DNA of 64,000 nucleotides from Myrmaecium sp. VS I D KN 1 (lineage: Eukaryota > Ascomycota > Dothideomycetes > Valsariales > Valsariaceae). A program made the translations under genes and the position numbers. Below the pieces are notes generated by a model, which had not been told where the DNA came from, ran no database searches, and saw only the letters and a list, made by a program, of their open reading frames with translations. The stretch covers positions 248,001-312,000 of the forward strand of contig JADQAV010000008.1 in assembly GCA_019775845.1 (NCBI GenBank), given 5' to 3'. Positions 1 to 64,000 of the stretch are shown one piece after another; position 1 is the first letter of the stretch; each line of letters starts with the position of its first letter.

Positions 1-761
1 TTTTTTCGCGTTAATAGCCTGATTGAAGTGGACCGAACAAGCTGGCCGCGTGCGGTGGACGAGAAGACCAGGTGGGAGAGCGCTGCAAAGAGGAGGCACA
101 GAGGGATGTTACTGCGCGACTGGAGGGATTGAGCGTAGAGGGAGCGGGTGAGTGATAGCGGGAGATTGGTCCCTCGGAATATATAAGTGCATGGCCTGGA
201 GTCTGGATATATGGTCAATCCTAGCTCGTTGGTTTCCCTGTGGCTGATGGCAGGATTTCGATGTCCATTTAAAGAACTATTATATGGTCTAATAGCCAAA
301 GTATCGGCAGCTAATAATACAGTTCACGGTTCTCATGTGTTTCAAACATGATCCAAGTGATTTTTAAGGGCTTGAAGCCATGCCAAATCCAGTCTCATCG
401 GCACTTAAGCTAGAACCCAGGCCGATCCAGCCTTTAAATCGAGGCGCAGAACTGTCCACGGATGCTATCACCGCTATCACGCCTCTCTGTCCAGATGTTC
501 CATACTTTCAGATCTTTCTGCCCAAGATTGCTCGATGAACTGGGCTAGCAGCGTACCAACACCCGTTCCACCATCCCATCCCTCTTTTGAAAGGCCCCGG
601 TTTGCCATCCCCCCATCTAGCAAAGATTTCCAGCCGTAGAGGATCTCGTGCCGCCTATATAACCGATGATATTAGCGTAGACAGACCACCCTTTGTTGAG
701 CCTGTGATTTAGTACCACCGGAGCACATAGTTACCTTAAGGCGCCGGGGGGGTTTTAGGGC
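1..761. other. Ordinary-composition flank, no gene seen
   Basis: Base composition is mixed and normal, unlike the AT-rich block that follows. I see no long open frame, no convincing spliced gene, no tRNA and no repeat. The junction to the AT-rich block is sharp, near a run of G at about 744-752, so this is probably unique DNA at the edge of a mutated repeat domain. Confidence 0.5.
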
Positions 762-1548
762 AGAGTACTATAAGTAAATTAGAAAGAATACTATAAATAC
801 TATTATTTTATATAAGGAACATATAATATTATGGATTTATATATAAAATTATAATAGTAACTGCTTATAGATAGAAAGAATATCTATTAAAGATAGAAAA
901 AGATAATAGTATTATATTTATTAAAACATTATATAATTATAATAGAGTAGTATAGGGAATTTAATTCTATAAGTTAATATTACTTTTTAAACTTAAAATA
1001 GTATTAAAATACTACTACGAGAGTACTAGAATAATAATAGAAGAGTATTAGAATACTACTATAAGGATATTAATATAATATAATAAGGAATTTAGAATAC
1101 TACTAGAAGAGTTTTAATATAGTATAATAAGAGACTTAATATACGATTAGAAGAGTATTAATATACTATTAAGAAAGAAGTATAATACTACTAAAAGAGT
1201 AATATACTACTACTAAGAGTATTAGTAAGATTAGTATATATTTTAAGTAGTTTATAAAGACGAGTAAATATAGATAGAGTAAAGCTTTAAAAGTAAGTAC
1301 TTAAGGTAGTCCGAAGCTAGAAAGAATGAATTTACCTTAGTATACTTATATAAGATATTAAGTAATATAGATTCTAGTAAATACCCGGCCTAGTATATAC
1401 TAAATAAAAAGTTATACTCTATCTATATATATTAAAGTAAGATAATAACCTATCTAATATATACTCTGCCTAATTAGAAATATTATAGTACTATACTTTA
1501 TATAAGATTAAGAAAAAAAAAGCTACTAATATATAAAACGCTAAAGAT

Positions 1549-1698
1549 ATTAGATAGAAATAAAAATAGAAATAAAAATAGAAATAGAAATAGAAATAGA
1601 AAATAGAAATAGAAATAGAAATAGAAATAGAAATAGAAATAGAAATAGAAATAGAAATAGAAATAGAAATAGAAATAGAAATAGAAATAGAAATAGAT
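1549..1698. repeat. AGAAAT hexanucleotide microsatellite
   Basis: About 24 head-to-tail copies of a 6-bp AGAAAT unit, the first few carrying AAAAAT variants. It lies inside the RIP-mutated block. The unit contains no CpA or TpG on either strand, so it could persist or expand after RIP ended. No function is implied. Confidence 0.9.
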
Positions 1699-4600
1699 AA
1701 CTTATATATAGTACTTTACTACTTACTCTCCTTAAGATAATTAAGATAAATTAAGGAGCGTTTACTCTTATTAAGACTATTATTAATCTTATCTTCCTCG
1801 TTAACTAAGCTCTAACCTCTAAAGGACGGTAGTTTACTATTTATATATAACTTATTATCCGACTAGGTATATAGGAACTTAAATTCTTTAGTATTTAAGT
1901 CCGAGCTAGTTAACTTATTAGACGGAATAGTAATAAAAGAACAGCGGCGTAAAGATTAGGAGCGAGATAGTATAGTATATAATAGTAGAGTAATACTACT
2001 TTATTAAGCCTAGTAAGAGGTACGAGAAGTATATAAAGCTTAGAATTACTAGGATTTCTAGGATTACTTAAACTATTAGAACTACTCGGACTATTAAAAC
2101 TACTAAAAGTTTAAAGATTATAATTAACGGTAAGATAATTAGTAAGAAGGTAAAGGTAAAGATTAGTAAGAGGACTAGCGAGAGCGCTAAGAGTTTATAT
2201 AAAAACTAGCGATTATACTAAGGCGCTTAAGAATATAGAAATTTAGTAAGGATATTAGGCGAATATTATATTAAAGTTTACTTTACTTTATAGTTATACG
2301 CTACTTCTAGGAGTTAAAACGAAAATTAGTCTACTAGATATATTTAATCTTATTAAGATCTACTATAGTCTCCTAGTATTTAAAGAGATATAGGTAGGAG
2401 TAAAGCTCTTTTACTAATTAATTAAACTATTTATATATAACGTTTATCTTTATATAGGTACTAAAAAGTTAATAAAGATAAGCTTTATAAAAGCCTAGCT
2501 ATATTCTATCGAGCTTATAACAGAGAGATAATCCTTAAGAAAAGAGAAGATATTAGTAAAAATTACTAGATTATATTTTTAAATAAAGTACTTTTAGATC
2601 GTAACTTTATTTTCTAAATCTTAGAAAAGGCTAGTTTTATCTACTTCTATTAAGCGCTTAATATAGTTTAATATATTTATTATAGATTAAGACTTCTATA
2701 AATTCTAATTCTAGCGGAGATACTTACTAGCTTCTCTAATAATCTACTAACTAGACGGATTATTAAAATAATATAAGAAGTATTTATAAGGGAGATCTTC
2801 TTCCTTAGACTTATTAAAGAATAATAGGAATATAATTTAAGCCTCTAATTATAAGTACTTTAGATACGGCTCGATACTTATATAACTATTAAAAAGTATA
2901 TAATAGTTATACTTATAGCGAGAGCTAGAAGTAGTAGGGTAAATAGTAGGAATAGGAGTAATATCGCCGGAAGTAACCTCGATCTATATATATTAGTACT
3001 ATATATTATATTTATACTTACGGAGCTGACTTATATCTTCCTTAAGGTTAGAAGTATTAGGCTCTAGCTATAGTAGTATAGTAGTACTCTTAAAGATTAT
3101 TATTCTTATATCTAGGATTTTATCTGTAGTAGGCTGGCTAGCTCTCGCTCGAAATAAGTATTAGCTATTATTATAAAGAATTTAAGAATATTAGAAACGC
3201 TAGCTACTACTATATTTACTACTAGAGCGTAATAAGTATTAATTACTATCTCGCTATCTAGACTATAAGTATTAAGAGTTATTTAATAGGCTATCGCAGC
3301 GGTATTATTTCTTATAACTATAAATATTAGTATTAGCTCCGTTATTTTTAAATTATATATTATAATTATCGCGGAGTATAATTAAAGAAGGATGATAACG
3401 TTTAGAAGGCTTACTATTAATATTAATAGTTAGTAGTATAGTATTATAACTAGTTATTAGCTAGTAGCGGAGGAGCTATATTATAATACTAATACTATAA
3501 GAGAGGAAGTAATAAAAGAGTATATAAAAGAATAATAAGATAAGAGGTAGTAGTTATATATAGTATAGTATAGATAGAGTATAAGAGGTATAGGAAGTAT
3601 TAATTAGTAGAGAGTTAAAGAGACTAGCAGAGAGAGGGAAGAGGTAGTAAATACTATTAACTACTTATATTTCTAAGTAGTAAAGTATACCGCCGGTCGT
3701 AATATCTACGTAACGTGCCTACCTTTAATATTATAATCTTTAATTATTATTATACTATTTTCCGTCGTCCGCTCGTTATCTTAGTTTCGATCTTATATTA
3801 TATATAATTATTAATATATCTTATACGCAAGTAGCTCCGTAAGTATTATTTATATATACTTTTTCTATAAGGTATATAATAGTAGAACTAATAAGTCCAT
3901 ATAATAAGTTTAAACTACCCTAATTACTACTAAGTAAAACTACTATAAGTACCTGGTTAAGTAACTCCCCTAAAAATAGGCGTTACTAATTACGCTTTAA
4001 GTTACTTATTTATTACTATATAGTCTTATATATTACTACTAATAACTATTAAACTAGTAAGTACTAGCGATACTAAAGAATCTATAAATCTATAGGATTA
4101 TAAGCGGTTAGTATATATTATTAGCTAGTTAGTTTTTTTACGCGGGCTCTTATTATAAAACCTTACTTATATTACCTACTAGATTATACAGAACTAAGAA
4201 TTTTTAAATTTTAACTTCCTCGACTTTTTTTTTTATCTGGACTAGGGCGGCTAATATATATTATCCCCTACTATATACTAACTCCTAGAATAGGGTTATA
4301 GCTAAATATATTTATTTTAGATATTAAATTAGACTACTTAACCGCGTAATATAACGCTAGAATATTTATTATTAGATTTTCTAATCCTATTTAAAATCTT
4401 TCTATTCTACTTAACTCTATAGGTTTAAGTATTACTTTTTTAGTTATACGGGAAATAAGAGATACTAAGCGATATAAGTAGATACTAAATAAGTAAAACT
4501 AGGTTAACTTACTTCGGGTAGAATATTTATATAAGGTTTTTAAGATTCCTTACTTAAAACCTTCTAGACCTCTTCTTATAATCTACCTCTAGCCGGTACT

Positions 4601-7600
4601 TAGTATTAATATAGTACTTAAAAGTACGCTAACTAAGCCCTAACTATTCTCTTTACTTAAGTTCCTAGTTTATTATCTTTTTTTTAAGTACTCGCCGGAC
4701 GTTCTTATTACCCTATAGCTAATTTAACGCTATATCTTAAAATATTATATATATTAGCCTAGCTATTTTCTTATATAGTCTAGACTAGTTAAATTTATTA
4801 TAATCTCCTCCGGTTTTAATAAAGGCCTTTACGGACGTCGTTAAGTTAAGGAAGTTCTTATAAGTATAATATATAGCGATATAATTAGTATTACTAACCT
4901 TCTTCTTACTTTTATAGTCGGTAGTCTCTATAGTTATACTATAGGTTAATAGGAAGATTAGCTTAGAGAACCTTATATAAAACCCTTATATATATATACC
5001 TTATTAATTAAGAGTATCTCTTTATAAACTAATAGTTAGAGTATTATTATAGTATAATTAAGATTAGCGTTATTATAAGGACGCGTTAGTAGAAAGTAGA
5101 CTAGCGCGTTTCTTATATATATAATAAATATTACTAATATATATACCTACCTCCTCTAAGCTATATCTATACGGTTTTTTTAGCGATATATTTTACCTAC
5201 TAACCCTAAATATCCTAAACTTTATTACTTTATAATTACTATAGCTAGAGTTAAATATAATACTAGTATAAGTTTTAGTAAAGATAAAGATAAGAGTATA
5301 TAATTTACTATAGTCCCTAATTACGGGAGGCTAGTATTTAAAGCTTTATATAAGGCGCTAGCCTACCGCGGTAAAGCTGTACTTATACTAGCCCCTTATT
5401 ATAAATACTAATTTAAAGCCGGTAGTATGTAGCTTATTAAGAACTTATAATACTTATTTATTTAGTATTAAACTCTTACTAGCTATAGCGCTGCGTAAGA
5501 TTTATTACTACTAAAAGTTAACTAAACTACTTTATTATATATTACCCTTTATAAGACTAGTTAGAGAGATCGCCTATAAATTTAAGTTAGATTTAAGGTT
5601 TTAAGTAAGTATAATTATAGCTCTCTAAGAGGTAATAGAAGCCTATCTAATTAGTAACTTTAAAGGTATATCTACCTTATATTAAACAGTTATTCTTTAT
5701 ACTATTTATACTAAGAGAGTAATTATAAAAGGTAAAGATATAAGCCTTACTAGAAGGCTTAGGGAGGGTATTAAGGTAGCTAGATAATTAATAGGGAGAA
5801 AAAAAATAGTAAATCTATACTTATAGTATAGATAAATACTATATATAGACTAAGCTTTAATATAAAGGATTAGTATTTTAGAAATAAACTTTTCTACTAT
5901 AAGCCGGTCCTTTTAAAAATATTATATTAATTATCTATATTAATTTAGTTTATTAATTAATAATATCTAATTAAAAGCCGCCTATCCTTTCCATTTAAAA
6001 TAGTAAGTTTTATAGGTAGAGAAGTATAAGTAAATCTAAACCTATATCGTTACTTAAAATATATAGATTTAAGTATAGTTTAAAATAAAAAAATAAGAAC
6101 TTAAAATTTAACTAAACACTATAATATAATAGGGTAGTAATATAAATCGAGTATATTAACTATTAGACCTATAGGATTAATATATTAAATTTTTAAAAAA
6201 ATTAACCGCGGCGCGCTTAAGATAAAATAGAAACTAATTTATTATTTTATTATTAATTTATAGAAGCTAGATAGCCTAAGCTCCTTAAATACCCTAGTAT
6301 ATATAAATAGAAACTACTCTAGCTATTTTATTATAAGTAGTATATACTAATTAGTACTATCTATAAACCCGCCTACTTAAAGAGAAGAAATATAGATACT
6401 ACGTACTTATAATATATTAACTAGCTAATACGAGCTAGATATTAACGTTTAAATACTATAACGGGGGGTTAGTACCTTAAGTATATAAAGGAGTATTATA
6501 GTCTTAAAGATAAATACTCTAACTAGATAGTTTCTACTTAACCCTAGCTAGTAAGTATATAATAAGATAAGCCTATATATAGAATAGGACTTCTCTTTAT
6601 TTCTTACTAGTAGTTCTAACCTAGCTATATAACGGTATATAGAAAAATCTAATCTTAATTTTAAAGTTACTCTAGGGGGTATATAAGAAGGTAGCTAGGG
6701 TATTATAGGAAGAGATACTATAGTTATTTAAGTAGTATAAGATATTATTATTTCTTTCTACCTTATTTCTAAACGTAATAACGCGAGGGTATAAGTAAAC
6801 TCCTAGAGATAGAAAATAACTAGTTATTACTAATAAGTAAGCTTAAATCTTAGAAAATATAGAATAGTAGTATAGGGCTATTATAATATCCTAGCTATAT
6901 TAAAGGGTAAGCCTAGTTACTAGAAGAGTTATTTATAATAGCTTACTAAGAGCGTATATAAACTTAAAATTTAGTAGGATAGAGGGGCCTAAGTATTTTA
7001 CCTAGGGAGACTTAGATATAAGGCTTTTATATAAGATTTTAGACCTAATTAATAAGAGGAGAAAGACTTAAATAGATTTAAGTATTAATAAAGTATACCG
7101 GGCTTTAACGTAGCGGCTTTATTATTATTAATAGTAGCTAGTTTAACTTTAGGAGCTAGAGATAAATTTAGTTTATTATTAGAGCTTATCTAGACCTACT
7201 TAGGTAATAACTCTAATATAAGGCTTTTATATAAGGGTAAAAGGTGTAGAATTAAGGATCTATTATAGTATAGAATTTAGGATTAAACTAGAAAGGAACT
7301 ATAATAGCTTCTTAATATATAAATATTTAGTCCTATACTTTCCTAGCTAAATAATACGTAATAGCTACTTCTTAACTTCTTATACTACTATATCTCTATC
7401 TATTATATAGTTTTTATCTACCTTATCCTAAATAGAGCTAGGTAATAAGTCTAGCAGCTTTACTTCTTCTCTTTCCTTATCTAAGTAATTATTTAGATCC
7501 TCTAGCTTAGTATAAATTAGTTTTTTATAATTTTACTTCTTAATATCCTAGGCCTGTAGGACCCTCTTTAACTCCTTACTATAGTTAATTATAGCAATAT

Positions 7601-10600
7601 AACCCCGTATTACTCTAGCCTTATATAGAGCTTTATAATAAGCCCTAATAATATCCTTACGGTTAATACGCTTTAATTAAATAGATATTAGTATAAATAT
7701 TAATAATAAAAGACTTATAGTTATTTATATTATAACCCTATAGGCGAGCTAGTTCTTATTAATCTTCTTCTCTCCTACTTACTATTACGCCTTAGTATTC
7801 TTTAATAGTTACTAATTACGCCTTATTAATTTTATTAATAAGCGGATCTATAAAGAATCTTACTTAAGCGGCGACGAAGTCCCCTATATAAAGAGTTAAT
7901 AGTTATTTTAATAGTATATCTTAGGTATAACTTACTTAATACTTCCTAATAAAAGTTTATCTCTTTAAAAATAGGCTAAGCTTTCTTAGCCTCCTTTAGT
8001 ATAAGTTTATTTTTTTTATAAAATTTATTATACTTACTACGTAATATCTATTCTATCTTTAAATATATATTATAGTTAACCTTCCTATCTTCTCTTATAA
8101 TATAATTACTAAGACTAATATCCTCTAATTTAAGTAATTATAGGGCTTATAAGGGTAAAGATAGTTTAGTCGTTAGATTAAAAGTACTCGGCTTCTTTTT
8201 AGTCTTATTCTTCTTTACTAGTATATATAGGGGGACCTCGTTCTTTTACTTTTTACACCTAGGTATTAAGGGGAGGTAGGAAAAGAAGTATCTAAGTATC
8301 GCTTCTAATACCTTATTATAACTAGACTTAGACGGGCTTAGTAATAATATAAGTAACTCCGCAGATTTACTCGCTATAAATAGTACGTTATTAGCTTATA
8401 TTAGTTACGGTTTATAGCTAAAGGTACCTTCTTACCTAGTATAAGTATTATAAGTTACTTACTCTTACTCTTACTCTTACTTAAAGTTTTTAAGTCCTCT
8501 TAAATATCTATTTAGAGGTTTAGCTTTTAATTTTTAGGGTTAATAGTAGCGAAGTAGTTACTAGAGTTAAGATATCTTTCTTAAACCTAGTTTATAATAT
8601 CTTCCTATTAGTATATAAACTGTAGTTATATAAGCGTTAAGTATAAGCTATACGTATTAGTATAGAGCTAGTATATTTAATATTATTATTTTAATTTTAG
8701 CCGGTTATAAGCGATTAGATAAGTATATATAAATAACTACTTAAAATTAAAATTTTAGGGTATCCCTATAACTAGTACTATAATTCTCTATAATACGTAC
8801 TATAATTCCCTATAATATACCGTTAAGATTCTTTATAATACGCGCTAGATTTCGCTTATTATATATACTATTAGTTATATATAGGTATTTTATATTTAGT
8901 ATTTATAACTTTAGCTAGGTCTCCTTATTACTAATACTCTATAGAATAATACTTAAGATTAAAGATAAAGAAATACTCCGTAAGCTTAAGGAAGTAGTAA
9001 AAAAGGTAATAAGTATACTTTATACTATTTCTACTCGCGTTAACTTTCTTTAGCTAATTATATAAATAACTAGATAGAATAATAGCTAAGCTAATACTTT
9101 AGCTAATATATAAGATATAAACTATTCTCTTATATCTTACTATAGTTATTTAATCTAGATATATAAATACTATAATAAATAATATAACTAGTATATAAGG
9201 CTTCTATATAAAGTAATAACGCGCTAATAAACTATTATATAACTAGGTAGATTAAATACCGGATTAAACTAGGTTTAAGGTATATAAGGCTTTTATATAA
9301 GGTTATAATACTCTAATAGAAGGCTTTAGGTTTTAATAAAGCTAGGGTAGCTAGCTAAGGCTAATACTAAGATAGAGGATATTAAAAGTAATAAAGATAA
9401 TAATACTAACGGTAAATTCTATAATCTACCTATTCCTTATATATTCTAATATATTATAGATAACTTTATACTAATTATAGTCCTTATAAAGACCTTAGGG
9501 GAAAATATAGTCTTTTAAGCTATAATCCTTAATATTATTAAGAATATTAGCTACGAGTAGCTAGGTAAATATCTAATTACGCGTAAGAGCTTAGATATAC
9601 TTAACTTAACTATAGAAGCTTATACTATCTAATCTATATACTTATATTATATATAATTAACTAACTACTTTATAGTTCGAGTTAGTTTTTATAATAGTAC
9701 TTTACGTACTAGTAAACTCGAGTAAATATTAAATATAATAGCTTATATATTCGCTTACTATCTATTAATCTCGAGATCTTATAAGAACCCTAATCCTATA
9801 TAATATTTATTACTAATAATTTATAGCCCTTAGTTTAAGTAAGCTTAAGGCGGCTTCTACAGCCCTATTAACTTTAAAAACTAGTTAAATAAAGCTATTA
9901 ACTCTAAGGACTAGTTAGGCGAAGCTATTTTATAATAGTAAGATCCTAACTAGGGGTAAGAAATAATTAGGTAGATAGATAGATAGCCTTATAATATAAT
10001 AATTAGTTTTTAAAGGGATATATTAAAGTATTAAAATAGTATAGAAAAAGGCCTTCTACTATAAATAGATATCCCGGGTTTTTTAGGTTTTTAAAAGGTT
10101 CTAAGGTTCGGGTTTAGTTAGTTTTAGGTTAGTAGAGCCTCTAGATTTTTAGCTTAGGTTTTTTTTAGTTAGCTAGACTTTTATTTAGTTAACTTTTAGA
10201 ACCTAATAAGCTATCCTAAGTAGGATATTTTTATCGGAGCAGATCTAAGTCTTTAATATTTACTATCTCTTAAGAACTATCCTCGCGATACCGGCCCTTA
10301 TAAAGAACTCCTATTTTAGTATAATAATAGCTGGGGTAGTTAAATAGAGTAAATTCTAATATATATTATTAGAGGGTAGCTCTATACGGAATACTAGTAG
10401 ATAGTATATATACCTTCTTAATAACTTACTTATCTTCCCTTCTAACTTTATTTATTTCTAGATATATCTAAACGATATATATATACTTTAGTATAAGTTA
10501 GAGATTATTATTTTAGGCGGGTTATTTACGCTAGGTGCTACTACGCCTCTAAAGAGGTAATTCTTACTATTTAGCCGGTATAATCTATCGCTATACTACC

Positions 10601-13600
10601 CCTCTTTATTCGTAATTTAGGTATTATTAATAAAATATTTTATTTATATAATAAAGCTTTTCTTATTAAAGATAACGACTAGTTAGTTAGTAAGGCCGAT
10701 ATTACTAAAATTAAGAAATCTATATTTATTAACTAATTATTCGATCCCGCGGATATATCTCTATAGTAAGGATATAGCGAAAAATATATTATCCGCCGGA
10801 TAATTAATACGTCTTTTAGATCTTCTTTATTACGTCCGGTTAAGATAATAGCGTACTTACGCGCTGAACTAAAAATTACTACTTATACTAAATAGTAGTT
10901 TATAGACGAGTTCGCCTCTTAGGAGTCTAGAATAGTATTTTTATTACTAATTATACTTTTTATTAACGCTTTTAACTTATATCGTAATATATATAGATTA
11001 ATAATAGGGATTTATATAATACTTATATTCTTAGACCGAACCTAGAGATCTATATAGTTAAATATATTCCCGGTTATACTTAGACTATATAGTATAAACT
11101 TCTCTAACGTAATTAGTAGTATTTACTACTTAAGTAATCTTAAGAAAGGAGTAGAAGTACAGCTCTTTAGTTAGTAAATCCTTCTTTATATACCTATACT
11201 TTATCTTCGCGGTAATATACTATAATAAAATAATAATATAGGGTACTTAGCTTAGACCGCTAGATTTAGTTACCGCAGATATATAGTTTATAAAGATTAA
11301 AGATACTAGATAAACTTTAATATTATTCTTAAAAGTTAGTATTATTTTAAGATATAACGGATTAGAGATAATACTAATACACGCTTAGTAGGATTAAAGA
11401 AGAAGAAGTCTTTTACTAAGCTAAGTATAAAGAGCTAGCTCGGGCCTTTAGAGGATATCTTCCTTATATTAGATTTTATTTATAGCTAACCCCCGGATAC
11501 TACCTATAATAAATATAGTAGTATTATAAAAAAGGCTCTTATTATCCTCCTCTTAGAAATCCTTACGCTAGCTTCTAAATTAAGTTTCTTATAGAAACTA
11601 TAGTAAATATAATTCCTACTTAGGTTTATATAACTATAGTCTCCTATCTACTACCTTAAGTTCTATAACTTCTAGGAACTTACGCGTACTTTTATTATCT
11701 TCTTAATTCTATTACGTAGATAGCTTATAGTCTATAAAATTAAATTTCCGTACTACTAGGTAATTATAAAAATATTCCGTAATAAATAAGAGATATAAAA
11801 TAGTATAGATATAATTATCTACTATTTCGCAGCGATTATAAAATTAAATACGATATTAATAGCGCTAAATCTAACTAAAAAAGTTAAAGAAAGTCTTTTA
11901 TAGATAGGAATTACTAGCCGCTTATATTTCTAAGATTTAGTATAAACTACCGCTAATATTATAAGCCTAACTACGTCCCGCAGAGATATAAACTCTAAAC
12001 GGCCTTAATTTAGTTATAAACTTAGCCTCCGCGCTTTCTTATAACCCTAACCGCTAAATAGGAGACGTAGTTCTAAAATAAAAAACTTAATAGCTAGGAA
12101 TAAACTATTATATTAATATACTTATATCTAACGAAGTCTCGAAGTATATTTATTAGTAGTAATTACTTACTTACTACTAAATATATAAATTCCTTACTTT
12201 CTAATACTAGGTTAATAGAGGTCTCTATACTAAATAAATCTAAAAATAATTTTATAAACTTCCTACTTACCCTAATTATAAGAAAGTCTAGAGCGTAGTA
12301 GTAAATAGACCTTTTATAGATAAAGAAGATTCTTAATATTTATATTCTCCTATATTACCCTACTATAGCCTATAAGTATAGTAGTTTTATTAATATAGGA
12401 ACTTTATCTAGTAAAGATAAGCACCGGTAAGCTAATAGTTTATAGTACCTAGAACTACTAAAATACTAAATTAAATAGAAAATTTAAATCCCTAGCTATA
12501 AATACTAACTTCTATAATATAGTATATATACTAATTAAAAAAGAAAATCTTTATTAAACGATACGCTTTCTCCTAATAGGTAGATTTTAGTAATCTAATA
12601 AGTAGCTTACTATAATTATTAATTAGATTTAAAAATATTATCTAGTACTTATATTTATCCTTTACTTTTTTTACTCTTACTACTCTACTAGCGAGACTAA
12701 AGAAGATAATAAATAAGCTTTAGTAATAATAAACCCAGCGCTTTTAATATATCTTAATCTAGTATTTAATAGTTCTTAAAGTTATCTTATACTACTAGCG
12801 CCGGTAAATATATAATATTTAAGGTAGATAATTATATTATTATAAGGAAGGCTAATATTAGGCGTATTAATAGAATCTTTATTTATAGAATAAGGTTTAA
12901 GAGGTATCTTTTTATAGTTATTATACTTATTTAGGAGCTGTTTTCTAGTATAGTTAGTATTCCTAGTTCTAAGGATTCTATTCTTAGCGTACTTATTACT
13001 TATATCTTAAAAGAGCGTATTATTATTAGACTTCTAAGTATTAAAGTCTAGAGTATCTAGATTACTCCTAGCTTAAGAAATAATAAACTTTTATATATTA
13101 ATTAGAATATATACTATATATAGGCGAGCTTATCTCGGCTACTAGTATTAAAATATAAAATCTATTAGGCCTCGCCGGGTATATCTAAAGATAAATAAGA
13201 TACTTAAGTAATAGTTAATATACTTCTACCTCTCTTTTATATATATAAAGAAAAAACTTTATAGATATATAATTATCGCTGCTTAGTTATAGTACCGTTA
13301 ACTTAATTAGTTTATACTACGCCGATTTTTATTAAGGTTATAGACTAAATACCTATACCTAACTAAGTAAAGTATAAGATATACTAGTACTACTAAGGCG
13401 TATTACTAAGTATAGTATTCGCTAAATATATAAACTACTCTATAACTACTACTTATTAACTACTATAAACTATCGCCTTTATTTATTATTACTACTTATT
13501 ATCTATAGTTAGAGCTATTAACTTACTCTATACTTCTTCCTCTAAAGGTTACTTATTAAGTTTATAAAGTACTTAGCTTAATATAAATAGCTAGCTTATA

Positions 13601-15125
13601 TACTTACTATATAAGTATATTTAGTTAAAGTATCCCCGGCGGCCGACCGTATAATAATAAGGTAAGTATTTTCTTATAACTTTATAATTAGCTACCTACC
13701 TATCTTATAATATAACTAACCTACTAATTAATAGAGTTAAGTCTTAAATAACTATAAAGTAAAATATACTTTACCTCCTCTCTATTAGTACTAGTTATCT
13801 ACTAAAAGTATTTTTATTAACTTAATACTACTTTCGCGTATAATACTAAGCCTATTATACTTAAACTAATAGTTATATAGCTTTAATATATTAACGTTCG
13901 TAATCCCGATATAAAGGAGGTATATACTATATCGCTAATAAGGCTTAAGTTACTAAGTAGAGGTAGTAATATTTCTATATTACTAGTTAAACTACTAGGA
14001 ATATAGTACTAATCTAATTTATATAAGAAAATTAAACTTATAAGGATACTTCTTAGTTACTAATTTTCCTATATAAATTAGCGGACTATAGTAGTAAGTT
14101 TATATTATTACTTATAATAAGCTATTTCTTACTCCTCCTTACTTCTACTTTTACCTTCTCTTTATTAATATTCGTTAACCTAACGTCCTAAATATATACT
14201 CTCTACTATAATACTATTTACTTCTTATAGACGGCTATCCGCGAGCTATAAGTATAGAAATTATTAAAGTAAGCTACTATTCTTACTACTACCCTCGCTT
14301 ATTTATAATACTATAGTATATCTAGTTTAATAACTATAGCTAACTCCTCTTAATATAATACTTCTTAAAGCTATAAGACGACTAACTACTACTATTATAC
14401 TAGTAAGTATTTCTCTTATTATTCTAAACTTATTTAAACTTAATTTCCGGATACTAATAACTTAAACTTTACTCTTTACTAAGATAAATAACGTTCTTAA
14501 AAGCTCCTCCTATCTTATAAATTAGCTCTTCTCTCCCGCTATTCTATCTATTAAATAGTTATATAGAAGTATTTATATAAAGATAAGGAGAAGTATATTT
14601 ATAAATTATATATAAATAACTCTATCGCTTTCCCCTCGTCTACTACTAATAGTACCTTCCTTAGTTTTATATACCTTCGCTCCTTTATTACTTAACTTAG
14701 TACTTACCTTTACTAGTAATCCTAACTTCCCTCCTCTTACTAATTCCTGCGGGCTAGCGATAAAGGTAGGATATTTATTTTTAAAGATAAAGATAAGTAC
14801 CTTCTAATATCTACCTTAGTTTTAAAATAGATAAAACTATTTATACCTATAGTATTACTATCTAAATATCTTATCTATCTTTATATATTATACTTACTTC
14901 TTATTAGTAAATATCCGGCTATTACCTAGGTATATTAATATAAGTTAAAGTTAAGATTAGTTATATTAAGTTAGTAGTATATATAGATATATAGTAAAAA
15001 TAAATATTTATTCTTACTCTAAATAATATTATACTCTCCCTCTATACCTACTAAACTATAGGCTTACTAGTAATATAATTCCCTACTATATATATTACTA
15101 ATAGCCTACTACTTTAATATAGCTA

Positions 15126-15245
15126 TATAACTCTACTATTATAACTATAATATTCTACTATTATAGCTATAATACTCTACTATTATAGTTATAATACTCT
15201 ACTATTATAGCTATAATACTCTACTATTATAGCTATAATATACTT
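15126..15245. repeat. 22-bp tandem repeat near the block's right end
   Basis: About five copies of a 22-bp unit of the form CTCTACTATTATAGCTATAA, with single-base variants. It sits in the last 400 bp of the AT-rich block. The copies are nearly identical while their surroundings are scrambled, so the amplification is younger than most of the mutation around it. Confidence 0.85.
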
Positions 15246-15549
15246 CTAAAATTATAGTAATACTATTTTTATATACTCTATCTTTTAGGCTTAAAATTAT
15301 TTTATCTATAATATTACTTTATTATCCTATTATACTAAAAGATATATACTAAGAAAGGACTATTAATACTATATTTATACTAAAACTTTCTTAATATAAT
15401 ATTACTATTTCTACTTTTATATATATATATCTCTTTTAGTTTAATAATATCTAAGCTGATATTTTTAAAGTATTTAGTTTTAAGATAGAATATAATAGTA
15501 TAAGACTAGTAACACTCTGCTTTGAACCCCCCTTAGCGCTCTAAGGTAG

Positions 15550-15970
15550 CTAGCACCGCCCTTCGTTTTAAGCCTATACTTTGACTAAACCTCCCTTCGT
15601 TAAGCCCATAGCTTAGTAGCGCGCAACGCACGTTTGAAGTCTCTACTAGAGTAGAGCAGAGCTCTATACTCGTATACATATTCCATTTTTCAAATCCTCC
15701 GTGGCTTGGTACTTGGCGTGGATAGCCCTTCATTGAGCCCCTAGCTTGGTAGCGGGCAACGCCCTCAAGTCTGAAAGTCTCGACTACACTTAGGTAGAGT
15801 AAAGCTATATCGTCGTATGCATGTTCCAACTCTTACGTCGTCACTGGCTGGTAAGGCGTAGACCGCTCTTCGTTGAGCCCGTAGCTTGTTAGCACGCAAC
15901 GCATGTCTGAATGTCTTCATTGGAGTAGAGTACAGAGCGCTCTATCCCCATACACCTTTCCCGACTCTCG
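15550..15970. repeat. Three-copy ~135-140 bp tandem repeat at RIP-block edge
   Basis: Three clear copies, and a short partial one before them, share the core CTTCGTTGAGCCCGTAGCTT, then a GCAACGC motif, then an AGTAGAGTA...GAGCTCTAT segment and a TATAC/TATGCATGTTCCA-like end. Core copies start near 15594, 15728 and 15868, giving periods of about 134 and 140 bp. Copies differ by scattered substitutions but keep normal CpA/TpG content, so RIP has hit them little or not at all. They lie exactly where the AT-rich block stops. Small ORFs here are only repeat reading frames. The array could be a boundary satellite or remains of the element that seeded the block. Confidence 0.8.
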
Positions 15971-16654
15971 CCTGGTCGACTGCGTAACGTCAGCCAGTTG
16001 ATGGTATGGCAATGGTAGCCAGTTGGCATTGAGCTGAGAGCCATAGGCAGCTGTTTGCTATATCGACTGAGAGATGAGGGAAGCGTGACAGTGACAAACG
16101 AGGCTGCCCGTGCCTAACGATCAAGCTGAGAAATAGCCTCTTCAGGGCATCCACGCAGACATGGGTAAGCATTGACCGGCCTCTCTCAGGAATGAGGCTG
16201 AACGGGCTGGTGATCTATGGGCCTGAGAGGTGAACGGCTTCCAGATTGAGCACAACGCCAGAGCTAGAAGCGCCTCCTGCCAGAACGAGAGCTGCGGCGT
16301 GTCTTGAAACGGTCTCTAGCACTCCGGTGGCCAGCGATCATGAAGGCTGGCGTAGAATCGCAGTCGTCGCGAAGGGAATGTGATGTACGCCGAGCATTCG
16401 ATGTTGAACAGGCCTGCACAGAATTGAAAACAACCGTACTGGGTATCCAAGTTCAAAGAAGGGAAGCTGGTGTCCTTTCAATTTCTTCTCTAACGCCATC
16501 TGCTCTTGTCTCCCCCTTCTCTTCTCTTTCCGTCGGATATCGTCTCCACGCCGCAAGAATGTAAAGTCGCCACCCCTCACGCCTTTCCGCTGGCCGAATC
16601 AGGAAATCTTGCGGTCATCAAGTCGAAAGCGAGTTCACGGAAGACCTTCACGAA
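15971..16654. other. Intergenic, no gene supported
   Basis: Normal composition. Short overlapping open frames on both strands show no conserved-looking protein or spliced continuation. This is the 3' side of the small minus-strand gene that follows. Confidence 0.4.
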
Positions 16655-16978
16655 CTACCAACCAGTCAGCAGGAACACCTCACGCCTCAAATCAAGCGGG
16701 CACCAACTAAGCCAGGCCTCCGGATACAGATCCCAGAGTGAGCCCACAATGCCATCCACAATGCCATCGCGGCCGGCGCGCAGCTCACGCAGCTCCTCCC
16801 AGCCGACCTGGGCGCGGGTGATGGCGCGGTCGGTGATCTGGGCCTGGCGCATGGCCTCCTTGAAGTCGCCTTGGTCCACGAGGTCGAGGGCGCGGCGGTT
16901 GCAGGTGAAGCCGATGTTCATGTCGGAGATGACGGCGTTGGTCAGCGCGGTGACCTTGGGGTCTTCCGCGGTGGACAT
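16655..16978 (-). CDS. Small hypothetical protein, 107 aa
   Basis: A single-exon ORF starting MSTAEDPKVTAL and ending ...REVFLLTGW with TAG at 16655. I chose the ATG at 16978 over an in-frame one 186 bp upstream because the upstream part reads like leader sequence and the ATG sits in a good context. The protein is soluble-looking, acidic at the start and helix-prone (DQGDFKEAMRQAQ, then VGWEELRELRAGRDG), with three Trp in its last third. There is no signal peptide or membrane segment. Codons are G/C-rich at third positions, unlike the surrounding DNA, which supports real coding. I do not recognise the family. It is divergent from the intron-like array that starts about 560 bp to its right. 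Confidence 0.6.
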   Translation of the reverse strand: MSTAEDPKVTALTNAVISDMNIGFTCNRRALDLVDQGDFKEAMRQAQITDRAITRAQVGWEELRELRAGRDGIVDGIVGSLWDLYPEAWLSWCPLDLRREVFLLTGW

Positions 16979-17164
16979 GGTGGGTGTGGGTTGAGTTGGA
17001 GGTGGCGAGAGAAGGCTATTTATGGTTAGTAGGGATTGGAATGGAAGAGTTGATGAAGTAAGCATACGGAAGTGACTTGAGGGGTTGTTTAGGATCAGGA
17101 AACGAAGCTGGGAGTCCGGGGACGGTTTGAAGCCAGCAAAACAGGCAGAGCTGTAGGCGAGCAC

Positions 17165-17540
17165 GTGCCGTGGTTGAGGCGGGCGAGGGCTCCTTCGGTT
17201 AACTCTTCGTTGGTGCCCTACACTTGTCTCTCTCTCTTCACTCTTCCTCCCGCAAGGACCAGATCTTCAACAACACCACTTTTTTGCCTCTTCGACCTTC
17301 ATCACAACTACTGGTCAGTCAAGGACCTTCCTAGCCTCCTATCTTCTTCAACTTACTGACTCCTTCATCATCCTTCCTCCTTTCCGTGGCCGTCACTGTG
17401 CCTGCCACTTGGCTCCAGATCTTGGGAGAGTCAGCCTCCCCAATGCAGTGCCTCATGCATGGGAGTTTTCCACCGCCCTTCACTCAAACCTCTGTTGACT
17501 TCTTCAGCCTGGATATCTTGCAGCTGAACCACCAATCTTG
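17165..17540 (+). promoter_or_regulatory. Pyrimidine-rich leader before the intron array
   Basis: This plus-strand stretch is rich in CT runs (for example around 17225-17250, 17320-17350 and 17360-17385), the composition typical of transcription-start and 5' leader zones in filamentous ascomycetes. It lies directly upstream of the first intron-like unit at 17544 and between two divergent units, so it could be the start of a plus-strand transcript through the array. No TATA box or long ORF is evident. The assignment is inference from composition and position. Confidence 0.3.
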
Positions 17541-18700
17541 AAGGTAAATACCCTTTCCTATCGACAGTCGATGTGGACAGCTCACTGACCTCTTTGGATC
17601 CCAAACCAATCCGTTTGCGTTCATTTCGAGTGGATTCAAGATCTTCCAGAACACGGATGTTTGCCCCTAACCGTTGTTATATGCCCGAGTTCCGCCCTAC
17701 TTCTGCAGCTTTTACTTGAAGGTAAAGAACCTTTCATTCCCAAGCCAAGCAGAGTAGCTCACTAACCGCACTGGGTCACACATATCTATCACTGACGGCC
17801 TCGGAACGATCTTTCCAACAGCTTAGCTTCTATTTGAAGGTAATTATCCCTCCATCTTTTGAACCAGACGAAGCAGCATACTAACCAGTTGTGTCCCCAT
17901 ATATCTGCCCTGGGGTCTTGGATCGGCATTCCGTCTTCCTGCTGTCTCCAACAGCTTCAGCTAGTCTCAGAAGGTAATTAACCTCCCCCTTACGACGGCA
18001 TAGATCACAGCAAACTAACCATTCGGCTTCCCACTTCGTCTTTGGCGTCGACCGTTGCGAGCTGCTTTCGAGCACTGCTAGCAAGATCTTCTTGGATTCC
18101 TTCGTCCATCGGGCACTTCGACGAAACGAAACCGACAGCCAATACCGAGATCTGCAATTTGGGCTGTCCTCCTCGGACACAAGTCTCCCAAGCTCGTGTG
18201 CTTTCATAAGCCGGCATATAAGCCACTGTCGCTTATATAGTCACCGCTCCGAGCAGCCTGCCTATCAAACTATCTAATCACTTCCAATCTCAAGATCTGG
18301 GCTCCGGTCTAAGACCACCAGATCTCTGTGCCAGAACACCCACTTGGAGGTAATTAACCCTCCTTTCCTTCATTTTCGAAAACAGCACACTAACCGCTGT
18401 GGGCAGCAATCCTTATGGTCGTTTCCCGCTTTGTGCAGAGCCACTTTGAGATCGTACGACTTCTCCAGACTGTCAACGGTAATTAACCCTTCCTGGCCTC
18501 GTATTCGAGAACGGCACACTAACCACTTGGGACCGCGTTGGAGTTTTAACCCTTTCCGGTCTTTGCTGGTGATCTCGGAACAACATGCACACGATGCATC
18601 CGCTTGGAGGTAATTATACCTCCATTCCATCCGAGATCGCAGCATACTAACCACTCGGGGCCGCATACGCACCTCAATTCTCGCCTTGTCTGGAACCAGT
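17541..18700 (+). repeat. Array block 1: most diverged units (1-7)
   Basis: 5' sites lie at 17544, 17722, 17840, 17974, 18350, 18479 and 18610, with branch motifs at 17584 (ACTGAC), 17761, 17880, 18014, 18389, 18518 and 18646. Sites vary most here (GTAAATACC, GTAAAGAACC, GTAATTATCC), as expected of the oldest copies. The first AG after the branch is 12-13 nt away in unit 5, 21 in unit 6, and 42-56 in units 1, 2, 4 and 7. An isolated CCCTAACCG near 17665 and a 376-bp gap (17974 to 18350) mark lost or interrupted units. Sequence between units is not obviously repeated. Confidence 0.7.
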
Positions 18701-19935
18701 TCCCCAACCTGTCTGGGTGATTGACGGAAAATAACTCCGACGCCTGCCGTCAAGATCACAGCACACTAACCATTTGAGGCCCCCCATCTTGACCAGCCGG
18801 ATCTGCGATCTTTGTGAACTAGAAGGTGAGTAACCATTCCACCGTCAGATCAGGTCACAGCACACTAACCACGCGGTGTCCCATACCTGGCGGGATATTC
18901 ATGGCCACTCGGAGCTTCCAGTACACCGCCTGAATCAGCCGTTCTCCGGAAGAAAATAAGCAAACCAACTGCCAGCGGCCCTAAGTCTGCTGGGTTAAAA
19001 TGCTGAACCTCTATCACCTTGAAGGTAATTAACCTTCTCTCCGTTCAGCATGTTACAGCGCACTAACCAGTTGGTATCCCATACATACCCGACCGATCTC
19101 GCCTTCTGGTTGTCTCCTTAGGTTCTACCTCATACCTCTTGGAGGTAATTAACCTCCTACTCGTGAAGAGAGCAGCGCACTAACCACGCGGTGTCGCATA
19201 TCTACGCCCCCGATCTCGAGCTTTGGAGCCCTCAATATACTCGCATCTCTTGAAGGTAATTAACCCTCACGTTTCGATCTTTGACACCTTGAACAGCGTA
19301 CTAACCATTTGGTGTCTCATATCTACCCGGCCGGTCTCCCTCTTTGTGTTTGCCTTCTACTTCATACTTAGAGGTGAGTAACCCTCCTATCACAAAAGCA
19401 AGATCATCGCACTAACAGCATGATGTCCCATATCTACTCCCGTGATCTTAAGCTTTGGAGACTTTGATATACTCGCCTCACTTGCAGGTAATTTATTTTC
19501 CTTTTTCAGCAACTTGCACAGCGCACTAACCGCTTGGTGTCTTATACCTACCGGACCGGTTTCGCTGTCTCGATACCTTCGTTCTACTTCATACTTGGAG
19601 GTAAATAACCCTCCTATGCAAAAGGCAAGAGCAGCGCACTAACCGCGCGGTGCCGCATATTTACTTCTTCGATATCGATCCTGGGTTTTCTTCGGTGTAC
19701 TCGCATCACTCGAAGGTAAACAACCCTCCTTTTACGACGACGAGGACAGCGCACTAATCGCATGGTGTCCCATATCTACCCATTGGCTCTCGTCTTCTCG
19801 GCGTCTTCATCGAATCACACGATGTCCCATATCTGCTTCCTTATTACCAATATTCGGACGCCTCCGATATACTCGCATCACTTGAAGGTGCATAACCATC
19901 CTCTTTTAACGATCAGAACAGCATACTAACCGCTT
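18701..19935 (+). repeat. Array block 2: A-B dimer units (8-16)
   Basis: 5' sites lie at 18826, 19025, 19145, 19256, 19374, 19488, 19601, 19716 and 19888. Downstream of the branch nearly all carry GGTGTCCCATATCTACC. Two subtypes alternate. Type A (units at 19025, 19256, 19488) ends its spacer with a TTCTACTTCATACTTGGAG-like string. Type B (19145, 19374, 19601) ends with TACTCGCATCACTTGAAG. The A-to-A distances are 231 and 232 bp, and the B-to-B distances 229 and 227 bp, so this is a higher-order dimer repeat. The unit at 19716 is an A type fused to a B type whose 5' half is missing (a decayed ACACGATGTCCCATATCTGC lies near 19817). Units whose 5' sites are at 19488, 19601 and 19716 have no AG from the branch site to the AG abutting the next GT. 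Confidence 0.8.
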
Positions 19936-21300
19936 GATGCCCCATCTTGCCGGACGACTCCCAACTCTTCCACGGGAAAGCCGAATCGAATGGGCATTAA
20001 GTTCTCGATGATCTTTACATTCGTTATGACCTGGTTTGCAGCCTCTGGCGAGAAAGCGAAATGATGATTACAAAGAAGCGGGCCATGTACAGATGTCCCA
20101 CATCCAGAAACTCTCACATAGCTCGATACCCTTCACAATTCTGGACAAAGTGCGGCAAAGAGGGAGATCTTGGAGGTAATTACCCTTGAGCTTCCTTCAA
20201 GCATCAGAGGCGGCACACTAACCACTGAGGGCCACAAACGATGAGCGTTGTTTGCTATCGTAACAGACGATGCCGCCGGTGGCCTCGCCTGCTCGGCCCA
20301 CGTTCCAGTGTTCTCCACCGAAGGACCACGCACGATACTTCGCCCCGTCAGCGAATTGAACAGCTACCACCCTTTTCAATCATACTTTGGAGATTGCGCG
20401 GTACGCATCCCTTTGACGAGGCCTGATAGATCTTGGTACGCTGACCAGATCTCGATCGAACGATTTGCTTCCTTTTCTCCCAAGGCTTGCTAGCGTCACG
20501 CCGGACTCTCATTCCTTTGGGGATGTATTCAAAGGTAATTAACCCTCCATTTACATATCTAGAACAGTATACTAACCGCATGGGACCCCAAATCTGCAGC
20601 TTCGCTCATCGAATACTTTCTATTCGCCGCCGTACAAATGACCTCCCCTATGATATTTACTTACGACTCCTTGATTCCTGCCGCCAATCAAGCTTCTAAT
20701 GGCGGGTTCCTACACTCCGCTACGTCTCCATTCAAGATCCCCTCTTTCGAAGTCAACACTGACCCCCATCCGCCCCAGTATCCTGGAGGAGATCTTATGT
20801 CACTCTTGGAGGTAAATAACCCAGCCACTGTTTCTTTGAAGAGCGGAGCATAACCGCAAGGGGCCCATTACGATCTTCCACCATTCTATCCGTCATACGA
20901 GCATGATCCCACGGCACGAGACCAAGTCCTCGCCGGATCCATTTCAAATTCGCACACTCAACCGCACGGCCCCGTCCTACATGTTCCCTCTGGGCCTTGA
21001 AAATGGGAAGTAAATACCCCCGCCCTAGCACGTTCGAAGAGGCAGCGCACTAACCGTGTATGACCCACTGGCATCTCATATCTGAGCGAGCTCAATTGCC
21101 AGGAGCTACTCTCCTCTTCACTCAGCCCGATTCCGAACGCAATATCACGAGGATACGCCGTTCCACTGCATCCATGGTCAGATCTCGGCAGCTTACCTCG
21201 GTTACTCTACACAGGCATGTTCCTATCCTCTGTTCCGGAATTTCAACGCCGACGGAAGCTGGTCATGTGACCAGGAAGCGACTAGCGGGAGCGCAAGTGG
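19936..21300 (+). repeat. Array block 3: sparse units (17-20)
   Basis: 5' sites lie at 20176, 20535, 20812 and 21010, with branch motifs at 20217, 20571, about 20848 (decayed to GCATAAC) and 21049. Spacing is wide (198-359 bp), and the DNA between units is unique-looking and without any array motif. Unit 18 has a good 3' site candidate, AATCTGCAG, ending at 20603. Short ORFs across this block (for example 20241-20493 in two frames) conflict with each other and have no recognisable domain, so I do not call them genes. Confidence 0.6.
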
Positions 21301-22668
21301 TAAAATTTAAAGGTAATTAACCATCCTCTCCTGGCATTCAGATTACAGCATACTAACCGCATGTTGCTCCATCTGAGGCTAGGCGTTTTGTCCTTCCATG
21401 TTACCCACGCTGTCATGGACACTTGAAGGTAATTAACCATGTTCTCCTCGCATTTAGATCATAGCATACTAACCGCATGTAACCCTGTTCTTGGCCTCTA
21501 TTTCCTCGAGCGATTCACCGCCGGAACGATACTAGTCAGAGGAGAGGGACACGAAGTTAATTAACCCTGTCCTCCTTGTTATCTCGATCACGGCGCACTA
21601 ACCGCGTGCTGCCCCATCTTGGGCGTGCCATTCGGTCCCGTCTTGTGTATCGCGCATCATTATTCTCGGAAGCTAACACCTAGTCAGTGAAACAAATCGG
21701 AAGACATCGAATTGAAGGTAATTAACCCCGTCCTGCTTGATATCCAGATGACAGCATACTAAATTGGGCCGAGACATGTATTTGCCACGTCGCCGCCGTT
21801 CTCGCTCGATCAACAGCCTGGCTGTAGCCAGCCAGGCGGTAATCACTAGGTACTTTCTCGAAGGTAGTTAACTCTATCCTCCATCTCAAGATCGCACCTT
21901 ACTAACCGCGTTCTGCCCCATCTGGGGTGAGATATATATACTTCCTATACTATCACTTTGTATTACTCTGTCGCCATCTCCGACCGATCAACCCCCAAAA
22001 CATGACCAGCACGACGGCAATCACCCTTTACTTGAAGGTAAATAGTCCTGTTCTCTTGACAGTAAGATCACAGCGCACTAACCGCATGGTATCCCTTTCG
22101 GAGCTAGACGTGTGCCCCCTTGAAGGTAATTAACCCCGCCCTTATCGAACTCCTAGATCACAGCGTACTAACCGTGTATTGCCCCGTGCGGGGCTAGGTG
22201 TGCGACTGGAGTCGCTTCTACTATGTTCTACCAGCAGTCTTGAAGGTAATTAACCCCAATCCTACTGAATTTCAAAGTAACAGCGCACTAACCGCAGATT
22301 GCCCCAAATCGAGGTTTAGTATCGTTTGCGTTGGCGGCCTCCGCTGTTATTATTCTTGCAGGTAATTAACCCTCCCACTCCGGTCAGTTCAGAACAGCAC
22401 ACTAACTGCGATTGGCCCCAATTGGGGCTAGATCTCATACTGTTGGCTTCATATGCTCTCCGCTGCTATTGCTCTTGAAGGTACTTAACCCTCCCTCCTC
22501 GGTCTGTTGAGAACAGCGCACTAACCGCGGGTTGCCCTAACTGAGGAGCGGTTTTATATTGTTTACTTTATCTGCTGTCTGATGCTATCACTCTTGAAGG
22601 TAATTAACCCTACCCCTCCGAACGATTCAGAACAGCGCACTAACCGCGCGGGGCCCTATATTTTGCAG
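21301..22668 (+). repeat. Array block 4: complete-looking introns (21-31)
   Basis: 5' sites lie at 21313, 21429, 21556 (TT), 21718, 21864, 22038, 22126, 22246, 22362, 22481 and 22600. From 22126 on the period is steady at 116-120 bp. Units 21, 25, 26, 27, 29 and 31 each have an AG about 25 nt after the branch adenosine (units 28 and 30 at about 21-27 and 20-24). In several, that gap folds as a CCCC...GGGG stem ending in CTAG, for example GCCCCGTGCGGGGCTAG at 22181-22197 and GGCCCCAATTGGGGCTAG at 22414-22431. The last unit ends in TATATTTTGCAG (22657-22668), the most canonical 3' splice site of the array. These look like finished introns of about 65-70 nt with short exons (18-106 nt) between them. 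Confidence 0.75.
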
Positions 22669-23210
22669 CGTGGTCTTGAACGATTGTGCTGTGGTTCTGA
22701 TGGCGGCTGGATGGCGATGTCTTAGGAGAGAGAAGGGCTGGAGGACAAAGCATGAGGGGTCAAACGCCGGTGGGGAAGGCTTGGAGAGGTGGCACGGCAG
22801 GCTTTTGGGATGCATGTTGTCAAGCACAACTACTAGACGGCCAGCAGGCTGCGTGGATTCTGAAGATATCAGTTACAGAATATCTAAACGCACAGCAATC
22901 AAAAATAGAGCTATACCTAATTTGTAGCGTGGCTTGCAGGTCAATGTAATTGCTAACACTGGCACCGCCTCTTTCTTGGATAAGCAGCCCAACCCACGGA
23001 AACGCCCCATAGACTTCCGGCTGCTGTTCCGTTTGCTTTATTTCCCTTAGTAGCATAGAAACCCACAAAAATGAGAACTGCCTGATTCTATGGAAAAAGG
23101 GATACTTGCTGCTCTCTCAAAATCTCCGTACACGAATTCCTCACCCAAGCAATCTGAAGACCCGCCAAAATCAACAACAAGTTGGCCACCTGACCTGTCT
23201 TCCGTCGCTG
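22669..23210 (+). other. Possible terminal exon and spacer after the array
   Basis: This follows the canonical TTTTGCAG of the last array unit and contains no further array motif. If the array is transcribed and spliced, the last exon would start at 22669. Open frames such as 22670-22927 are short and unrecognised. No clear polyadenylation signal is evident. Confidence 0.25.
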
Positions 23211-23219
23211 TCATGTGAA

Positions 23220-23280
23220 GCTGCCGTTGCAAGCACGGCAGGCGGCTCGCTTAGTGCGTGCTGCACGCACACTAAGCTCA
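23220..23280. promoter_or_regulatory. Two adjacent hairpins before a CT-rich leader
   Basis: Two inverted repeats sit side by side: GCCGT(23223)...ACGGC(23239), and CTTAGTGCGTG (23250-23260) facing CACGCAC-ACTAAG (23264-23276) with a 3-base loop and a 2-base bulge. Immediately downstream is a long CT-rich plus-strand stretch (23280-23420) of the kind that precedes fungal ATGs, but the first ATG there (23440) opens only a six-codon frame. This could be an operator, an RNA hairpin in a leader, or chance. Confidence 0.3.
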
Positions 23281-26200
23281 CCTCTTGTTCGTTCTCTCCT
23301 CTACTTGAACACAACACCTCGTCAACATCTTCATCTCATCCAAGTTCGCAACAAGCTTCAATCCTTCCTTGCTTCATCTCTTCTGTACCAGCATCTCATT
23401 CCTTACCCTTGCTTCACTTGACAACCATCAATCGCTGCTATGCACGACGCGAAGTGACGACGGACAACCGTCACCGTCGCATAAACAATCAACCGACAGA
23501 GCAAACGCCATCAACACAAACAAAGCCACAACTAACACATCCCATCCTACAAGCTCAATCAGTTGAAGCATGCTAACTTTACATTAGGAACTCTGCAACC
23601 ACCACTCGCATCGAGTGATCTTTCTGGCAGTAATCACCAACCGGTCCTTCGTCCCATCAAGCAGACATTGGCCGAGACGGACGCTGCCTAGATTAGATTC
23701 CCAGCGACGATCCATCACACCGGGGCGTTCTTCTAATATGAGCGTCTTGACCTGAAGAGTCGTACATCTCAAGTAGATAGAGCGTGCAGAGCGATCGACC
23801 GACCGGGCGGTTCAATAACAATTGAATTTCATATATTATCAACATGAATCGAGCCTTCATTTCCTCTTCCCGCCACGGTTCTTCCAAATTCATGTAATCT
23901 CCTTCCATGATGCAATTCACTTCAACTCCACGCCTCCTCTGTTGGCCCTTGCGAAACCTCCCATGCAAGCGGTCCTTGATCACGGAGGCAAGAGTAATAA
24001 CAACCCCTTCAACCACTTTTGGAGATGGCTTCGCAGCTGTTTCCAAGCAAAAAGTGGTCCTGGCGACTTCAGGCGCTTTGCAGCTTCGATGGGGTCCCCA
24101 GGAAGAAGAAAAGATTGTACATGTTAATAGATATAGATAGCTTAATCAAATCCATTCATATTCTTGTTTGTTCTAGTTTGACTTCTCGCTGCTCGATGTT
24201 CTTATTTCTATCACGCTCCCAGTCTTGGATGTGTGAAGCTAGCGCGCGATAATCAAAAGGGGCCGACGCGGCCTGCTAGCAGCTGAGTCGGGCCCATCTC
24301 CTTTATCACCTATCGCAGCCACGGAATTGGTAAGTACATTAATCTACGCGGTACCTTTGACCCAAAGCCCTTCCAGTATGCTGGATAATATGTTCATGCC
24401 GACTTTCTCCCTCCTCAGCTCGAAAGCTCATCGCCCCTCTTAGAGCTGGTTTCTTTATTTACCTGCTGAAGCTGTCCACCTCTCTGGAAGGTGTCGGACA
24501 CATCGAATCAAGAGAGAAGGAAATCGAGAATATGGGATTATGAGACGGGAACTAGCAACCGGTGACGGCATTATCTTTGTGTATGCTGACGTGCATCATA
24601 TACGGTTGATTACTATATATAAGAAGAAGTCCATTAGATGAAGTGATCATCCTTCCGGAGCTCCATTAAGCATATTTATTATGACTCAGACTTTCCAGCG
24701 TACTCAGAAAGCTATAGGCCTTAATTCTAAAAGTTGAAGTTGCAGCAACATTGGCATTACTAGGCATTAATTATACAGTACCTTCAGTAAAGAATTACAT
24801 CCTCCGGCTGGTATAGAGGGAGAACATGCCTGATTAGCAGGCTAATGTCCGCAAAGCATGAAGTAGCCGACCCGCTCGTTCTGTGTCTACACCCCACCTC
24901 AAATGACTGTACAAACATCCAGTCGGTAAATGACCAATCTAGGGCTAGGGTTTTGTCGGAGGAGCGATGAATGGCATCCCCGCTGGGACATTGAAGAGGA
25001 AAGTGGGGTTTGGTCGCTAAGCGAGCAAAGGGCAAGGCTGGCCAATCGCAAATCGGACGACGTGGGAGCCGAGCTTGGTTTCGCGCATTGCGCTTGGCCC
25101 TCGCCAGATGTTTGGACTGCCGTGAAGGGAGTGTTGTTATCCCTACAAAGTTGGTGATTATTATATACCGTCAACACCGTTATAGGACATAATATCTGCT
25201 GTGGGAGCGTGTGTCTTTGGTAAATCTTCATTTCGTCTAGGCTATGCGACCGGCAGAAATCAAGCGCCTGTTCAAACCGAAATGAATCAGACAAATATAG
25301 GATCCACGAGAAGCAAGTGATGACAAAGGAGTTCCAAGCGCTGCAGAGATTCGCAACAGTTCTGCGCTGTTGCTTTAACCGAACGAACTAATTGGGCACG
25401 AGACGGGCAAAGGAGAGGCAATCTGCAATACAAGCCCGGGAATTGAAGGAAGAGGTGAGAAGGGGACGGCCGGCTAAGTTTGTGCGCTATAGTCGTGGCG
25501 GGGCATTCTCTGCGATGTACGCTCACGCGGCGTGGACAATGCAACAATAAATCCAGTATTACATGAGATGAGCAGACAGGCATGCAACAAGTTGGCGACT
25601 GGTCGCTATCCTCTCTCTCTCGTAGAGCAGGTCGCTGCTGCGTATATAGCTTCTGGGTCAGCGCACGATGGTTCGGCGCCAGCGTTGAAAGACGCAAGTC
25701 CCATACACACTGAGACTACCTCAAGTATCATAAGAATGCAGAGAAGGGCCCGCTACACCGGCAATTCATTGCTTGCAGTACCATAATGCTTCATTGTCCA
25801 TCTATGCACTCAGAAAGACTGGCTTCTTCCAGTCAACGGACAGCGCGAGCAAGTCCCCTTTTAAGTCGTAGAGTGGAGCCTCTAATCCCCGTTGCTACCT
25901 AGCCATGCGTCCGCTTCAGTCGGTGTGGTAGAGCAACGGGATCGAGCCGACAAGGGCCTCGCAGCCGTGGATTCTAGACTTCGATGCGGCATACACGCTG
26001 GCCCTCGGGGACGGGACTGGCTCAGGCTAAAGAGAGAGTACGCCGATAACTCTTAGGCACGGAAGCGCTCTGAAGATAATGGTCATGGGTATATGCAGTG
26101 CAATTCGAGCACCCACAGAATGCAGCCCATTACGAAGAAGGATGGAAATTCTAATAAAGAATGTGAACAGACGAAAGACCTGTTTGTGTGACTTTGCCGA

Positions 26201-26647
26201 CCCAAGTTCACGATCCAGCTAGCCCGGCGAATCAAAGATACTGTCATAATACTACCCAGTCTGGCTGCAGAGACCGGATCCGAACCGGCTCGCGTCTCAC
26301 TCGTATTATCCCGGTATCCGTTCACCGTTATTTCGGCGCACCCGGGACGCATCCTCCGACGCCGAATCGCACAGCGAAATCCACCCGACAGCCAGAACCC
26401 CGAGACCGCTCTCTCTCCTGGACTCATCTCTCTGCAAAGCGACCACGCTGGAAGTTCTCGAGTACAGGGGCAGACATTGTTATCCGGGGACTTAGTTTGC
26501 CAATCTCAAGCATACCGCACAAATCCCCAGACAAAAGGTCTGAATTCTCGGTCCATAAAGACCGGCCCTGCACCCGCACACGCTCTGCGCGTCGTGCCCA
26601 CCTTCCACCATCGACCTGCATCAGCATCGCGACAGACGGCCTGCGTC
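23281..26647. other. Gene-poor stretch, nothing supported
   Basis: Composition is normal to slightly AT-rich. Several 60-190 codon open frames occur on both strands (24899-25294 and 25287-25697 on the minus, 26188-26763 on the plus), but they overlap one another in different frames, lack recognisable domains and show no coherent splicing. I see no tRNA, repeat array or mobile element. Part of 26450-26647 may be leader of the gene starting at 26648. Confidence 0.4.
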
Positions 26648-27501
26648 ATGGATCTAAATCCACATACGCCTGCATGGCGCATCAGCAAGGATCCAGCTAT
26701 CCTAAGGTATTCAAAATCTTCCTGCAGCCGCCTTCCCAAAATATCACCGCTAACGTCGGGTGAAGGCTTGTAAGAGACTTTGGTCCGCCTCAACCGGCAG
26801 GAACCACGATTGGCATGTTCGCGCAGAGTCGCATTGGCGATGAGCTGCTATTCGATGATAGCAAAGCTGCTAGGAAGTTCACAGTCAGGTTGCCACCACG
26901 TGGCAAGCATATTATGTATGATGAGCCTGTTCTGAAGGTTGAGGCTGTGAAAGAAGAACCCATCGGCAAGGCATCCGACCATACAGCTGTCGAAGACAAA
27001 CCCAACAGCAAAACGTCCGACGAAGGAGAGAAGCAGCAGCAGCCCAACGCGAGCGGCAAGACCGCGAGCAAAAAGGATGAGGATGCGCAGACCACACGCA
27101 CCGCAGCAAAAGTCCCAAAGACCATAGACAGCAGATACAGCACCTGGCAACCATCCAATCCCAAGGATACAAAGCACACCAGCCCCGACGACAAAGCTCC
27201 CAGCAACAAAGTACCAGAGAGCAGCACGCTCCCCGGAACACAACTCTCACCATCCTTCCCCAACACAAAGCCGCAGCACAGCAAGAACGGCAAACCCTAT
27301 CCAGTAATGGCGGCAGTAGCAGCAGCAGTAAAGGCGAAAGGGTTCAAGATTCCCATTCCACCGGCGGCGGTTAAACTCAAGGACCATCGTAGACAGGCAT
27401 ACAGCAACAACAGGAAGAGTAATAAGTACGATACCTGGCAGCAGCTGCAGAAGCTGGACGGTAGCAGCGGCGCTGACGATGGATACGAGCACGAATATGA
27501 G

Positions 27502-27540
<39 letters not shown>

Positions 27541-27627
27541 CAGCACCGCCGGCACGAGGAGTCGACGGATGCCGACGCGGAAGCGTCCCGGAGGTGGGGG
27601 GAGCTGAAACGGTATTTTCCCGCTTAA
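26648..27627 (+). CDS. Hypothetical low-complexity protein, 306 aa, polyQ
   Basis: My model is two exons, 26648-26706 and 26766-27627. Exon 1 begins MDLNPHTPAWRISKDPAIL. The intron starts GTATTC, has branch motif GCTAAC near 26750 and ends at TGAAG (26765); an alternative AG nine bases later keeps the same frame. It joins in frame to LVRDFGPPQPAGTTIGMF. The protein has a short ordered-looking start, including IGDELLFDDSKAARKFTVRL, then a long Lys/Glu/Ser/Pro-rich disordered middle (about residues 60-185), a KGFKIPIPPAAVKLKDHRR segment, a run of 11 Gln encoded by pure CAG (27505-27537), and a charged tail. There is no signal peptide or membrane segment. I do not recognise the family. Disorder, basic patches and polyQ suggest a nuclear or scaffold role, but that is inference. 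The start could lie further upstream. Confidence 0.55.
27505..27537 (+). repeat. CAG trinucleotide run coding polyglutamine
   Basis: Eleven uninterrupted CAG codons inside the 306-aa hypothetical protein, followed by GAG CAG. Pure codon runs of this kind are length-variable between strains. Confidence 0.9.
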
Positions 27628-28496
27628 GGCGATTGTCTCAGACGCCTGAACGGGGTACAGCACAGATTACTGGTAGACTGTACGCAATGCTTGGAGATGT
27701 ACCGGCGCTCAACTTGCCGGATTCTACTTGGTTAGCAGGACTTGCCTGCTCATGTAGAAGCTGCGCGTCCCAGTTTCTCGACGGCTTTTGGGCGTTGAAT
27801 GAACCGGGCAGATTGGGAGACGAGTGATAGAGAGTGTATGTGAAGTATGAAAAGATTAAATTCCCCATTTGAGGATGGTCTGTATATGCGGTGTTACGAT
27901 ATTGATTGATTGCTTGACGTCGCTACGAGGCGCTGATGATGACTGCTCTTTGTTATCATGCTGAGCGACCTGCTGATGCAGGTGTTCGTCGAGATTTGGC
28001 TCTTTCTGGATAACGTCGGCTTGATAATGAAGAAGATCCACATTTGGGTGCGTAAAACGTGGCCTTACCAAGATCGTCTTCATCTTGCCAGTATAATAAC
28101 ATGTCTATAAATATGGTTTTGCTGTTGTACAGTGGTGACGGCGCAGTCGGACGCAAAAAAGCACACAGATAGCCGCACGAAGGTACTTTTACAGCAAACG
28201 CAATCCAAATCAAACCAAGCAGCGAGACACGCAGTAGAAGAAGAAAAGGAACTTATATTATCAATCATAAAGCTATGTAACCTCAATCTCCAAGAATCTA
28301 AACCTATATACCAAAATGTTCCCCAGCTGTGCTACCCCATCTCCACGATCCTAGGGAAAGACAGGGTTTATACTTGGGGATAAACTCCGATAGCCATCGA
28401 TCCGCGTACACAACAAGCCAAGCCGAACAGAACAACTAGCAGCTTGTCTTGGAGTGAGGGATAGAGGCTACGCGAGTCCGTTGTTCTTGGTAGGGA
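27628..28496. other. Intergenic, no gene seen
   Basis: This lies downstream of the polyQ gene. Several short open frames exist on both strands without recognisable content. No structural RNA or repeat was found. Confidence 0.4.
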
Positions 28497-28685
28497 TCAG
28501 AGGCAGAAGGCCATCATGGAGAAAGGATCCCCGCCGGGGTAGTATCGAATCCCTACCGACGTAGCTACGCTCTCTGTAGCCGTGTAGACGAAGGGAAGAT
28601 TAGCTGAATGGGGGATGGGGGGTTGTGGACGTACCTTTCCTATTCCGTTGGTTGGTTTGGTTTGGTTTCGTCTTCGTGGTGGCAT
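28497..28685 (-). CDS. Possible small protein, 62 aa
   Basis: The ORF starts MPPRRRNQTKPTN and ends GGDPFSMMAFCL. The second half reads like a compact folded peptide (VYTATESVATSVGIRYYPGG), and the start codon follows a GGCGGTGGA context on the minus strand. A GTACGT...CAG segment lies inside (about 31 nt), too short for a credible intron. The region to its right (28860-28990) is pyrimidine-rich on this strand and could be its leader. I do not recognise it; it could be a chance ORF or the first exon of a spliced gene. Confidence 0.25.
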   Translation of the reverse strand: MPPRRRNQTKPTNGIGKVRPQPPIPHSANLPFVYTATESVATSVGIRYYPGGDPFSMMAFCL

Positions 28686-28854
28686 TCCACCGCCACCGTT
28701 CGCTAGCTGTTGTTCAGACGCGGTGCGGTTATCGACATAGTCGCGACGATTTGGGGAAACCGTCAGATCGATCGGAATTGCAAACTACTTTTCAGTCATC
28801 ATGACCTAGCGAGCGGTGGGGTGGAATGCCCCGAGTGTGAATGACTGACTGTCG

Positions 28855-28995
28855 ACGACGGGGAGGTGTGAAGGGGAAGGGAAGGGTGATGGAAGGAAGG
28901 GAAGTGAAATGCGAAGGAGAGGGAAGTGAAGGGAAGGAAGGGGAGGTGAAGTGGGGGTGAAGGAAGATGAGTGTCGCTTGTTGACAGTTGACAGA
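28855..28995. repeat. Polypurine (GGAAG/GAAGG) tract
   Basis: About 140 bp of almost pure purine on the plus strand, made of GGAAGGGAAGTGAAG-like words. On the minus strand it is a pyrimidine tract of promoter or leader type. It could form triplex or G-rich structures. There is no ORF assignment. Confidence 0.7.
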
Positions 28996-30229
28996 CTGAA
29001 GAGAGAGAAAGAAGAGAGCGGTGCTAGGAAAGAGCAATGTGGGCATTAGCGAGGCCTCCGTCACGTGAGTACTTCCCGTGTGAACCGACTGTGGCTTTGC
29101 TGTAGAGGCTGGGGAGCACATGTGGAGCGGCATTGCTCGCAGGTCGGGGCAGTGTCGAATTTGCCTACGCGCGGCGGGCAACTTCACAGCGGCAGTAAAG
29201 CAGGAATCAGCAAGAGTGACTAAGCGCTGTCTTCCCAATGGAACAGTTATAATCAAGCTGACTGAGGTTGATGAAGTTGTACAGCCTTCGCCTTAGAAGA
29301 CATGCCACAGTCCATGCACCTGTCGATCGGTACTTGCGCCGCTCCCCTCATTCCTCTCACTCTTCTATCCCGCGCCTCTCGGTTCCTACCATCAAATCCG
29401 CGGCCCCCCCAAGTACTATCTGACTGAAGATCGAACATTGGAACTCCCGACCGCGAACAATCGACCCTATACTCATCAATCACTAGACTACGGAGCCAGC
29501 ATCTATAGACAGACATGAACAAGTCTCCTTCACCAAAGCTCCCAGTCTACCTACACCATCACAACTCCAAACGCCATACCGATCCCACGAAACTCAAACA
29601 ATCATCTCCAACACCTCCAAATCTCATTCACCACACCAAACCACCGCGATTAGACTCGTAAGATCCTTGTTAACGGAGCTAAAGACAGGCTTCTCTTTAG
29701 TCCACCAGGGACACTTGGGCGCCATACGTTCCACCGCTGCAGAGGCACCACCATCAGGGCTTCCCCTCCTCCTTCCCGCAAGCGTACATCTTGAAGGAAG
29801 CGGAACACATGCGGCCGTCGAACGGCGCAAAGAGCCGTGACCGCCAACTAGCCTTCAGCTTTGACGTGGTACTATGGGATCATTTCCGCCCTGATCAAGA
29901 CGCCGGCCCGCCGCCTTCACCCGTTGAGTCAACCGGAGATGCCTCCAATCCTTAACTTCTCCGCCGTCTATCTGGATACACTTGACTCGATGAGCCCATT
30001 ATCCCTCGGCATTGCGATCGAGAGCCTCGCCGTCACAGGCACATATACTGCAGGCTAAGGCCACTGCGAGATTGATGAGTTCTCCTGATCGAGAGTGTCT
30101 GACGAACGGGAAAATCAGCCGTCGAATAAAAAGAGGACACGGGCGTATGAAGAGCTCAACCACATACACCGAACGAGGAGTAGGGATATGTTATCCGGAT
30201 ACACCAACGTCTCACACTGAGCGAAGAAA
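28996..30229. other. Gene-poor stretch, nothing supported
   Basis: Open frames at 28792-29256 and 29253-29522 (minus), 29624-29847 (minus, two frames) and 29861-30293 (plus) are short, mutually overlapping and unrecognised. No repeat is evident until the degenerate array beginning near 30230. Confidence 0.4.
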
Positions 30230-32570
30230 AAGGCAAAGCACAAGTATGGATGGACACAGCCAAACCGGATATTATACGATATATTCGCATTGAAACGAGA
30301 GGGGTGTACAAGCATGGCCCGCCAACTCATCAATATCGCGCTGCTCCTTTGGTCTTGCAGAGCAGATCGAGCCAGGAGGATGACACATCCACGCCCTCAA
30401 TGGACAACGGAGTAGAAGACATGCAAAGAGAGGAAGATGAACAAATGGAGGGATACAGCGAAACACAGTACGCTAGTTTCACGGGCGCAAAGTAACATAA
30501 CCGGATATTGAAAAAGAAAGGTCCCCCATCTTCACCCGAGCTTATGGAGCGATGAAAACATACACACGCCAACACTCTGAACCGACCACGGAGTAGGACA
30601 TACAAAAAAGAAGAGGGAGCAACGAACGACCGATACACTATACGGCAGATCCACAAGACCGCTAACCCATAATCAAATCCCCCCTACTCCCTCCTCCCCA
30701 CGTCGTCTTCCTGGATTAATCGAGCGGCGAAAACACACGAATATACCCACGTGTTCACCGACCAAGAATCAAAAGATAGACAGAAGACTGTACACCAGCT
30801 TCATAACTACAAGAGGATGCCAAGGAATCGGCATCCCAGGGCACCCCCTCTCTACCCTTTGAGGCTCAAACCAAACCAGCAGGAGACATACGCACATACT
30901 TAACACACAACGAAGTGAAATGTACGCAGGAAAAGGTGGAGCAACGGCCGACTAATATATAGTACGCTAGATCCACGACCGCAAAATGAGCATATATAGT
31001 CAATCCGCTCAAGCACGACCGCCCAACTATTATTACATCCACCTCTACTCCCTCCTCCCTACGTTATATTTCTTGGCCAATCGAGCGGCGGAAACGTATG
31101 GATACACACACGTGTTCAACCGACTAAGGGTCAAAAGACACTCAGAAAGAGACCGGGATACGAACACCAGCTTCACAACCACAAGAAGACACCAAGGAAT
31201 GATACAAGCGAGGCCAGCCAACCCTAACACTCTCCATAGAAGACTGGGGTAGGAGGACGACACATCCACAGGCTCAACAAACCACAAATCAAGAGATGGC
31301 AGAAAGAGACAGAGCAACGGACGTCCAATACTTGTACGCCATCTTCAAAACCACAAGAGCACACCTCGAATCTCCACAAGCATGGCCTCCCAAGCATCCT
31401 CCCAAGCATCCTCCCTTGCTTCCCGACTGCCCCCTCCACACATCATCTTCTGAAGTCGATCGAGCGATCAAAACACATGCAGCCGCGCACACACACATCC
31501 CCGTGCTGAATCTAGAGCGCGTAGAACGAAAGAGAGAAAGGGAGAGACAGAGCGGCGGAAGACCGATACACAATCCGATGGATTCACCCGCCCAAGAACA
31601 CACCTTAAACAAAGGCCGTCAGCAAAATCTCTACTGTTCCATCCTCCCCCTTCCCCCTCCCTTCCCAGATCATCTTCCCAAGCGGATCGATCGAAATATG
31701 AAAAAGCACAAGTACACATACGCTCAACCGTCCAAAAGCCGAAAGACACGCAACGAGAGAGAGCGAGAGAGAGCGAGAGAGAGCGAGAGAGAGAGAGCAA
31801 GCAGCGGAATACCGATACACAGTTCGATGGATTCACCCGCCCAAGAACACACCTTGAATAAAGGCTGTCAACGAATCCTCTACTGTCCCCTACTCCGCCA
31901 TCCTCCTCCCTTCCAAGCTCATCTTCGAACCGATCGAGCGATGAAAACACCCGCATACCGATCCACCCGGCCGCCCAACGAACGATGGCTCGAACGACAT
32001 ACAAGAAGATACAGATCGAGAGGGGAAGCAACGAACGACCCATCTCACAACCACAGAAACATACCCAAGCACCGCACAAGAGGATATCCAACACTCCCCA
32101 CAATCCTCACTTCCTTCGCCGTGGACCGAGATAGATCTCCGGAACTCAATATTACGCTACTGTGGATTGAGAGTCACATAACGAGACAGGGTGAGAGACA
32201 GCGGGACACATTACACCAACTTCACGATCGCAAGAACACCCCATGAATCCGCACGTCCAGCTCAAACCGACCCATTGCCCTCCCTTCCTTACCTACGCCT
32301 AGACAACACAGGTCTCTAAAACCCACCTCTACGGGGAGATACAACCATATCCGCTCCCGCTCAACCGACCATGAATCAAAAAACACAGAGAGTGAGGCGG
32401 GGGCACAGTACGCCATCTTCACACGTGCAAGAACAGACCATAACTGCGCACGAGCAAGAGCTCCAACCAACCCATCATCCTTCTTTCCTCACCGTTAGCC
32501 GAACACACGCAGGCATACATATACAAGATCGCGCGAGTGCTCAACCAACCATGGATCGGAAGACATTCTG
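30230..32570. repeat. Degenerate ~150-250 bp tandem repeat, about ten copies
   Basis: Diverged copies share three landmarks in order: TACGCCATCTTCACAACCGC with AAGAACA after it, then GATCGAGCGATGAAAACACA, then CTCAACCGACCATGAATCAA with AAGAC and an AGAGAG run. The first landmark recurs near 30469, 30641, 30791, 30963, 31162, 31335, 32211 and 32409, with related GATGGATTCACCCGCCCAAG versions near 31579 and 31826. The last pair are 247 bp apart and nearly identical over about 60 bp. Spacing is 150-200 bp in the left part. The strand is A/C-rich with GA microsatellites. A 316-codon open frame (31296-32246) is a by-product of the repeats. Confidence 0.75.
31755..31800. repeat. GA/GAGC microsatellite inside the tandem repeat
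   Basis: A short run of GAGAGAGAGC words repeated three to four times, lying at the AGAGAG landmark of one repeat unit. A similar GA run occurs at about 32570-32622. These probably expanded locally from the repeat's own AGAGAG motif. Confidence 0.8.
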
Positions 32571-33349
32571 AGGGCGAGAAAGCGAGGGAGAGAAAGAGAG
32601 AAAGAGAGAGAAGAAGAGAGCAACAGACGAATGGTAACCCTCTAGGGATAAAGGAATGGCGACACCGATGATAATGACGATCAGAACCCTTCCTTCAAGC
32701 AGGTCAGGGCCCGAACAACACCAGCGCTTTCCCCGCAGGTCAAGAAACCCTAATCCAAGAGAGGGATTGCATAAGCGGAGTGAGCGGTGACCGCCGAGAA
32801 GGCAAATAGCGCGACCTCTGTTGTTAGACGGCGCTACTCTATATGTGCGTATGGTGGATATGTTCACGGTCTCATATCAGAATTAAGTTCCCAGCCAGCC
32901 GTTCAGTGCGGCAAGGCCTCGTGTTAATGTACCAATATGGGACATTGCTACACACACCAACGCCTACTACTCTCAATAAGTGTGGCATATCGCAGTCATA
33001 TGAAACCAAATAATCATATTATCCACACGCAAGACATCTGGAATAATAAAAATTGAATCGCATATCTCTAGCCTCGTATAACCCCAAAGAAAACCCCATT
33101 CCCTCAAGCCAGAGAGAGTGAGAAAGAAACCCCAGAAAAGAGCAAACCCCATTCCCAAAACCCAAAGGAAATCAACCAAAGCATCAAAACCTCAAAAGCC
33201 ATGTCCCAAAACAACCCCAGTGGACATGCTCGATCAATCCCCACAGATAAACCCACAACCTCCACATACCGTAACCTCGGGTATCATCCACACCAAACCC
33301 CCCTTGAAAGGAAAAAACAGGAAAATAGAACGCCCAATTTGGGACGAGT
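32571..33349. other. Spacer downstream of the MFS gene
   Basis: Normal to AT-rich DNA without a supported gene. Open frames at 33118-33602 on the plus strand are antisense to, or extend from, the low-complexity 3' end of the transporter gene, so I treat them as shadows. The 3' UTR of the minus-strand transporter should fall here. Confidence 0.4.
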
Positions 33350-35078
33350 TTACTTCGGCGCCACCACCGTCGCCGCAGCCGCAACCACACCATCATCCTT
33401 CCTCCCCGCCTCCACCTCCGAATCCCCCTCCTCCTCAACCAGCACCCCCAAATCCGCCACCACCACCGGCGCCGCACCCACATCCGCACCCACACCACCC
33501 TTCTCCCGTCGCGCCACGACACGATCCGTGCGACTCCCGCGCTGCGCACTAAGCGACTGCGCAAAGCGCGACCGCTCCCGGAACCACTCGCCGTGCCAAT
33601 AAAACACATAAATCGGGATGGTGACGACAACCGCCAGCGCCGCCAGCAAGTTCGACGCATACACATACGGAAAAGGCGGGGGACGGGATCCAATCTCCGT
33701 GAACAGCGGTTCCGAATACCACGCCGCGATACCCGCCAGGAAATCGCGGGCGAAGCCATTGCCGCCGGTCGCCGAGGCGGAGTAGACGCCGTAGGCCGCG
33801 ATCATGTAGTCGATGGTGGCGAGGTAGATGGCGTGATTGGCGATGCCGACGAGGGTGGCGAAGCAGAGGGGCAGGATCCAAGGGACGCCGTAGGACGGGC
33901 CGAGGGAGGTCCAGGCGAAGCCGAAGAGCCCGAGGGCTTCGAGGGGGGCGAGGAAGAGGAGGGGGTAGAGGCGGATTTCGGGGCGGACGCGGGGGCCGAG
34001 ACGGTGCATGGCCCGGCGCTGGCGGATGTAGAAGGGGATGAAGAAGAGCCAGGCGAGGGCGTAGCCGAGGAGCAGGGAGAGGAAGGTGAGGCCCTTGGCG
34101 ATGGTGTCGAAGCCCCATTGGTCGAAGACGAGGGGGAAGCCGGCGAGGAAGGTGAAGACGAGGGAGTCCGAGAAGCCGGAGTAGAGGGACAGGCAGAGCA
34201 CGATGGGCTCGGTGAGGAGCATGTGGTAGGGGCGGAACATGGTCTTGAGGATCTCGCGGCGGTCGAATTTTTTGCCTTCCTTGGGACCGAACACCCAGCG
34301 GGATCGCGGCTGGGTCTGGCGCTGCCGCTTGGCTTCCCGGCCCAGCAGCAGACCCGGATGGGTTTCCGGGACGAGGACGAGGTGGGCCAGCTGGACGACG
34401 CCGCCGAAGATGAGTTGGACCCAGAAGTTCCAGCGCCAGCCGAGGTAGGTTTCGAGGAAGCCGCCGACGACGGGACCGATGACGGAGCCGGCGACGGAGG
34501 AGAAGACGACGTACGCCGTGGCGAACTGGTGCCGGTGGGATTCGAACATGTCGGCCACTAAAGCGAGGGTGACGGAGCCGCCGGCGGAGCCGAGGCCGCC
34601 CAGACACCGGAAGATGATGATGCTGGCCATGTTTTGGCTGAGACCGCAGGCCATGGCGAAGATGTTGACCAGACCGAGGGAGGCTTGGAGGATGGGCTTG
34701 CGTCCGAATTCTGGGGGGAAATGTCAGTCAGGGAATCGAAACAAGAGACCAGAGGGGAGACAACATACCTTCCGACCACGGCGCCCACAATTCACACCCA
34801 AACCCATACGCCAGCAGGAACACCGCCTGGCCCGTGACGGTGACGTCGTGGGAGGTGCCAAACTTCTTGACGAGGAGGGGGACGGCGTTGCTGTAAATGC
34901 TCGCATTGAAGTTCATGCTGATCTGGACGAGGAAGATGACGGTCAGGATGCGCCACTTCTTGCCTTCGGAGAAGGAGGTCGCCAGCGCGTGGGGGACATC
35001 CTCGTCGGTGATGACCCGTTCGATCTGGAGGGCCGGCGGGCTGTCGTTGCCGTCTTTGAGCCTCTTCTTGCCGGTCAT
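33350..35078 (-). CDS. MFS transporter, DHA1 (drug:H+ antiporter-1) type, 556 aa
   Basis: Two exons, 34769-35078 and 33350-34710, with a 58-nt intron (GTATGT...CCCCCAG) joining PWSE|EFGRKPIL in frame. An acidic N-terminus (MTGKKRLKDGND...) precedes about 12 membrane segments. TM1 is near WRILTVIFLVQISMNFNAS. The loop 2-3 motif A variant is CELWAPWSEEFGRKPIL, and TM5 carries motif C, GSVIGPVVGGF followed by YLGWRWNFWVQLI, a hallmark of proton-coupled DHA1 exporters. A central loop (about residues 290-340) is followed by TM7-12, with DYMIAAYGVYSASATGGNGF in the late TM10-11 region typical of fungal Tpo1/Flr1-like proteins. It is probably a plasma-membrane exporter of toxic compounds or polyamines; the substrate cannot be read from sequence. 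The C-terminal 60 residues are low-complexity Ala/Val/Gly/Glu. I chose ATG 35078 over 35180, whose extra residues read as leader. Confidence 0.88.
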
Positions 35079-35224
35079 CGTGATGGTTGGGAGGAGCGGT
35101 GGACGATGGAAGAAGACGAAGGCAGATGGCTGGTAACAGAAAAGCGTGATGGAACTCAGGCGGGGAAATGGATATGGCACGGCGAAAGAGTGTGGAAAAG
35201 AGAGGAGAGAGGGAGAGAGACGCG

Positions 35225-35231
35225 TATTTAT
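35225..35231 (-). promoter_or_regulatory. TATA-like element of the MFS gene
   Basis: ATAAATA on the minus strand, about 150 bp before the transporter ATG, followed by a CT-rich run (CGTCTCTCTCCCTCTCTCC-like). That arrangement is common in fungal promoters. Assignment is by position only. Confidence 0.4.
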
Positions 35232-37509
35232 GGCAGACTCGACGAGTGACTCGGTGAGGACACGTGGAGAAGGGGAAATCGATATGGTTCACCGTACGGA
35301 GAGCGATATGTTGGACGCCGTAGGGAGCAGCAGAGGATGGATCCAGGGAGATGGAAGACGTCGGAACGCGGTGTGAACGATGGAGGTTCTGGGGTGCGGC
35401 GACGAAAGGAAGTTGCTCCTTCCCCAGGCTTTCCCCTCACTCCTCCCCGTACCTGCCGTGAGGATGGACGCTCCCCAGGCCTCTCGTTCTCCAGAGGGAA
35501 TGCCGGAACCGCTTTCTGACATCAATCGGTCCCTTTCCTCCATCTCCGCCATCTCGGACTGAAGAAATTCACATGGCTCCGTCACATATCATCGGCTCAA
35601 TACCATTCATTCACTCGCACACCGGTTATCCACTCCATCCCCCGCAGACGTGCCAGCTCCTCCACCTCCGCATCATCTACAGCGGCTCCAGATTCCCCCA
35701 GGAAAGGCTGAAAGGCCATGCCGTACAAACATTGCTGGCCAAAGCGAGCAAGCAAGCACCCCGCCCAAATGCGGCCAATCATCCAATCCCAACCCAGCCA
35801 ATTCAGTTCACAGTAACCATCTAGGTATCCCCCTCTCTACTCCGCACGATCATCCTCCCCGCTCCCGTTCTCCGCAATACCCCATCTCCCCGCGAAAAGA
35901 AGTCCTCCGCAAGGATTATCAAAAAATTTGGGGAATGGAGAGAGACAATCCCCCCTCCAGCATCAGCCACACCCCACGACCACCCCGGGCTCTACGGCAA
36001 GCCAGAGAGAGAGCGCGGGGAAAGTCAAAAACTATGGACGAGAGCATAGGGTATCCCGGAGAGCCGTCAGATGTGCCTTTCCTCCTCTCTTCCAACCTTC
36101 CGACGTCTCTCGTTTCAACGCGACTTCCCCGCCTGCTACCAGAGCGAGTGGACGTGGAAAGTTGGCAGTGGGCAGGCCGTTTGGGAATATTTCACGGTCA
36201 AGGGAACGAGGATCAAAAGGGAAAAAAAAAGGAAAAGCAGAGGTTCACAAACTCAAACCGCCTACCCCCGCCGTCCAGCATCATCAAAGCAGCGAAGAAA
36301 TGCAATCAACCTTTCCATCCCCTCCAACCAATCCGAGCGAAGAAAAGAAAAGCCAAAAGAGCGTTCTCAGTACGGCGGACGAGACGGCTCCGTCACCCGC
36401 GGACCTCAAGGATTGGTCCGTTTGCACTTTGACTTTCCTTCTCTTATATTGCATTGGATTAGTTGGTTCGATGTCCGCAGTACGCTGGGTTCGATGGAAA
36501 TACAGGGATGTCAGAGTGATAAAACGGATGGGTTCTCTTTTCATTTTCGCGTTTCTTTCGAACCCCCTTTTCAGCTGGGTGATGCATGCCTACCTACCCG
36601 GATCTGATCAAAGGGGGTTGATGAAACATCTCCCCCTCCACGATGAATACTCGACATGGACGCAAACACTCATATACATACAGAAAGGTATATATTGTAT
36701 ATTGTATATCTGAATATCAAAAGGTTCACCATCCGATTCCGAGAAACACAGTCCACCCTTCCAAATCCCTGTCTTCCGTCCTTGTGACCTTCAAATAGTC
36801 TTTCCTCTATCTACGCTCCCTCCAGCTTCCCAAACATGAACACGCGCCGTACTAATAGCTACCCGTAAACCCAGAGCCTAAGGCAAAGCAAAAGTCACTC
36901 CTCAGTCCTCAGACCGACAAACACAGCGGCGGGAGCAGCCGCACGGGAGCGTCCAAGCAATGTCTGCGCCGTTCGCCAGTGGTACCTGTAATGAGAGGGA
37001 GCTTTGGGGTGTGCATTGAAAATGAATTTTGTAGCAAGTAAAGACAACGTTGTTTGTCATAGCAAATATCTGTCTCCTCTTCATATTGCATATAGTCTCA
37101 GATCTTCTTCTTCTCATTGCTGCGACGTGCGCCCCTGCCCCATACCGATGAAGTCGATGGATAACGACCGGGGTGCTTGGGGGTCCTACGGGGGCATTGC
37201 TACCGTGATATTCTTGCTTGCAAGGTATGGTAGGATCTTTCATTTTCCTGGAACAACAAGAAAGAAAAGAAAAACATTGATCCAAAGCTGCTTAGAAACA
37301 CTCTTCTTTAGAGTCCGTATCCCTAAACCCTGGAAGTCCCTTAGAGAATAAGATATCAAAATTAACATATATATAATTCATCATGTTGTACTGTTCAACA
37401 TGCTTTCATACCGTTCATTCCGTTGACCACCTCAAAAGAGCTCTCTTGTTTCATAAGACCTTTGGTCTTCGTGTTGCAGTAGGTAGGTAGAGCTCTAGAA
37501 TCCCCACAG
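35232..37509. other. Gene-poor stretch with conflicting ORFs
   Basis: After the transporter promoter come open frames of 178-261 codons in three overlapping plus-strand frames (35650-36432, 35928-36713, 36071-36607). None has a recognisable domain, and they cannot all be real. The 35928 frame ends in a hydrophobic stretch (ADLKDWSVCTLTFLLLYCIG) that might be one membrane segment, but its first 150 residues look like random Ser/Pro/Arg-rich translation. From 36714 to 37509 I see no feature. Confidence 0.4.
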
Positions 37510-37905
37510 TCACGTACAAGCAAGGATCTTCCCCCCGGTTTCCATGATGTGCGCTGGGGACGGGACCCCGCGATGGACCGACCCCGGGCCGCTTGCTGCG
37601 GCCGTGGGGGAAACATTCTCCGCAGCAAATTTGGCTCGCCCGGCGTATGTCAAGCTGCAACGCAGTTCGCGAGCGATTCTGGCTGCAATATCACCACCTG
37701 CTACTACTTCTATCTCATGCACTTCCACCCCTGTCGAAGGCGGACCGCCTTTGGCTTTCGCAGAAGAGGTTGCGGAATTCGTTCCGTCTTCGATCATCCT
37801 CTTTAGCTCACGCTTCGAGCAGCACGGAAGATACAAATAGCCATGCTCAAGCAGAGCACAAGCATCGCTATCCGTCTGTTTTGGAGAGAGGAACAGAACG
37901 CTCAC
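37510..37905 (-). CDS. Possible hypothetical protein exon, 131 codons
   Basis: The frame begins MSVLFLSPKQTDSDACALLE. The most protein-like part is its middle: GVEVHEIEVVAGGDIAARIA, then RELRCSLTYAGRAKFAAENV. Third-position G/C use there is higher than in the neighbourhood. I do not recognise the family. It may be an internal exon of a gene that continues right (an open frame on the same strand at 38071-38514) or left, but I could not find splice sites that make one clean model. It may equally be decayed. Confidence 0.3.
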   Translation of the reverse strand: MSVLFLSPKQTDSDACALLEHGYLYLPCCSKRELKRMIEDGTNSATSSAKAKGGPPSTGVEVHEIEVVAGGDIAARIARELRCSLTYAGRAKFAAENVSPTAAASGPGSVHRGVPSPAHIMETGGKILACT

Positions 37906-37985
37906 TCTTGTTATTGCGCCAGGATAAGAGAACGTCCTGATCGCCTCGATCCTATCAAGATCCTTCGAAGACAGCTCATGCTGAT

Positions 37986-38013
37986 CGCGTCGTCGTCGTC
38001 GTCGTCGTCGTCG
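37986..38013. repeat. GTC trinucleotide microsatellite
   Basis: About eight head-to-tail GTC units. They are not inside any gene I can support. Confidence 0.85.
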
Positions 38014-39904
38014 CAGGTCTATTCAAGCAGCAGAAACACATAACCATACTAGACACCATTTATCGAGTACTCAGCGTCTTCCCACCGGGCACAGAAAACC
38101 ACGCGAAAGACGAACGAGACGAAAACGATTGACGAGGATTATACTTCCTAGCCAAGTTGTTTTACAGCAGCTACATTTCTCAAAACTTTCGGAGAGAAAG
38201 GAGACGTGCGAGCGAATGGCTATCGACGCCTGCTCCGTTCTATTATATAGTTCCAGCGCTTGACTACTTCGCCCTATTGCTTCCTGTATGTTTCCGGTTC
38301 CATAGACAGCGAAAAATCTATAATCAAGAGAGCACCAGCTTTCCCGTCCAGCTTCTCGTATCCTCCACGCTCGTTGTCGATGATAATCCCCCAAAAAGGA
38401 CAGTTTAACGGACTCCCTTCTTCCCGACCGCGCTGCCTTGTCGCGCGCAGAGCCATCTACCCAGGATGAAGGGAGATAAATGATGAAGAACATCTTGGTG
38501 GCGCAAAGTGGCACGAAGTCATACGATGGACGGCTATAGCAGGCCTGATCATGGCTGTTCTATCGCTCTGCTGGCCTGGATGCCCCTCCGCAGAAAACCA
38601 GAGAAGGATATAACTCTTTTGTTTTCTTTTCGTCTGAGGATTATGACGTAAGGATAAAGTGCCATGGATGCTTTCTCGTTTTCCGACGTCGCGGTTCGTT
38701 TTGCGAGCAGGAGATGATACGGTTCAGATGGACACTGGCGTCCCCGACGGTTATAATCCTGTACATGAGAGACGCAATAGGAAGGGATCGGATTTTGTAA
38801 GATTGATAGAAGCAGATCAAGTCGAGTTCGGTATTCATGCAGCATGACGTTGGGCTTGAGAGCTTTCCCATCAAAAATGTAGCAATAAAGTCTGTTAGAT
38901 GACTAGACAGTGCCGTCAGTGAACCATATTTACCCAGTCGAAAGTACAACGTTCTAGCGCGAATTGTACATACAGGTTTGAATGAAGTGAGAGTTAAGAA
39001 TGTCTCTCTGTTGTAATCGTCCCCGTTAATTCTGGAAAGAGGGCATGTTGCTTACCTTAATACTCGCGAAGGCTTTCTTCTCCTTCATTCGATTGGAGAA
39101 CGGTAGCCAGCAGCAATCTCTCGTGTCCGATACTGTTCCCATAGTCAAGCACAAGGCAACAACAGATTCCAAGCGATCAAACGCCGGTAGGTAGCAAACC
39201 TCTAGCCTCTGAACGCGCCATATGCTGTAGGCCTTCTGACAGGTGGCATTCTGTCGTCGCGGTTTTGGCTGGAATAGTAACGCGTGTAGCACATGTCGCG
39301 TGTTCCCCGTCAAACGACGCAGCGGTTTCCTTTTCCATTGCTCCAGTAGCAAGTCTTCTCTGCCGGATATCCATTTTTGACGTCCAAATGCTTGGTATCA
39401 GCAAGTGAATCTGCTGGTCTACGTATAAACGGGGAATAGATGAGCGAGTAGAGGTCTGGTTCGCAGCGGTCTTTGCCGGCCCATGAAGCAAGTGCTTCCG
39501 TATCTCGCCAGCCTTTAAGTCATCCATCCAGCTCGCCTCCACCGTGTCGACTGTAAAAGCCCACAAGCCAGCTCCGCCATGCACCGATCACGCGAAAGAA
39601 GTCACTGCAAGCTCTACTGCAGTTCTCTCATAGCACAGCCGCCTTCTGCATCTGCTAGACATAGCTCCAGCAATACTGACCTCACATCTCAAACGCCTTG
39701 CCTAGCACGTACCCTGACGCAAGGCGCGGCACCTGCTAGAACCTGCGAGCCGTTCCCCTGCCCCCCTGCCACGCACACAGGCAATTTCGATCAAAACGTC
39801 CCGTGTCTGACACCTGACCACTTGTTTATAATCTCCTCTTCCACTCGCTTCTTCTTCTTCTTCTTCCACCTACACCACTTTCTCTCTCTACACACTTCAC
39901 CATC
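38014..39904. other. Gene-poor stretch, weak ORFs only
   Basis: Open frames on the minus strand at 38071-38514 and 39177-39584 (135 codons, with a helix-like AMEKETAASFDGEHATCATR segment) are the best candidates but carry no recognisable domain, and no in-frame splicing links them. From 39820 the plus strand becomes strongly CT-rich, leading into the short ORF at 39905. Confidence 0.35.
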
Positions 39905-40090
39905 ATGCGCTTTCTACGCGCACTATTCCCTTCACTCCTTCACCTTCTTCTTCTTCATCTTCATCATACTGCGTGCAACTGCAGCAAGAGCTCTCTCTTC
40001 CGTGGATGGAGCTCTTCGTTGTTGTCGTCGTCGACGCAGTTGTCGTCAGCGAAAGCTGAACGCCAACGGCCTTCACTTGACAACTGTTGA
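39905..40090 (+). CDS. Possible small secreted peptide, 61 aa
   Basis: The frame starts MRFLRALFPSLLHLLLLHLH, a basic start followed by a strongly hydrophobic core, then TACNCSKSSLFRG and a Ser-rich tail ending DNC. That resembles a signal peptide plus a short mature peptide with three cysteines. The ATG has a good fungal context (CACCATCATG) and a long CT-rich leader (39840-39900). Against it: the hydrophobic part comes from CTT/TTC-rich simple sequence, and splice signals just downstream (GTAAGT at 40219) suggest the locus may be a spliced transcript read differently. Confidence 0.3.
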   Translation: MRFLRALFPSLLHLLLLHLHHTACNCSKSSLFRGWSSSLLSSSTQLSSAKAERQRPSLDNC

Positions 40091-40218
40091 AAGAGTGTGA
40101 ACGCTTCGATATGTTATCGTGCATCTTCATGGCAGAGCTTCCTCTGCAATACAGTGCTTTACAACCTTGTCGGCGTCGACTGTTGTGGTCAGTTGACGTG
40201 GACGTCGAAATAGACCGG

Positions 40219-42420
40219 TAAGTCACCTTCTTCGTCAACACCGACACAACGCACTGGCAACACACACTTCAAAGAGAAGTATACATTCATTGCTTGCTCC
40301 CTTCCTTGCTTCATCATACCTTCTTCACCGTCAAGCTTCAACGTTCTTCCTTTCCTGTTCTACCTTTTCATGACCAAAGCTAACTGTTGTCGCAGATAAG
40401 TGCATCCTTTCTTTTCTTCTTCATATAATCAGAACAAAAGAACGAGAAAAGCTTCACGGACAAGTCGCAGCAGTCGCTCGCAACTTGTTTCGCATACATT
40501 CCAAACAAAGCGAGACCCAACGCTGGCGCCTTACTTACAATCGGAGAAGTGCACTTCTTGTATTCACAAGATCTTTTCTATCGCTGTCTCTCTATCATAC
40601 TTCCTCCAAGAGCAACCTTCCCGCTTCAAGTCTCTCTTACCCGGTCCTTTCAGTAGGTACCTCATGGGTTTGGGATAAATAGGGCAGGTGACATCTTCAT
40701 TCACTCACGTTCTTCATGAAGGTAAGTTGATGGAATGGAGAGTTGAGCAGTTGGCTGCTGGCTTCTCCATTCCTGTTCTTCTTTTTCTTTCATTCCCTTG
40801 TGTCACTTCCTTTCCCCATTTCCTTTTATCTTCTCTTCTCGTTTCTTTTCTTCTTTCCCTTTCTTCGCGTCTTTCCTTTCCTTTCATCTTTTCACCCACG
40901 GCTTACTACCTGTCATGCGCTTGATGCCTTGCCCTTCCATGGCACGTCGCAGCGCCTGGGGAACGGCCCGGATCAATCTCGTGCCGGCTCTGCCCTCTCC
41001 GCAATCCAGTCGTATGACGGTGGCGACGAGGGCAGAGAGCGAGCGAAACGAGAGTCAGCTGTTATGGTCCTGTTTTCCGCAAGGACCAAGAATTCGGGTG
41101 TTTACCAGCTGATACATCTCTTCTCCTTCCTTCCCTCTACATCCTTAAGCAGGTAAGTCATACTTTCGTTACAACCTCTTCCCTTCACAGCCTTCTTCCC
41201 TTCACAACACCCTTCCCTTCCTACCTCAGCCACCAAAGGCACCCAAGGTCCACTCCATGGCCTCTGGGAAGAAATTACGTGGCGAGATCAAACCATTGCG
41301 AGGTCTTCCTCTCACTAGTCCATCCGGTGGAACCACCTCGTGGTAACACGGAACGGCATGCGTGAGAGGGACCGTCAGTCCAGAGCCCCCAGCTTCCTGA
41401 TCCATGGGAATCTGGGTAATGGTCAGCTGATACAGTTACTAACCTTCCCCTTCCCCCTCCCCGTTCAGTTTAAAGCTTTATACCCTGGTATATTTCTATG
41501 CTGTCACTAGCAAAAGAACAAGAGGCGCAGCCATTAAGAACTATCTTTGAGAAGCCGAATCATGGCCTCGGAGATAATATGTCGTGGCAAGATGAATCAA
41601 CGTCCAAGTGGTTTTCTCGACCGGGCCCGCATCCACGGTGACCACTTCGGTGGTACATCGTGGAACGGCCTGCTTGTGATAACCCGTCAGCGCGACTGCA
41701 GACTGGCTCTCGATGCAATGGGAGTGCGGATGCTAGTCGAGCTGATATATCCCCTTCATTCTTTCATATTCACATGCCTCCATCACTACCACTCGCTTCT
41801 CTTTTACTTTGAACTAAGCTAACTTGAAAAGGACCAATACAGCTTCTTAAATATACCGAACTTTCACTTGAAACGCTCTACAAGAAGCCTTCATTCCAAA
41901 ACCCTCGCTGGAGATCCATGCAAGGTAAGTACCGTCTCTCCTTCTTCCCATTTCAAGCCATGAAACAGGCACCGACGTCTTTCCCTCGGGAATTCTCCAC
42001 GACGTCGTAGCACGGTGTTTTTGGACTGGCAAGATGAATACCTCGACTTCACACCAGTAGACGGAGGCGGGTAGTGATTCGTTCCACCCCTTCCTCCACT
42101 CGTGAGGTGGTAGTGTAGAGTAGTTTGAGGGACATTCCCTTGTAACGGAAAGCTTCATTCAAAGGTACGTTACTCTTTCCTTGTCTTCTCTTTTCCACCA
42201 CCACCCTTCCCTCCCGGCTCATATACCTTGTCCCATCCAGCCTTTCTTCAATGGCTGGATGGGCGAAAAATATCTAATCCTTCGAGCCAAAAGTAACCGC
42301 CTTTGAATGAAACCAATCTGCTTTTCCATAGCGTATTGGTGCGTAATGATGGCGGACATTACATATTTTCACGTCTCTTTCTTGTTCTTTTTCATGCTAA
42401 CGGTCTCTGCAACTAGATCA
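40219..42420 (+). other. Splice-signal-rich, pyrimidine-rich transcribed-looking locus
   Basis: Plus-strand intron signals recur. GTAAGT at 40219 pairs with GCTAACTGTTGTCGCAG ending at 40395 (about 177 nt). AG|GTAAGT at 41154 pairs with TTACTAACC and a pyrimidine tract ending CCGTTCAG at about 41467. Further 5' sites lie near 40721, 41922 (GTAAGT) and 42165 (GTACGT), the last pairing with TGCTAACGG...CAACTAG near 42414. Exon-like parts carry no long ORF. The segment from 40920 to 42000 also contains diverged repeats (listed separately). A spliced non-coding RNA or a decayed gene family would both fit. Confidence 0.35.
40930..41810 (+). repeat. Diverged ~310-330 bp direct repeat, three copies
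   Basis: Segments starting CATGGC near 40938, 41259 and 41563 share an order of short motifs: CATGGC, CGTGG or CGTCG with AAGAT/AGATCA, a GTGG...CGTGG(T/A)A core with ACGGAACGGC or TGGAACGGCC, GTCAGC/CGTCAG, then AGCTGATA(C/T)A followed by CTTCC/CCTTC-rich sequence (41108, 41426 and 41739). Similarity is patchy, so the copies are old. Possible translations share only GGT(T)SW. Confidence 0.5.
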
Positions 42421-43583
42421 ATCCACCTGGTTCCCTATCGAAATTCCGTCAAAGGCCCTGATCTTTGCCCGTCCCGCTTGTGCTTCGTAGCGGGTTGTGG
42501 TTACAAGAAGGTGCCGAGAGTGAAGAAACACCCCAACCATTGCTACTGGCTCGAGCTATCTCGTTTGCTGGTTACTTGAGTGTTGGCGGACATGTGAAGG
42601 CGGGCTATGTGCCCGGGTTGTCGTGACTTAGATAGAAAGTAATAAAATATGAGATGTTCTTCTTTCATGATATCTGAGTGTCTTCGTGTTGACTTCTGAT
42701 TGTGATATGAGTCGGTGATGACGTTTGAAGTGTTGACTGAAGAAAGTAACGGCTGGACAGGCTTAATGGTGACTGGTAAGTTAGTGAAGAACCCCGTCGT
42801 TGACACGCAGAGCTACAATAGATGGACCTGAGTCAAGGACAGCAAAAGACATAGCGCTCTGAGAGGCTACCAGCTGTGCGAGGTGACTTGCAGCGAGAAG
42901 AACAACCACTGATTAAGGACGAGTAAAGGTAATGGACAATCAGATGGCGCAGAAACACCTGAGGTAAGGAAGCAGAAGAGGAAACAGACAGAAGAAGCAA
43001 CAGGAGAAAGGGGGAGGAGAACGAGGGGGAGATAAGCTCAGAATGAGACAAACTTGATACAGACCAGTTTATATCAATCTCCATCTTGTCCGGAGCTTTC
43101 CCTCGCCGCTCCAGACACCTCCTTCATCCTTCGACTAGGTCATCAATTCCATCTCTGCCTCTCCATGAAAGGCAGGTCCATCATATTGCTAACAAGCTGA
43201 GAGAAAGACGATATTGAGCGATCCACATCATCGATCGACAGGAAGACGAAAGCTTTCGTTTTATTATAGATCACCGGCGCACCTTGGTCGAGAGCTCACC
43301 AGCAACATCGCAACCTCTTGAAGAAGGAAATCAAGAAGAAAGAAAGGAAAAGAGAACTCACAATCTCCAGCCCTCTCCCTCACAACCACCAACCCACTAC
43401 TTCCACCCTCTCCTCCCCTTTTCAAACAACCCTCCAGCGAAGCCAATCGGCATCATCAGCCCTTCATACATCCCTCAGCAGCTCCAAGAGCATTCCCAAT
43501 TCCACCAAAACAAGTCAGACTCCACTCACTTCAAACCCATCCGGCTGCTTTGCCCTCCTCACTAGTCACTCACACGCCCTTCC
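42421..43583. other. Intergenic, no gene supported
   Basis: 42421-43100 has no coherent frame. 43280-43580 is CT-rich on the plus strand and may be the leader of the ORF that follows. No RNA gene or repeat seen. Confidence 0.35.
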
Positions 43584-44135
43584 TTGCCCCCAACCAGCCT
43601 CCCATCAAATCTACGCAGCCAACTCCTTCCCCAGGTCCTCCACGCTCTCCACTCCACCGCATCCCAATCCACAAAGATCGTGAGTCTCGTCGAGCAACAT
43701 CTCGCGCAAGCCTCCTTACCGTCCGGGCAAATAAGCGCGAACGAGGCCGAAGGCGAAGCCCATCAGCCAGCCAATTCAACAACTTTACTTTTGTCCTTCC
43801 CTGCCAGTAGCAAAGCATTTCCGCACTACTACACATCACAGAACCGCAATCTCACCATCCAAAAGCGCGGGGCTGTAGTCGAAAACGCAGGGTTACGCAT
43901 CTTCCCCACAAAACGCCACAAGCGCTTACCTGCACCACCCATCAATCCACAGCTCATGCCAACCCATCCCAGTGCAAATGCATCCCGTGGCGCATCTTTT
44001 CAAAAGCGCTGGTACCAGTCCGTGAATTTTGACGCCCTACGGCTGTATGTAAGATCATCCTTTTATAGCTGCAGTCGGATCCTTCTATCCTTCTTCCATC
44101 CTTTCATCCTCGCGACTATTAGCATATCTAACTAA
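43584..44135 (+). CDS. Possible hypothetical exon, up to 183 codons
   Basis: An open frame without an ATG at its start (it opens on TTG), so if real it is an internal exon or begins at a later Met. The most protein-like section reads KIVSLVEQHLAQASLPSGQI, then PHYYTSQNRNLTIQKRGAVV. A CT-rich leader lies upstream. I do not recognise a family. The last 30 codons (SSFYSCSRILLSFFHPF...) probably run past the true end. Low confidence. Confidence 0.3.
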   Translation: MPPTSLPSNLRSQLLPQVLHALHSTASQSTKIVSLVEQHLAQASLPSGQISANEAEGEAHQPANSTTLLLSFPASSKAFPHYYTSQNRNLTIQKRGAVVENAGLRIFPTKRHKRLPAPPINPQLMPTHPSANASRGASFQKRWYQSVNFDALRLYVRSSFYSCSRILLSFFHPFILATISISN

Positions 44136-44149
44136 CTAGTACCTGTAGT

Positions 44150-44465
44150 AAGGGCGAAAGGCGAAGAGCGGAGCTCACCTATTCGTCGCTCGCCTATATT
44201 CATTGCTCGCCTGCGCTCGTCGCTTGCCTACGCTTGTCGCTTACCCGCGCTCGTCGCTCGCCTATACTTATCGCTCGCCCGTACTCGTCGCTTCCCTATA
44301 CTTATCGCTCGCCGGCGCTCATCGCTCGCCTGCGCTCGTCGCCCGCCCACGCTCGTCGCTCATCCGCTCGCCCGCTTATTACTTATTACTCGCCCGCTTA
44401 TTACTTACCCGCCGCTTATCCTTCCTATTAATAATGCGCATCCTTCTAAACCGGCGTCGGCGGTA
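44150..44465. repeat. CGCTCGTCGCTCGCC minisatellite (left, reversed orientation)
   Basis: About 300 bp of degenerate 7- to 15-bp words: CGCTCGCC, CGCTCGTCG, TATACTTAT, CCGCTTATTACTTA. Its first 25 bases (44150-44175) read the other way (GGGCGAAAGGCGAAGAGCGG), making a head-to-head junction. The reverse complement matches the style of the arrays at 46675 and 47395 (GGCGAGCG, GAGTAAGAGCGGG). Short ORFs across it are repeat artefacts. Confidence 0.85.
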
Positions 44466-44479
44466 GTTATGCGACAGCG

Positions 44480-44790
44480 TAGGAGGAGGAGGCTGTAATA
44501 AATACATAAGTAAGCGAGCGATCCTGCGGCTGCGGAGATTATATTAGTATTTTCTTAATATCTATATTAGTAGGTTTCTATTTCTCTGCTTACTAATATA
44601 GAATTAGTAAAGGTCGTTAGTCTGCTAGACATACAGTATAGTATATATAATATTACTGTGCTAATTAATAGATAATCAATTTAATTTATACGTTTTTAAA
44701 AGAAATCCCCTAAATGCAGCTAGCTATTTAGTAGCACTAAAAATCCTAATCCTTCGGTAAGGTAAATCCACAAATTAAGCGCATCGGCCC
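44480..44790. repeat. Short AT-rich RIP-like segment
   Basis: About 300 bp of AT-rich DNA resembling the big block (few CpA/TpG, many TATTA and CTAATA words), directly beyond the left minisatellite. It is probably a fragment of a mutated repeat; its family cannot be told. Confidence 0.55.
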
Positions 44791-45470
44791 GCGTTCCCCG
44801 CACTAACCAGCCCAGCCTAACCCGACCGCCCGGACCGACACGACGCGACCGGACCGGACATGGAGAAGCGCCCGGCCGGGGGCTCTTCGACCGGCGACCG
44901 GCTGGCCGGCTGGCCGGCGGACACGCAGCAACGCACGATGACCGATGACGTTCGACGGTAGGCGAGGAAGATTTCCTTTCTCAGAGTTCGTTAGGGATAG
45001 GATTCGTCCTGCATCTGCCTGTCGGTGTTGGGCGTGATGGCAGGTCGGGTCGGCTGGGTCCATCGGCCGATCGCGTACATTGGAGGCCGGGCAGGGCGAG
45101 GCGAGGCGAGGTCGGCACCGGCGATGGTAATGGTAATACTGGAGGGATGTTAGGTATGGGGGATCGCCCGCTTGTGATTTGCTATTTTTTGTATTAATGA
45201 CATAGATGTTGAATGCTTATGGTATTACAAGAATACATCGATATACTGCTGGAAAGGCCCGTTCATATCCGACGGCAAGCAAGAGTGCCTGCTTGCCTGA
45301 CAATCAGCGCAGCCTTGTCGCCTGAACATCTCGCGGTCTGCGCACCGACGCTTCACATAAAATATCCGCGAACACCAGAGCAAAAGAAAAAAAAGAATAC
45401 CATACATAAACGTAAAATAGGATTCAACCCCTCCAGAGCCTTACCGACTATTCATAAGCTTTTTAGCAAC
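44791..45470. other. GC-rich spacer, no gene supported
   Basis: 44800-45120 is GC-rich with short CCGGCCGG, GACCGGACCGG and GGCGAGGCGAGG repeats, which open long but meaningless frames on both strands. 45120-45470 shows nothing recognisable. Confidence 0.4.
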
Positions 45471-45788
45471 TTATTCGCTGCTGCGTGGATGCGTGTGCAA
45501 GCTGCAGATATAGTATCCTAAGTCCGCCTCCGCATCCGCCATAAAGCTCCCAGGGCCATCCGCAGGCGTATCCAGATCTTCCTGCCGACCGACGAATGCC
45601 CACGCAGGGTCATCCGTATATATCTGCTCCGGAGATCGCGAAGCCTCAGCGACCATGGTCTTTAGCACGACATGTTATAGTACGGAGACTCCCACACGAC
45701 GTTTGGATCGAACGACGTCTCCGCAATTCGAGACCGCGATTCGTTGTAATCCTCAGGCGTCGTGGAGTGCCGGCAGGCGTTTCTAATA
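45471..45788 (-). pseudogene. Possible decayed gene fragment (two adjacent frames)
   Basis: Two protein-like stretches abut in different minus-strand frames. 45662-45788 contains TPEDYNESRSRIAETSFDPN and VVWESPYYNMS. 45471-45656 contains MVAEASRSPEQIYTDDPAWA, FVGRQEDLDTPADGPGSFMA and a TAA-less end at 45471. I could not find an intron that joins them. The acidic, Pro/Asp/Ser-rich style resembles the cytosolic tail of a fungal membrane protein, but I cannot name one. It lies between the two oppositely oriented minisatellites, so it may be a captured and broken gene. Confidence 0.3.
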
Positions 45789-46674
45789 CCTGATCAGCGA
45801 GGCATGCACAGCCGCGAGCCTTCGCGACAATCCATCCATGTTGATGAAGGAGGCCCCGGGAGGGACTTGAAAGTACACAGTTCTCGTGTAGGAGTGCACG
45901 CTATTCCCAGCATGCTAATTACCAATAAGTATGAAATGTTTGTCGTACATGTGGAGTTCCATTGCGATCCCCCGTTTCTGCACGTTGCTTCCCATCGCCG
46001 GTGCGGTCGCATGCTCTTGAGGCCGACCTTGCTCGATACTCTTCGCGCAGACAAGACAAGGGGAAGAAAAGAGGAAATTTCAAAAAATATTAATGAAAAG
46101 AAAAGAAATGAAAACAACGAAAAGGAGAAGAAACAAGAACTTCCCAACCAATCCCATAATCTCCTTCCCCCTCGCTAAATACCCAGCTCAACGTCCAAAA
46201 CAAAGACAACTCACCCAGATCCCAGCGCAGCCACCAATGCTCAAGCCAAGGAGGTAGGTAACCCCCTCCCTACCCCCGCATACCCCCCGCATACGCCCCC
46301 ACGCCCCTAAAGCACACTAAAGCCCTCCCACATCCCAACTAACCAACCAACCCCCAGTTCCAATCCAAAACAAGCAATCCCACACCCCCTGCCTTCGCAT
46401 CGTTAAACATCGCACTTGTATAGCCGCCGGACGGCGGCAGATCCTCGCGTGCTGTATCCCTGGATGCGCATCCGTGTGGCTTAGTTGGGGCTGGCTTTGC
46501 GGGGTTGGGGGGCGGCACCGTTCACCCGCCCAGACTCTTATGGACTTTCGACATGCGGATGGAATATTTATATATCCTCTTTTCCTCCTGTCGTTTCACA
46601 AAGCATGTTATATATCCAAATTCCCTCCCGCTGGCTCAGTCGGTATGAGCCTAGTTGTTCTGCTAGTGTTATAA
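45789..46674. other. Spacer, no gene supported
   Basis: Short frames only. 46060-46140 is A-rich (AAAAGAAAAGAAATG-like). 46190-46400 is C-rich with runs such as CCCCCTCCCTACCCCCGC. A tRNA-like box A word at 46634 has no box B partner. Nothing else seen. Confidence 0.4.
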
Positions 46675-47018
46675 AAGGCGATAGGCGATAGGCGACGGGC
46701 GACGGGCGACGGGCGACGGGCGAAAGGCGACGGGCGACAGGCGAAAGGCGAAGGGCGAGAAGGCAAGAGAGTATACGGGCGAGAGAGTAAGCGGGCGGGT
46801 AAGTAAGAGTGGGCGAGCGAGGGCGGGCGGGCGAGTAAGAGCGGGTAAGAGAGAGCGAGTAAGAGAAAGCGAGCGAGAAAGAATAAGCGAGAGAGAGTAA
46901 GCGAAAAAGAGTAAAGTAAATAAAAGAGAATAAATAAGAAAGAGCGAGTAAGAGAGAGCGAGCGAGAAAGAGCGAGCAGGCGCTAGGGCGATAGGGCGAT
47001 AAGGCGAAAGGCGAAGGG
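46675..47018. repeat. GGCGACG minisatellite (right, forward orientation)
   Basis: It begins with 7-bp units GGCGATA and GGGCGAC (about 14 in a row), passes into GGCGAAA/GGGCGAG and then into GAGCGAGTAAGAGA-type 12-16 bp words, and ends with GGCGATAAGGCGAAAGGCG. It is the mirror orientation of the array at 44150-44465. Beyond it the DNA becomes AT-rich, as it does beyond the left array. Confidence 0.9.
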
Positions 47019-47394
47019 TAATAAGAACTAGTATAGAGCTTATAATAATAAGAAACTGATAATAGATAGAAATTTAATAGATAGGGGCCGCTTAGGTATA
47101 GAGTATAAGCTTTAATACCTTACTACCTAAATTAATCAATTTTTAATAATAAGGCTGAACCGGGAAAGCTATAGCCCTATAAAATAATGTATCTATAATA
47201 AAAAGTAATTTAGAGTCTACTATAGAATATCTATCCTTCCTAGAAGTAGTTAAATTAATATAAATTCTATTATTATTTAATTTAGATATTTTATAGCTAT
47301 AAAAATAGTCTTTAAACCTAAGTTTTTATATAGAAGAGGGGTTAATAAGATATTAGTAGGGCTATAACTTTTCCGGTATAGCCTTACACCCTTA
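47019..47394. repeat. AT-rich RIP-like segment between two minisatellites
   Basis: About 375 bp with the same look as the large AT-rich block (TAATA, CTATA, TATAG words, very few CpA/TpG). It separates two GGCGA arrays of the same orientation. It is presumably a remnant of a mutated repeat. Confidence 0.55.
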
Positions 47395-47575
47395 TAATAG
47401 GTAATAGGCGATAGGTAATAGGTAACGGGCGAGAGGGCGAGCGGGTAAGAGGGCGAGCGGGCGATGAGCGATGGGCGAAGGGTAAGGGCGAGAGGGCGAG
47501 AGAGTGGAGGGCGAGAGGGCGAGAGGGCGCAGGGCGCAGGGCGCAGGGCGGAGGGCGGAGGGCAGGCCTTTTACT
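47395..47575. repeat. Second GGCGAGA/GGGCGAG minisatellite
   Basis: About 180 bp: GGCGATAGGTAATA, then GGGCGAGAGGGCGAGCGGGT, GGCGAGAGGGCGAG and GGGCGCAGGGCGGAGGGC units. Same orientation as the array at 46675, with slightly different 7-bp variants (GGGCGCA, GGGCGGA). Confidence 0.88.
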
Positions 47576-47837
47576 AAAGAAGTCTAATAAGTAACCCTAC
47601 TCTATTTTACCTTTTCTAACATAGAACTCGATAGGTACTTAATATAATCTAGTATCCTAAGCTTAATCCCTATCGATTTTATTTATTAAACCCAGCTATA
47701 AGGCACAGCCACCGCTCGTAGCCTTGAATTCTGAGGCCTGAGGCCAGAACAAGCTACTACCTCCGCGTCCGCCCCTTCGGTACGCAGGGTATTGAGATGA
47801 ACGGACAAGAGATACTACAGGCACAGATCTACCGCTA

Positions 47838-48620
47838 TCATCGCGCCCTCTTCACCTTCTGAATCGCCTGGGTTGCTGTCATCCGCCCGACCCGCCGCGT
47901 CTTAGGCACCACAGAGTGCGATACATTTCCCGTCCTCGCTCGCGCTGGGGACGGCTCCGTCAGGTGCCTCGTAAAGGACGACTTACTTCCTCGACGATAT
48001 GAGAGGGGATGGAACACAAGTATACGGATGGTCCGTAAGGCCGCAAGCATCGCTCGTCGCGGCGAGGATATTCCGAGGTCTCGCGAATATTGCGGAGGCC
48101 ATGAGGAAAGACGCGCGATGCTCGGTCCCTTCATGATTGCGATTTTGGAGAAGGGCATGGGATGCTGGTGAAAGGGATCGCTGGATTTGGAGACCTCCAC
48201 TATACCTATTATGCTAACGACGGTGTTCCGTAGGTTGAGATGGTCGTTCTCCCGCTTGACCGTATGTACAGTACCAACCGTGCTCCCAGCCGCGCATATC
48301 TTCGGCCGCGCCATAGCTGATACAATCCGCGCCGGTGACAGGTCGACAAGAAGCAAACAGAAGTAGTAGTCATGGCAACCAGAGCAGCGATGACTCCCAC
48401 GAAGAGTATCCAGTCGCGTTGTATGGCGGTGCTGTTCTCCATGCCGTAGAGCTCCCGACCTGTCCATTCGGTACGCCGAACTCGAGTCAACCCAGCCAAT
48501 CCACTCCATTGCAGGCGGCACGGAAGGAGGACACCTACATGCGTAAGGTCCTGTGTCTCCACGATCCTCCAGTTCTCGCCGTTTCCGACGCAGGGAGGTG
48601 GCATGCAGATTGCCGTATAT
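47838..48620 (-). pseudogene. Possible membrane protein gene, model unresolved
   Basis: Two overlapping minus-strand frames each look coding in different places. One (48209-48604) holds ENSTAIQRDWILFVGVIAAL followed by VAMTTTSVCFL, a good single membrane segment with a basic HRRGLY flank. The other (47838-48623) looks better downstream: VKRENDHLNLRNTVVSIIGI, DPFHQHPMPFSKIAIMKG and a basic C-terminus ending QAIQKVKRAR. The switch point is around 48200-48290. I found no GT...AG pair that joins them in phase, so this may be a frameshifted relic, an intron I missed, or a sequence error. If whole, it would be a short single-pass protein with a basic cytosolic tail. Confidence 0.3.
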
Positions 48621-48708
48621 CATCCGTGACGATGCACCTGCATAGGTCCACTCCCTGAAGACGGCTCATCCCACGCCGTATACTGATGTGAGTCATTCGG
48701 AGCGACTG

Positions 48709-48716
48709 TATATAAG
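48709..48716 (+). promoter_or_regulatory. TATA box of the 160-aa gene
   Basis: TATATAAG, 56 bp upstream of the ATG at 48765, followed by a CT-rich short leader with a run of C. Spacing and context fit a strong fungal core promoter with a very short 5' UTR. Confidence 0.5.
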
Positions 48717-48764
48717 TTCCCAGGGGCCCCTCCCCCCCCGACATTCACTCCTCATCCCTCAATC

Positions 48765-49247
48765 ATGAAGTCCCCAACCCAACCCGCCGCTCCCACCACC
48801 ACAACACCCTCACCAACAGACACCCTCAACCAAAACCCCACCCTCCGATACAAACTCCACGTCTTCCTCTGGGATCTGCTGCACTTCCGCTCCGACCCGC
48901 ACTCGCAAGCCCGGCTCAACACCGTCGTCGACCCCTGGTACCTCGGCTTCCCCTACTTCACCGCCAGCGAACGGGCGCAACTCCTACAAACACCCACCGG
49001 TCCGGGGCGGACGCTCGCCGATGAATTCGCCGCCTTCTTCGCCGAGACGCTGGGTGCCCGGTTGGACGGCCGGATGCGGGAGACGGGCGAGTATAAGGTG
49101 TGTACGGCGCATGATATTGCGCCGATGATCCAGAGTGCGTTTCAGGTGAAGACGGAGAAGGTGGCGAGGAGTAAGGCGTTGCGGAATCTGATACGGCGGT
49201 ATGGGGTGGGGTTGCCGCCGGGGAAGAGTTGGAAGGGGCTTGGGTGA
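48765..49247 (+). CDS. Conserved-looking hypothetical protein, 160 aa
   Basis: A single exon. The Thr/Pro-rich first 25 residues (MKSPTQPAAPTTTTP...) are followed by a folded-looking body: LRYKLHVFLWDLLHFRSDPH, VVDPWYLGFPYFTASERAQL, ADEFAAFFAETLGARLDGRM, AHDIAPMIQSAFQVKTEKVA and a basic end with GVGLPPGKSWKGLG. Third positions are overwhelmingly G or C, a strong coding sign compared with flanking DNA. There is no signal peptide or membrane segment and it is probably soluble. I do not recognise the family or any catalytic motif. The start is set by the first ATG, 56 bp from a TATA box. It is divergent from the unresolved gene at 47838-48620. Confidence 0.7.
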   Translation: MKSPTQPAAPTTTTPSPTDTLNQNPTLRYKLHVFLWDLLHFRSDPHSQARLNTVVDPWYLGFPYFTASERAQLLQTPTGPGRTLADEFAAFFAETLGARLDGRMRETGEYKVCTAHDIAPMIQSAFQVKTEKVARSKALRNLIRRYGVGLPPGKSWKGLG

Positions 49248-49496
49248 GCGCTGGCTGGTTGAGATGGTTGATGTATGTAAGTGGGAACTGTGATGAGGTT
49301 GCTTGGCGATGGATGGGGAGCTGATGGTGATGTTAGCGAGAAGATGAGGGACTTGGATGAAGGGGTTCTCCACGGGGAAAGACTGGCAGCCGCGCCGTCT
49401 CCGCGGAAAGGGGTGAGAGGGGTGTACTGGCCGCGTGCATGCAGTTCCGTAGGCCCAATATGAAGACACCACGATCCATCCATCACTTTTTCTTGA

Positions 49497-50108
49497 TCAA
49501 ATCCCAGCTTCGACCGCGACAGAAACTCCCCCATCCGAGTCTTCAATGAGTCCGTTCTTCATTTTGAAGCGCTGGTCATCAGTAATCGATCCAGCCACGC
49601 CCAGGAAAGGAGAAGGCCGAAGAAGTAGTTGGTGATGGGAGAGGGACACCATAGCCATGTGCAAACCCCAATCCTCTTCCAGCTTTCGATCTCGCTTGTT
49701 CATGTCTATCAAACATCCTCGACTTGGATCAAGGCAATGAAGGTCTCGCTCAAGGAGCAAACACTGCCGGACATCCGTTCCGTATTTCGAAATGACATCG
49801 TCAGGATGTGTAGCTTCTTCATCAGCGACGCAAATCTGGAACCCGTCCTTCGATCGCCACCACAGCCGGTTCCGACCGGTCTTGCAGATGCCAACAGCAT
49901 ATGGCATGCCATCGATCTTTTCGCCCGGTATCAGCAGAGCATCGCAGATGACCTTATCAATGTTCAATATAACACTGCTCAAACTCACTCACCCTTTCAA
50001 GAGAATGGGTCCATCGTTGGTGCAGAAACTCGGTTCATGGAGACTTGGAACTTCCAGTCGAGCGTCGGGTTGAGTCACGTTCAAGACAGGGAGGTTCCAT
50101 TCTCGCAT
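49497..50108 (-). CDS. Hypothetical protein with an 18-nt GT...AG interruption
   Basis: Exon-like part 1 (50108-49993) starts MREWNLPVLNVTQPDARLEV and ends FCTNDGPILLKG. Part 2 (49974-49497) starts VILNIDKVICDALLIPGEKI and contains GICKTGRNRLWWRSKDGFQI. Between them lie 18 bases (49975-49992) starting GTGAGT and ending GAGCAG, with an in-frame TGA. Leaving them out gives one 197-codon frame. An 18-nt intron would be far below the usual fungal minimum of about 40 nt. The 40-nt alternative ending at GATAAG puts part 2 out of frame. So this is either an extraordinary mini-intron, a gene disabled by a short insertion, or a sequencing artefact. It shows no membrane segment and I do not recognise the family. 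More exons may lie to the right, since open frames continue on the same strand to about 50890. Confidence 0.4.
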
Positions 50109-50159
50109 ACCGACGATTTGTCATGTCCAGCGTACTCGCTTGCCACCATCGACTTTTGA

Positions 50160-51105
50160 AGGCGACAGCAGAGGAACGTCAGTGGGCGATACCGGGTACG
50201 ATCGCGTCGCGTCGAAGGAACCGATCGACCACGACGTTTGTCCAGAAATGAGCGAACTTTTCCGATCGCATCATCCGTCGTACTGATACGACTTGGAAGT
50301 GAGCGAACTCCCGTCATTTCCGAGTAGCGAACACCTTCGTATTTCCTATGACGGCTGTTCCGGAAGTGCTACAACGTCTGTCCGTGACCGGAGACGAGAG
50401 CCGCCCTGCTGCCCTTGGTTGCACATACACCGTCAGCAAATGCTTGAAATCGGACCTTGATGAGATCCGCTTGTACACTCCGAAGAGCCCTCGGAAGGGC
50501 GCGTTGTCGTCCTCCAAACGCCTTTTCGCCGTTTTGATGCCCTGGCTATCCCCCAGTATCCTTAACGTCGAATGTACACCTATCGTCGGGACGATTGAGA
50601 AGGCGACCGCTGAGACGAAAAGCAGGAGCGAAAGCGACAAGCAGCAAAGCTCCATAGATCAAACATGGAGGAGTATCCTTCGGAACCGATCCAGGAACCC
50701 AGTACAGGACCACCGCCCAGAACGATGAAGTCGGGTCCATACATGCTGATTCCCGAACATGCCCCAAGCATATGAACCTCATCTCTTTCTCAGCCATCCA
50801 TCTTCCAAGCAGCTCATCTGCCATTCTTCCTTCACAGGAGAACCCCTCCACGTGGGCGCAAGCAATCCCGCCGTCACAACCCTGTTCTTCCACACCCTCG
50901 CGCCAATCATTTCACAGTTTCATTCTTCCATGTGCATACACCGCCATTTCCCAAGTTCTTGCTTCATTCCTTAGCGCCGAATATCCTCCAGGATACCGCT
51001 CCTGTTCAAGTCGGTGACATCTACCCTTTCGGTTAGCGCGACTTTCCGTTCTCAAAACCAGTTCTCCCCTTCGAGCTGAATCCAAACCTCTTTCTTTCTT
51101 CTCAG
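50160..51105. other. Region with weak ORFs on both strands
   Basis: Minus-strand frames at 50314-50655 and 50546-50893 could be further exons of the 49497-50108 gene but contain nothing I recognise. Plus-strand frames at 50759-51017 may hold the start of the spliced gene whose 3' exons are clear from 51106. No clean model links them. Confidence 0.3.
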
Positions 51106-51514
51106 GGCAAACATCAACCAGAAGCATAGTCCCCAGGGACGGACAGAATATCAAGACAGGTAAGTTCAACGTTTGTTCTCCGTTGATAGTTGCCTGTTTC
51201 CCTTTCCATGAAAGCCTCCTTCTCCTCGTCATACTGTCCTCCATCTTTGACCACCGCCATCCTTGTCCTTCTCTTGCGCAGTCACTGACACATCCGCAAC
51301 AGACCTGAAGGTTGCCAATCCAGTACTCTCATCAGTCGTGCGTTCGGACAGCAAGCGCAACCTCGCTGTGCTGCAGATGGAGAAGTCGGAGGCATGGATG
51401 AGCATCAGCAAGGGTAGGTCTTCCGCAAACATCCTCGCGACTGCTCTCAGTTCCACTGACTGAAACCCTGTTGGTACAGTGTTGCTCCGATATGCCCCAG
51501 AGGTACCTGGGTGA
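51106..51514 (+). CDS. 3' exons of a spliced gene, product unknown
   Basis: Exons at about 51106-51160, 51303-51413 and 51480-51514 are separated by a 142-nt intron (GTAAGT...CACTGAC...CAACAG) and a 66-nt intron (GTAGGT...CACTGAC...GGTACAG). The reading frame holds through both: ...TRSIVPRDGQNIKT|DLKVANPVLSSVVRSDSKRN...SEAWMSISK|VLLRYAPEVPG then TGA at 51512. Consistent phase across two canonical introns is good evidence of a real coding gene. The 3' splice site before the first listed exon is probably TTCTTCTCAG near 51104. Upstream exons are not resolved. The product has no recognisable domain in this part. Confidence 0.5.
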
Positions 51515-54341
51515 TCGCGCCCACCTCTGCCGAAGAAGTGTGGTACTTTCCGCATCACCGTCGTCGACATCCAAGACTCCTTGCGAAGTTGCCATGACTG
51601 CAACAACCTCTCCCTTCGGTGCGATGGCGATCATGCATACCCAAGGCTCATAATCCTCCCGACAATGAGCTATCAATACCAGTCACTTTCTTGCCCGCTC
51701 TGCCGAGCCCAAGGAAAATTCGAGGAGCAGCAGCACCATAGGGGAAGAGTAATCGCCGCTGGCAGCTTGGGTGATGACGACAACACCGTCTCGCTGTCAC
51801 CGGCCGCGCCGATCCCACACGTCGCCGCCAACGACAGCGAGTCGCGCCCGAACCCAGCCGCTCAGCGGCGCTGGCGCTCCGCTCCCCGGTAATGATCGGT
51901 GGAGTGGGTCGCCAGGCGCTCGTCGCTGGCAGCTCGGGTGATGACGGCACCGCCGTCTCGCTGTCACCGGCCGCGGCGATCCCAGTCGTCGCGACCACCG
52001 ACAGCGAGACCAGCCCGAACCCAGCTTGCGCAGCGGCGAACTTGCCCAAACCAGATCGCTTAGCGGCGCGGTGCTTGCTGGCCAAGCGTCAGCAAGAGTT
52101 CACTGCGCCGCCGGTGATGCGTTGATACGAGACCCATTCACAAATCTCCACAAGAGGAACCTCCTCATCAAGACGGAGGAGGTTCCTCACCCCGCCCATG
52201 CGGCGTCCGCCCTCCACAAGCGCGCGGACGCCGAATGCCGAGTGCGGCCGCCTGCGCTTCCTCAAGCTCCGGTGGTCATCCTCCTTCCCCGAGCACAATG
52301 AATACATCGAACGCTCATGGCGGGGTGACCATCCTTACCAATCCCGGCAAGACGAACCTCCTCATCAAGATGGAGGGGGTTCGATACCAGCCTTAACGAT
52401 CGCCACAAGACGAACCTCCTCATCAGCTTGGGACTTGATCATCCCGCCCATCTCATTTTGATGGTTGCGTTTGTTCTCCGTATCGGAGAATGATGGCGAC
52501 GAAACCAATTCGCCGCCGCCAATCCGACAGAGAATGATGCAGTCGAACCCGTTTTGCTGAGGAATGTGTCCGCGTGCTGCAGTCGGCCAGCGCTTCAGCT
52601 CCAACACCTAATCAATCTCTTCATCTCCCCATAGCAGGAAATGCACCAGCAACGGCAGCGGCAAGAGTAACCGCAAGCACAACCGGAAAGCCAAATCGCC
52701 ACCGTCACTGCAACCGCATGCCGTCGCGATCCATCCAGACCGACTCTGCTTCTTCTTTCAGCGTTCCTTGCTCTTTTCTTCTGTATTCTTGAGAGGAACC
52801 GGGCAGTCGACTTTGCAGACACTTCTTCTCTTTCTTTCATGCTCATTCTTTCTCTCGTTCACAGTCCAGTCGGTGACGAAGGGTTTCATTCGTATGCCGA
52901 GCAGTAGGATTCTCAGGAGTATCCGGCTCAGGATTCGAACACGAGGATCGGATGCAGACGAAAGAGGAAATATGCGTCTAAGGGAGATCTGGGTAGAAAA
53001 AGTGTCAGTGAGGTGATCCGGAAGCAGGAATTCCATTGTGATCCATCAGAGTGGGAATGGGTTTCTTCCATTCTCTTAGAGCTTTCTCCGGAAGACAAAA
53101 TCCGATCTTGAAACAAGCCGGCTTTGTATATTGTCGTTCATTCTGTTGTCCACTTTTTCTGTTGTATCCATAGAAGAAAAGCAAAGTCAGTTCTCTTCGA
53201 CCACCAAACCAAGTCGGACTCGTGATCAAACTCACCTCCATCTTTCCCTCATGCTCCACTCATCCTTCAACCATTCCACCCTCTCTCACCATCCGCGCTC
53301 CTCTCTTTCACCACCGTAAAACAGCGTTCATCAGGCAGTGCGAGGATTCCGATCTCTCCGACTCAGGTGAAAACACCTCGAAGCTCGACATCAGTTGAGC
53401 AGACGTAAGGAGAAACAAGATAGATTCCCCATCACCTTCCTCTACGTCAAGATCAAGGTATCCTTGTCGCCCCTCCCATCACATCACAGGAACGGCGCCG
53501 CGCGCTCCGAGCATCATGTAGCCATCAGACGTGGAGTCGAAGCGCCGGGCCACCTCCTGTTTGCCAGACCGTGAAGGTCCGATGATGCATCTCCCATCCC
53601 ATCCCCATCGCAGTCCTCCAGCGAGCCACTCCATCGACTACATCGTCCATCCGTGCACCATCCATCTCGTACCCCGCCAAATCTCGCCGACAAGAACTCA
53701 TAAATCAGCGCCATCAAACACCGACCGGTCCCGAAGACCACAGTGTCAGCACTGCAGCATGCCTGCCGTCGGCGGACAGTCCGGAACAGTCCCGGTTGAT
53801 GCCGCCACTAACACCGACGACGGCCATGAGCACGCCTCCTCAGGGCCAGAGAGAAGGTGTTGAGGTTCCGCGGCGGCGTGGCGGCGTGGCGGGGATGCAT
53901 GCCGGTTGACAGAGACTAGATGGATATGCGCTGACGGATATGGAAGAGCGCATAAGACAGTAGTAAGGTTCCTGGTGAGCGATGTGGAGATATCGGTTGA
54001 GGTGGGGAAGTTCAGACGGAGAAGCGGGATTTCCAAGAGAGGTTGAAAGAGGGGTTTAGGTGCGGGATAGGAGAGAAGAGGTTCGAAAGCGAAAATGACG
54101 ATGCGAAAGAGGGGAGATGGAAAACAACCTTATGGAGAAGGACCGCTGAGAATACGAATGGTGTAAAATTGAGAAAACTACCTACCGCACCGCACCACGC
54201 ATGCCATGGCACACACGAGCGGGAAAAGAAACACCAAAAGGCGACCAAAGAGCAAAAAAACGCCATATCCATCGCCCCTCTAAACCCTCCTAATCCATAC
54301 CTTTCAACTCCAACAACGCTGGGTACCACACCTCGGAAACC
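51515..54341. other. Gene-poor stretch with short repeats
   Basis: Apart from the tandem duplication at 51755-52045 I see no supported gene. Frames at 51648-52085 (minus) and 51581-52125 (plus) are both open because of that duplication. A CCTCCTCATCAAGA(C/T)GGAGG word recurs near 52161, 52356 and 52415, and the first copy forms a hairpin with GAGGAGGTTCCTC. Frames in 53514-54036 conflict on both strands. Confidence 0.35.
51755..52045. repeat. 167-bp tandem duplication, two copies of ~125 bp
   Basis: Copy 1 (about 51755-51880) and copy 2 (about 51921-52045) share GCTGGCAGC, GGGTGATGACG, CCGTCTCGCTGTCACCGGCC, GCGATCCCA, GACAGCGAG and CCGAACCCAGC in the same order and spacing. About 40 unrelated bases separate them. 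On the plus strand both translate to GDD...VSLSPAA.IP.VA...DSE..PNPA, and the minus frame is open too (GFG...LS..AT.GI.AAGDSET). Most differences are single substitutions, so the event is moderately old. Confidence 0.8.
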
Positions 54342-55138
54342 TCACACAACACCATTCTCAACCGGCCTCCCCGTCTCCTCCACAATCCAATCCCTCACCC
54401 TCCCCTTCCAATCACTAATCCTGCCATCACGAATCGTGACCACCACCACACGCACGCCCTCGCCCTGCACCCAACAGCGCTTGCCCCCATCCCCACCACT
54501 CGGCCCTTCCCCCTCCGGGTCCAAATCCGTCTCAAACGTATTGCTCTCCAGATGCAGCGCCTTGAAATATTTTTCCGCCTCCGAGCCCGGCTCAACGAAC
54601 GCGGCCGTGCCGTTGATCGTCGTGCTGATGCGGGAGAGCGAGGAGGCGTTGAGGGAGAGGAGCATGGAGAGGAGGGAGGAGGGGCCGGCGGGGCCTTCGG
54701 TGCGGCTGGTGCTGCTGTTACCGCCGACGCTGCTATCGCGACGGGCGTAGTCGGGGGAGGTGCTGCGGGCTTGTGAGGTTGTGGGGGGCCGGTGGGAGAC
54801 CCAGTCGTGCACGAGTAGGCTGACGAGCGGGTTGTGGGCGAGGTTGGCGGTTTTGGTGGAGGTGGGGGGCGTGGTCATGATGATGCTGGGGGAGGTGGTG
54901 TAGGGGGAGGAGGGGAGGTAGGTGTAGTTCATGAGCGAGATGTGTGGGTGATTGCTGGGAGAGGTCGTTGCGAGGTGGAGCTGTGACGGGGGAGGGAGGT
55001 TAGCTGGAATTCACTAGGATGTTGGAGCAGAGGAGAAGCTATTCCACGTACGAATCGAGCATTTTGGAGGCAGGTCACAACTTCCGGGGGTAGCGTGTTG
55101 GAGACGTGAGGGGTCCCGGGCACTTCCTGGCTGGCCAT
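54342..55138 (-). CDS. PNPOx-like FMN split-barrel family protein, 241 aa
   Basis: Two exons, 55052-55138 and 54342-54980, with a 71-nt phase-0 intron (GTACGT...CACAG). It starts MASQEVPGTPHVSNTLPPEV, and the splice yields NARF|LHLATTSPSNHPHISLMNYT. The signature L.LAT...PH.SLMNYTYL, then SIIMTT, then TKT.NL..NP.VSLLVHDW matches fungal proteins of the pyridoxamine 5'-phosphate oxidase-like flavin-binding split barrel (the yeast YLR456W/YPR172W type). These bind FMN as dimers; the physiological substrate is unclear, and they are not the main PNPO. The middle (about residues 85-125) is a Ser-rich, Gly-rich insert. The C-terminus ends with a strand and helix (VRVVVVTIRDGRISDWKGRV). It is divergent from the RhoGAP gene, with 465 bp shared between the two ATGs. 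Confidence 0.82.
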
Positions 55139-55603
55139 GCGGGCTGACGGTTGATCGTGGCGTAGGCGGAAGCCAAATCCGAGGAAGACCGAAGTCGTTG
55201 AAGTGTGTGGCACGAATTCCGGGTGGTGTCACAAGTGAGGGGAGGATGGGGAGGTGAGATGGGTTGGACTGAGATGTTGACGGGCAGCTTTGTGAGAGCT
55301 CAGCGGAGCCGGCGGAGGGAGGGGCAGACGGGAATGTGGCTGGTGCAAGTGGCTTGTGAAAGTGGCTTTCCTTCCTGGCTGACCATCGTGGCTGTGGACC
55401 TCGGAGAAGTGGCGGGTGCACGGACCAGGCCGGACTCGTACGTGGACGTGGACGGGCAACGCAAGCACCGACCGCAGCTCGTTCCTAGGGACGCCCAGCC
55501 AGCCAGGACAACCTCCACGCCTGCTCGCCCTTCTTCCTCAACCTCAATTCACACACCTCCCGACGTCTGCTTTCCTTCTCCTTGCCTCGACGATCTTCCT
55601 ACC
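55139..55603. promoter_or_regulatory. Bidirectional promoter region (PNPOx-like / RhoGAP)
   Basis: 465 bp between two divergent ATGs (55138 minus, 55604 plus). No TATA box is visible on either side. The RhoGAP side is pyrimidine-rich just before the ATG (around 55555-55602). The two genes may share regulatory sites, but no specific operator can be named. Confidence 0.5.
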
Positions 55604-58033
55604 ATGGCGACCACCGAGGCCGGTACGGATGCGTTCGCGAACGGCAACGACAGCCTGGACGGAGGAATTCCATCTCCGCAAGACCAGCCCAGTTCACCTC
55701 CACCAGTCCAGCCAACTTCGGCGCAAGGCCAGATCCAAATCGATGCGGAGGCGCAACGGCTCGTCAGCGATGTCATGTACTCTGATGTCGGTCCCGCCGT
55801 GCACACTGCTGCTGCTTTGCCAGTGCTAACGCGACCCAGATCGGCGTCAGCACCCTGCTCACCCGCCTGAAACAAAGCATCGCGAGCGCCAGGGTGAGTC
55901 GAACATGCCGGGGCGCATGACTGCGACGCTGACAACGAACCCTCCAGAACTTCGCCGGCTTCCTCAAGAAACGCTCCTCCCTCGAGGAAGAGCACGCCAA
56001 CGGGCTCAAGAAACTCTGCAAGTCCACCCACGATGCCATCCGCTCGCAAGACGCCCGGCAGGGCACATACGCTCGCCAAATGGAGGAGGTCACCCGGGTG
56101 CAGGAGCGGATGGCGGAGAACGGCGTCAAGTTCGCGCTCTCGCTCCACCACATGCACGACGATCTGAGCGAGCTGGCCGGGAACATGGAGCGCGGGCGGA
56201 AACAGTGGAAGTCGCAAGGGCTGGCGGCCGAGAAGAAGGTGACGGACGCGGAGGCCATGATGGAGAAAGCGAAGCACAAGTACGACTCGCTCGCGGAGGA
56301 CTACGACCGCGCGCGGACGGGCGATAAGAGTGCCGGCCGGGTGTTTGGGCTGAAGGGCCCCAAGTCGGCCGCCCAGCATGAGGAGGATCTGCACAGGAAG
56401 GTCCAGGCTGCGGACGCCGACTACGCGTCCAAGGTGCAGAACGCGCAGACGCTCCGGCAGGAACTCATCAATTCCCTGCGGCCTCAGGCGGTCAAGGCGA
56501 TCCAGGAGCTGATCACCGAATGTGACTCGGCGTTGGTGCTACAAGTCCAGAAATACGGTAGGTGACCGACGCTGCGCAGAAAGGAATGCAATGCTGAACA
56601 ACACCTTAGTTGCTTTCAACGAGCGACTACTCCTCGACAATGGCATGCTCGTCAGCCCGGTGCCGATCACCAACTCCACCGACCCCGTGCCTGCAAGCCT
56701 GAGAGAGATCGTGGCCAAGATCGACAATGATAAGGACTTCCAGCAGGACATTGTCAGCCATGTGGCCAGGATACCGCAGCCGAAGGAGATTAAATACGAA
56801 AAGCATCCAGTAAGCTCCTCCTTCCTCCCAGGCCCAATGAATGCGTTCTCATGTATCTCTAGACTCTCGCAACTCCCACCACCGCCCAACCGACACCACC
56901 CTCAATGAACCGACGGACCTCCATGCAGATCACCGCCAACCAGCCCTCGTCCTCGTACAACCCACAACCCTCTCCGTCATCCCCACAACAAAACTCTCCA
57001 TACCAACCCTATCCCACCCAGTACCCTTCCACGCAGAACGTCTCCGCCCCCAGTCCGAGCCCGTACTACCAGCCACAGCCGCAACCACCATCGTACGACC
57101 GGCCCCCGTACCCGACCTCCGCGTCCGAGTCGCGCTCGCCGTACGCCGCGGGCTACAGCAGCAACCCGATGGGCGGAGTGACGCCGACGTACGACGGGGC
57201 GGCAGCGCGGGCGCCGTCACCGGGCATGCCGCCGGTCAAACCCGTGTTCGGCCTGACGCTCGAGGAGCTCTTCCGACGGGACGGCACGCCGGTGCCGATG
57301 GTGGTCTACCAGTGCATCCAGGCCGTCGACCTGTTCGGCCTCGACGTCGAGGGCATCTACCGCATGTCCGGCAACGCGAACCACGTCCAGGCGTTGAAGG
57401 CGCAGTTCGATTACGGTGAGTTTTTCGTGCCCCTTCACCACACCTCCAGTTTCCCTCTGTCGAGACTAACCCCCCCATTTCTCCTCTCGACTTAGACGCC
57501 CAATCCGTCGACTTCCGCAACCCAGAAGCCTTCTACCACGACGTCAACAGCGTGACAGGGCTGCTGAAGCAATTCCTCCGCGAACTCCCCGACCCCGTCC
57601 TGACACGGGAAAACTACCAACGATTTATCGAAGCCGCCCGTGCGTTTTCCCCCCTCCCCCCCCCCCCCAAGGAAAAACCCCCCATCCCCCCCAGCAGAAA
57701 AAAAAGCCCGCCCCCCCCCCCATCCCCCCGCTAACCAACCCCCAAATCCCAGGAATCGACGACGACACCACCCGCCGCGACGCCCTGCACGCCCTCATCA
57801 ACGAGCTGCCGGACCCGCACTACGCCACCTTGCGGGCCTTGGTCCTGCACCTCCACCGCGTGCTCGAGCACCAGGCCACCAACCGCATGTCGGCCGGCAA
57901 CCTGGCCGTCTGCATCGCGCCCACGCTCATGGGCGACCCCCCCGGCACGGCGGGCATGTTGGACATGGGTCTCCAACCGAGGGTGGTGGAGACCGTGGTC
58001 GCGAATGCGTTGCAGATTTTTGATGAGGATTGA
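55604..58033 (+). CDS. RGD1: F-BAR and RhoGAP domain protein, Rgd1 type, 674 aa
   Basis: Seven exons: 55604-55786, 55840-55893, 55948-56557, 56610-56809, 56863-57415, 57496-57639 and 57753-58033, all in frame. An acidic, Pro/Gln-rich N-terminus (1-50) leads into an F-BAR domain (about 50-300: TLLTRLKQSIASARNFAGFL, KKRSSLEEEHANGLKKLC). A Ser/Pro/Tyr-rich linker follows (about 350-470), then a RhoGAP domain (about 475-670) with the arginine finger in GIYRMSG (near residue 516) and the NLAVCIAPTLMG motif. Yeast Rgd1 has the same architecture and length; it activates GTP hydrolysis by Rho3 and Rho4 at polarity sites, bound to phosphoinositide membranes through the F-BAR. Intron 1 has an unusual 5' site, GTCGGT, but a perfect GCTAAC branch and CCCAG. 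Intron 6 (113 nt) is full of C runs. Confidence 0.9.
57654..57732 (+). repeat. Poly-C and CCCCCA low-complexity tract in RhoGAP intron 6
   Basis: Runs of up to 13 C, broken by AAGG, AAAAA and TCCCCCCA, fill most of the sixth intron of the RhoGAP gene before its CTAAC branch site. Likely to be length-variable and error-prone in sequencing. Confidence 0.85.
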
Positions 58034-58687
58034 TTGGGGGGGTTTTGGGGGTTTGTTTTTGTTTGCTGTGCCTTGGAAGTGCGAAGGGGATGCTGTCCAA
58101 CTCCGGCGTCTTGTCTTGTCGTATCTACCTATCTATTCGATATATCAACTGGAATCCATCTACATCCCTCTGCTGACCTACTATCTCGCCTTCGTCCTCG
58201 CAGCCCGTCCACCGCCCTTATTCATGCGCCTGTCCTTACTGTTTCTTACATCTTCCTTGCTACCTCCGCCCACGCACCGCGTAATCGCAGCGCTATCGGT
58301 GCGTCATCACTCAATCACAAACACACTGGCACGTTCCATCTCTCCATTCAACCCTTCTCGGCTACGCTAGGAAGAAGCTACATAGACAGCCGAATCACGA
58401 AGTGGACGGGATGACGCGAGTGCACACGGTGGCGGTGCGGCGAGAGAGAAAAAAGCAAAGCCCAAAAGAAAGAGATGTGGAAAATTGTGTTTCATTCATT
58501 TCCGTGCTGCCTGAATAGAAGAAGAGAGAAGCTCAACTGAACGCTCGTCATGCGAGAGGCCGCCTACGGTGAGCACGAAACGCACCAACGCCTGCTCCGA
58601 TGCATGCACTCAAAGACGATTGCCTCACAGTCGAATCGCTAAGGGATGGACCGGTTTTTAGACACCTGCCCATCACATCCATTCAAC
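58034..58687. other. Convergent intergenic region
   Basis: 654 bp between two genes that converge (RhoGAP plus, RRT8-like minus). It must hold both 3' ends. Plus-strand short frames here are not supported. No clear terminator motif. Confidence 0.5.
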
Positions 58688-59595
58688 CTACTCGTCCTTC
58701 CCCTGACCAGCAGCCTGCGCCTTCTGCCTCAAACCCGGAGCCGTCCCCTGTCTCTTCTCCAACTCGCACGCCCACAGCGCCGCGCCAACCTGGTTGGTAA
58801 ACGCAAAGAAGACGCTCGCCACAGGGATGAGCTCCAAGAGCACAGCCGGGATGCCAAACGCCGTGTACGCGCCGCGATGCTTCTCCACCCAGCTCTCCTT
58901 CTCATGCTTGCCCATGCTCTTGAGCTGGAAGTAGCGGGCGTGCGCCTGGGGGCCGTACGTCTTGCCTTGCATGATGATGAAGATGAGGGTGCCGACGACG
59001 GGGATGAAGTTGAGCGGGAGGTAGAGGAAGTAGGTGATGATGGCCTTGGGGGTGAGCTTGTTGAAGGGCTTCTTGATCAGCTTGCCCAGCTTGACCATCG
59101 GGTCGCTGCCGCCCTTCATGTCGCGTCCGCTGCTGAGCAGGCCTGTCATGTTCTCGCTGGCGAGGGTGCCGTCGAAGGTGTCGATCAGGGCGTCATCGAT
59201 GAGCAGGGTCTTGCTGAGGAAGTTGAAGAGGGTGCTGCTTTCGGACAGCACGAGCGCGATCGTGGTGATGGCGGCCAAGGGGCCGTTGACGATGGAAAGA
59301 ACGGCGGCTTGGGGGAAGTAGGTGAAGACGAACATGAAGGTCGTGACGCCGATGCCCAGGGTCAGGGTGGGAGCGAGCTTCCGAAGGAGAGGCTTTTGCA
59401 AGCTGGGATGCGACAGGTAATAGTAGATGCCCTGATAAAGTCAGGATTCGATTCACGATGAAGGCCGCCTACGTGGAAAAGAGCAGGACATACCTTGATC
59501 GGATACCAGTACGCGCCTGAGCGAGCTGCCTCCTCGGCCAGCGCCCTGACGCGTTCGGCCTCCTCTTTGGCAGTTTCGCGGACTCTGTCGGCCAT
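58688..59595 (-). CDS. RRT8/LDS-like multi-pass membrane protein, 281 aa
   Basis: Two exons, 59494-59595 and 58688-59431, with a 62-nt phase-0 intron (GTATGT...TATCAG) joining AYWYPIK|GIYYYLSHPSL. A charged amphipathic helix starts it (MADRVRETAKEEAERVRALA), then about four to five hydrophobic segments: TLTLGIGVTTFMFVFTYFPQ, AVLSIVNGPLAAITTIALVL, AIITYFLYLPLNFIPVVGTL and AFGIPAVLLELIPVASVFFA. YLPLNFIPVVGTL and the LLELIPVAS loop are typical of the fungal RRT8/LDS1/LDS2 group (EI24/CysZ-like fold), annotated in yeast as outer spore wall or lipid-droplet proteins. In a filamentous fungus the role is probably at ER, lipid droplets or cell wall, not specifically spores; this is inference. The C-terminus is short and hydrophilic (LRQKAQAAGQGKDE). 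Confidence 0.8.
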
Positions 59596-61297
59596 GGCGA
59601 ATGGCAATGTAGCTGATTGAGAAGTATTGGCGTAGTCAGCGAGCAGATAGCATTCAAAGAATCTTGTTTGTGAAGTGATGAGAATGAGAGCGACAAGAAC
59701 TTGAGGTTGTGTTCTTTCGGTTGCGACACAGAGAAAAGAGGAATGCGCGGTGGTTGTGCTGCTGCAGCAAATTGACGTCATCCCTCATCATGGTCGCCGG
59801 AGCCTTGTAGAATTCCAATCAGGCACGAATATCTCGCCTCAGGCACACATACAAAAGAGACGTCGCCACAATTCAACAACCCAGCACAGCCCCAACGCGG
59901 AGGGCCCCCCGTCACCGACGACGTGATGAAAGAGAGGTTTTGCTCAGCTCGCTCCACTCGCTCGCCCTATGATCGTGATCTCAAAGGGACGAAAACAACC
60001 TCATTCACTCCATCGTCATGGTGCATGCTTTGTGCGGCCTTGTCACTTGGCATCGGGAGTCGATCCTTTCTGCTTTGTTTGCTCCTGTCCACTCATCGCG
60101 GGATCCAGACCTTTTCCTCGCAGAGGGCGTGGAGAATGAGGCTGGAAGTCTCGACTACAGGTATATTTTGACTTTGTAGGTCGTTATGCCATATTCTCCG
60201 TTGCGAACCTGGATGAGGCTGTAGCGGGAGAGCTTCCGGATTGGACAGATCACTATATACCTGGACAGGCCACACCTCACCATATACTTCAGAACACTAC
60301 AGTATGATACGAATATCTACCTGATGCAATACGAGAACATCATGCCGTGACCATCCCGAGACTTGGATCTTCCACCATTCACTTGGCTGCTTCTCCCCGT
60401 TCCAGAAATAAACCCAGAGACAAGACCGAAACGAGAAACAAGAAGAAAAGCCATGCATAAAATGACGGAAGGCAAAGCAGGGATGCACTCCCAAAGGGGC
60501 TCAGATTATGATGATGCTCTACTCTTGTACGGCTTCCTCACAAACCATTCGGAAGTGGTGAGGTCGGGATTGTCTCTGCTTCTGCCTTGATTCGCTTTGC
60601 ATGCCCCACAGCCGTAGGGCTGGCCAATCCCCGCGGCGCGGGTGAACTGCCCCCGCACCCATTGGCGTCATCGCTGTGGCTGTGGCTTGAGCGATCTTTT
60701 GTCCCTGGATGACGATGGATTGACCTTTCCAAACGCACTTTACTACCAGTTGATTGTTTACAGTATGTGTATTTCTTCTTTTCCAAGAAATACTGAAGAT
60801 TTCCTCGGTGTGAACACACACTCTTTGTATCTGTAACCTATTTCCCAATTCGAATCAAAATATTTATGGAAATAAAGCAATAATGAAGGGTAAGCTACGC
60901 CTTAGAACATATCATACCGTCTATGGTCCAGCCAGATCTCATCCTCTCCACTCAGCCCCGCACGTGAACGGAACTGGGTCCCTTACCGTAGCTTATGTAC
61001 TACTGTTTACCATGGGTAAATGACCTCAGCCACTCACTCCTAATACCTGTTACTACGTACCTTGCGACGCTGTGGCTGGACCATGGACTGACCTTCTCTT
61101 CATCCCTGCCGTTGCGCTCGTCACGGTAGGTAGAAGGCGCCATCCCTTTGCTCTGCCTTACCTTCCTGCCTTCCCCGCCTCCCCTGCCCTGTCATGCTTG
61201 CCTTCCCTGCCAGGCCAACTCTCTCCCTCTCCGTGCAGTCTGTCCATCGCGTGCGCTCACGGTGACGTAGCCATTCGCACCTTCCAAGCTCCCCCCG
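59596..61297. other. Intergenic, no gene supported
   Basis: The left part holds the RRT8-like promoter. 60500-60870 has short conflicting frames on both strands (minus 60519-60848, plus 60363-60836). 61100-61260 becomes CT-rich on the plus strand, leading to the promoter of the DPR-motif gene. No repeat or RNA gene seen. Confidence 0.4.
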
Positions 61298-61304
61298 TAT
61301 AAGA
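61298..61304 (+). promoter_or_regulatory. TATA box of the DPR-motif gene
   Basis: TATAAGA preceded by a run of C, 160 bp upstream of the chosen ATG and followed by a strongly CT-rich leader (61305-61345). This looks like a well-expressed or inducible fungal promoter, consistent with a stress protein. Confidence 0.45.
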
Positions 61305-61457
61305 GCTTCTCTCTGCTCCGCCAAATCCTTCTCTCTCTCTCCCATTCTTCAAAAATCAAACACAAATTCACGAACCCTTTGGAACATCCATTTGATCCCA
61401 CATTCCAATTCCATTCCTGAAACACCCTTTCCACCACAACCAACTCCATCCATCATC

Positions 61458-62358
61458 ATGCAGAAGGCCAAGGAACTCGTCGACAAGGTCATCCACCCCC
61501 ACGAGGAGACCACCGCCTCCCATTCCACCAACGCCGGTCCTCACAACAGCAACGTCGCCAACAAGGTCGATCCCCGGGTCGACTCGGATCGTGACGGTCG
61601 TTACGGCCAGCAGTATGCCACCGAGGGCCAGACTCACCGCACCGAAGGCCCCCACAACAGCGACCTCCTGAACAAGGCTGACCCTCGCGTTGACTCGGAC
61701 CGTGACGGCTCCCGCAACTACGGTGCTGCTTCTCACGCTCCCGGCGGTACCTACGCCGGCTCTGGCACCACCGGCCATACTGGCCCCGCTCACTTGACCG
61801 GCGGAACCCACACCGGCACCCACGGAACTCACACTGGCGCCGGCGGTCTCGGCACGGGCCCGACTCACAGCGGCCCGCACACCACTCACACTGCCAACGC
61901 GCTCGACCCTCGCGTCGACACCGGCCTTGGTGGCTCGCACAGCCTCGGCAGCTCTGGCTACACCGGCACCGGTACCGGTTACGATGGCACCTCGCACACC
62001 ACCGGCCCTCACTCGAGCAGCCTCGCCAACAAGGCCGACCCGCGAGTCGACTCGGACCGCGACGGCTCCCGCAACTACGGCGCTGCACAGTACAGTGCGG
62101 GCAGCGGTGCCAACACCTACGGCTCCGGTCCGACGCACACCACCGGTGCTGGCGGATACAATGAGAGCGGCCTTCCGGGCCAAGCTCCCAACACCGCGGG
62201 CCCTCACAAGGTAATTCACTCTCACACACCGTCTCGTTCCCATGAAGCCGTATGCTGACATCTCTCAGTCCGATCTTTTGAACAAGGCCGACCCCCGTGT
62301 CGACTCGGACCTGGACGGTAGCCGCACCGTCGGCGGCAACGCCACCTACAACGCGTAG
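61458..62358 (+). CDS. Dehydrin-like DPR-motif stress protein, 280 aa
   Basis: Two exons, 61458-62210 and 62269-62358, with a 58-nt phase-0 intron (GTAATT...GCTGAC...CTCTCAG) joining GPHK|SDLLNKADPRVD. Five copies of GPH.S.L.NKADPRVDSDRD (then GS, with RNYG in two) occur, four in exon 1 and one split by the intron; copy 3 is degenerate (LDPRVDTGLGG). Between them is a Gly/Thr/His-rich linker (GGTYAGSGTTGHTGPAHLTG). The start is a short amphipathic helix, MQKAKELVDKVIHPHEE. There is no signal peptide or membrane segment and Cys is absent, so it is very hydrophilic. This matches the dehydrin-like DprA/DprB proteins of Aspergillus, which protect against osmotic, oxidative and pH stress. ATG 61458 is preferred to an in-frame one at 61392, whose extra residues read as leader. 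I infer a cytosolic or peroxisomal protectant. Confidence 0.8.
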
Positions 62359-63466
62359 GCCCCTCCTTGCTTTTCCACCCAGCGCACACCCTTTACGACA
62401 CGGCCAACATCTTAACTTCTCTTGTTCTTCCTCGACCCTTAGATCCTCTTCTTCTGGTGGACCTCCGGATGCGGCAACGCACACGCCCACCGAGTTCCGC
62501 AGGCGCAGCGGCTCCTTCGCCGACAGCGGGTCCGACTTTCACTCCCGTCACGGCGGTCGCAGGGGCTCTCTGGTTGAGGCCGAGAAGGCCTATGGCCCAG
62601 GTCATCGGTAGAGGGGACGTTTTTTGTTGCTGGGCGGAGTGCATCGGGTCCTTTCTCACGATTGATGACTCTTATTTCCTCGGTTGTGCTTTTCCTCGGC
62701 AAAATGAACGAACATGATGATACCTCCCCCTAATCCGCCGGCTGTGAGCCTGGGTGGATTCTTGTATTTTTAGCGATATCAATAACGGAATGAAACAAAA
62801 AAGCTCTTTCGCATTGCGAGAGGGCAGATTGCTTTCTTCAATGGATGGCGAATGAAAACTGATCGTTTCTGACTTGGTGAATTGTGAATCGTGGACGAGA
62901 TAACCGGACTGCTGTGGTACGGTGAGGAGTGAGCAGCAACCTGTGCATTGCGTGCAGTAGTGAAGCGAAACAGGAACGACGAAGACAAGGCCGATCCTTT
63001 CGTGCGTCATCCATCACTTCTCATCTTGGCTTGCTCCATGTCCGTCTACAGAAAAGCAACACGAAGTGGCTGAAGGAGAAAAAGAAAGAGAAAAAAGAAA
63101 AAGGACCATGCGCACAGGATCTAGAAATAGAAAAAGATAAAAAAAAAAACACGTCCCCTCTCTAATTAAATCAAGAATAATATGTACTCTCTCTACGTGG
63201 ATATGTGCAATCTAAGATATTAAGAACTTTTTGACTTCCCTTCGTCATCTGGGAACGATACATTCCGCCCAACGTCAAACTTTTGTCTTTGTCGGTGGAA
63301 GGGACGCGAGCTGCCGAATCTCAAGGGTTGAAGGGGGACATTTGACGGCCCGACGCGGAACGCGAGCGCGTCAAACCTACGCGCTTCCCACTCCAGCTGC
63401 ACCCATTGACCGCTACGCAACGCAGCACACCCCCCATTGACCTCTCCATGAGAAGCCCCCACCGCT
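62359..63466. other. Intergenic, no gene supported
   Basis: It begins with the 3' UTR of the DPR-motif gene. Frames at 62297-62611 (plus) and 62393-62702 (minus) are shadows of GC-rich sequence. 63080-63145 is A-rich. The left end of the convergent symporter gene lies at 63467. Confidence 0.45.
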
Positions 63467-64000
63467 CTAAAAGAACTTCCCCGGCTTCCCCCCATCCACC
63501 CCGGTAACCGAGACGCTATTCTCACGGCTCTCATCGCCCGGAACCACCAGCACCGGCTCGGACATCGGGAGCGGTTTATCCAGCGCCGTGAACGGTGTGC
63601 CGGTGGCGCGGGCGTAAATGTACAGCGCCGCGACGCGGACGCAGAACGCCGCGAGCGCCCAGAGGAGGGCGCCGACGGGGGCGGCGACGAAGGCGCCGAA
63701 GGCGGCCCAGTCGTTGGCGTACAGGCCGTTTTCGAGGAGGATGAGGTTGGCGGCGAGGCGGGCATCGCCGGCGTAGTAGACCAGGCCGAAGAGGAAGACG
63801 GAAAGGATGCCGCCGAGCCCCCCGACGACGACCTCGAAGCCGCGCAGGGCGTGGAAGCGGTCGCTCAGGCCGAGGACGAGGACGGGGATGACGGCGGCGG
63901 AGAGGAGGTCGCTGATCAGGTAGACCTGCAGGATGTCCGGGGACTTGAGGGCGACGACGATGGTGGGGATGATGATCAGGACGACGGCGGCGCGGATCCA
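63467..64000 (-). CDS. Sodium/solute symporter (SSS family), C-terminal part
   Basis: A minus-strand frame open from the window's right edge to TAG at 63467: 177 residues, no start inside, so it is truncated by the window only. It reads WIRAAVVLIIIPTIVVALKS, PDILQVYLISDLLSAAVIPV, LVLGLSDRFHALRGFEVVVG, GLGGILSVFLFGLVYYAGDA..., LLENGLYANDWAAFGAFVAA, PVGALLWALAAFCVRVAALY and a tail starting TGTPFTALDKPLP. Four to five membrane segments and the ALKS-DILQ-LISDL...P.L.LGL pattern fit the last helices of fungal solute:sodium symporters related to the urea transporter Dur3. Substrate and full length are unknown. The hydrophilic C-terminus ends DGGKPGKFF. It is convergent with the DPR-motif gene, 1.1 kb away. 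Confidence 0.72.
   Translation of the reverse strand, partial: WIRAAVVLIIIPTIVVALKSPDILQVYLISDLLSAAVIPVLVLGLSDRFHALRGFEVVVGGLGGILSVFLFGLVYYAGDARLAANLILLENGLYANDWAAFGAFVAAPVGALLWALAAFCVRVAALYIYARATGTPFTALDKPLPMSEPVLVVPGDESRENSVSVTGVDGGKPGKFF

What the first reader, a model, noticed from the sequence alone, without database searches (positions are those of the whole stretch)
17541..22668. About 31 tandem intron-like units: 5' splice site plus branch site repeated over 5.1 kb
Seen directly: GTAATTAACC-type 5' sites and CACTAACCGC/TACTAACCGC-type branch sites alternate on one strand about 31 times, usually every 111-134 bp, with no long ORF. Established: these are the fungal 5' splice and branch consensus, and fungal introner-like elements are known to multiply near-identical introns, but dispersed in genes. 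A dense head-to-tail nest at one locus is not something I know to be described. Inference: a multi-intron non-coding RNA, a source nest for introner-like elements, or a spliceosome-dependent processing platform releasing many short RNAs.
Basis: partly seen in the sequence, partly recalled or inferred. Interest (0 to 1): 0.92.

Follow-up and report, generated by a model that had tools for sequence, protein, structure and literature searches.

The report
Tandem array of dead-end introns
A fungal chromosome carries 32 head-to-tail copies of the two signals that start intron removal, apparently kept by selection while the signal that would finish the job is scarce, which suggests an RNA that engages the splicing machinery without completing splicing.

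Summary
In detail: 32 head-to-tail units (reader: about 31), + strand only, 17,534-22,670. Each pairs CTTGAAG|GTAATTAACCC with ACAGCRYACTAACCGC, 38-48 nt from GT to branch A. Thirty pairs pass a threshold that resampled sequence met at most twice in 300 runs. Distant units stay 77% identical in the two boxes while spacers are at chance level, so the boxes look selected. Donor-branch spacing matches this fungus's own introns, but the branch site is unusually strong (ACTAAC in 28 of 32; 1 of 18 candidate own introns), and YAG acceptors are depleted exactly where own introns have them (2 of 32 units; 11.6 expected). The introner reading fails: no second array or dispersed copies in 25.66 Mb. One coding gene does use a near-identical donor in what looks like a normal intron with an acceptor. 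Best reading: a long non-coding transcript with about 30 'first-step-only' splice cassettes, like the single ones in S. pombe telomerase RNA and yeast BDF2, acting as a spliceosome trap or decay/silencing platform. Transcription and splicing are untested, no related genome was available, and a DNA-binding-site array remains a real rival.

The parts
17210..17543 (+). presumed promoter-proximal region and 5' exon of the proposed transcript (CT-rich stretch, no long ORF)
   Evidence: sequence read by eye; inference, no transcription data
17534..17616 (+). unit 1: GT 17544, branch A 17588 (ACTGAC)
17712..17787 (+). unit 2: GT 17722, branch A 17765
17831..17904 (+). unit 3: GT 17840, branch A 17884
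17970..18047 (+). unit 4: GT 17974, branch A 18018
18340..18413 (+). unit 5: GT 18350, branch A 18393; one of two units with YAG 9-24 nt past branch A
18473..18543 (+). unit 6: GT 18479, branch A 18522
18601..18677 (+). unit 7: GT 18610, branch A 18650
18720..18795 (+). unit 8: donor GA instead of GT at 18727, branch A 18769
18817..18897 (+). unit 9: GTGAGT at 18826, branch A 18868
19017..19096 (+). unit 10: GT 19025, branch A 19066
19136..19213 (+). unit 11: GT 19145, branch A 19183
19247..19334 (+). unit 12: GT 19256, branch A 19304
19364..19445 (+). unit 13: GTGAGT at 19374, branch A 19415
19478..19558 (+). unit 14: GT 19488, branch A 19529
19591..19672 (+). unit 15: GT 19601, branch A 19642
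19707..19784 (+). unit 16: GT 19716, branch A 19757
19813..19842 (+). relic of a decayed unit (only the part past the branch)
   Evidence: 7.9 bits
19879..19949 (+). unit 17: GT 19888, branch A 19929
20167..20252 (+). unit 18: GT 20176, branch A 20221
20526..20605 (+). unit 19: GT 20535, branch A 20575; one of two units with YAG 9-24 nt past branch A
20802..20881 (+). unit 20: GT 20812, branch A 20853 (box 2 damaged: CATAAC)
21002..21070 (+). unit 21: GT 21010, branch A 21053
21304..21387 (+). unit 22: GT 21313, branch A 21356
21419..21496 (+). unit 23: GT 21429, branch A 21472
21552..21629 (+). unit 24: donor TT instead of GT at 21557, branch A 21601
21710..21762 (+). unit 25: GT 21718, branch A 21762 (ACTAAAT)
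21854..21931 (+). unit 26: GT 21864, branch A 21905
22028..22111 (+). unit 27: GT 22038, branch A 22081
22117..22201 (+). unit 28: GT 22126, branch A 22171
22237..22314 (+). unit 29: GT 22246, branch A 22291
22352..22433 (+). unit 30: GT 22362, branch A 22405
22471..22552 (+). unit 31: GT 22481, branch A 22524
22590..22670 (+). unit 32: GT 22600, branch A 22643, followed by TTTTGCAG ending at 22668 (25 nt past branch A), the array's best acceptor-like sequence

Best explanation
A long + strand RNA polymerase II transcript, non-coding, presumably starting near 17.2 kb, carries about 30 cassettes. Each presents a 5' splice site and an unusually strong branch site at normal intron spacing, with no acceptor where this fungus's introns have one. 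U1 and U2 bind each cassette and spliceosomes form; some cassettes undergo the first step (cut at CTTGAAG|GU, lariat intermediate), but the second step fails or is slow, so the spliceosome stalls or discards the intermediates. The effect lies in this engagement (spliceosome trapping, RNA decay, or recruitment of silencing factors), not in the sequences between the boxes. Shown by computation: the boxes, their conservation, the spacing, the strong branch site, the acceptor depletion, the single locus. Inferred: transcription, spliceosome assembly, first-step cleavage, and the downstream use.
For: Boxes 0.767 and 0.766 identical between units at least six apart, other spacers 0.24-0.27, chance 0.255. 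Invariant columns are the T and A of the branch site; +3 of the donor only A/G. Spacing 38-48 nt against 38-46 nt in 11 of 18 own candidate introns. ACTAAC in 28 of 32 against 1 of 18 and 1 of 33. YAG with AG 9-24 nt past branch A in 2 of 32 units, 11.6 +/- 2.7 expected, own introns 9-22 nt. A near-identical donor (16 of 17 bases, C57) opens an apparent 77-nt phase-0 coding intron with branch GCTAAC and a CAG acceptor 18 nt past its branch A, so this donor type can work here when an acceptor exists. U1 5' end and U2 GTAGTA canonical in the copies read. Strong branch site plus distant acceptor is the published basis of first-step-only cleavage in S. pombe TER1 and a distant acceptor that in BDF2 (PMC4299874 passages and Discussion; PMC3792478 passages).
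Against: No RNA data. No relatives, so conservation is between units only. The boxes are longer than splice signals need (for example T at -6 in 30 of 32, C at +9 and +10 in 29 of 32 each), and a third block past the branch is 47% identical and unexplained. YAG is somewhat rare in this genome anyway (0.80-0.88 of expectation in two flanks, counts), and units are related by descent, so the depletion test overstates its strength. 24 of 31 units do have some YAG before the next donor (27.5 expected), so splicing to distant acceptors is not excluded. +5 G is missing in 30 of 32, which might weaken the first step too. No Sm-like site was noticed before the cleavage site (by eye).
Confidence: 0.42

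Rival explanations
1. An array of paired DNA-binding boxes (about 18 and 16 bp) for a sequence-specific protein, acting as boundary, silencer, enhancer or replication element near an AT-rich island. Likeness to splice signals is accidental.
For: Conserved boxes are longer than splice consensus; no acceptor or RNA structure is needed; an AT-rich island ends about 2 kb upstream.
Against: Both boxes carry splice cores in the right order, strand and own-intron spacing. Substitutions follow splice rules (+3 only A/G; branch -1 only A/G; T and branch A invariant). Box-to-box spacing wobbles over 38-48 nt rather than staying fixed. Boxes are not found beyond control level elsewhere, unusual for a general regulator.
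Confidence: 0.25
2. An ordinary intron-rich non-coding gene: each unit is a real intron spliced to a more distant, variable acceptor, leaving short exons (about 10-50 nt) between.
For: 24 of 31 units have a YAG before the next donor. The first three spacers end with pyrimidine-CAG 13-19 nt before the next donor (by eye). A near-identical donor seems to be used in a coding gene.
Against: Acceptors are below, not above, chance (24 against 27.5 units; 64 against 92.6 sites), so there is no sign of selection for them; seven units have none before the next donor. Exon stretches show no conservation. Own introns have the acceptor 9-22 nt past the branch.
Confidence: 0.15
3. One giant 5.1-kb intron removed stepwise by recursive splicing at zero-length exons (AG|GT ratchet points), ending at TTTTGCAG, 22,668.
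For: 29 of 32 sites read AG|G at the junction; units 12 and 14-16 have no AG between branch and the last three bases before the next GT; the last unit alone has a TTTTGCAG.
Against: The base before AG is a purine in 30 of 32, whereas the reading-frame-joining candidates with GTRNGT donors gave 25 YAG and 7 RAG ends. AG is not generally excluded between branch and next donor (137 against 156 expected).
Confidence: 0.06
4. Host gene for small structured RNAs (snoRNA-like), one per unit.
For: Known tandem-intron hosts have this layout (29 and 48 tandem introns; PMC11608373, abstract start).
Against: No Rfam match at gathering level in the 64 kb, one chance-level match (E = 1) in 17,000-24,300; no consensus structure over 32 units; post-branch hairpins only in a few units (mean z -0.21).
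Confidence: 0.04

Closest known systems
Telomerase RNA 3'-end formation by spliceosomal cleavage (S. pombe TER1, other fission yeasts, Aspergillus)
   Same: Donor plus branch site in a non-coding RNA, strong branch site and no near acceptor (S. pombe), features that stop splicing after step one (PMC4299874, passages and Discussion).
   Different: One site per RNA, product is the conserved 5' RNA; here about 30 sites and the stretches between are not conserved. Cleavage itself is untested here.
Spliceosome-mediated decay of BDF2 mRNA (S. cerevisiae)
   Same: Donor and branch drive a first step whose second step is inefficient because the acceptor is badly placed (PMC3792478, passages).
   Different: A single site in an mRNA; no array.
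Cryptic introns in S. pombe lncRNAs (Pir2/ARS2 pathway)
   Same: Intron-like signals in a lncRNA that engage splicing factors without efficient splicing and bring in silencing (PMC7229227, abstract and passages). This genome has 4 Piwi and 4 RdRP loci.
   Different: Those introns have consensus splice sites at both ends and are few; not tandem.
SNHG14 tandem-intron snoRNA host (SNORD115/116)
   Same: Dozens of tandem introns in one non-coding gene (PMC11608373, abstract start only).
   Different: There each intron yields a snoRNA; here no snoRNA or structure was found and the acceptor is depleted.
Introner-like elements of fungi
   Same: Multiplied intron-like sequence in an ascomycete (PMC4457414, passages).
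   Different: Those are complete introns spread through genes; this is one locus without dispersed copies.

Membership tests
Spliceosomal-cleavage (first-step-only) RNAs | unusually strong branch site | tested here: met
   ACTAAC 28 of 32, TACTAAC 9 of 32; own candidate introns 1 of 18, 1 of 33; U2 GTAGTA in both copies read of six
Spliceosomal-cleavage (first-step-only) RNAs | acceptor distant or missing, or donor non-canonical | tested here: met
   YAG 9-24 nt past branch in 2 of 32; +5 G in 2 of 32; but a near-identical donor appears in one normal-looking coding intron, so the donor alone need not block splicing
Spliceosomal-cleavage (first-step-only) RNAs | cleaved 5' product and lariat intermediate without ligated product | not testable with these tools
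   needs RNA
Introner-like elements | near-identical copies dispersed in genes of the same genome | tested here: not met
Introner-like elements | complete intron with acceptor | tested here: not met
Recursive-splicing ratchet points | acceptor-like YAG directly before GT | tested here: not met
   purine at -3 in 30 of 32
Tandem-intron snoRNA host genes | a snoRNA in each intron | tested here: not met
   no Rfam match at gathering level, one at E = 1, no consensus fold
Cryptic-intron lncRNAs (S. pombe type) | consensus 5' and 3' splice sites, inefficiently spliced | tested here: inconclusive
   5' site and branch present, acceptor depleted; splicing efficiency needs RNA
Protein-binding DNA box array | boxes bound as double-stranded DNA | not testable with these tools
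   needs a binding assay; genome copies outside the array are at control level

The most novel reading that the evidence does not exclude
A dedicated spliceosome trap: a non-coding RNA whose selected parts are about 30 donor-plus-strong-branch cassettes without acceptors, kept in high copy number because its job is to capture or stall many spliceosomes at once, titrating splicing genome-wide or marking its own locus for silencing.
Probability: 0.2. Interest if true: 0.93.

Novelty: new variant of a known kind. Interest (0 to 1): 0.72.

Why it matters
Spliceosomal cleavage without ligation is known from single sites in telomerase RNAs and a few mRNAs, and PMC4299874 says that its varied sequence basis has hampered the search for more cases (Discussion). 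An array of some 30 cassettes, with both starting signals conserved and the acceptor missing, would be a natural multi-site substrate for asking what becomes of stalled spliceosomes, whether a cell titrates splicing with decoy RNA, and whether stalled splicing feeds silencing outside S. pombe. If it is a DNA-binding array instead, its close imitation of splice signals would itself need explaining.

Tried and rejected
Introner nest: rejected. Second array elsewhere: ACTAACC pairs 95-125 bases apart gave 14 places, 11 in this array, against 7 + 5 for the reversed control. Recursive splicing: considered because units 12 and 14-16 lack AG in the spacer, set aside on the purine before AG|GT. Hairpin bringing a TAG acceptor close: striking in a few 3' units (26, 30) but not general (mean z -0.21). 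RNA consensus structure: none. snoRNA/tRNA: none (one chance-level match). Relatives: pattern scans gave 10 viral-collection and 37 prokaryote stretches with one match each; the unit model over the 10 viral ones and 20 own-genome stretches gave a single 12.2-bit match (L046), no array; the 37 prokaryote stretches were not searched with the model. I take these as chance. Neighbour reading frame 16,655-17,164 (-): 75 candidates, none at E <= 0.001. Organism: the 120 best-listed relatives of a window MFS transporter are 51-58% identical, named ones at the top being lichen fungi and Dothideomycetes, so a filamentous ascomycete without a close relative there; genus unknown. Extra pairing of box 1 with U6 was looked at by eye after (7 of 8 bases to GGTCAATT) and judged likely chance; not tested.

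Literature: ten searches were answered. None of the listed titles and abstract starts describes a tandem array of acceptor-less introns; this covers those searches in an open-access library only.

Full report
WHAT IS THERE. The array spans 17,534-22,670 on the + strand and holds 32 units. Each has box 1, CTTGAAG|GTAATTAACCC, and box 2, ACAGCRYACTAACCGC, with 38-48 nt from the G of GT to the A that would be the branch point. The step between units is 88-134 bp in 19 of 31 cases and 146-376 bp in 12. A threshold scan finds 30 pairs here, 0 on the opposite strand, and at most 2 in 300 Markov-resampled versions. A profile built from the units scores them at 35.6 bits and up, everything else at 7.9 bits or less; since the units built it, this shows how sharply they stand apart, not an independent discovery. 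GT is intact in 30 of 32 and AG precedes it in 29 of 32.

SELECTION. Between units at least six apart, box 1 and box 2 are 0.767 and 0.766 identical, the block just past the branch 0.466, and the other stretches 0.241-0.272, with 0.255 expected by chance. Neutral parts have thus drifted to chance while the boxes stayed, in nearly every unit, so function seems to need many units. Some units are recent duplicates (232-bp period at 19,013-19,781); the distance filter largely avoids those pairs.

SPLICE-SIGNAL LIKENESS. The two invariant columns of the 94-column alignment are the T and the branch A of ACTAAC. At donor +3 only A (29) and G (3) occur. For comparison I looked for interruptions of long reading frames in 200 kb of the genome plus the right part of the window. 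This set is rough: 18 candidate donors with GTRNG, some nested in each other, against 9, 4 and 5 for decoy starts GA, CT and GC. Own donors enriched ahead of a branch and YAG are GTGAGT, GTATGT and GTAAGT; GTAATT and GTAAAT were 0 of 25 and 0 of 34 in that setting. Own branch to acceptor is 9-22 nt and own donor to branch is 38-46 nt in 11 of 18. The array shares the spacing, but +5 is G in only 2 of 32, and ACTAAC stands in 28 of 32 against 1 of 18 and 1 of 33. The U1 5' end is canonical in both copies found (both below the family cut-off), and U2 has GTAGTA in the two of six copies read, so the odd donor is not explained by an altered U1.

A TELLING COUNTER-EXAMPLE. Outside the array, one place matches box 1 at 16 of 17 positions (C57). 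It is followed, in an open reading frame, by what looks like a normal 77-nt phase-0 intron: branch GCTAAC, then CAG 18 nt past the branch A, then an open frame. This is inferred from frames only. It shows that a +5 T donor of this type can probably be spliced in this fungus when an acceptor is at hand. That supports box 1 being a donor, and it moves the weight of the dead-end argument from the donor to the missing acceptor and the strong branch site.

THE MISSING ACCEPTOR. YAG with its AG 9-24 nt past branch A occurs in 2 of 32 units against 11.6 +/- 2.7 in shuffles (1 of 2000 shuffles as low); at 9-29 nt 9 of 32 against 15.0; anywhere before the next donor 24 of 31 against 27.5. Caveats: units are related, hence not independent, and YAG runs at 0.80-0.88 of expectation in two flanks as well (computed from counts). 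Nothing suggests selection for an acceptor, and the usual window is strikingly poor. The last unit is followed by TTTTGCAG ending at 22,668, 25 nt past its branch A.

ONE LOCUS. blastn of 17,200-22,800 in the 25.66-Mb genome returns only itself. The exact unit pattern gives 12 places, all here. Of 20 GTAATTAACC words 14 are here; at the other six (five fetched, one in L022) none has ACTAAC nearby, though L090 has a CTAAT 71 nt and L022 a CTGAC about 50 nt downstream. With mismatches, box 1 has 23 places outside the array against 24 in the reversed control, and box 2 has 40 against 36. No other array at this spacing was seen. The tools warn that such searches score only the best candidates.

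SURROUNDINGS. An AT-rich island (GC about 25%, roughly 1-15.4 kb) ends 2 kb upstream; its TpA/ApT ratio is 1.71 against 0.50-0.89 elsewhere, as RIP-type mutation gives (recalled). Samples 4-30 kb left of the window are GC 0.50-0.61, one at 40 kb is 0.27, one at 60 kb 0.56, so the island is one of several. The genome has 4 Piwi and 4 RdRP loci. No tRNA was called and no Rfam family reached its cut-off in the window.

HOW IT MOST LIKELY WORKS. A donor plus a very strong branch site at proper spacing with the acceptor missing is close to what published work gives as a way to stop splicing after step one: S. pombe telomerase RNA (branch site fully complementary to U2 and long branch-acceptor distance), other fungi (unusual 5' splice site), and BDF2 mRNA (badly placed acceptor, products degraded) (PMC4299874, passages and Discussion; PMC3792478, passages). 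I therefore propose a long RNA with about 30 such cassettes. Since the stretches between the boxes are not conserved, the effect should come from engaging spliceosomes, with trapping, decay and local silencing as sub-options; S. pombe cryptic introns in lncRNAs show the last to be possible in a fungus (PMC7229227, abstract and passages). None of this was tested on RNA.

WHAT STANDS AGAINST IT. The boxes are longer than splice signals need, which a binding protein would explain better, and the third block past the branch is unexplained. A DNA-binding array is therefore kept at 0.25. Splicing to distant acceptors stays possible for many units (24 of 31 have some YAG). No relative was available: the collections I could scan hold prokaryotes and viruses, where single pattern matches look like chance.

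NOVELTY. Tandem introns in a non-coding gene are known (SNHG14, abstract start), and first-step-only cassettes are known singly. Their combination, with acceptors missing and no small RNA found inside, did not appear in the listings of ten searches of the open-access library. I file it as a new variant of a known kind.

Noticed in passing
window 1-15,500: AT-rich island (GC about 25%, TpA/ApT 1.71) with an abrupt right edge; samples further left return to GC 0.50-0.61, so it is about 15 kb and one of several.
   Followed up: partly
window 16,655-17,164 (-): Small reading frame (169 aa from GTG; about 107 aa from an inner ATG, by eye) head to head with the array; no homologue at E <= 0.001 among 75 candidates and no Pfam match.
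   Followed up: partly
window 23,250-24,200: CT-rich promoter-like start without an ORF of 150 aa beyond 23,576; perhaps a second non-coding transcript or a long leader.
   Followed up: no
G000:C57:415,860 (L094): Apparent 77-nt coding intron whose donor matches array box 1 at 16 of 17 positions, with a normal acceptor.
   Followed up: partly
window 44,183-44,361 and 46,676-47,563: Degenerate tandem repeats (17/34-base TCGTCGCTCGCC-type; purine-rich GGCGAGAG-type).
   Followed up: no
genome G000: Two U1, one U6 and six U2 matches; the U2 matches lie on six contigs, one of them the window's own contig.
   Followed up: no
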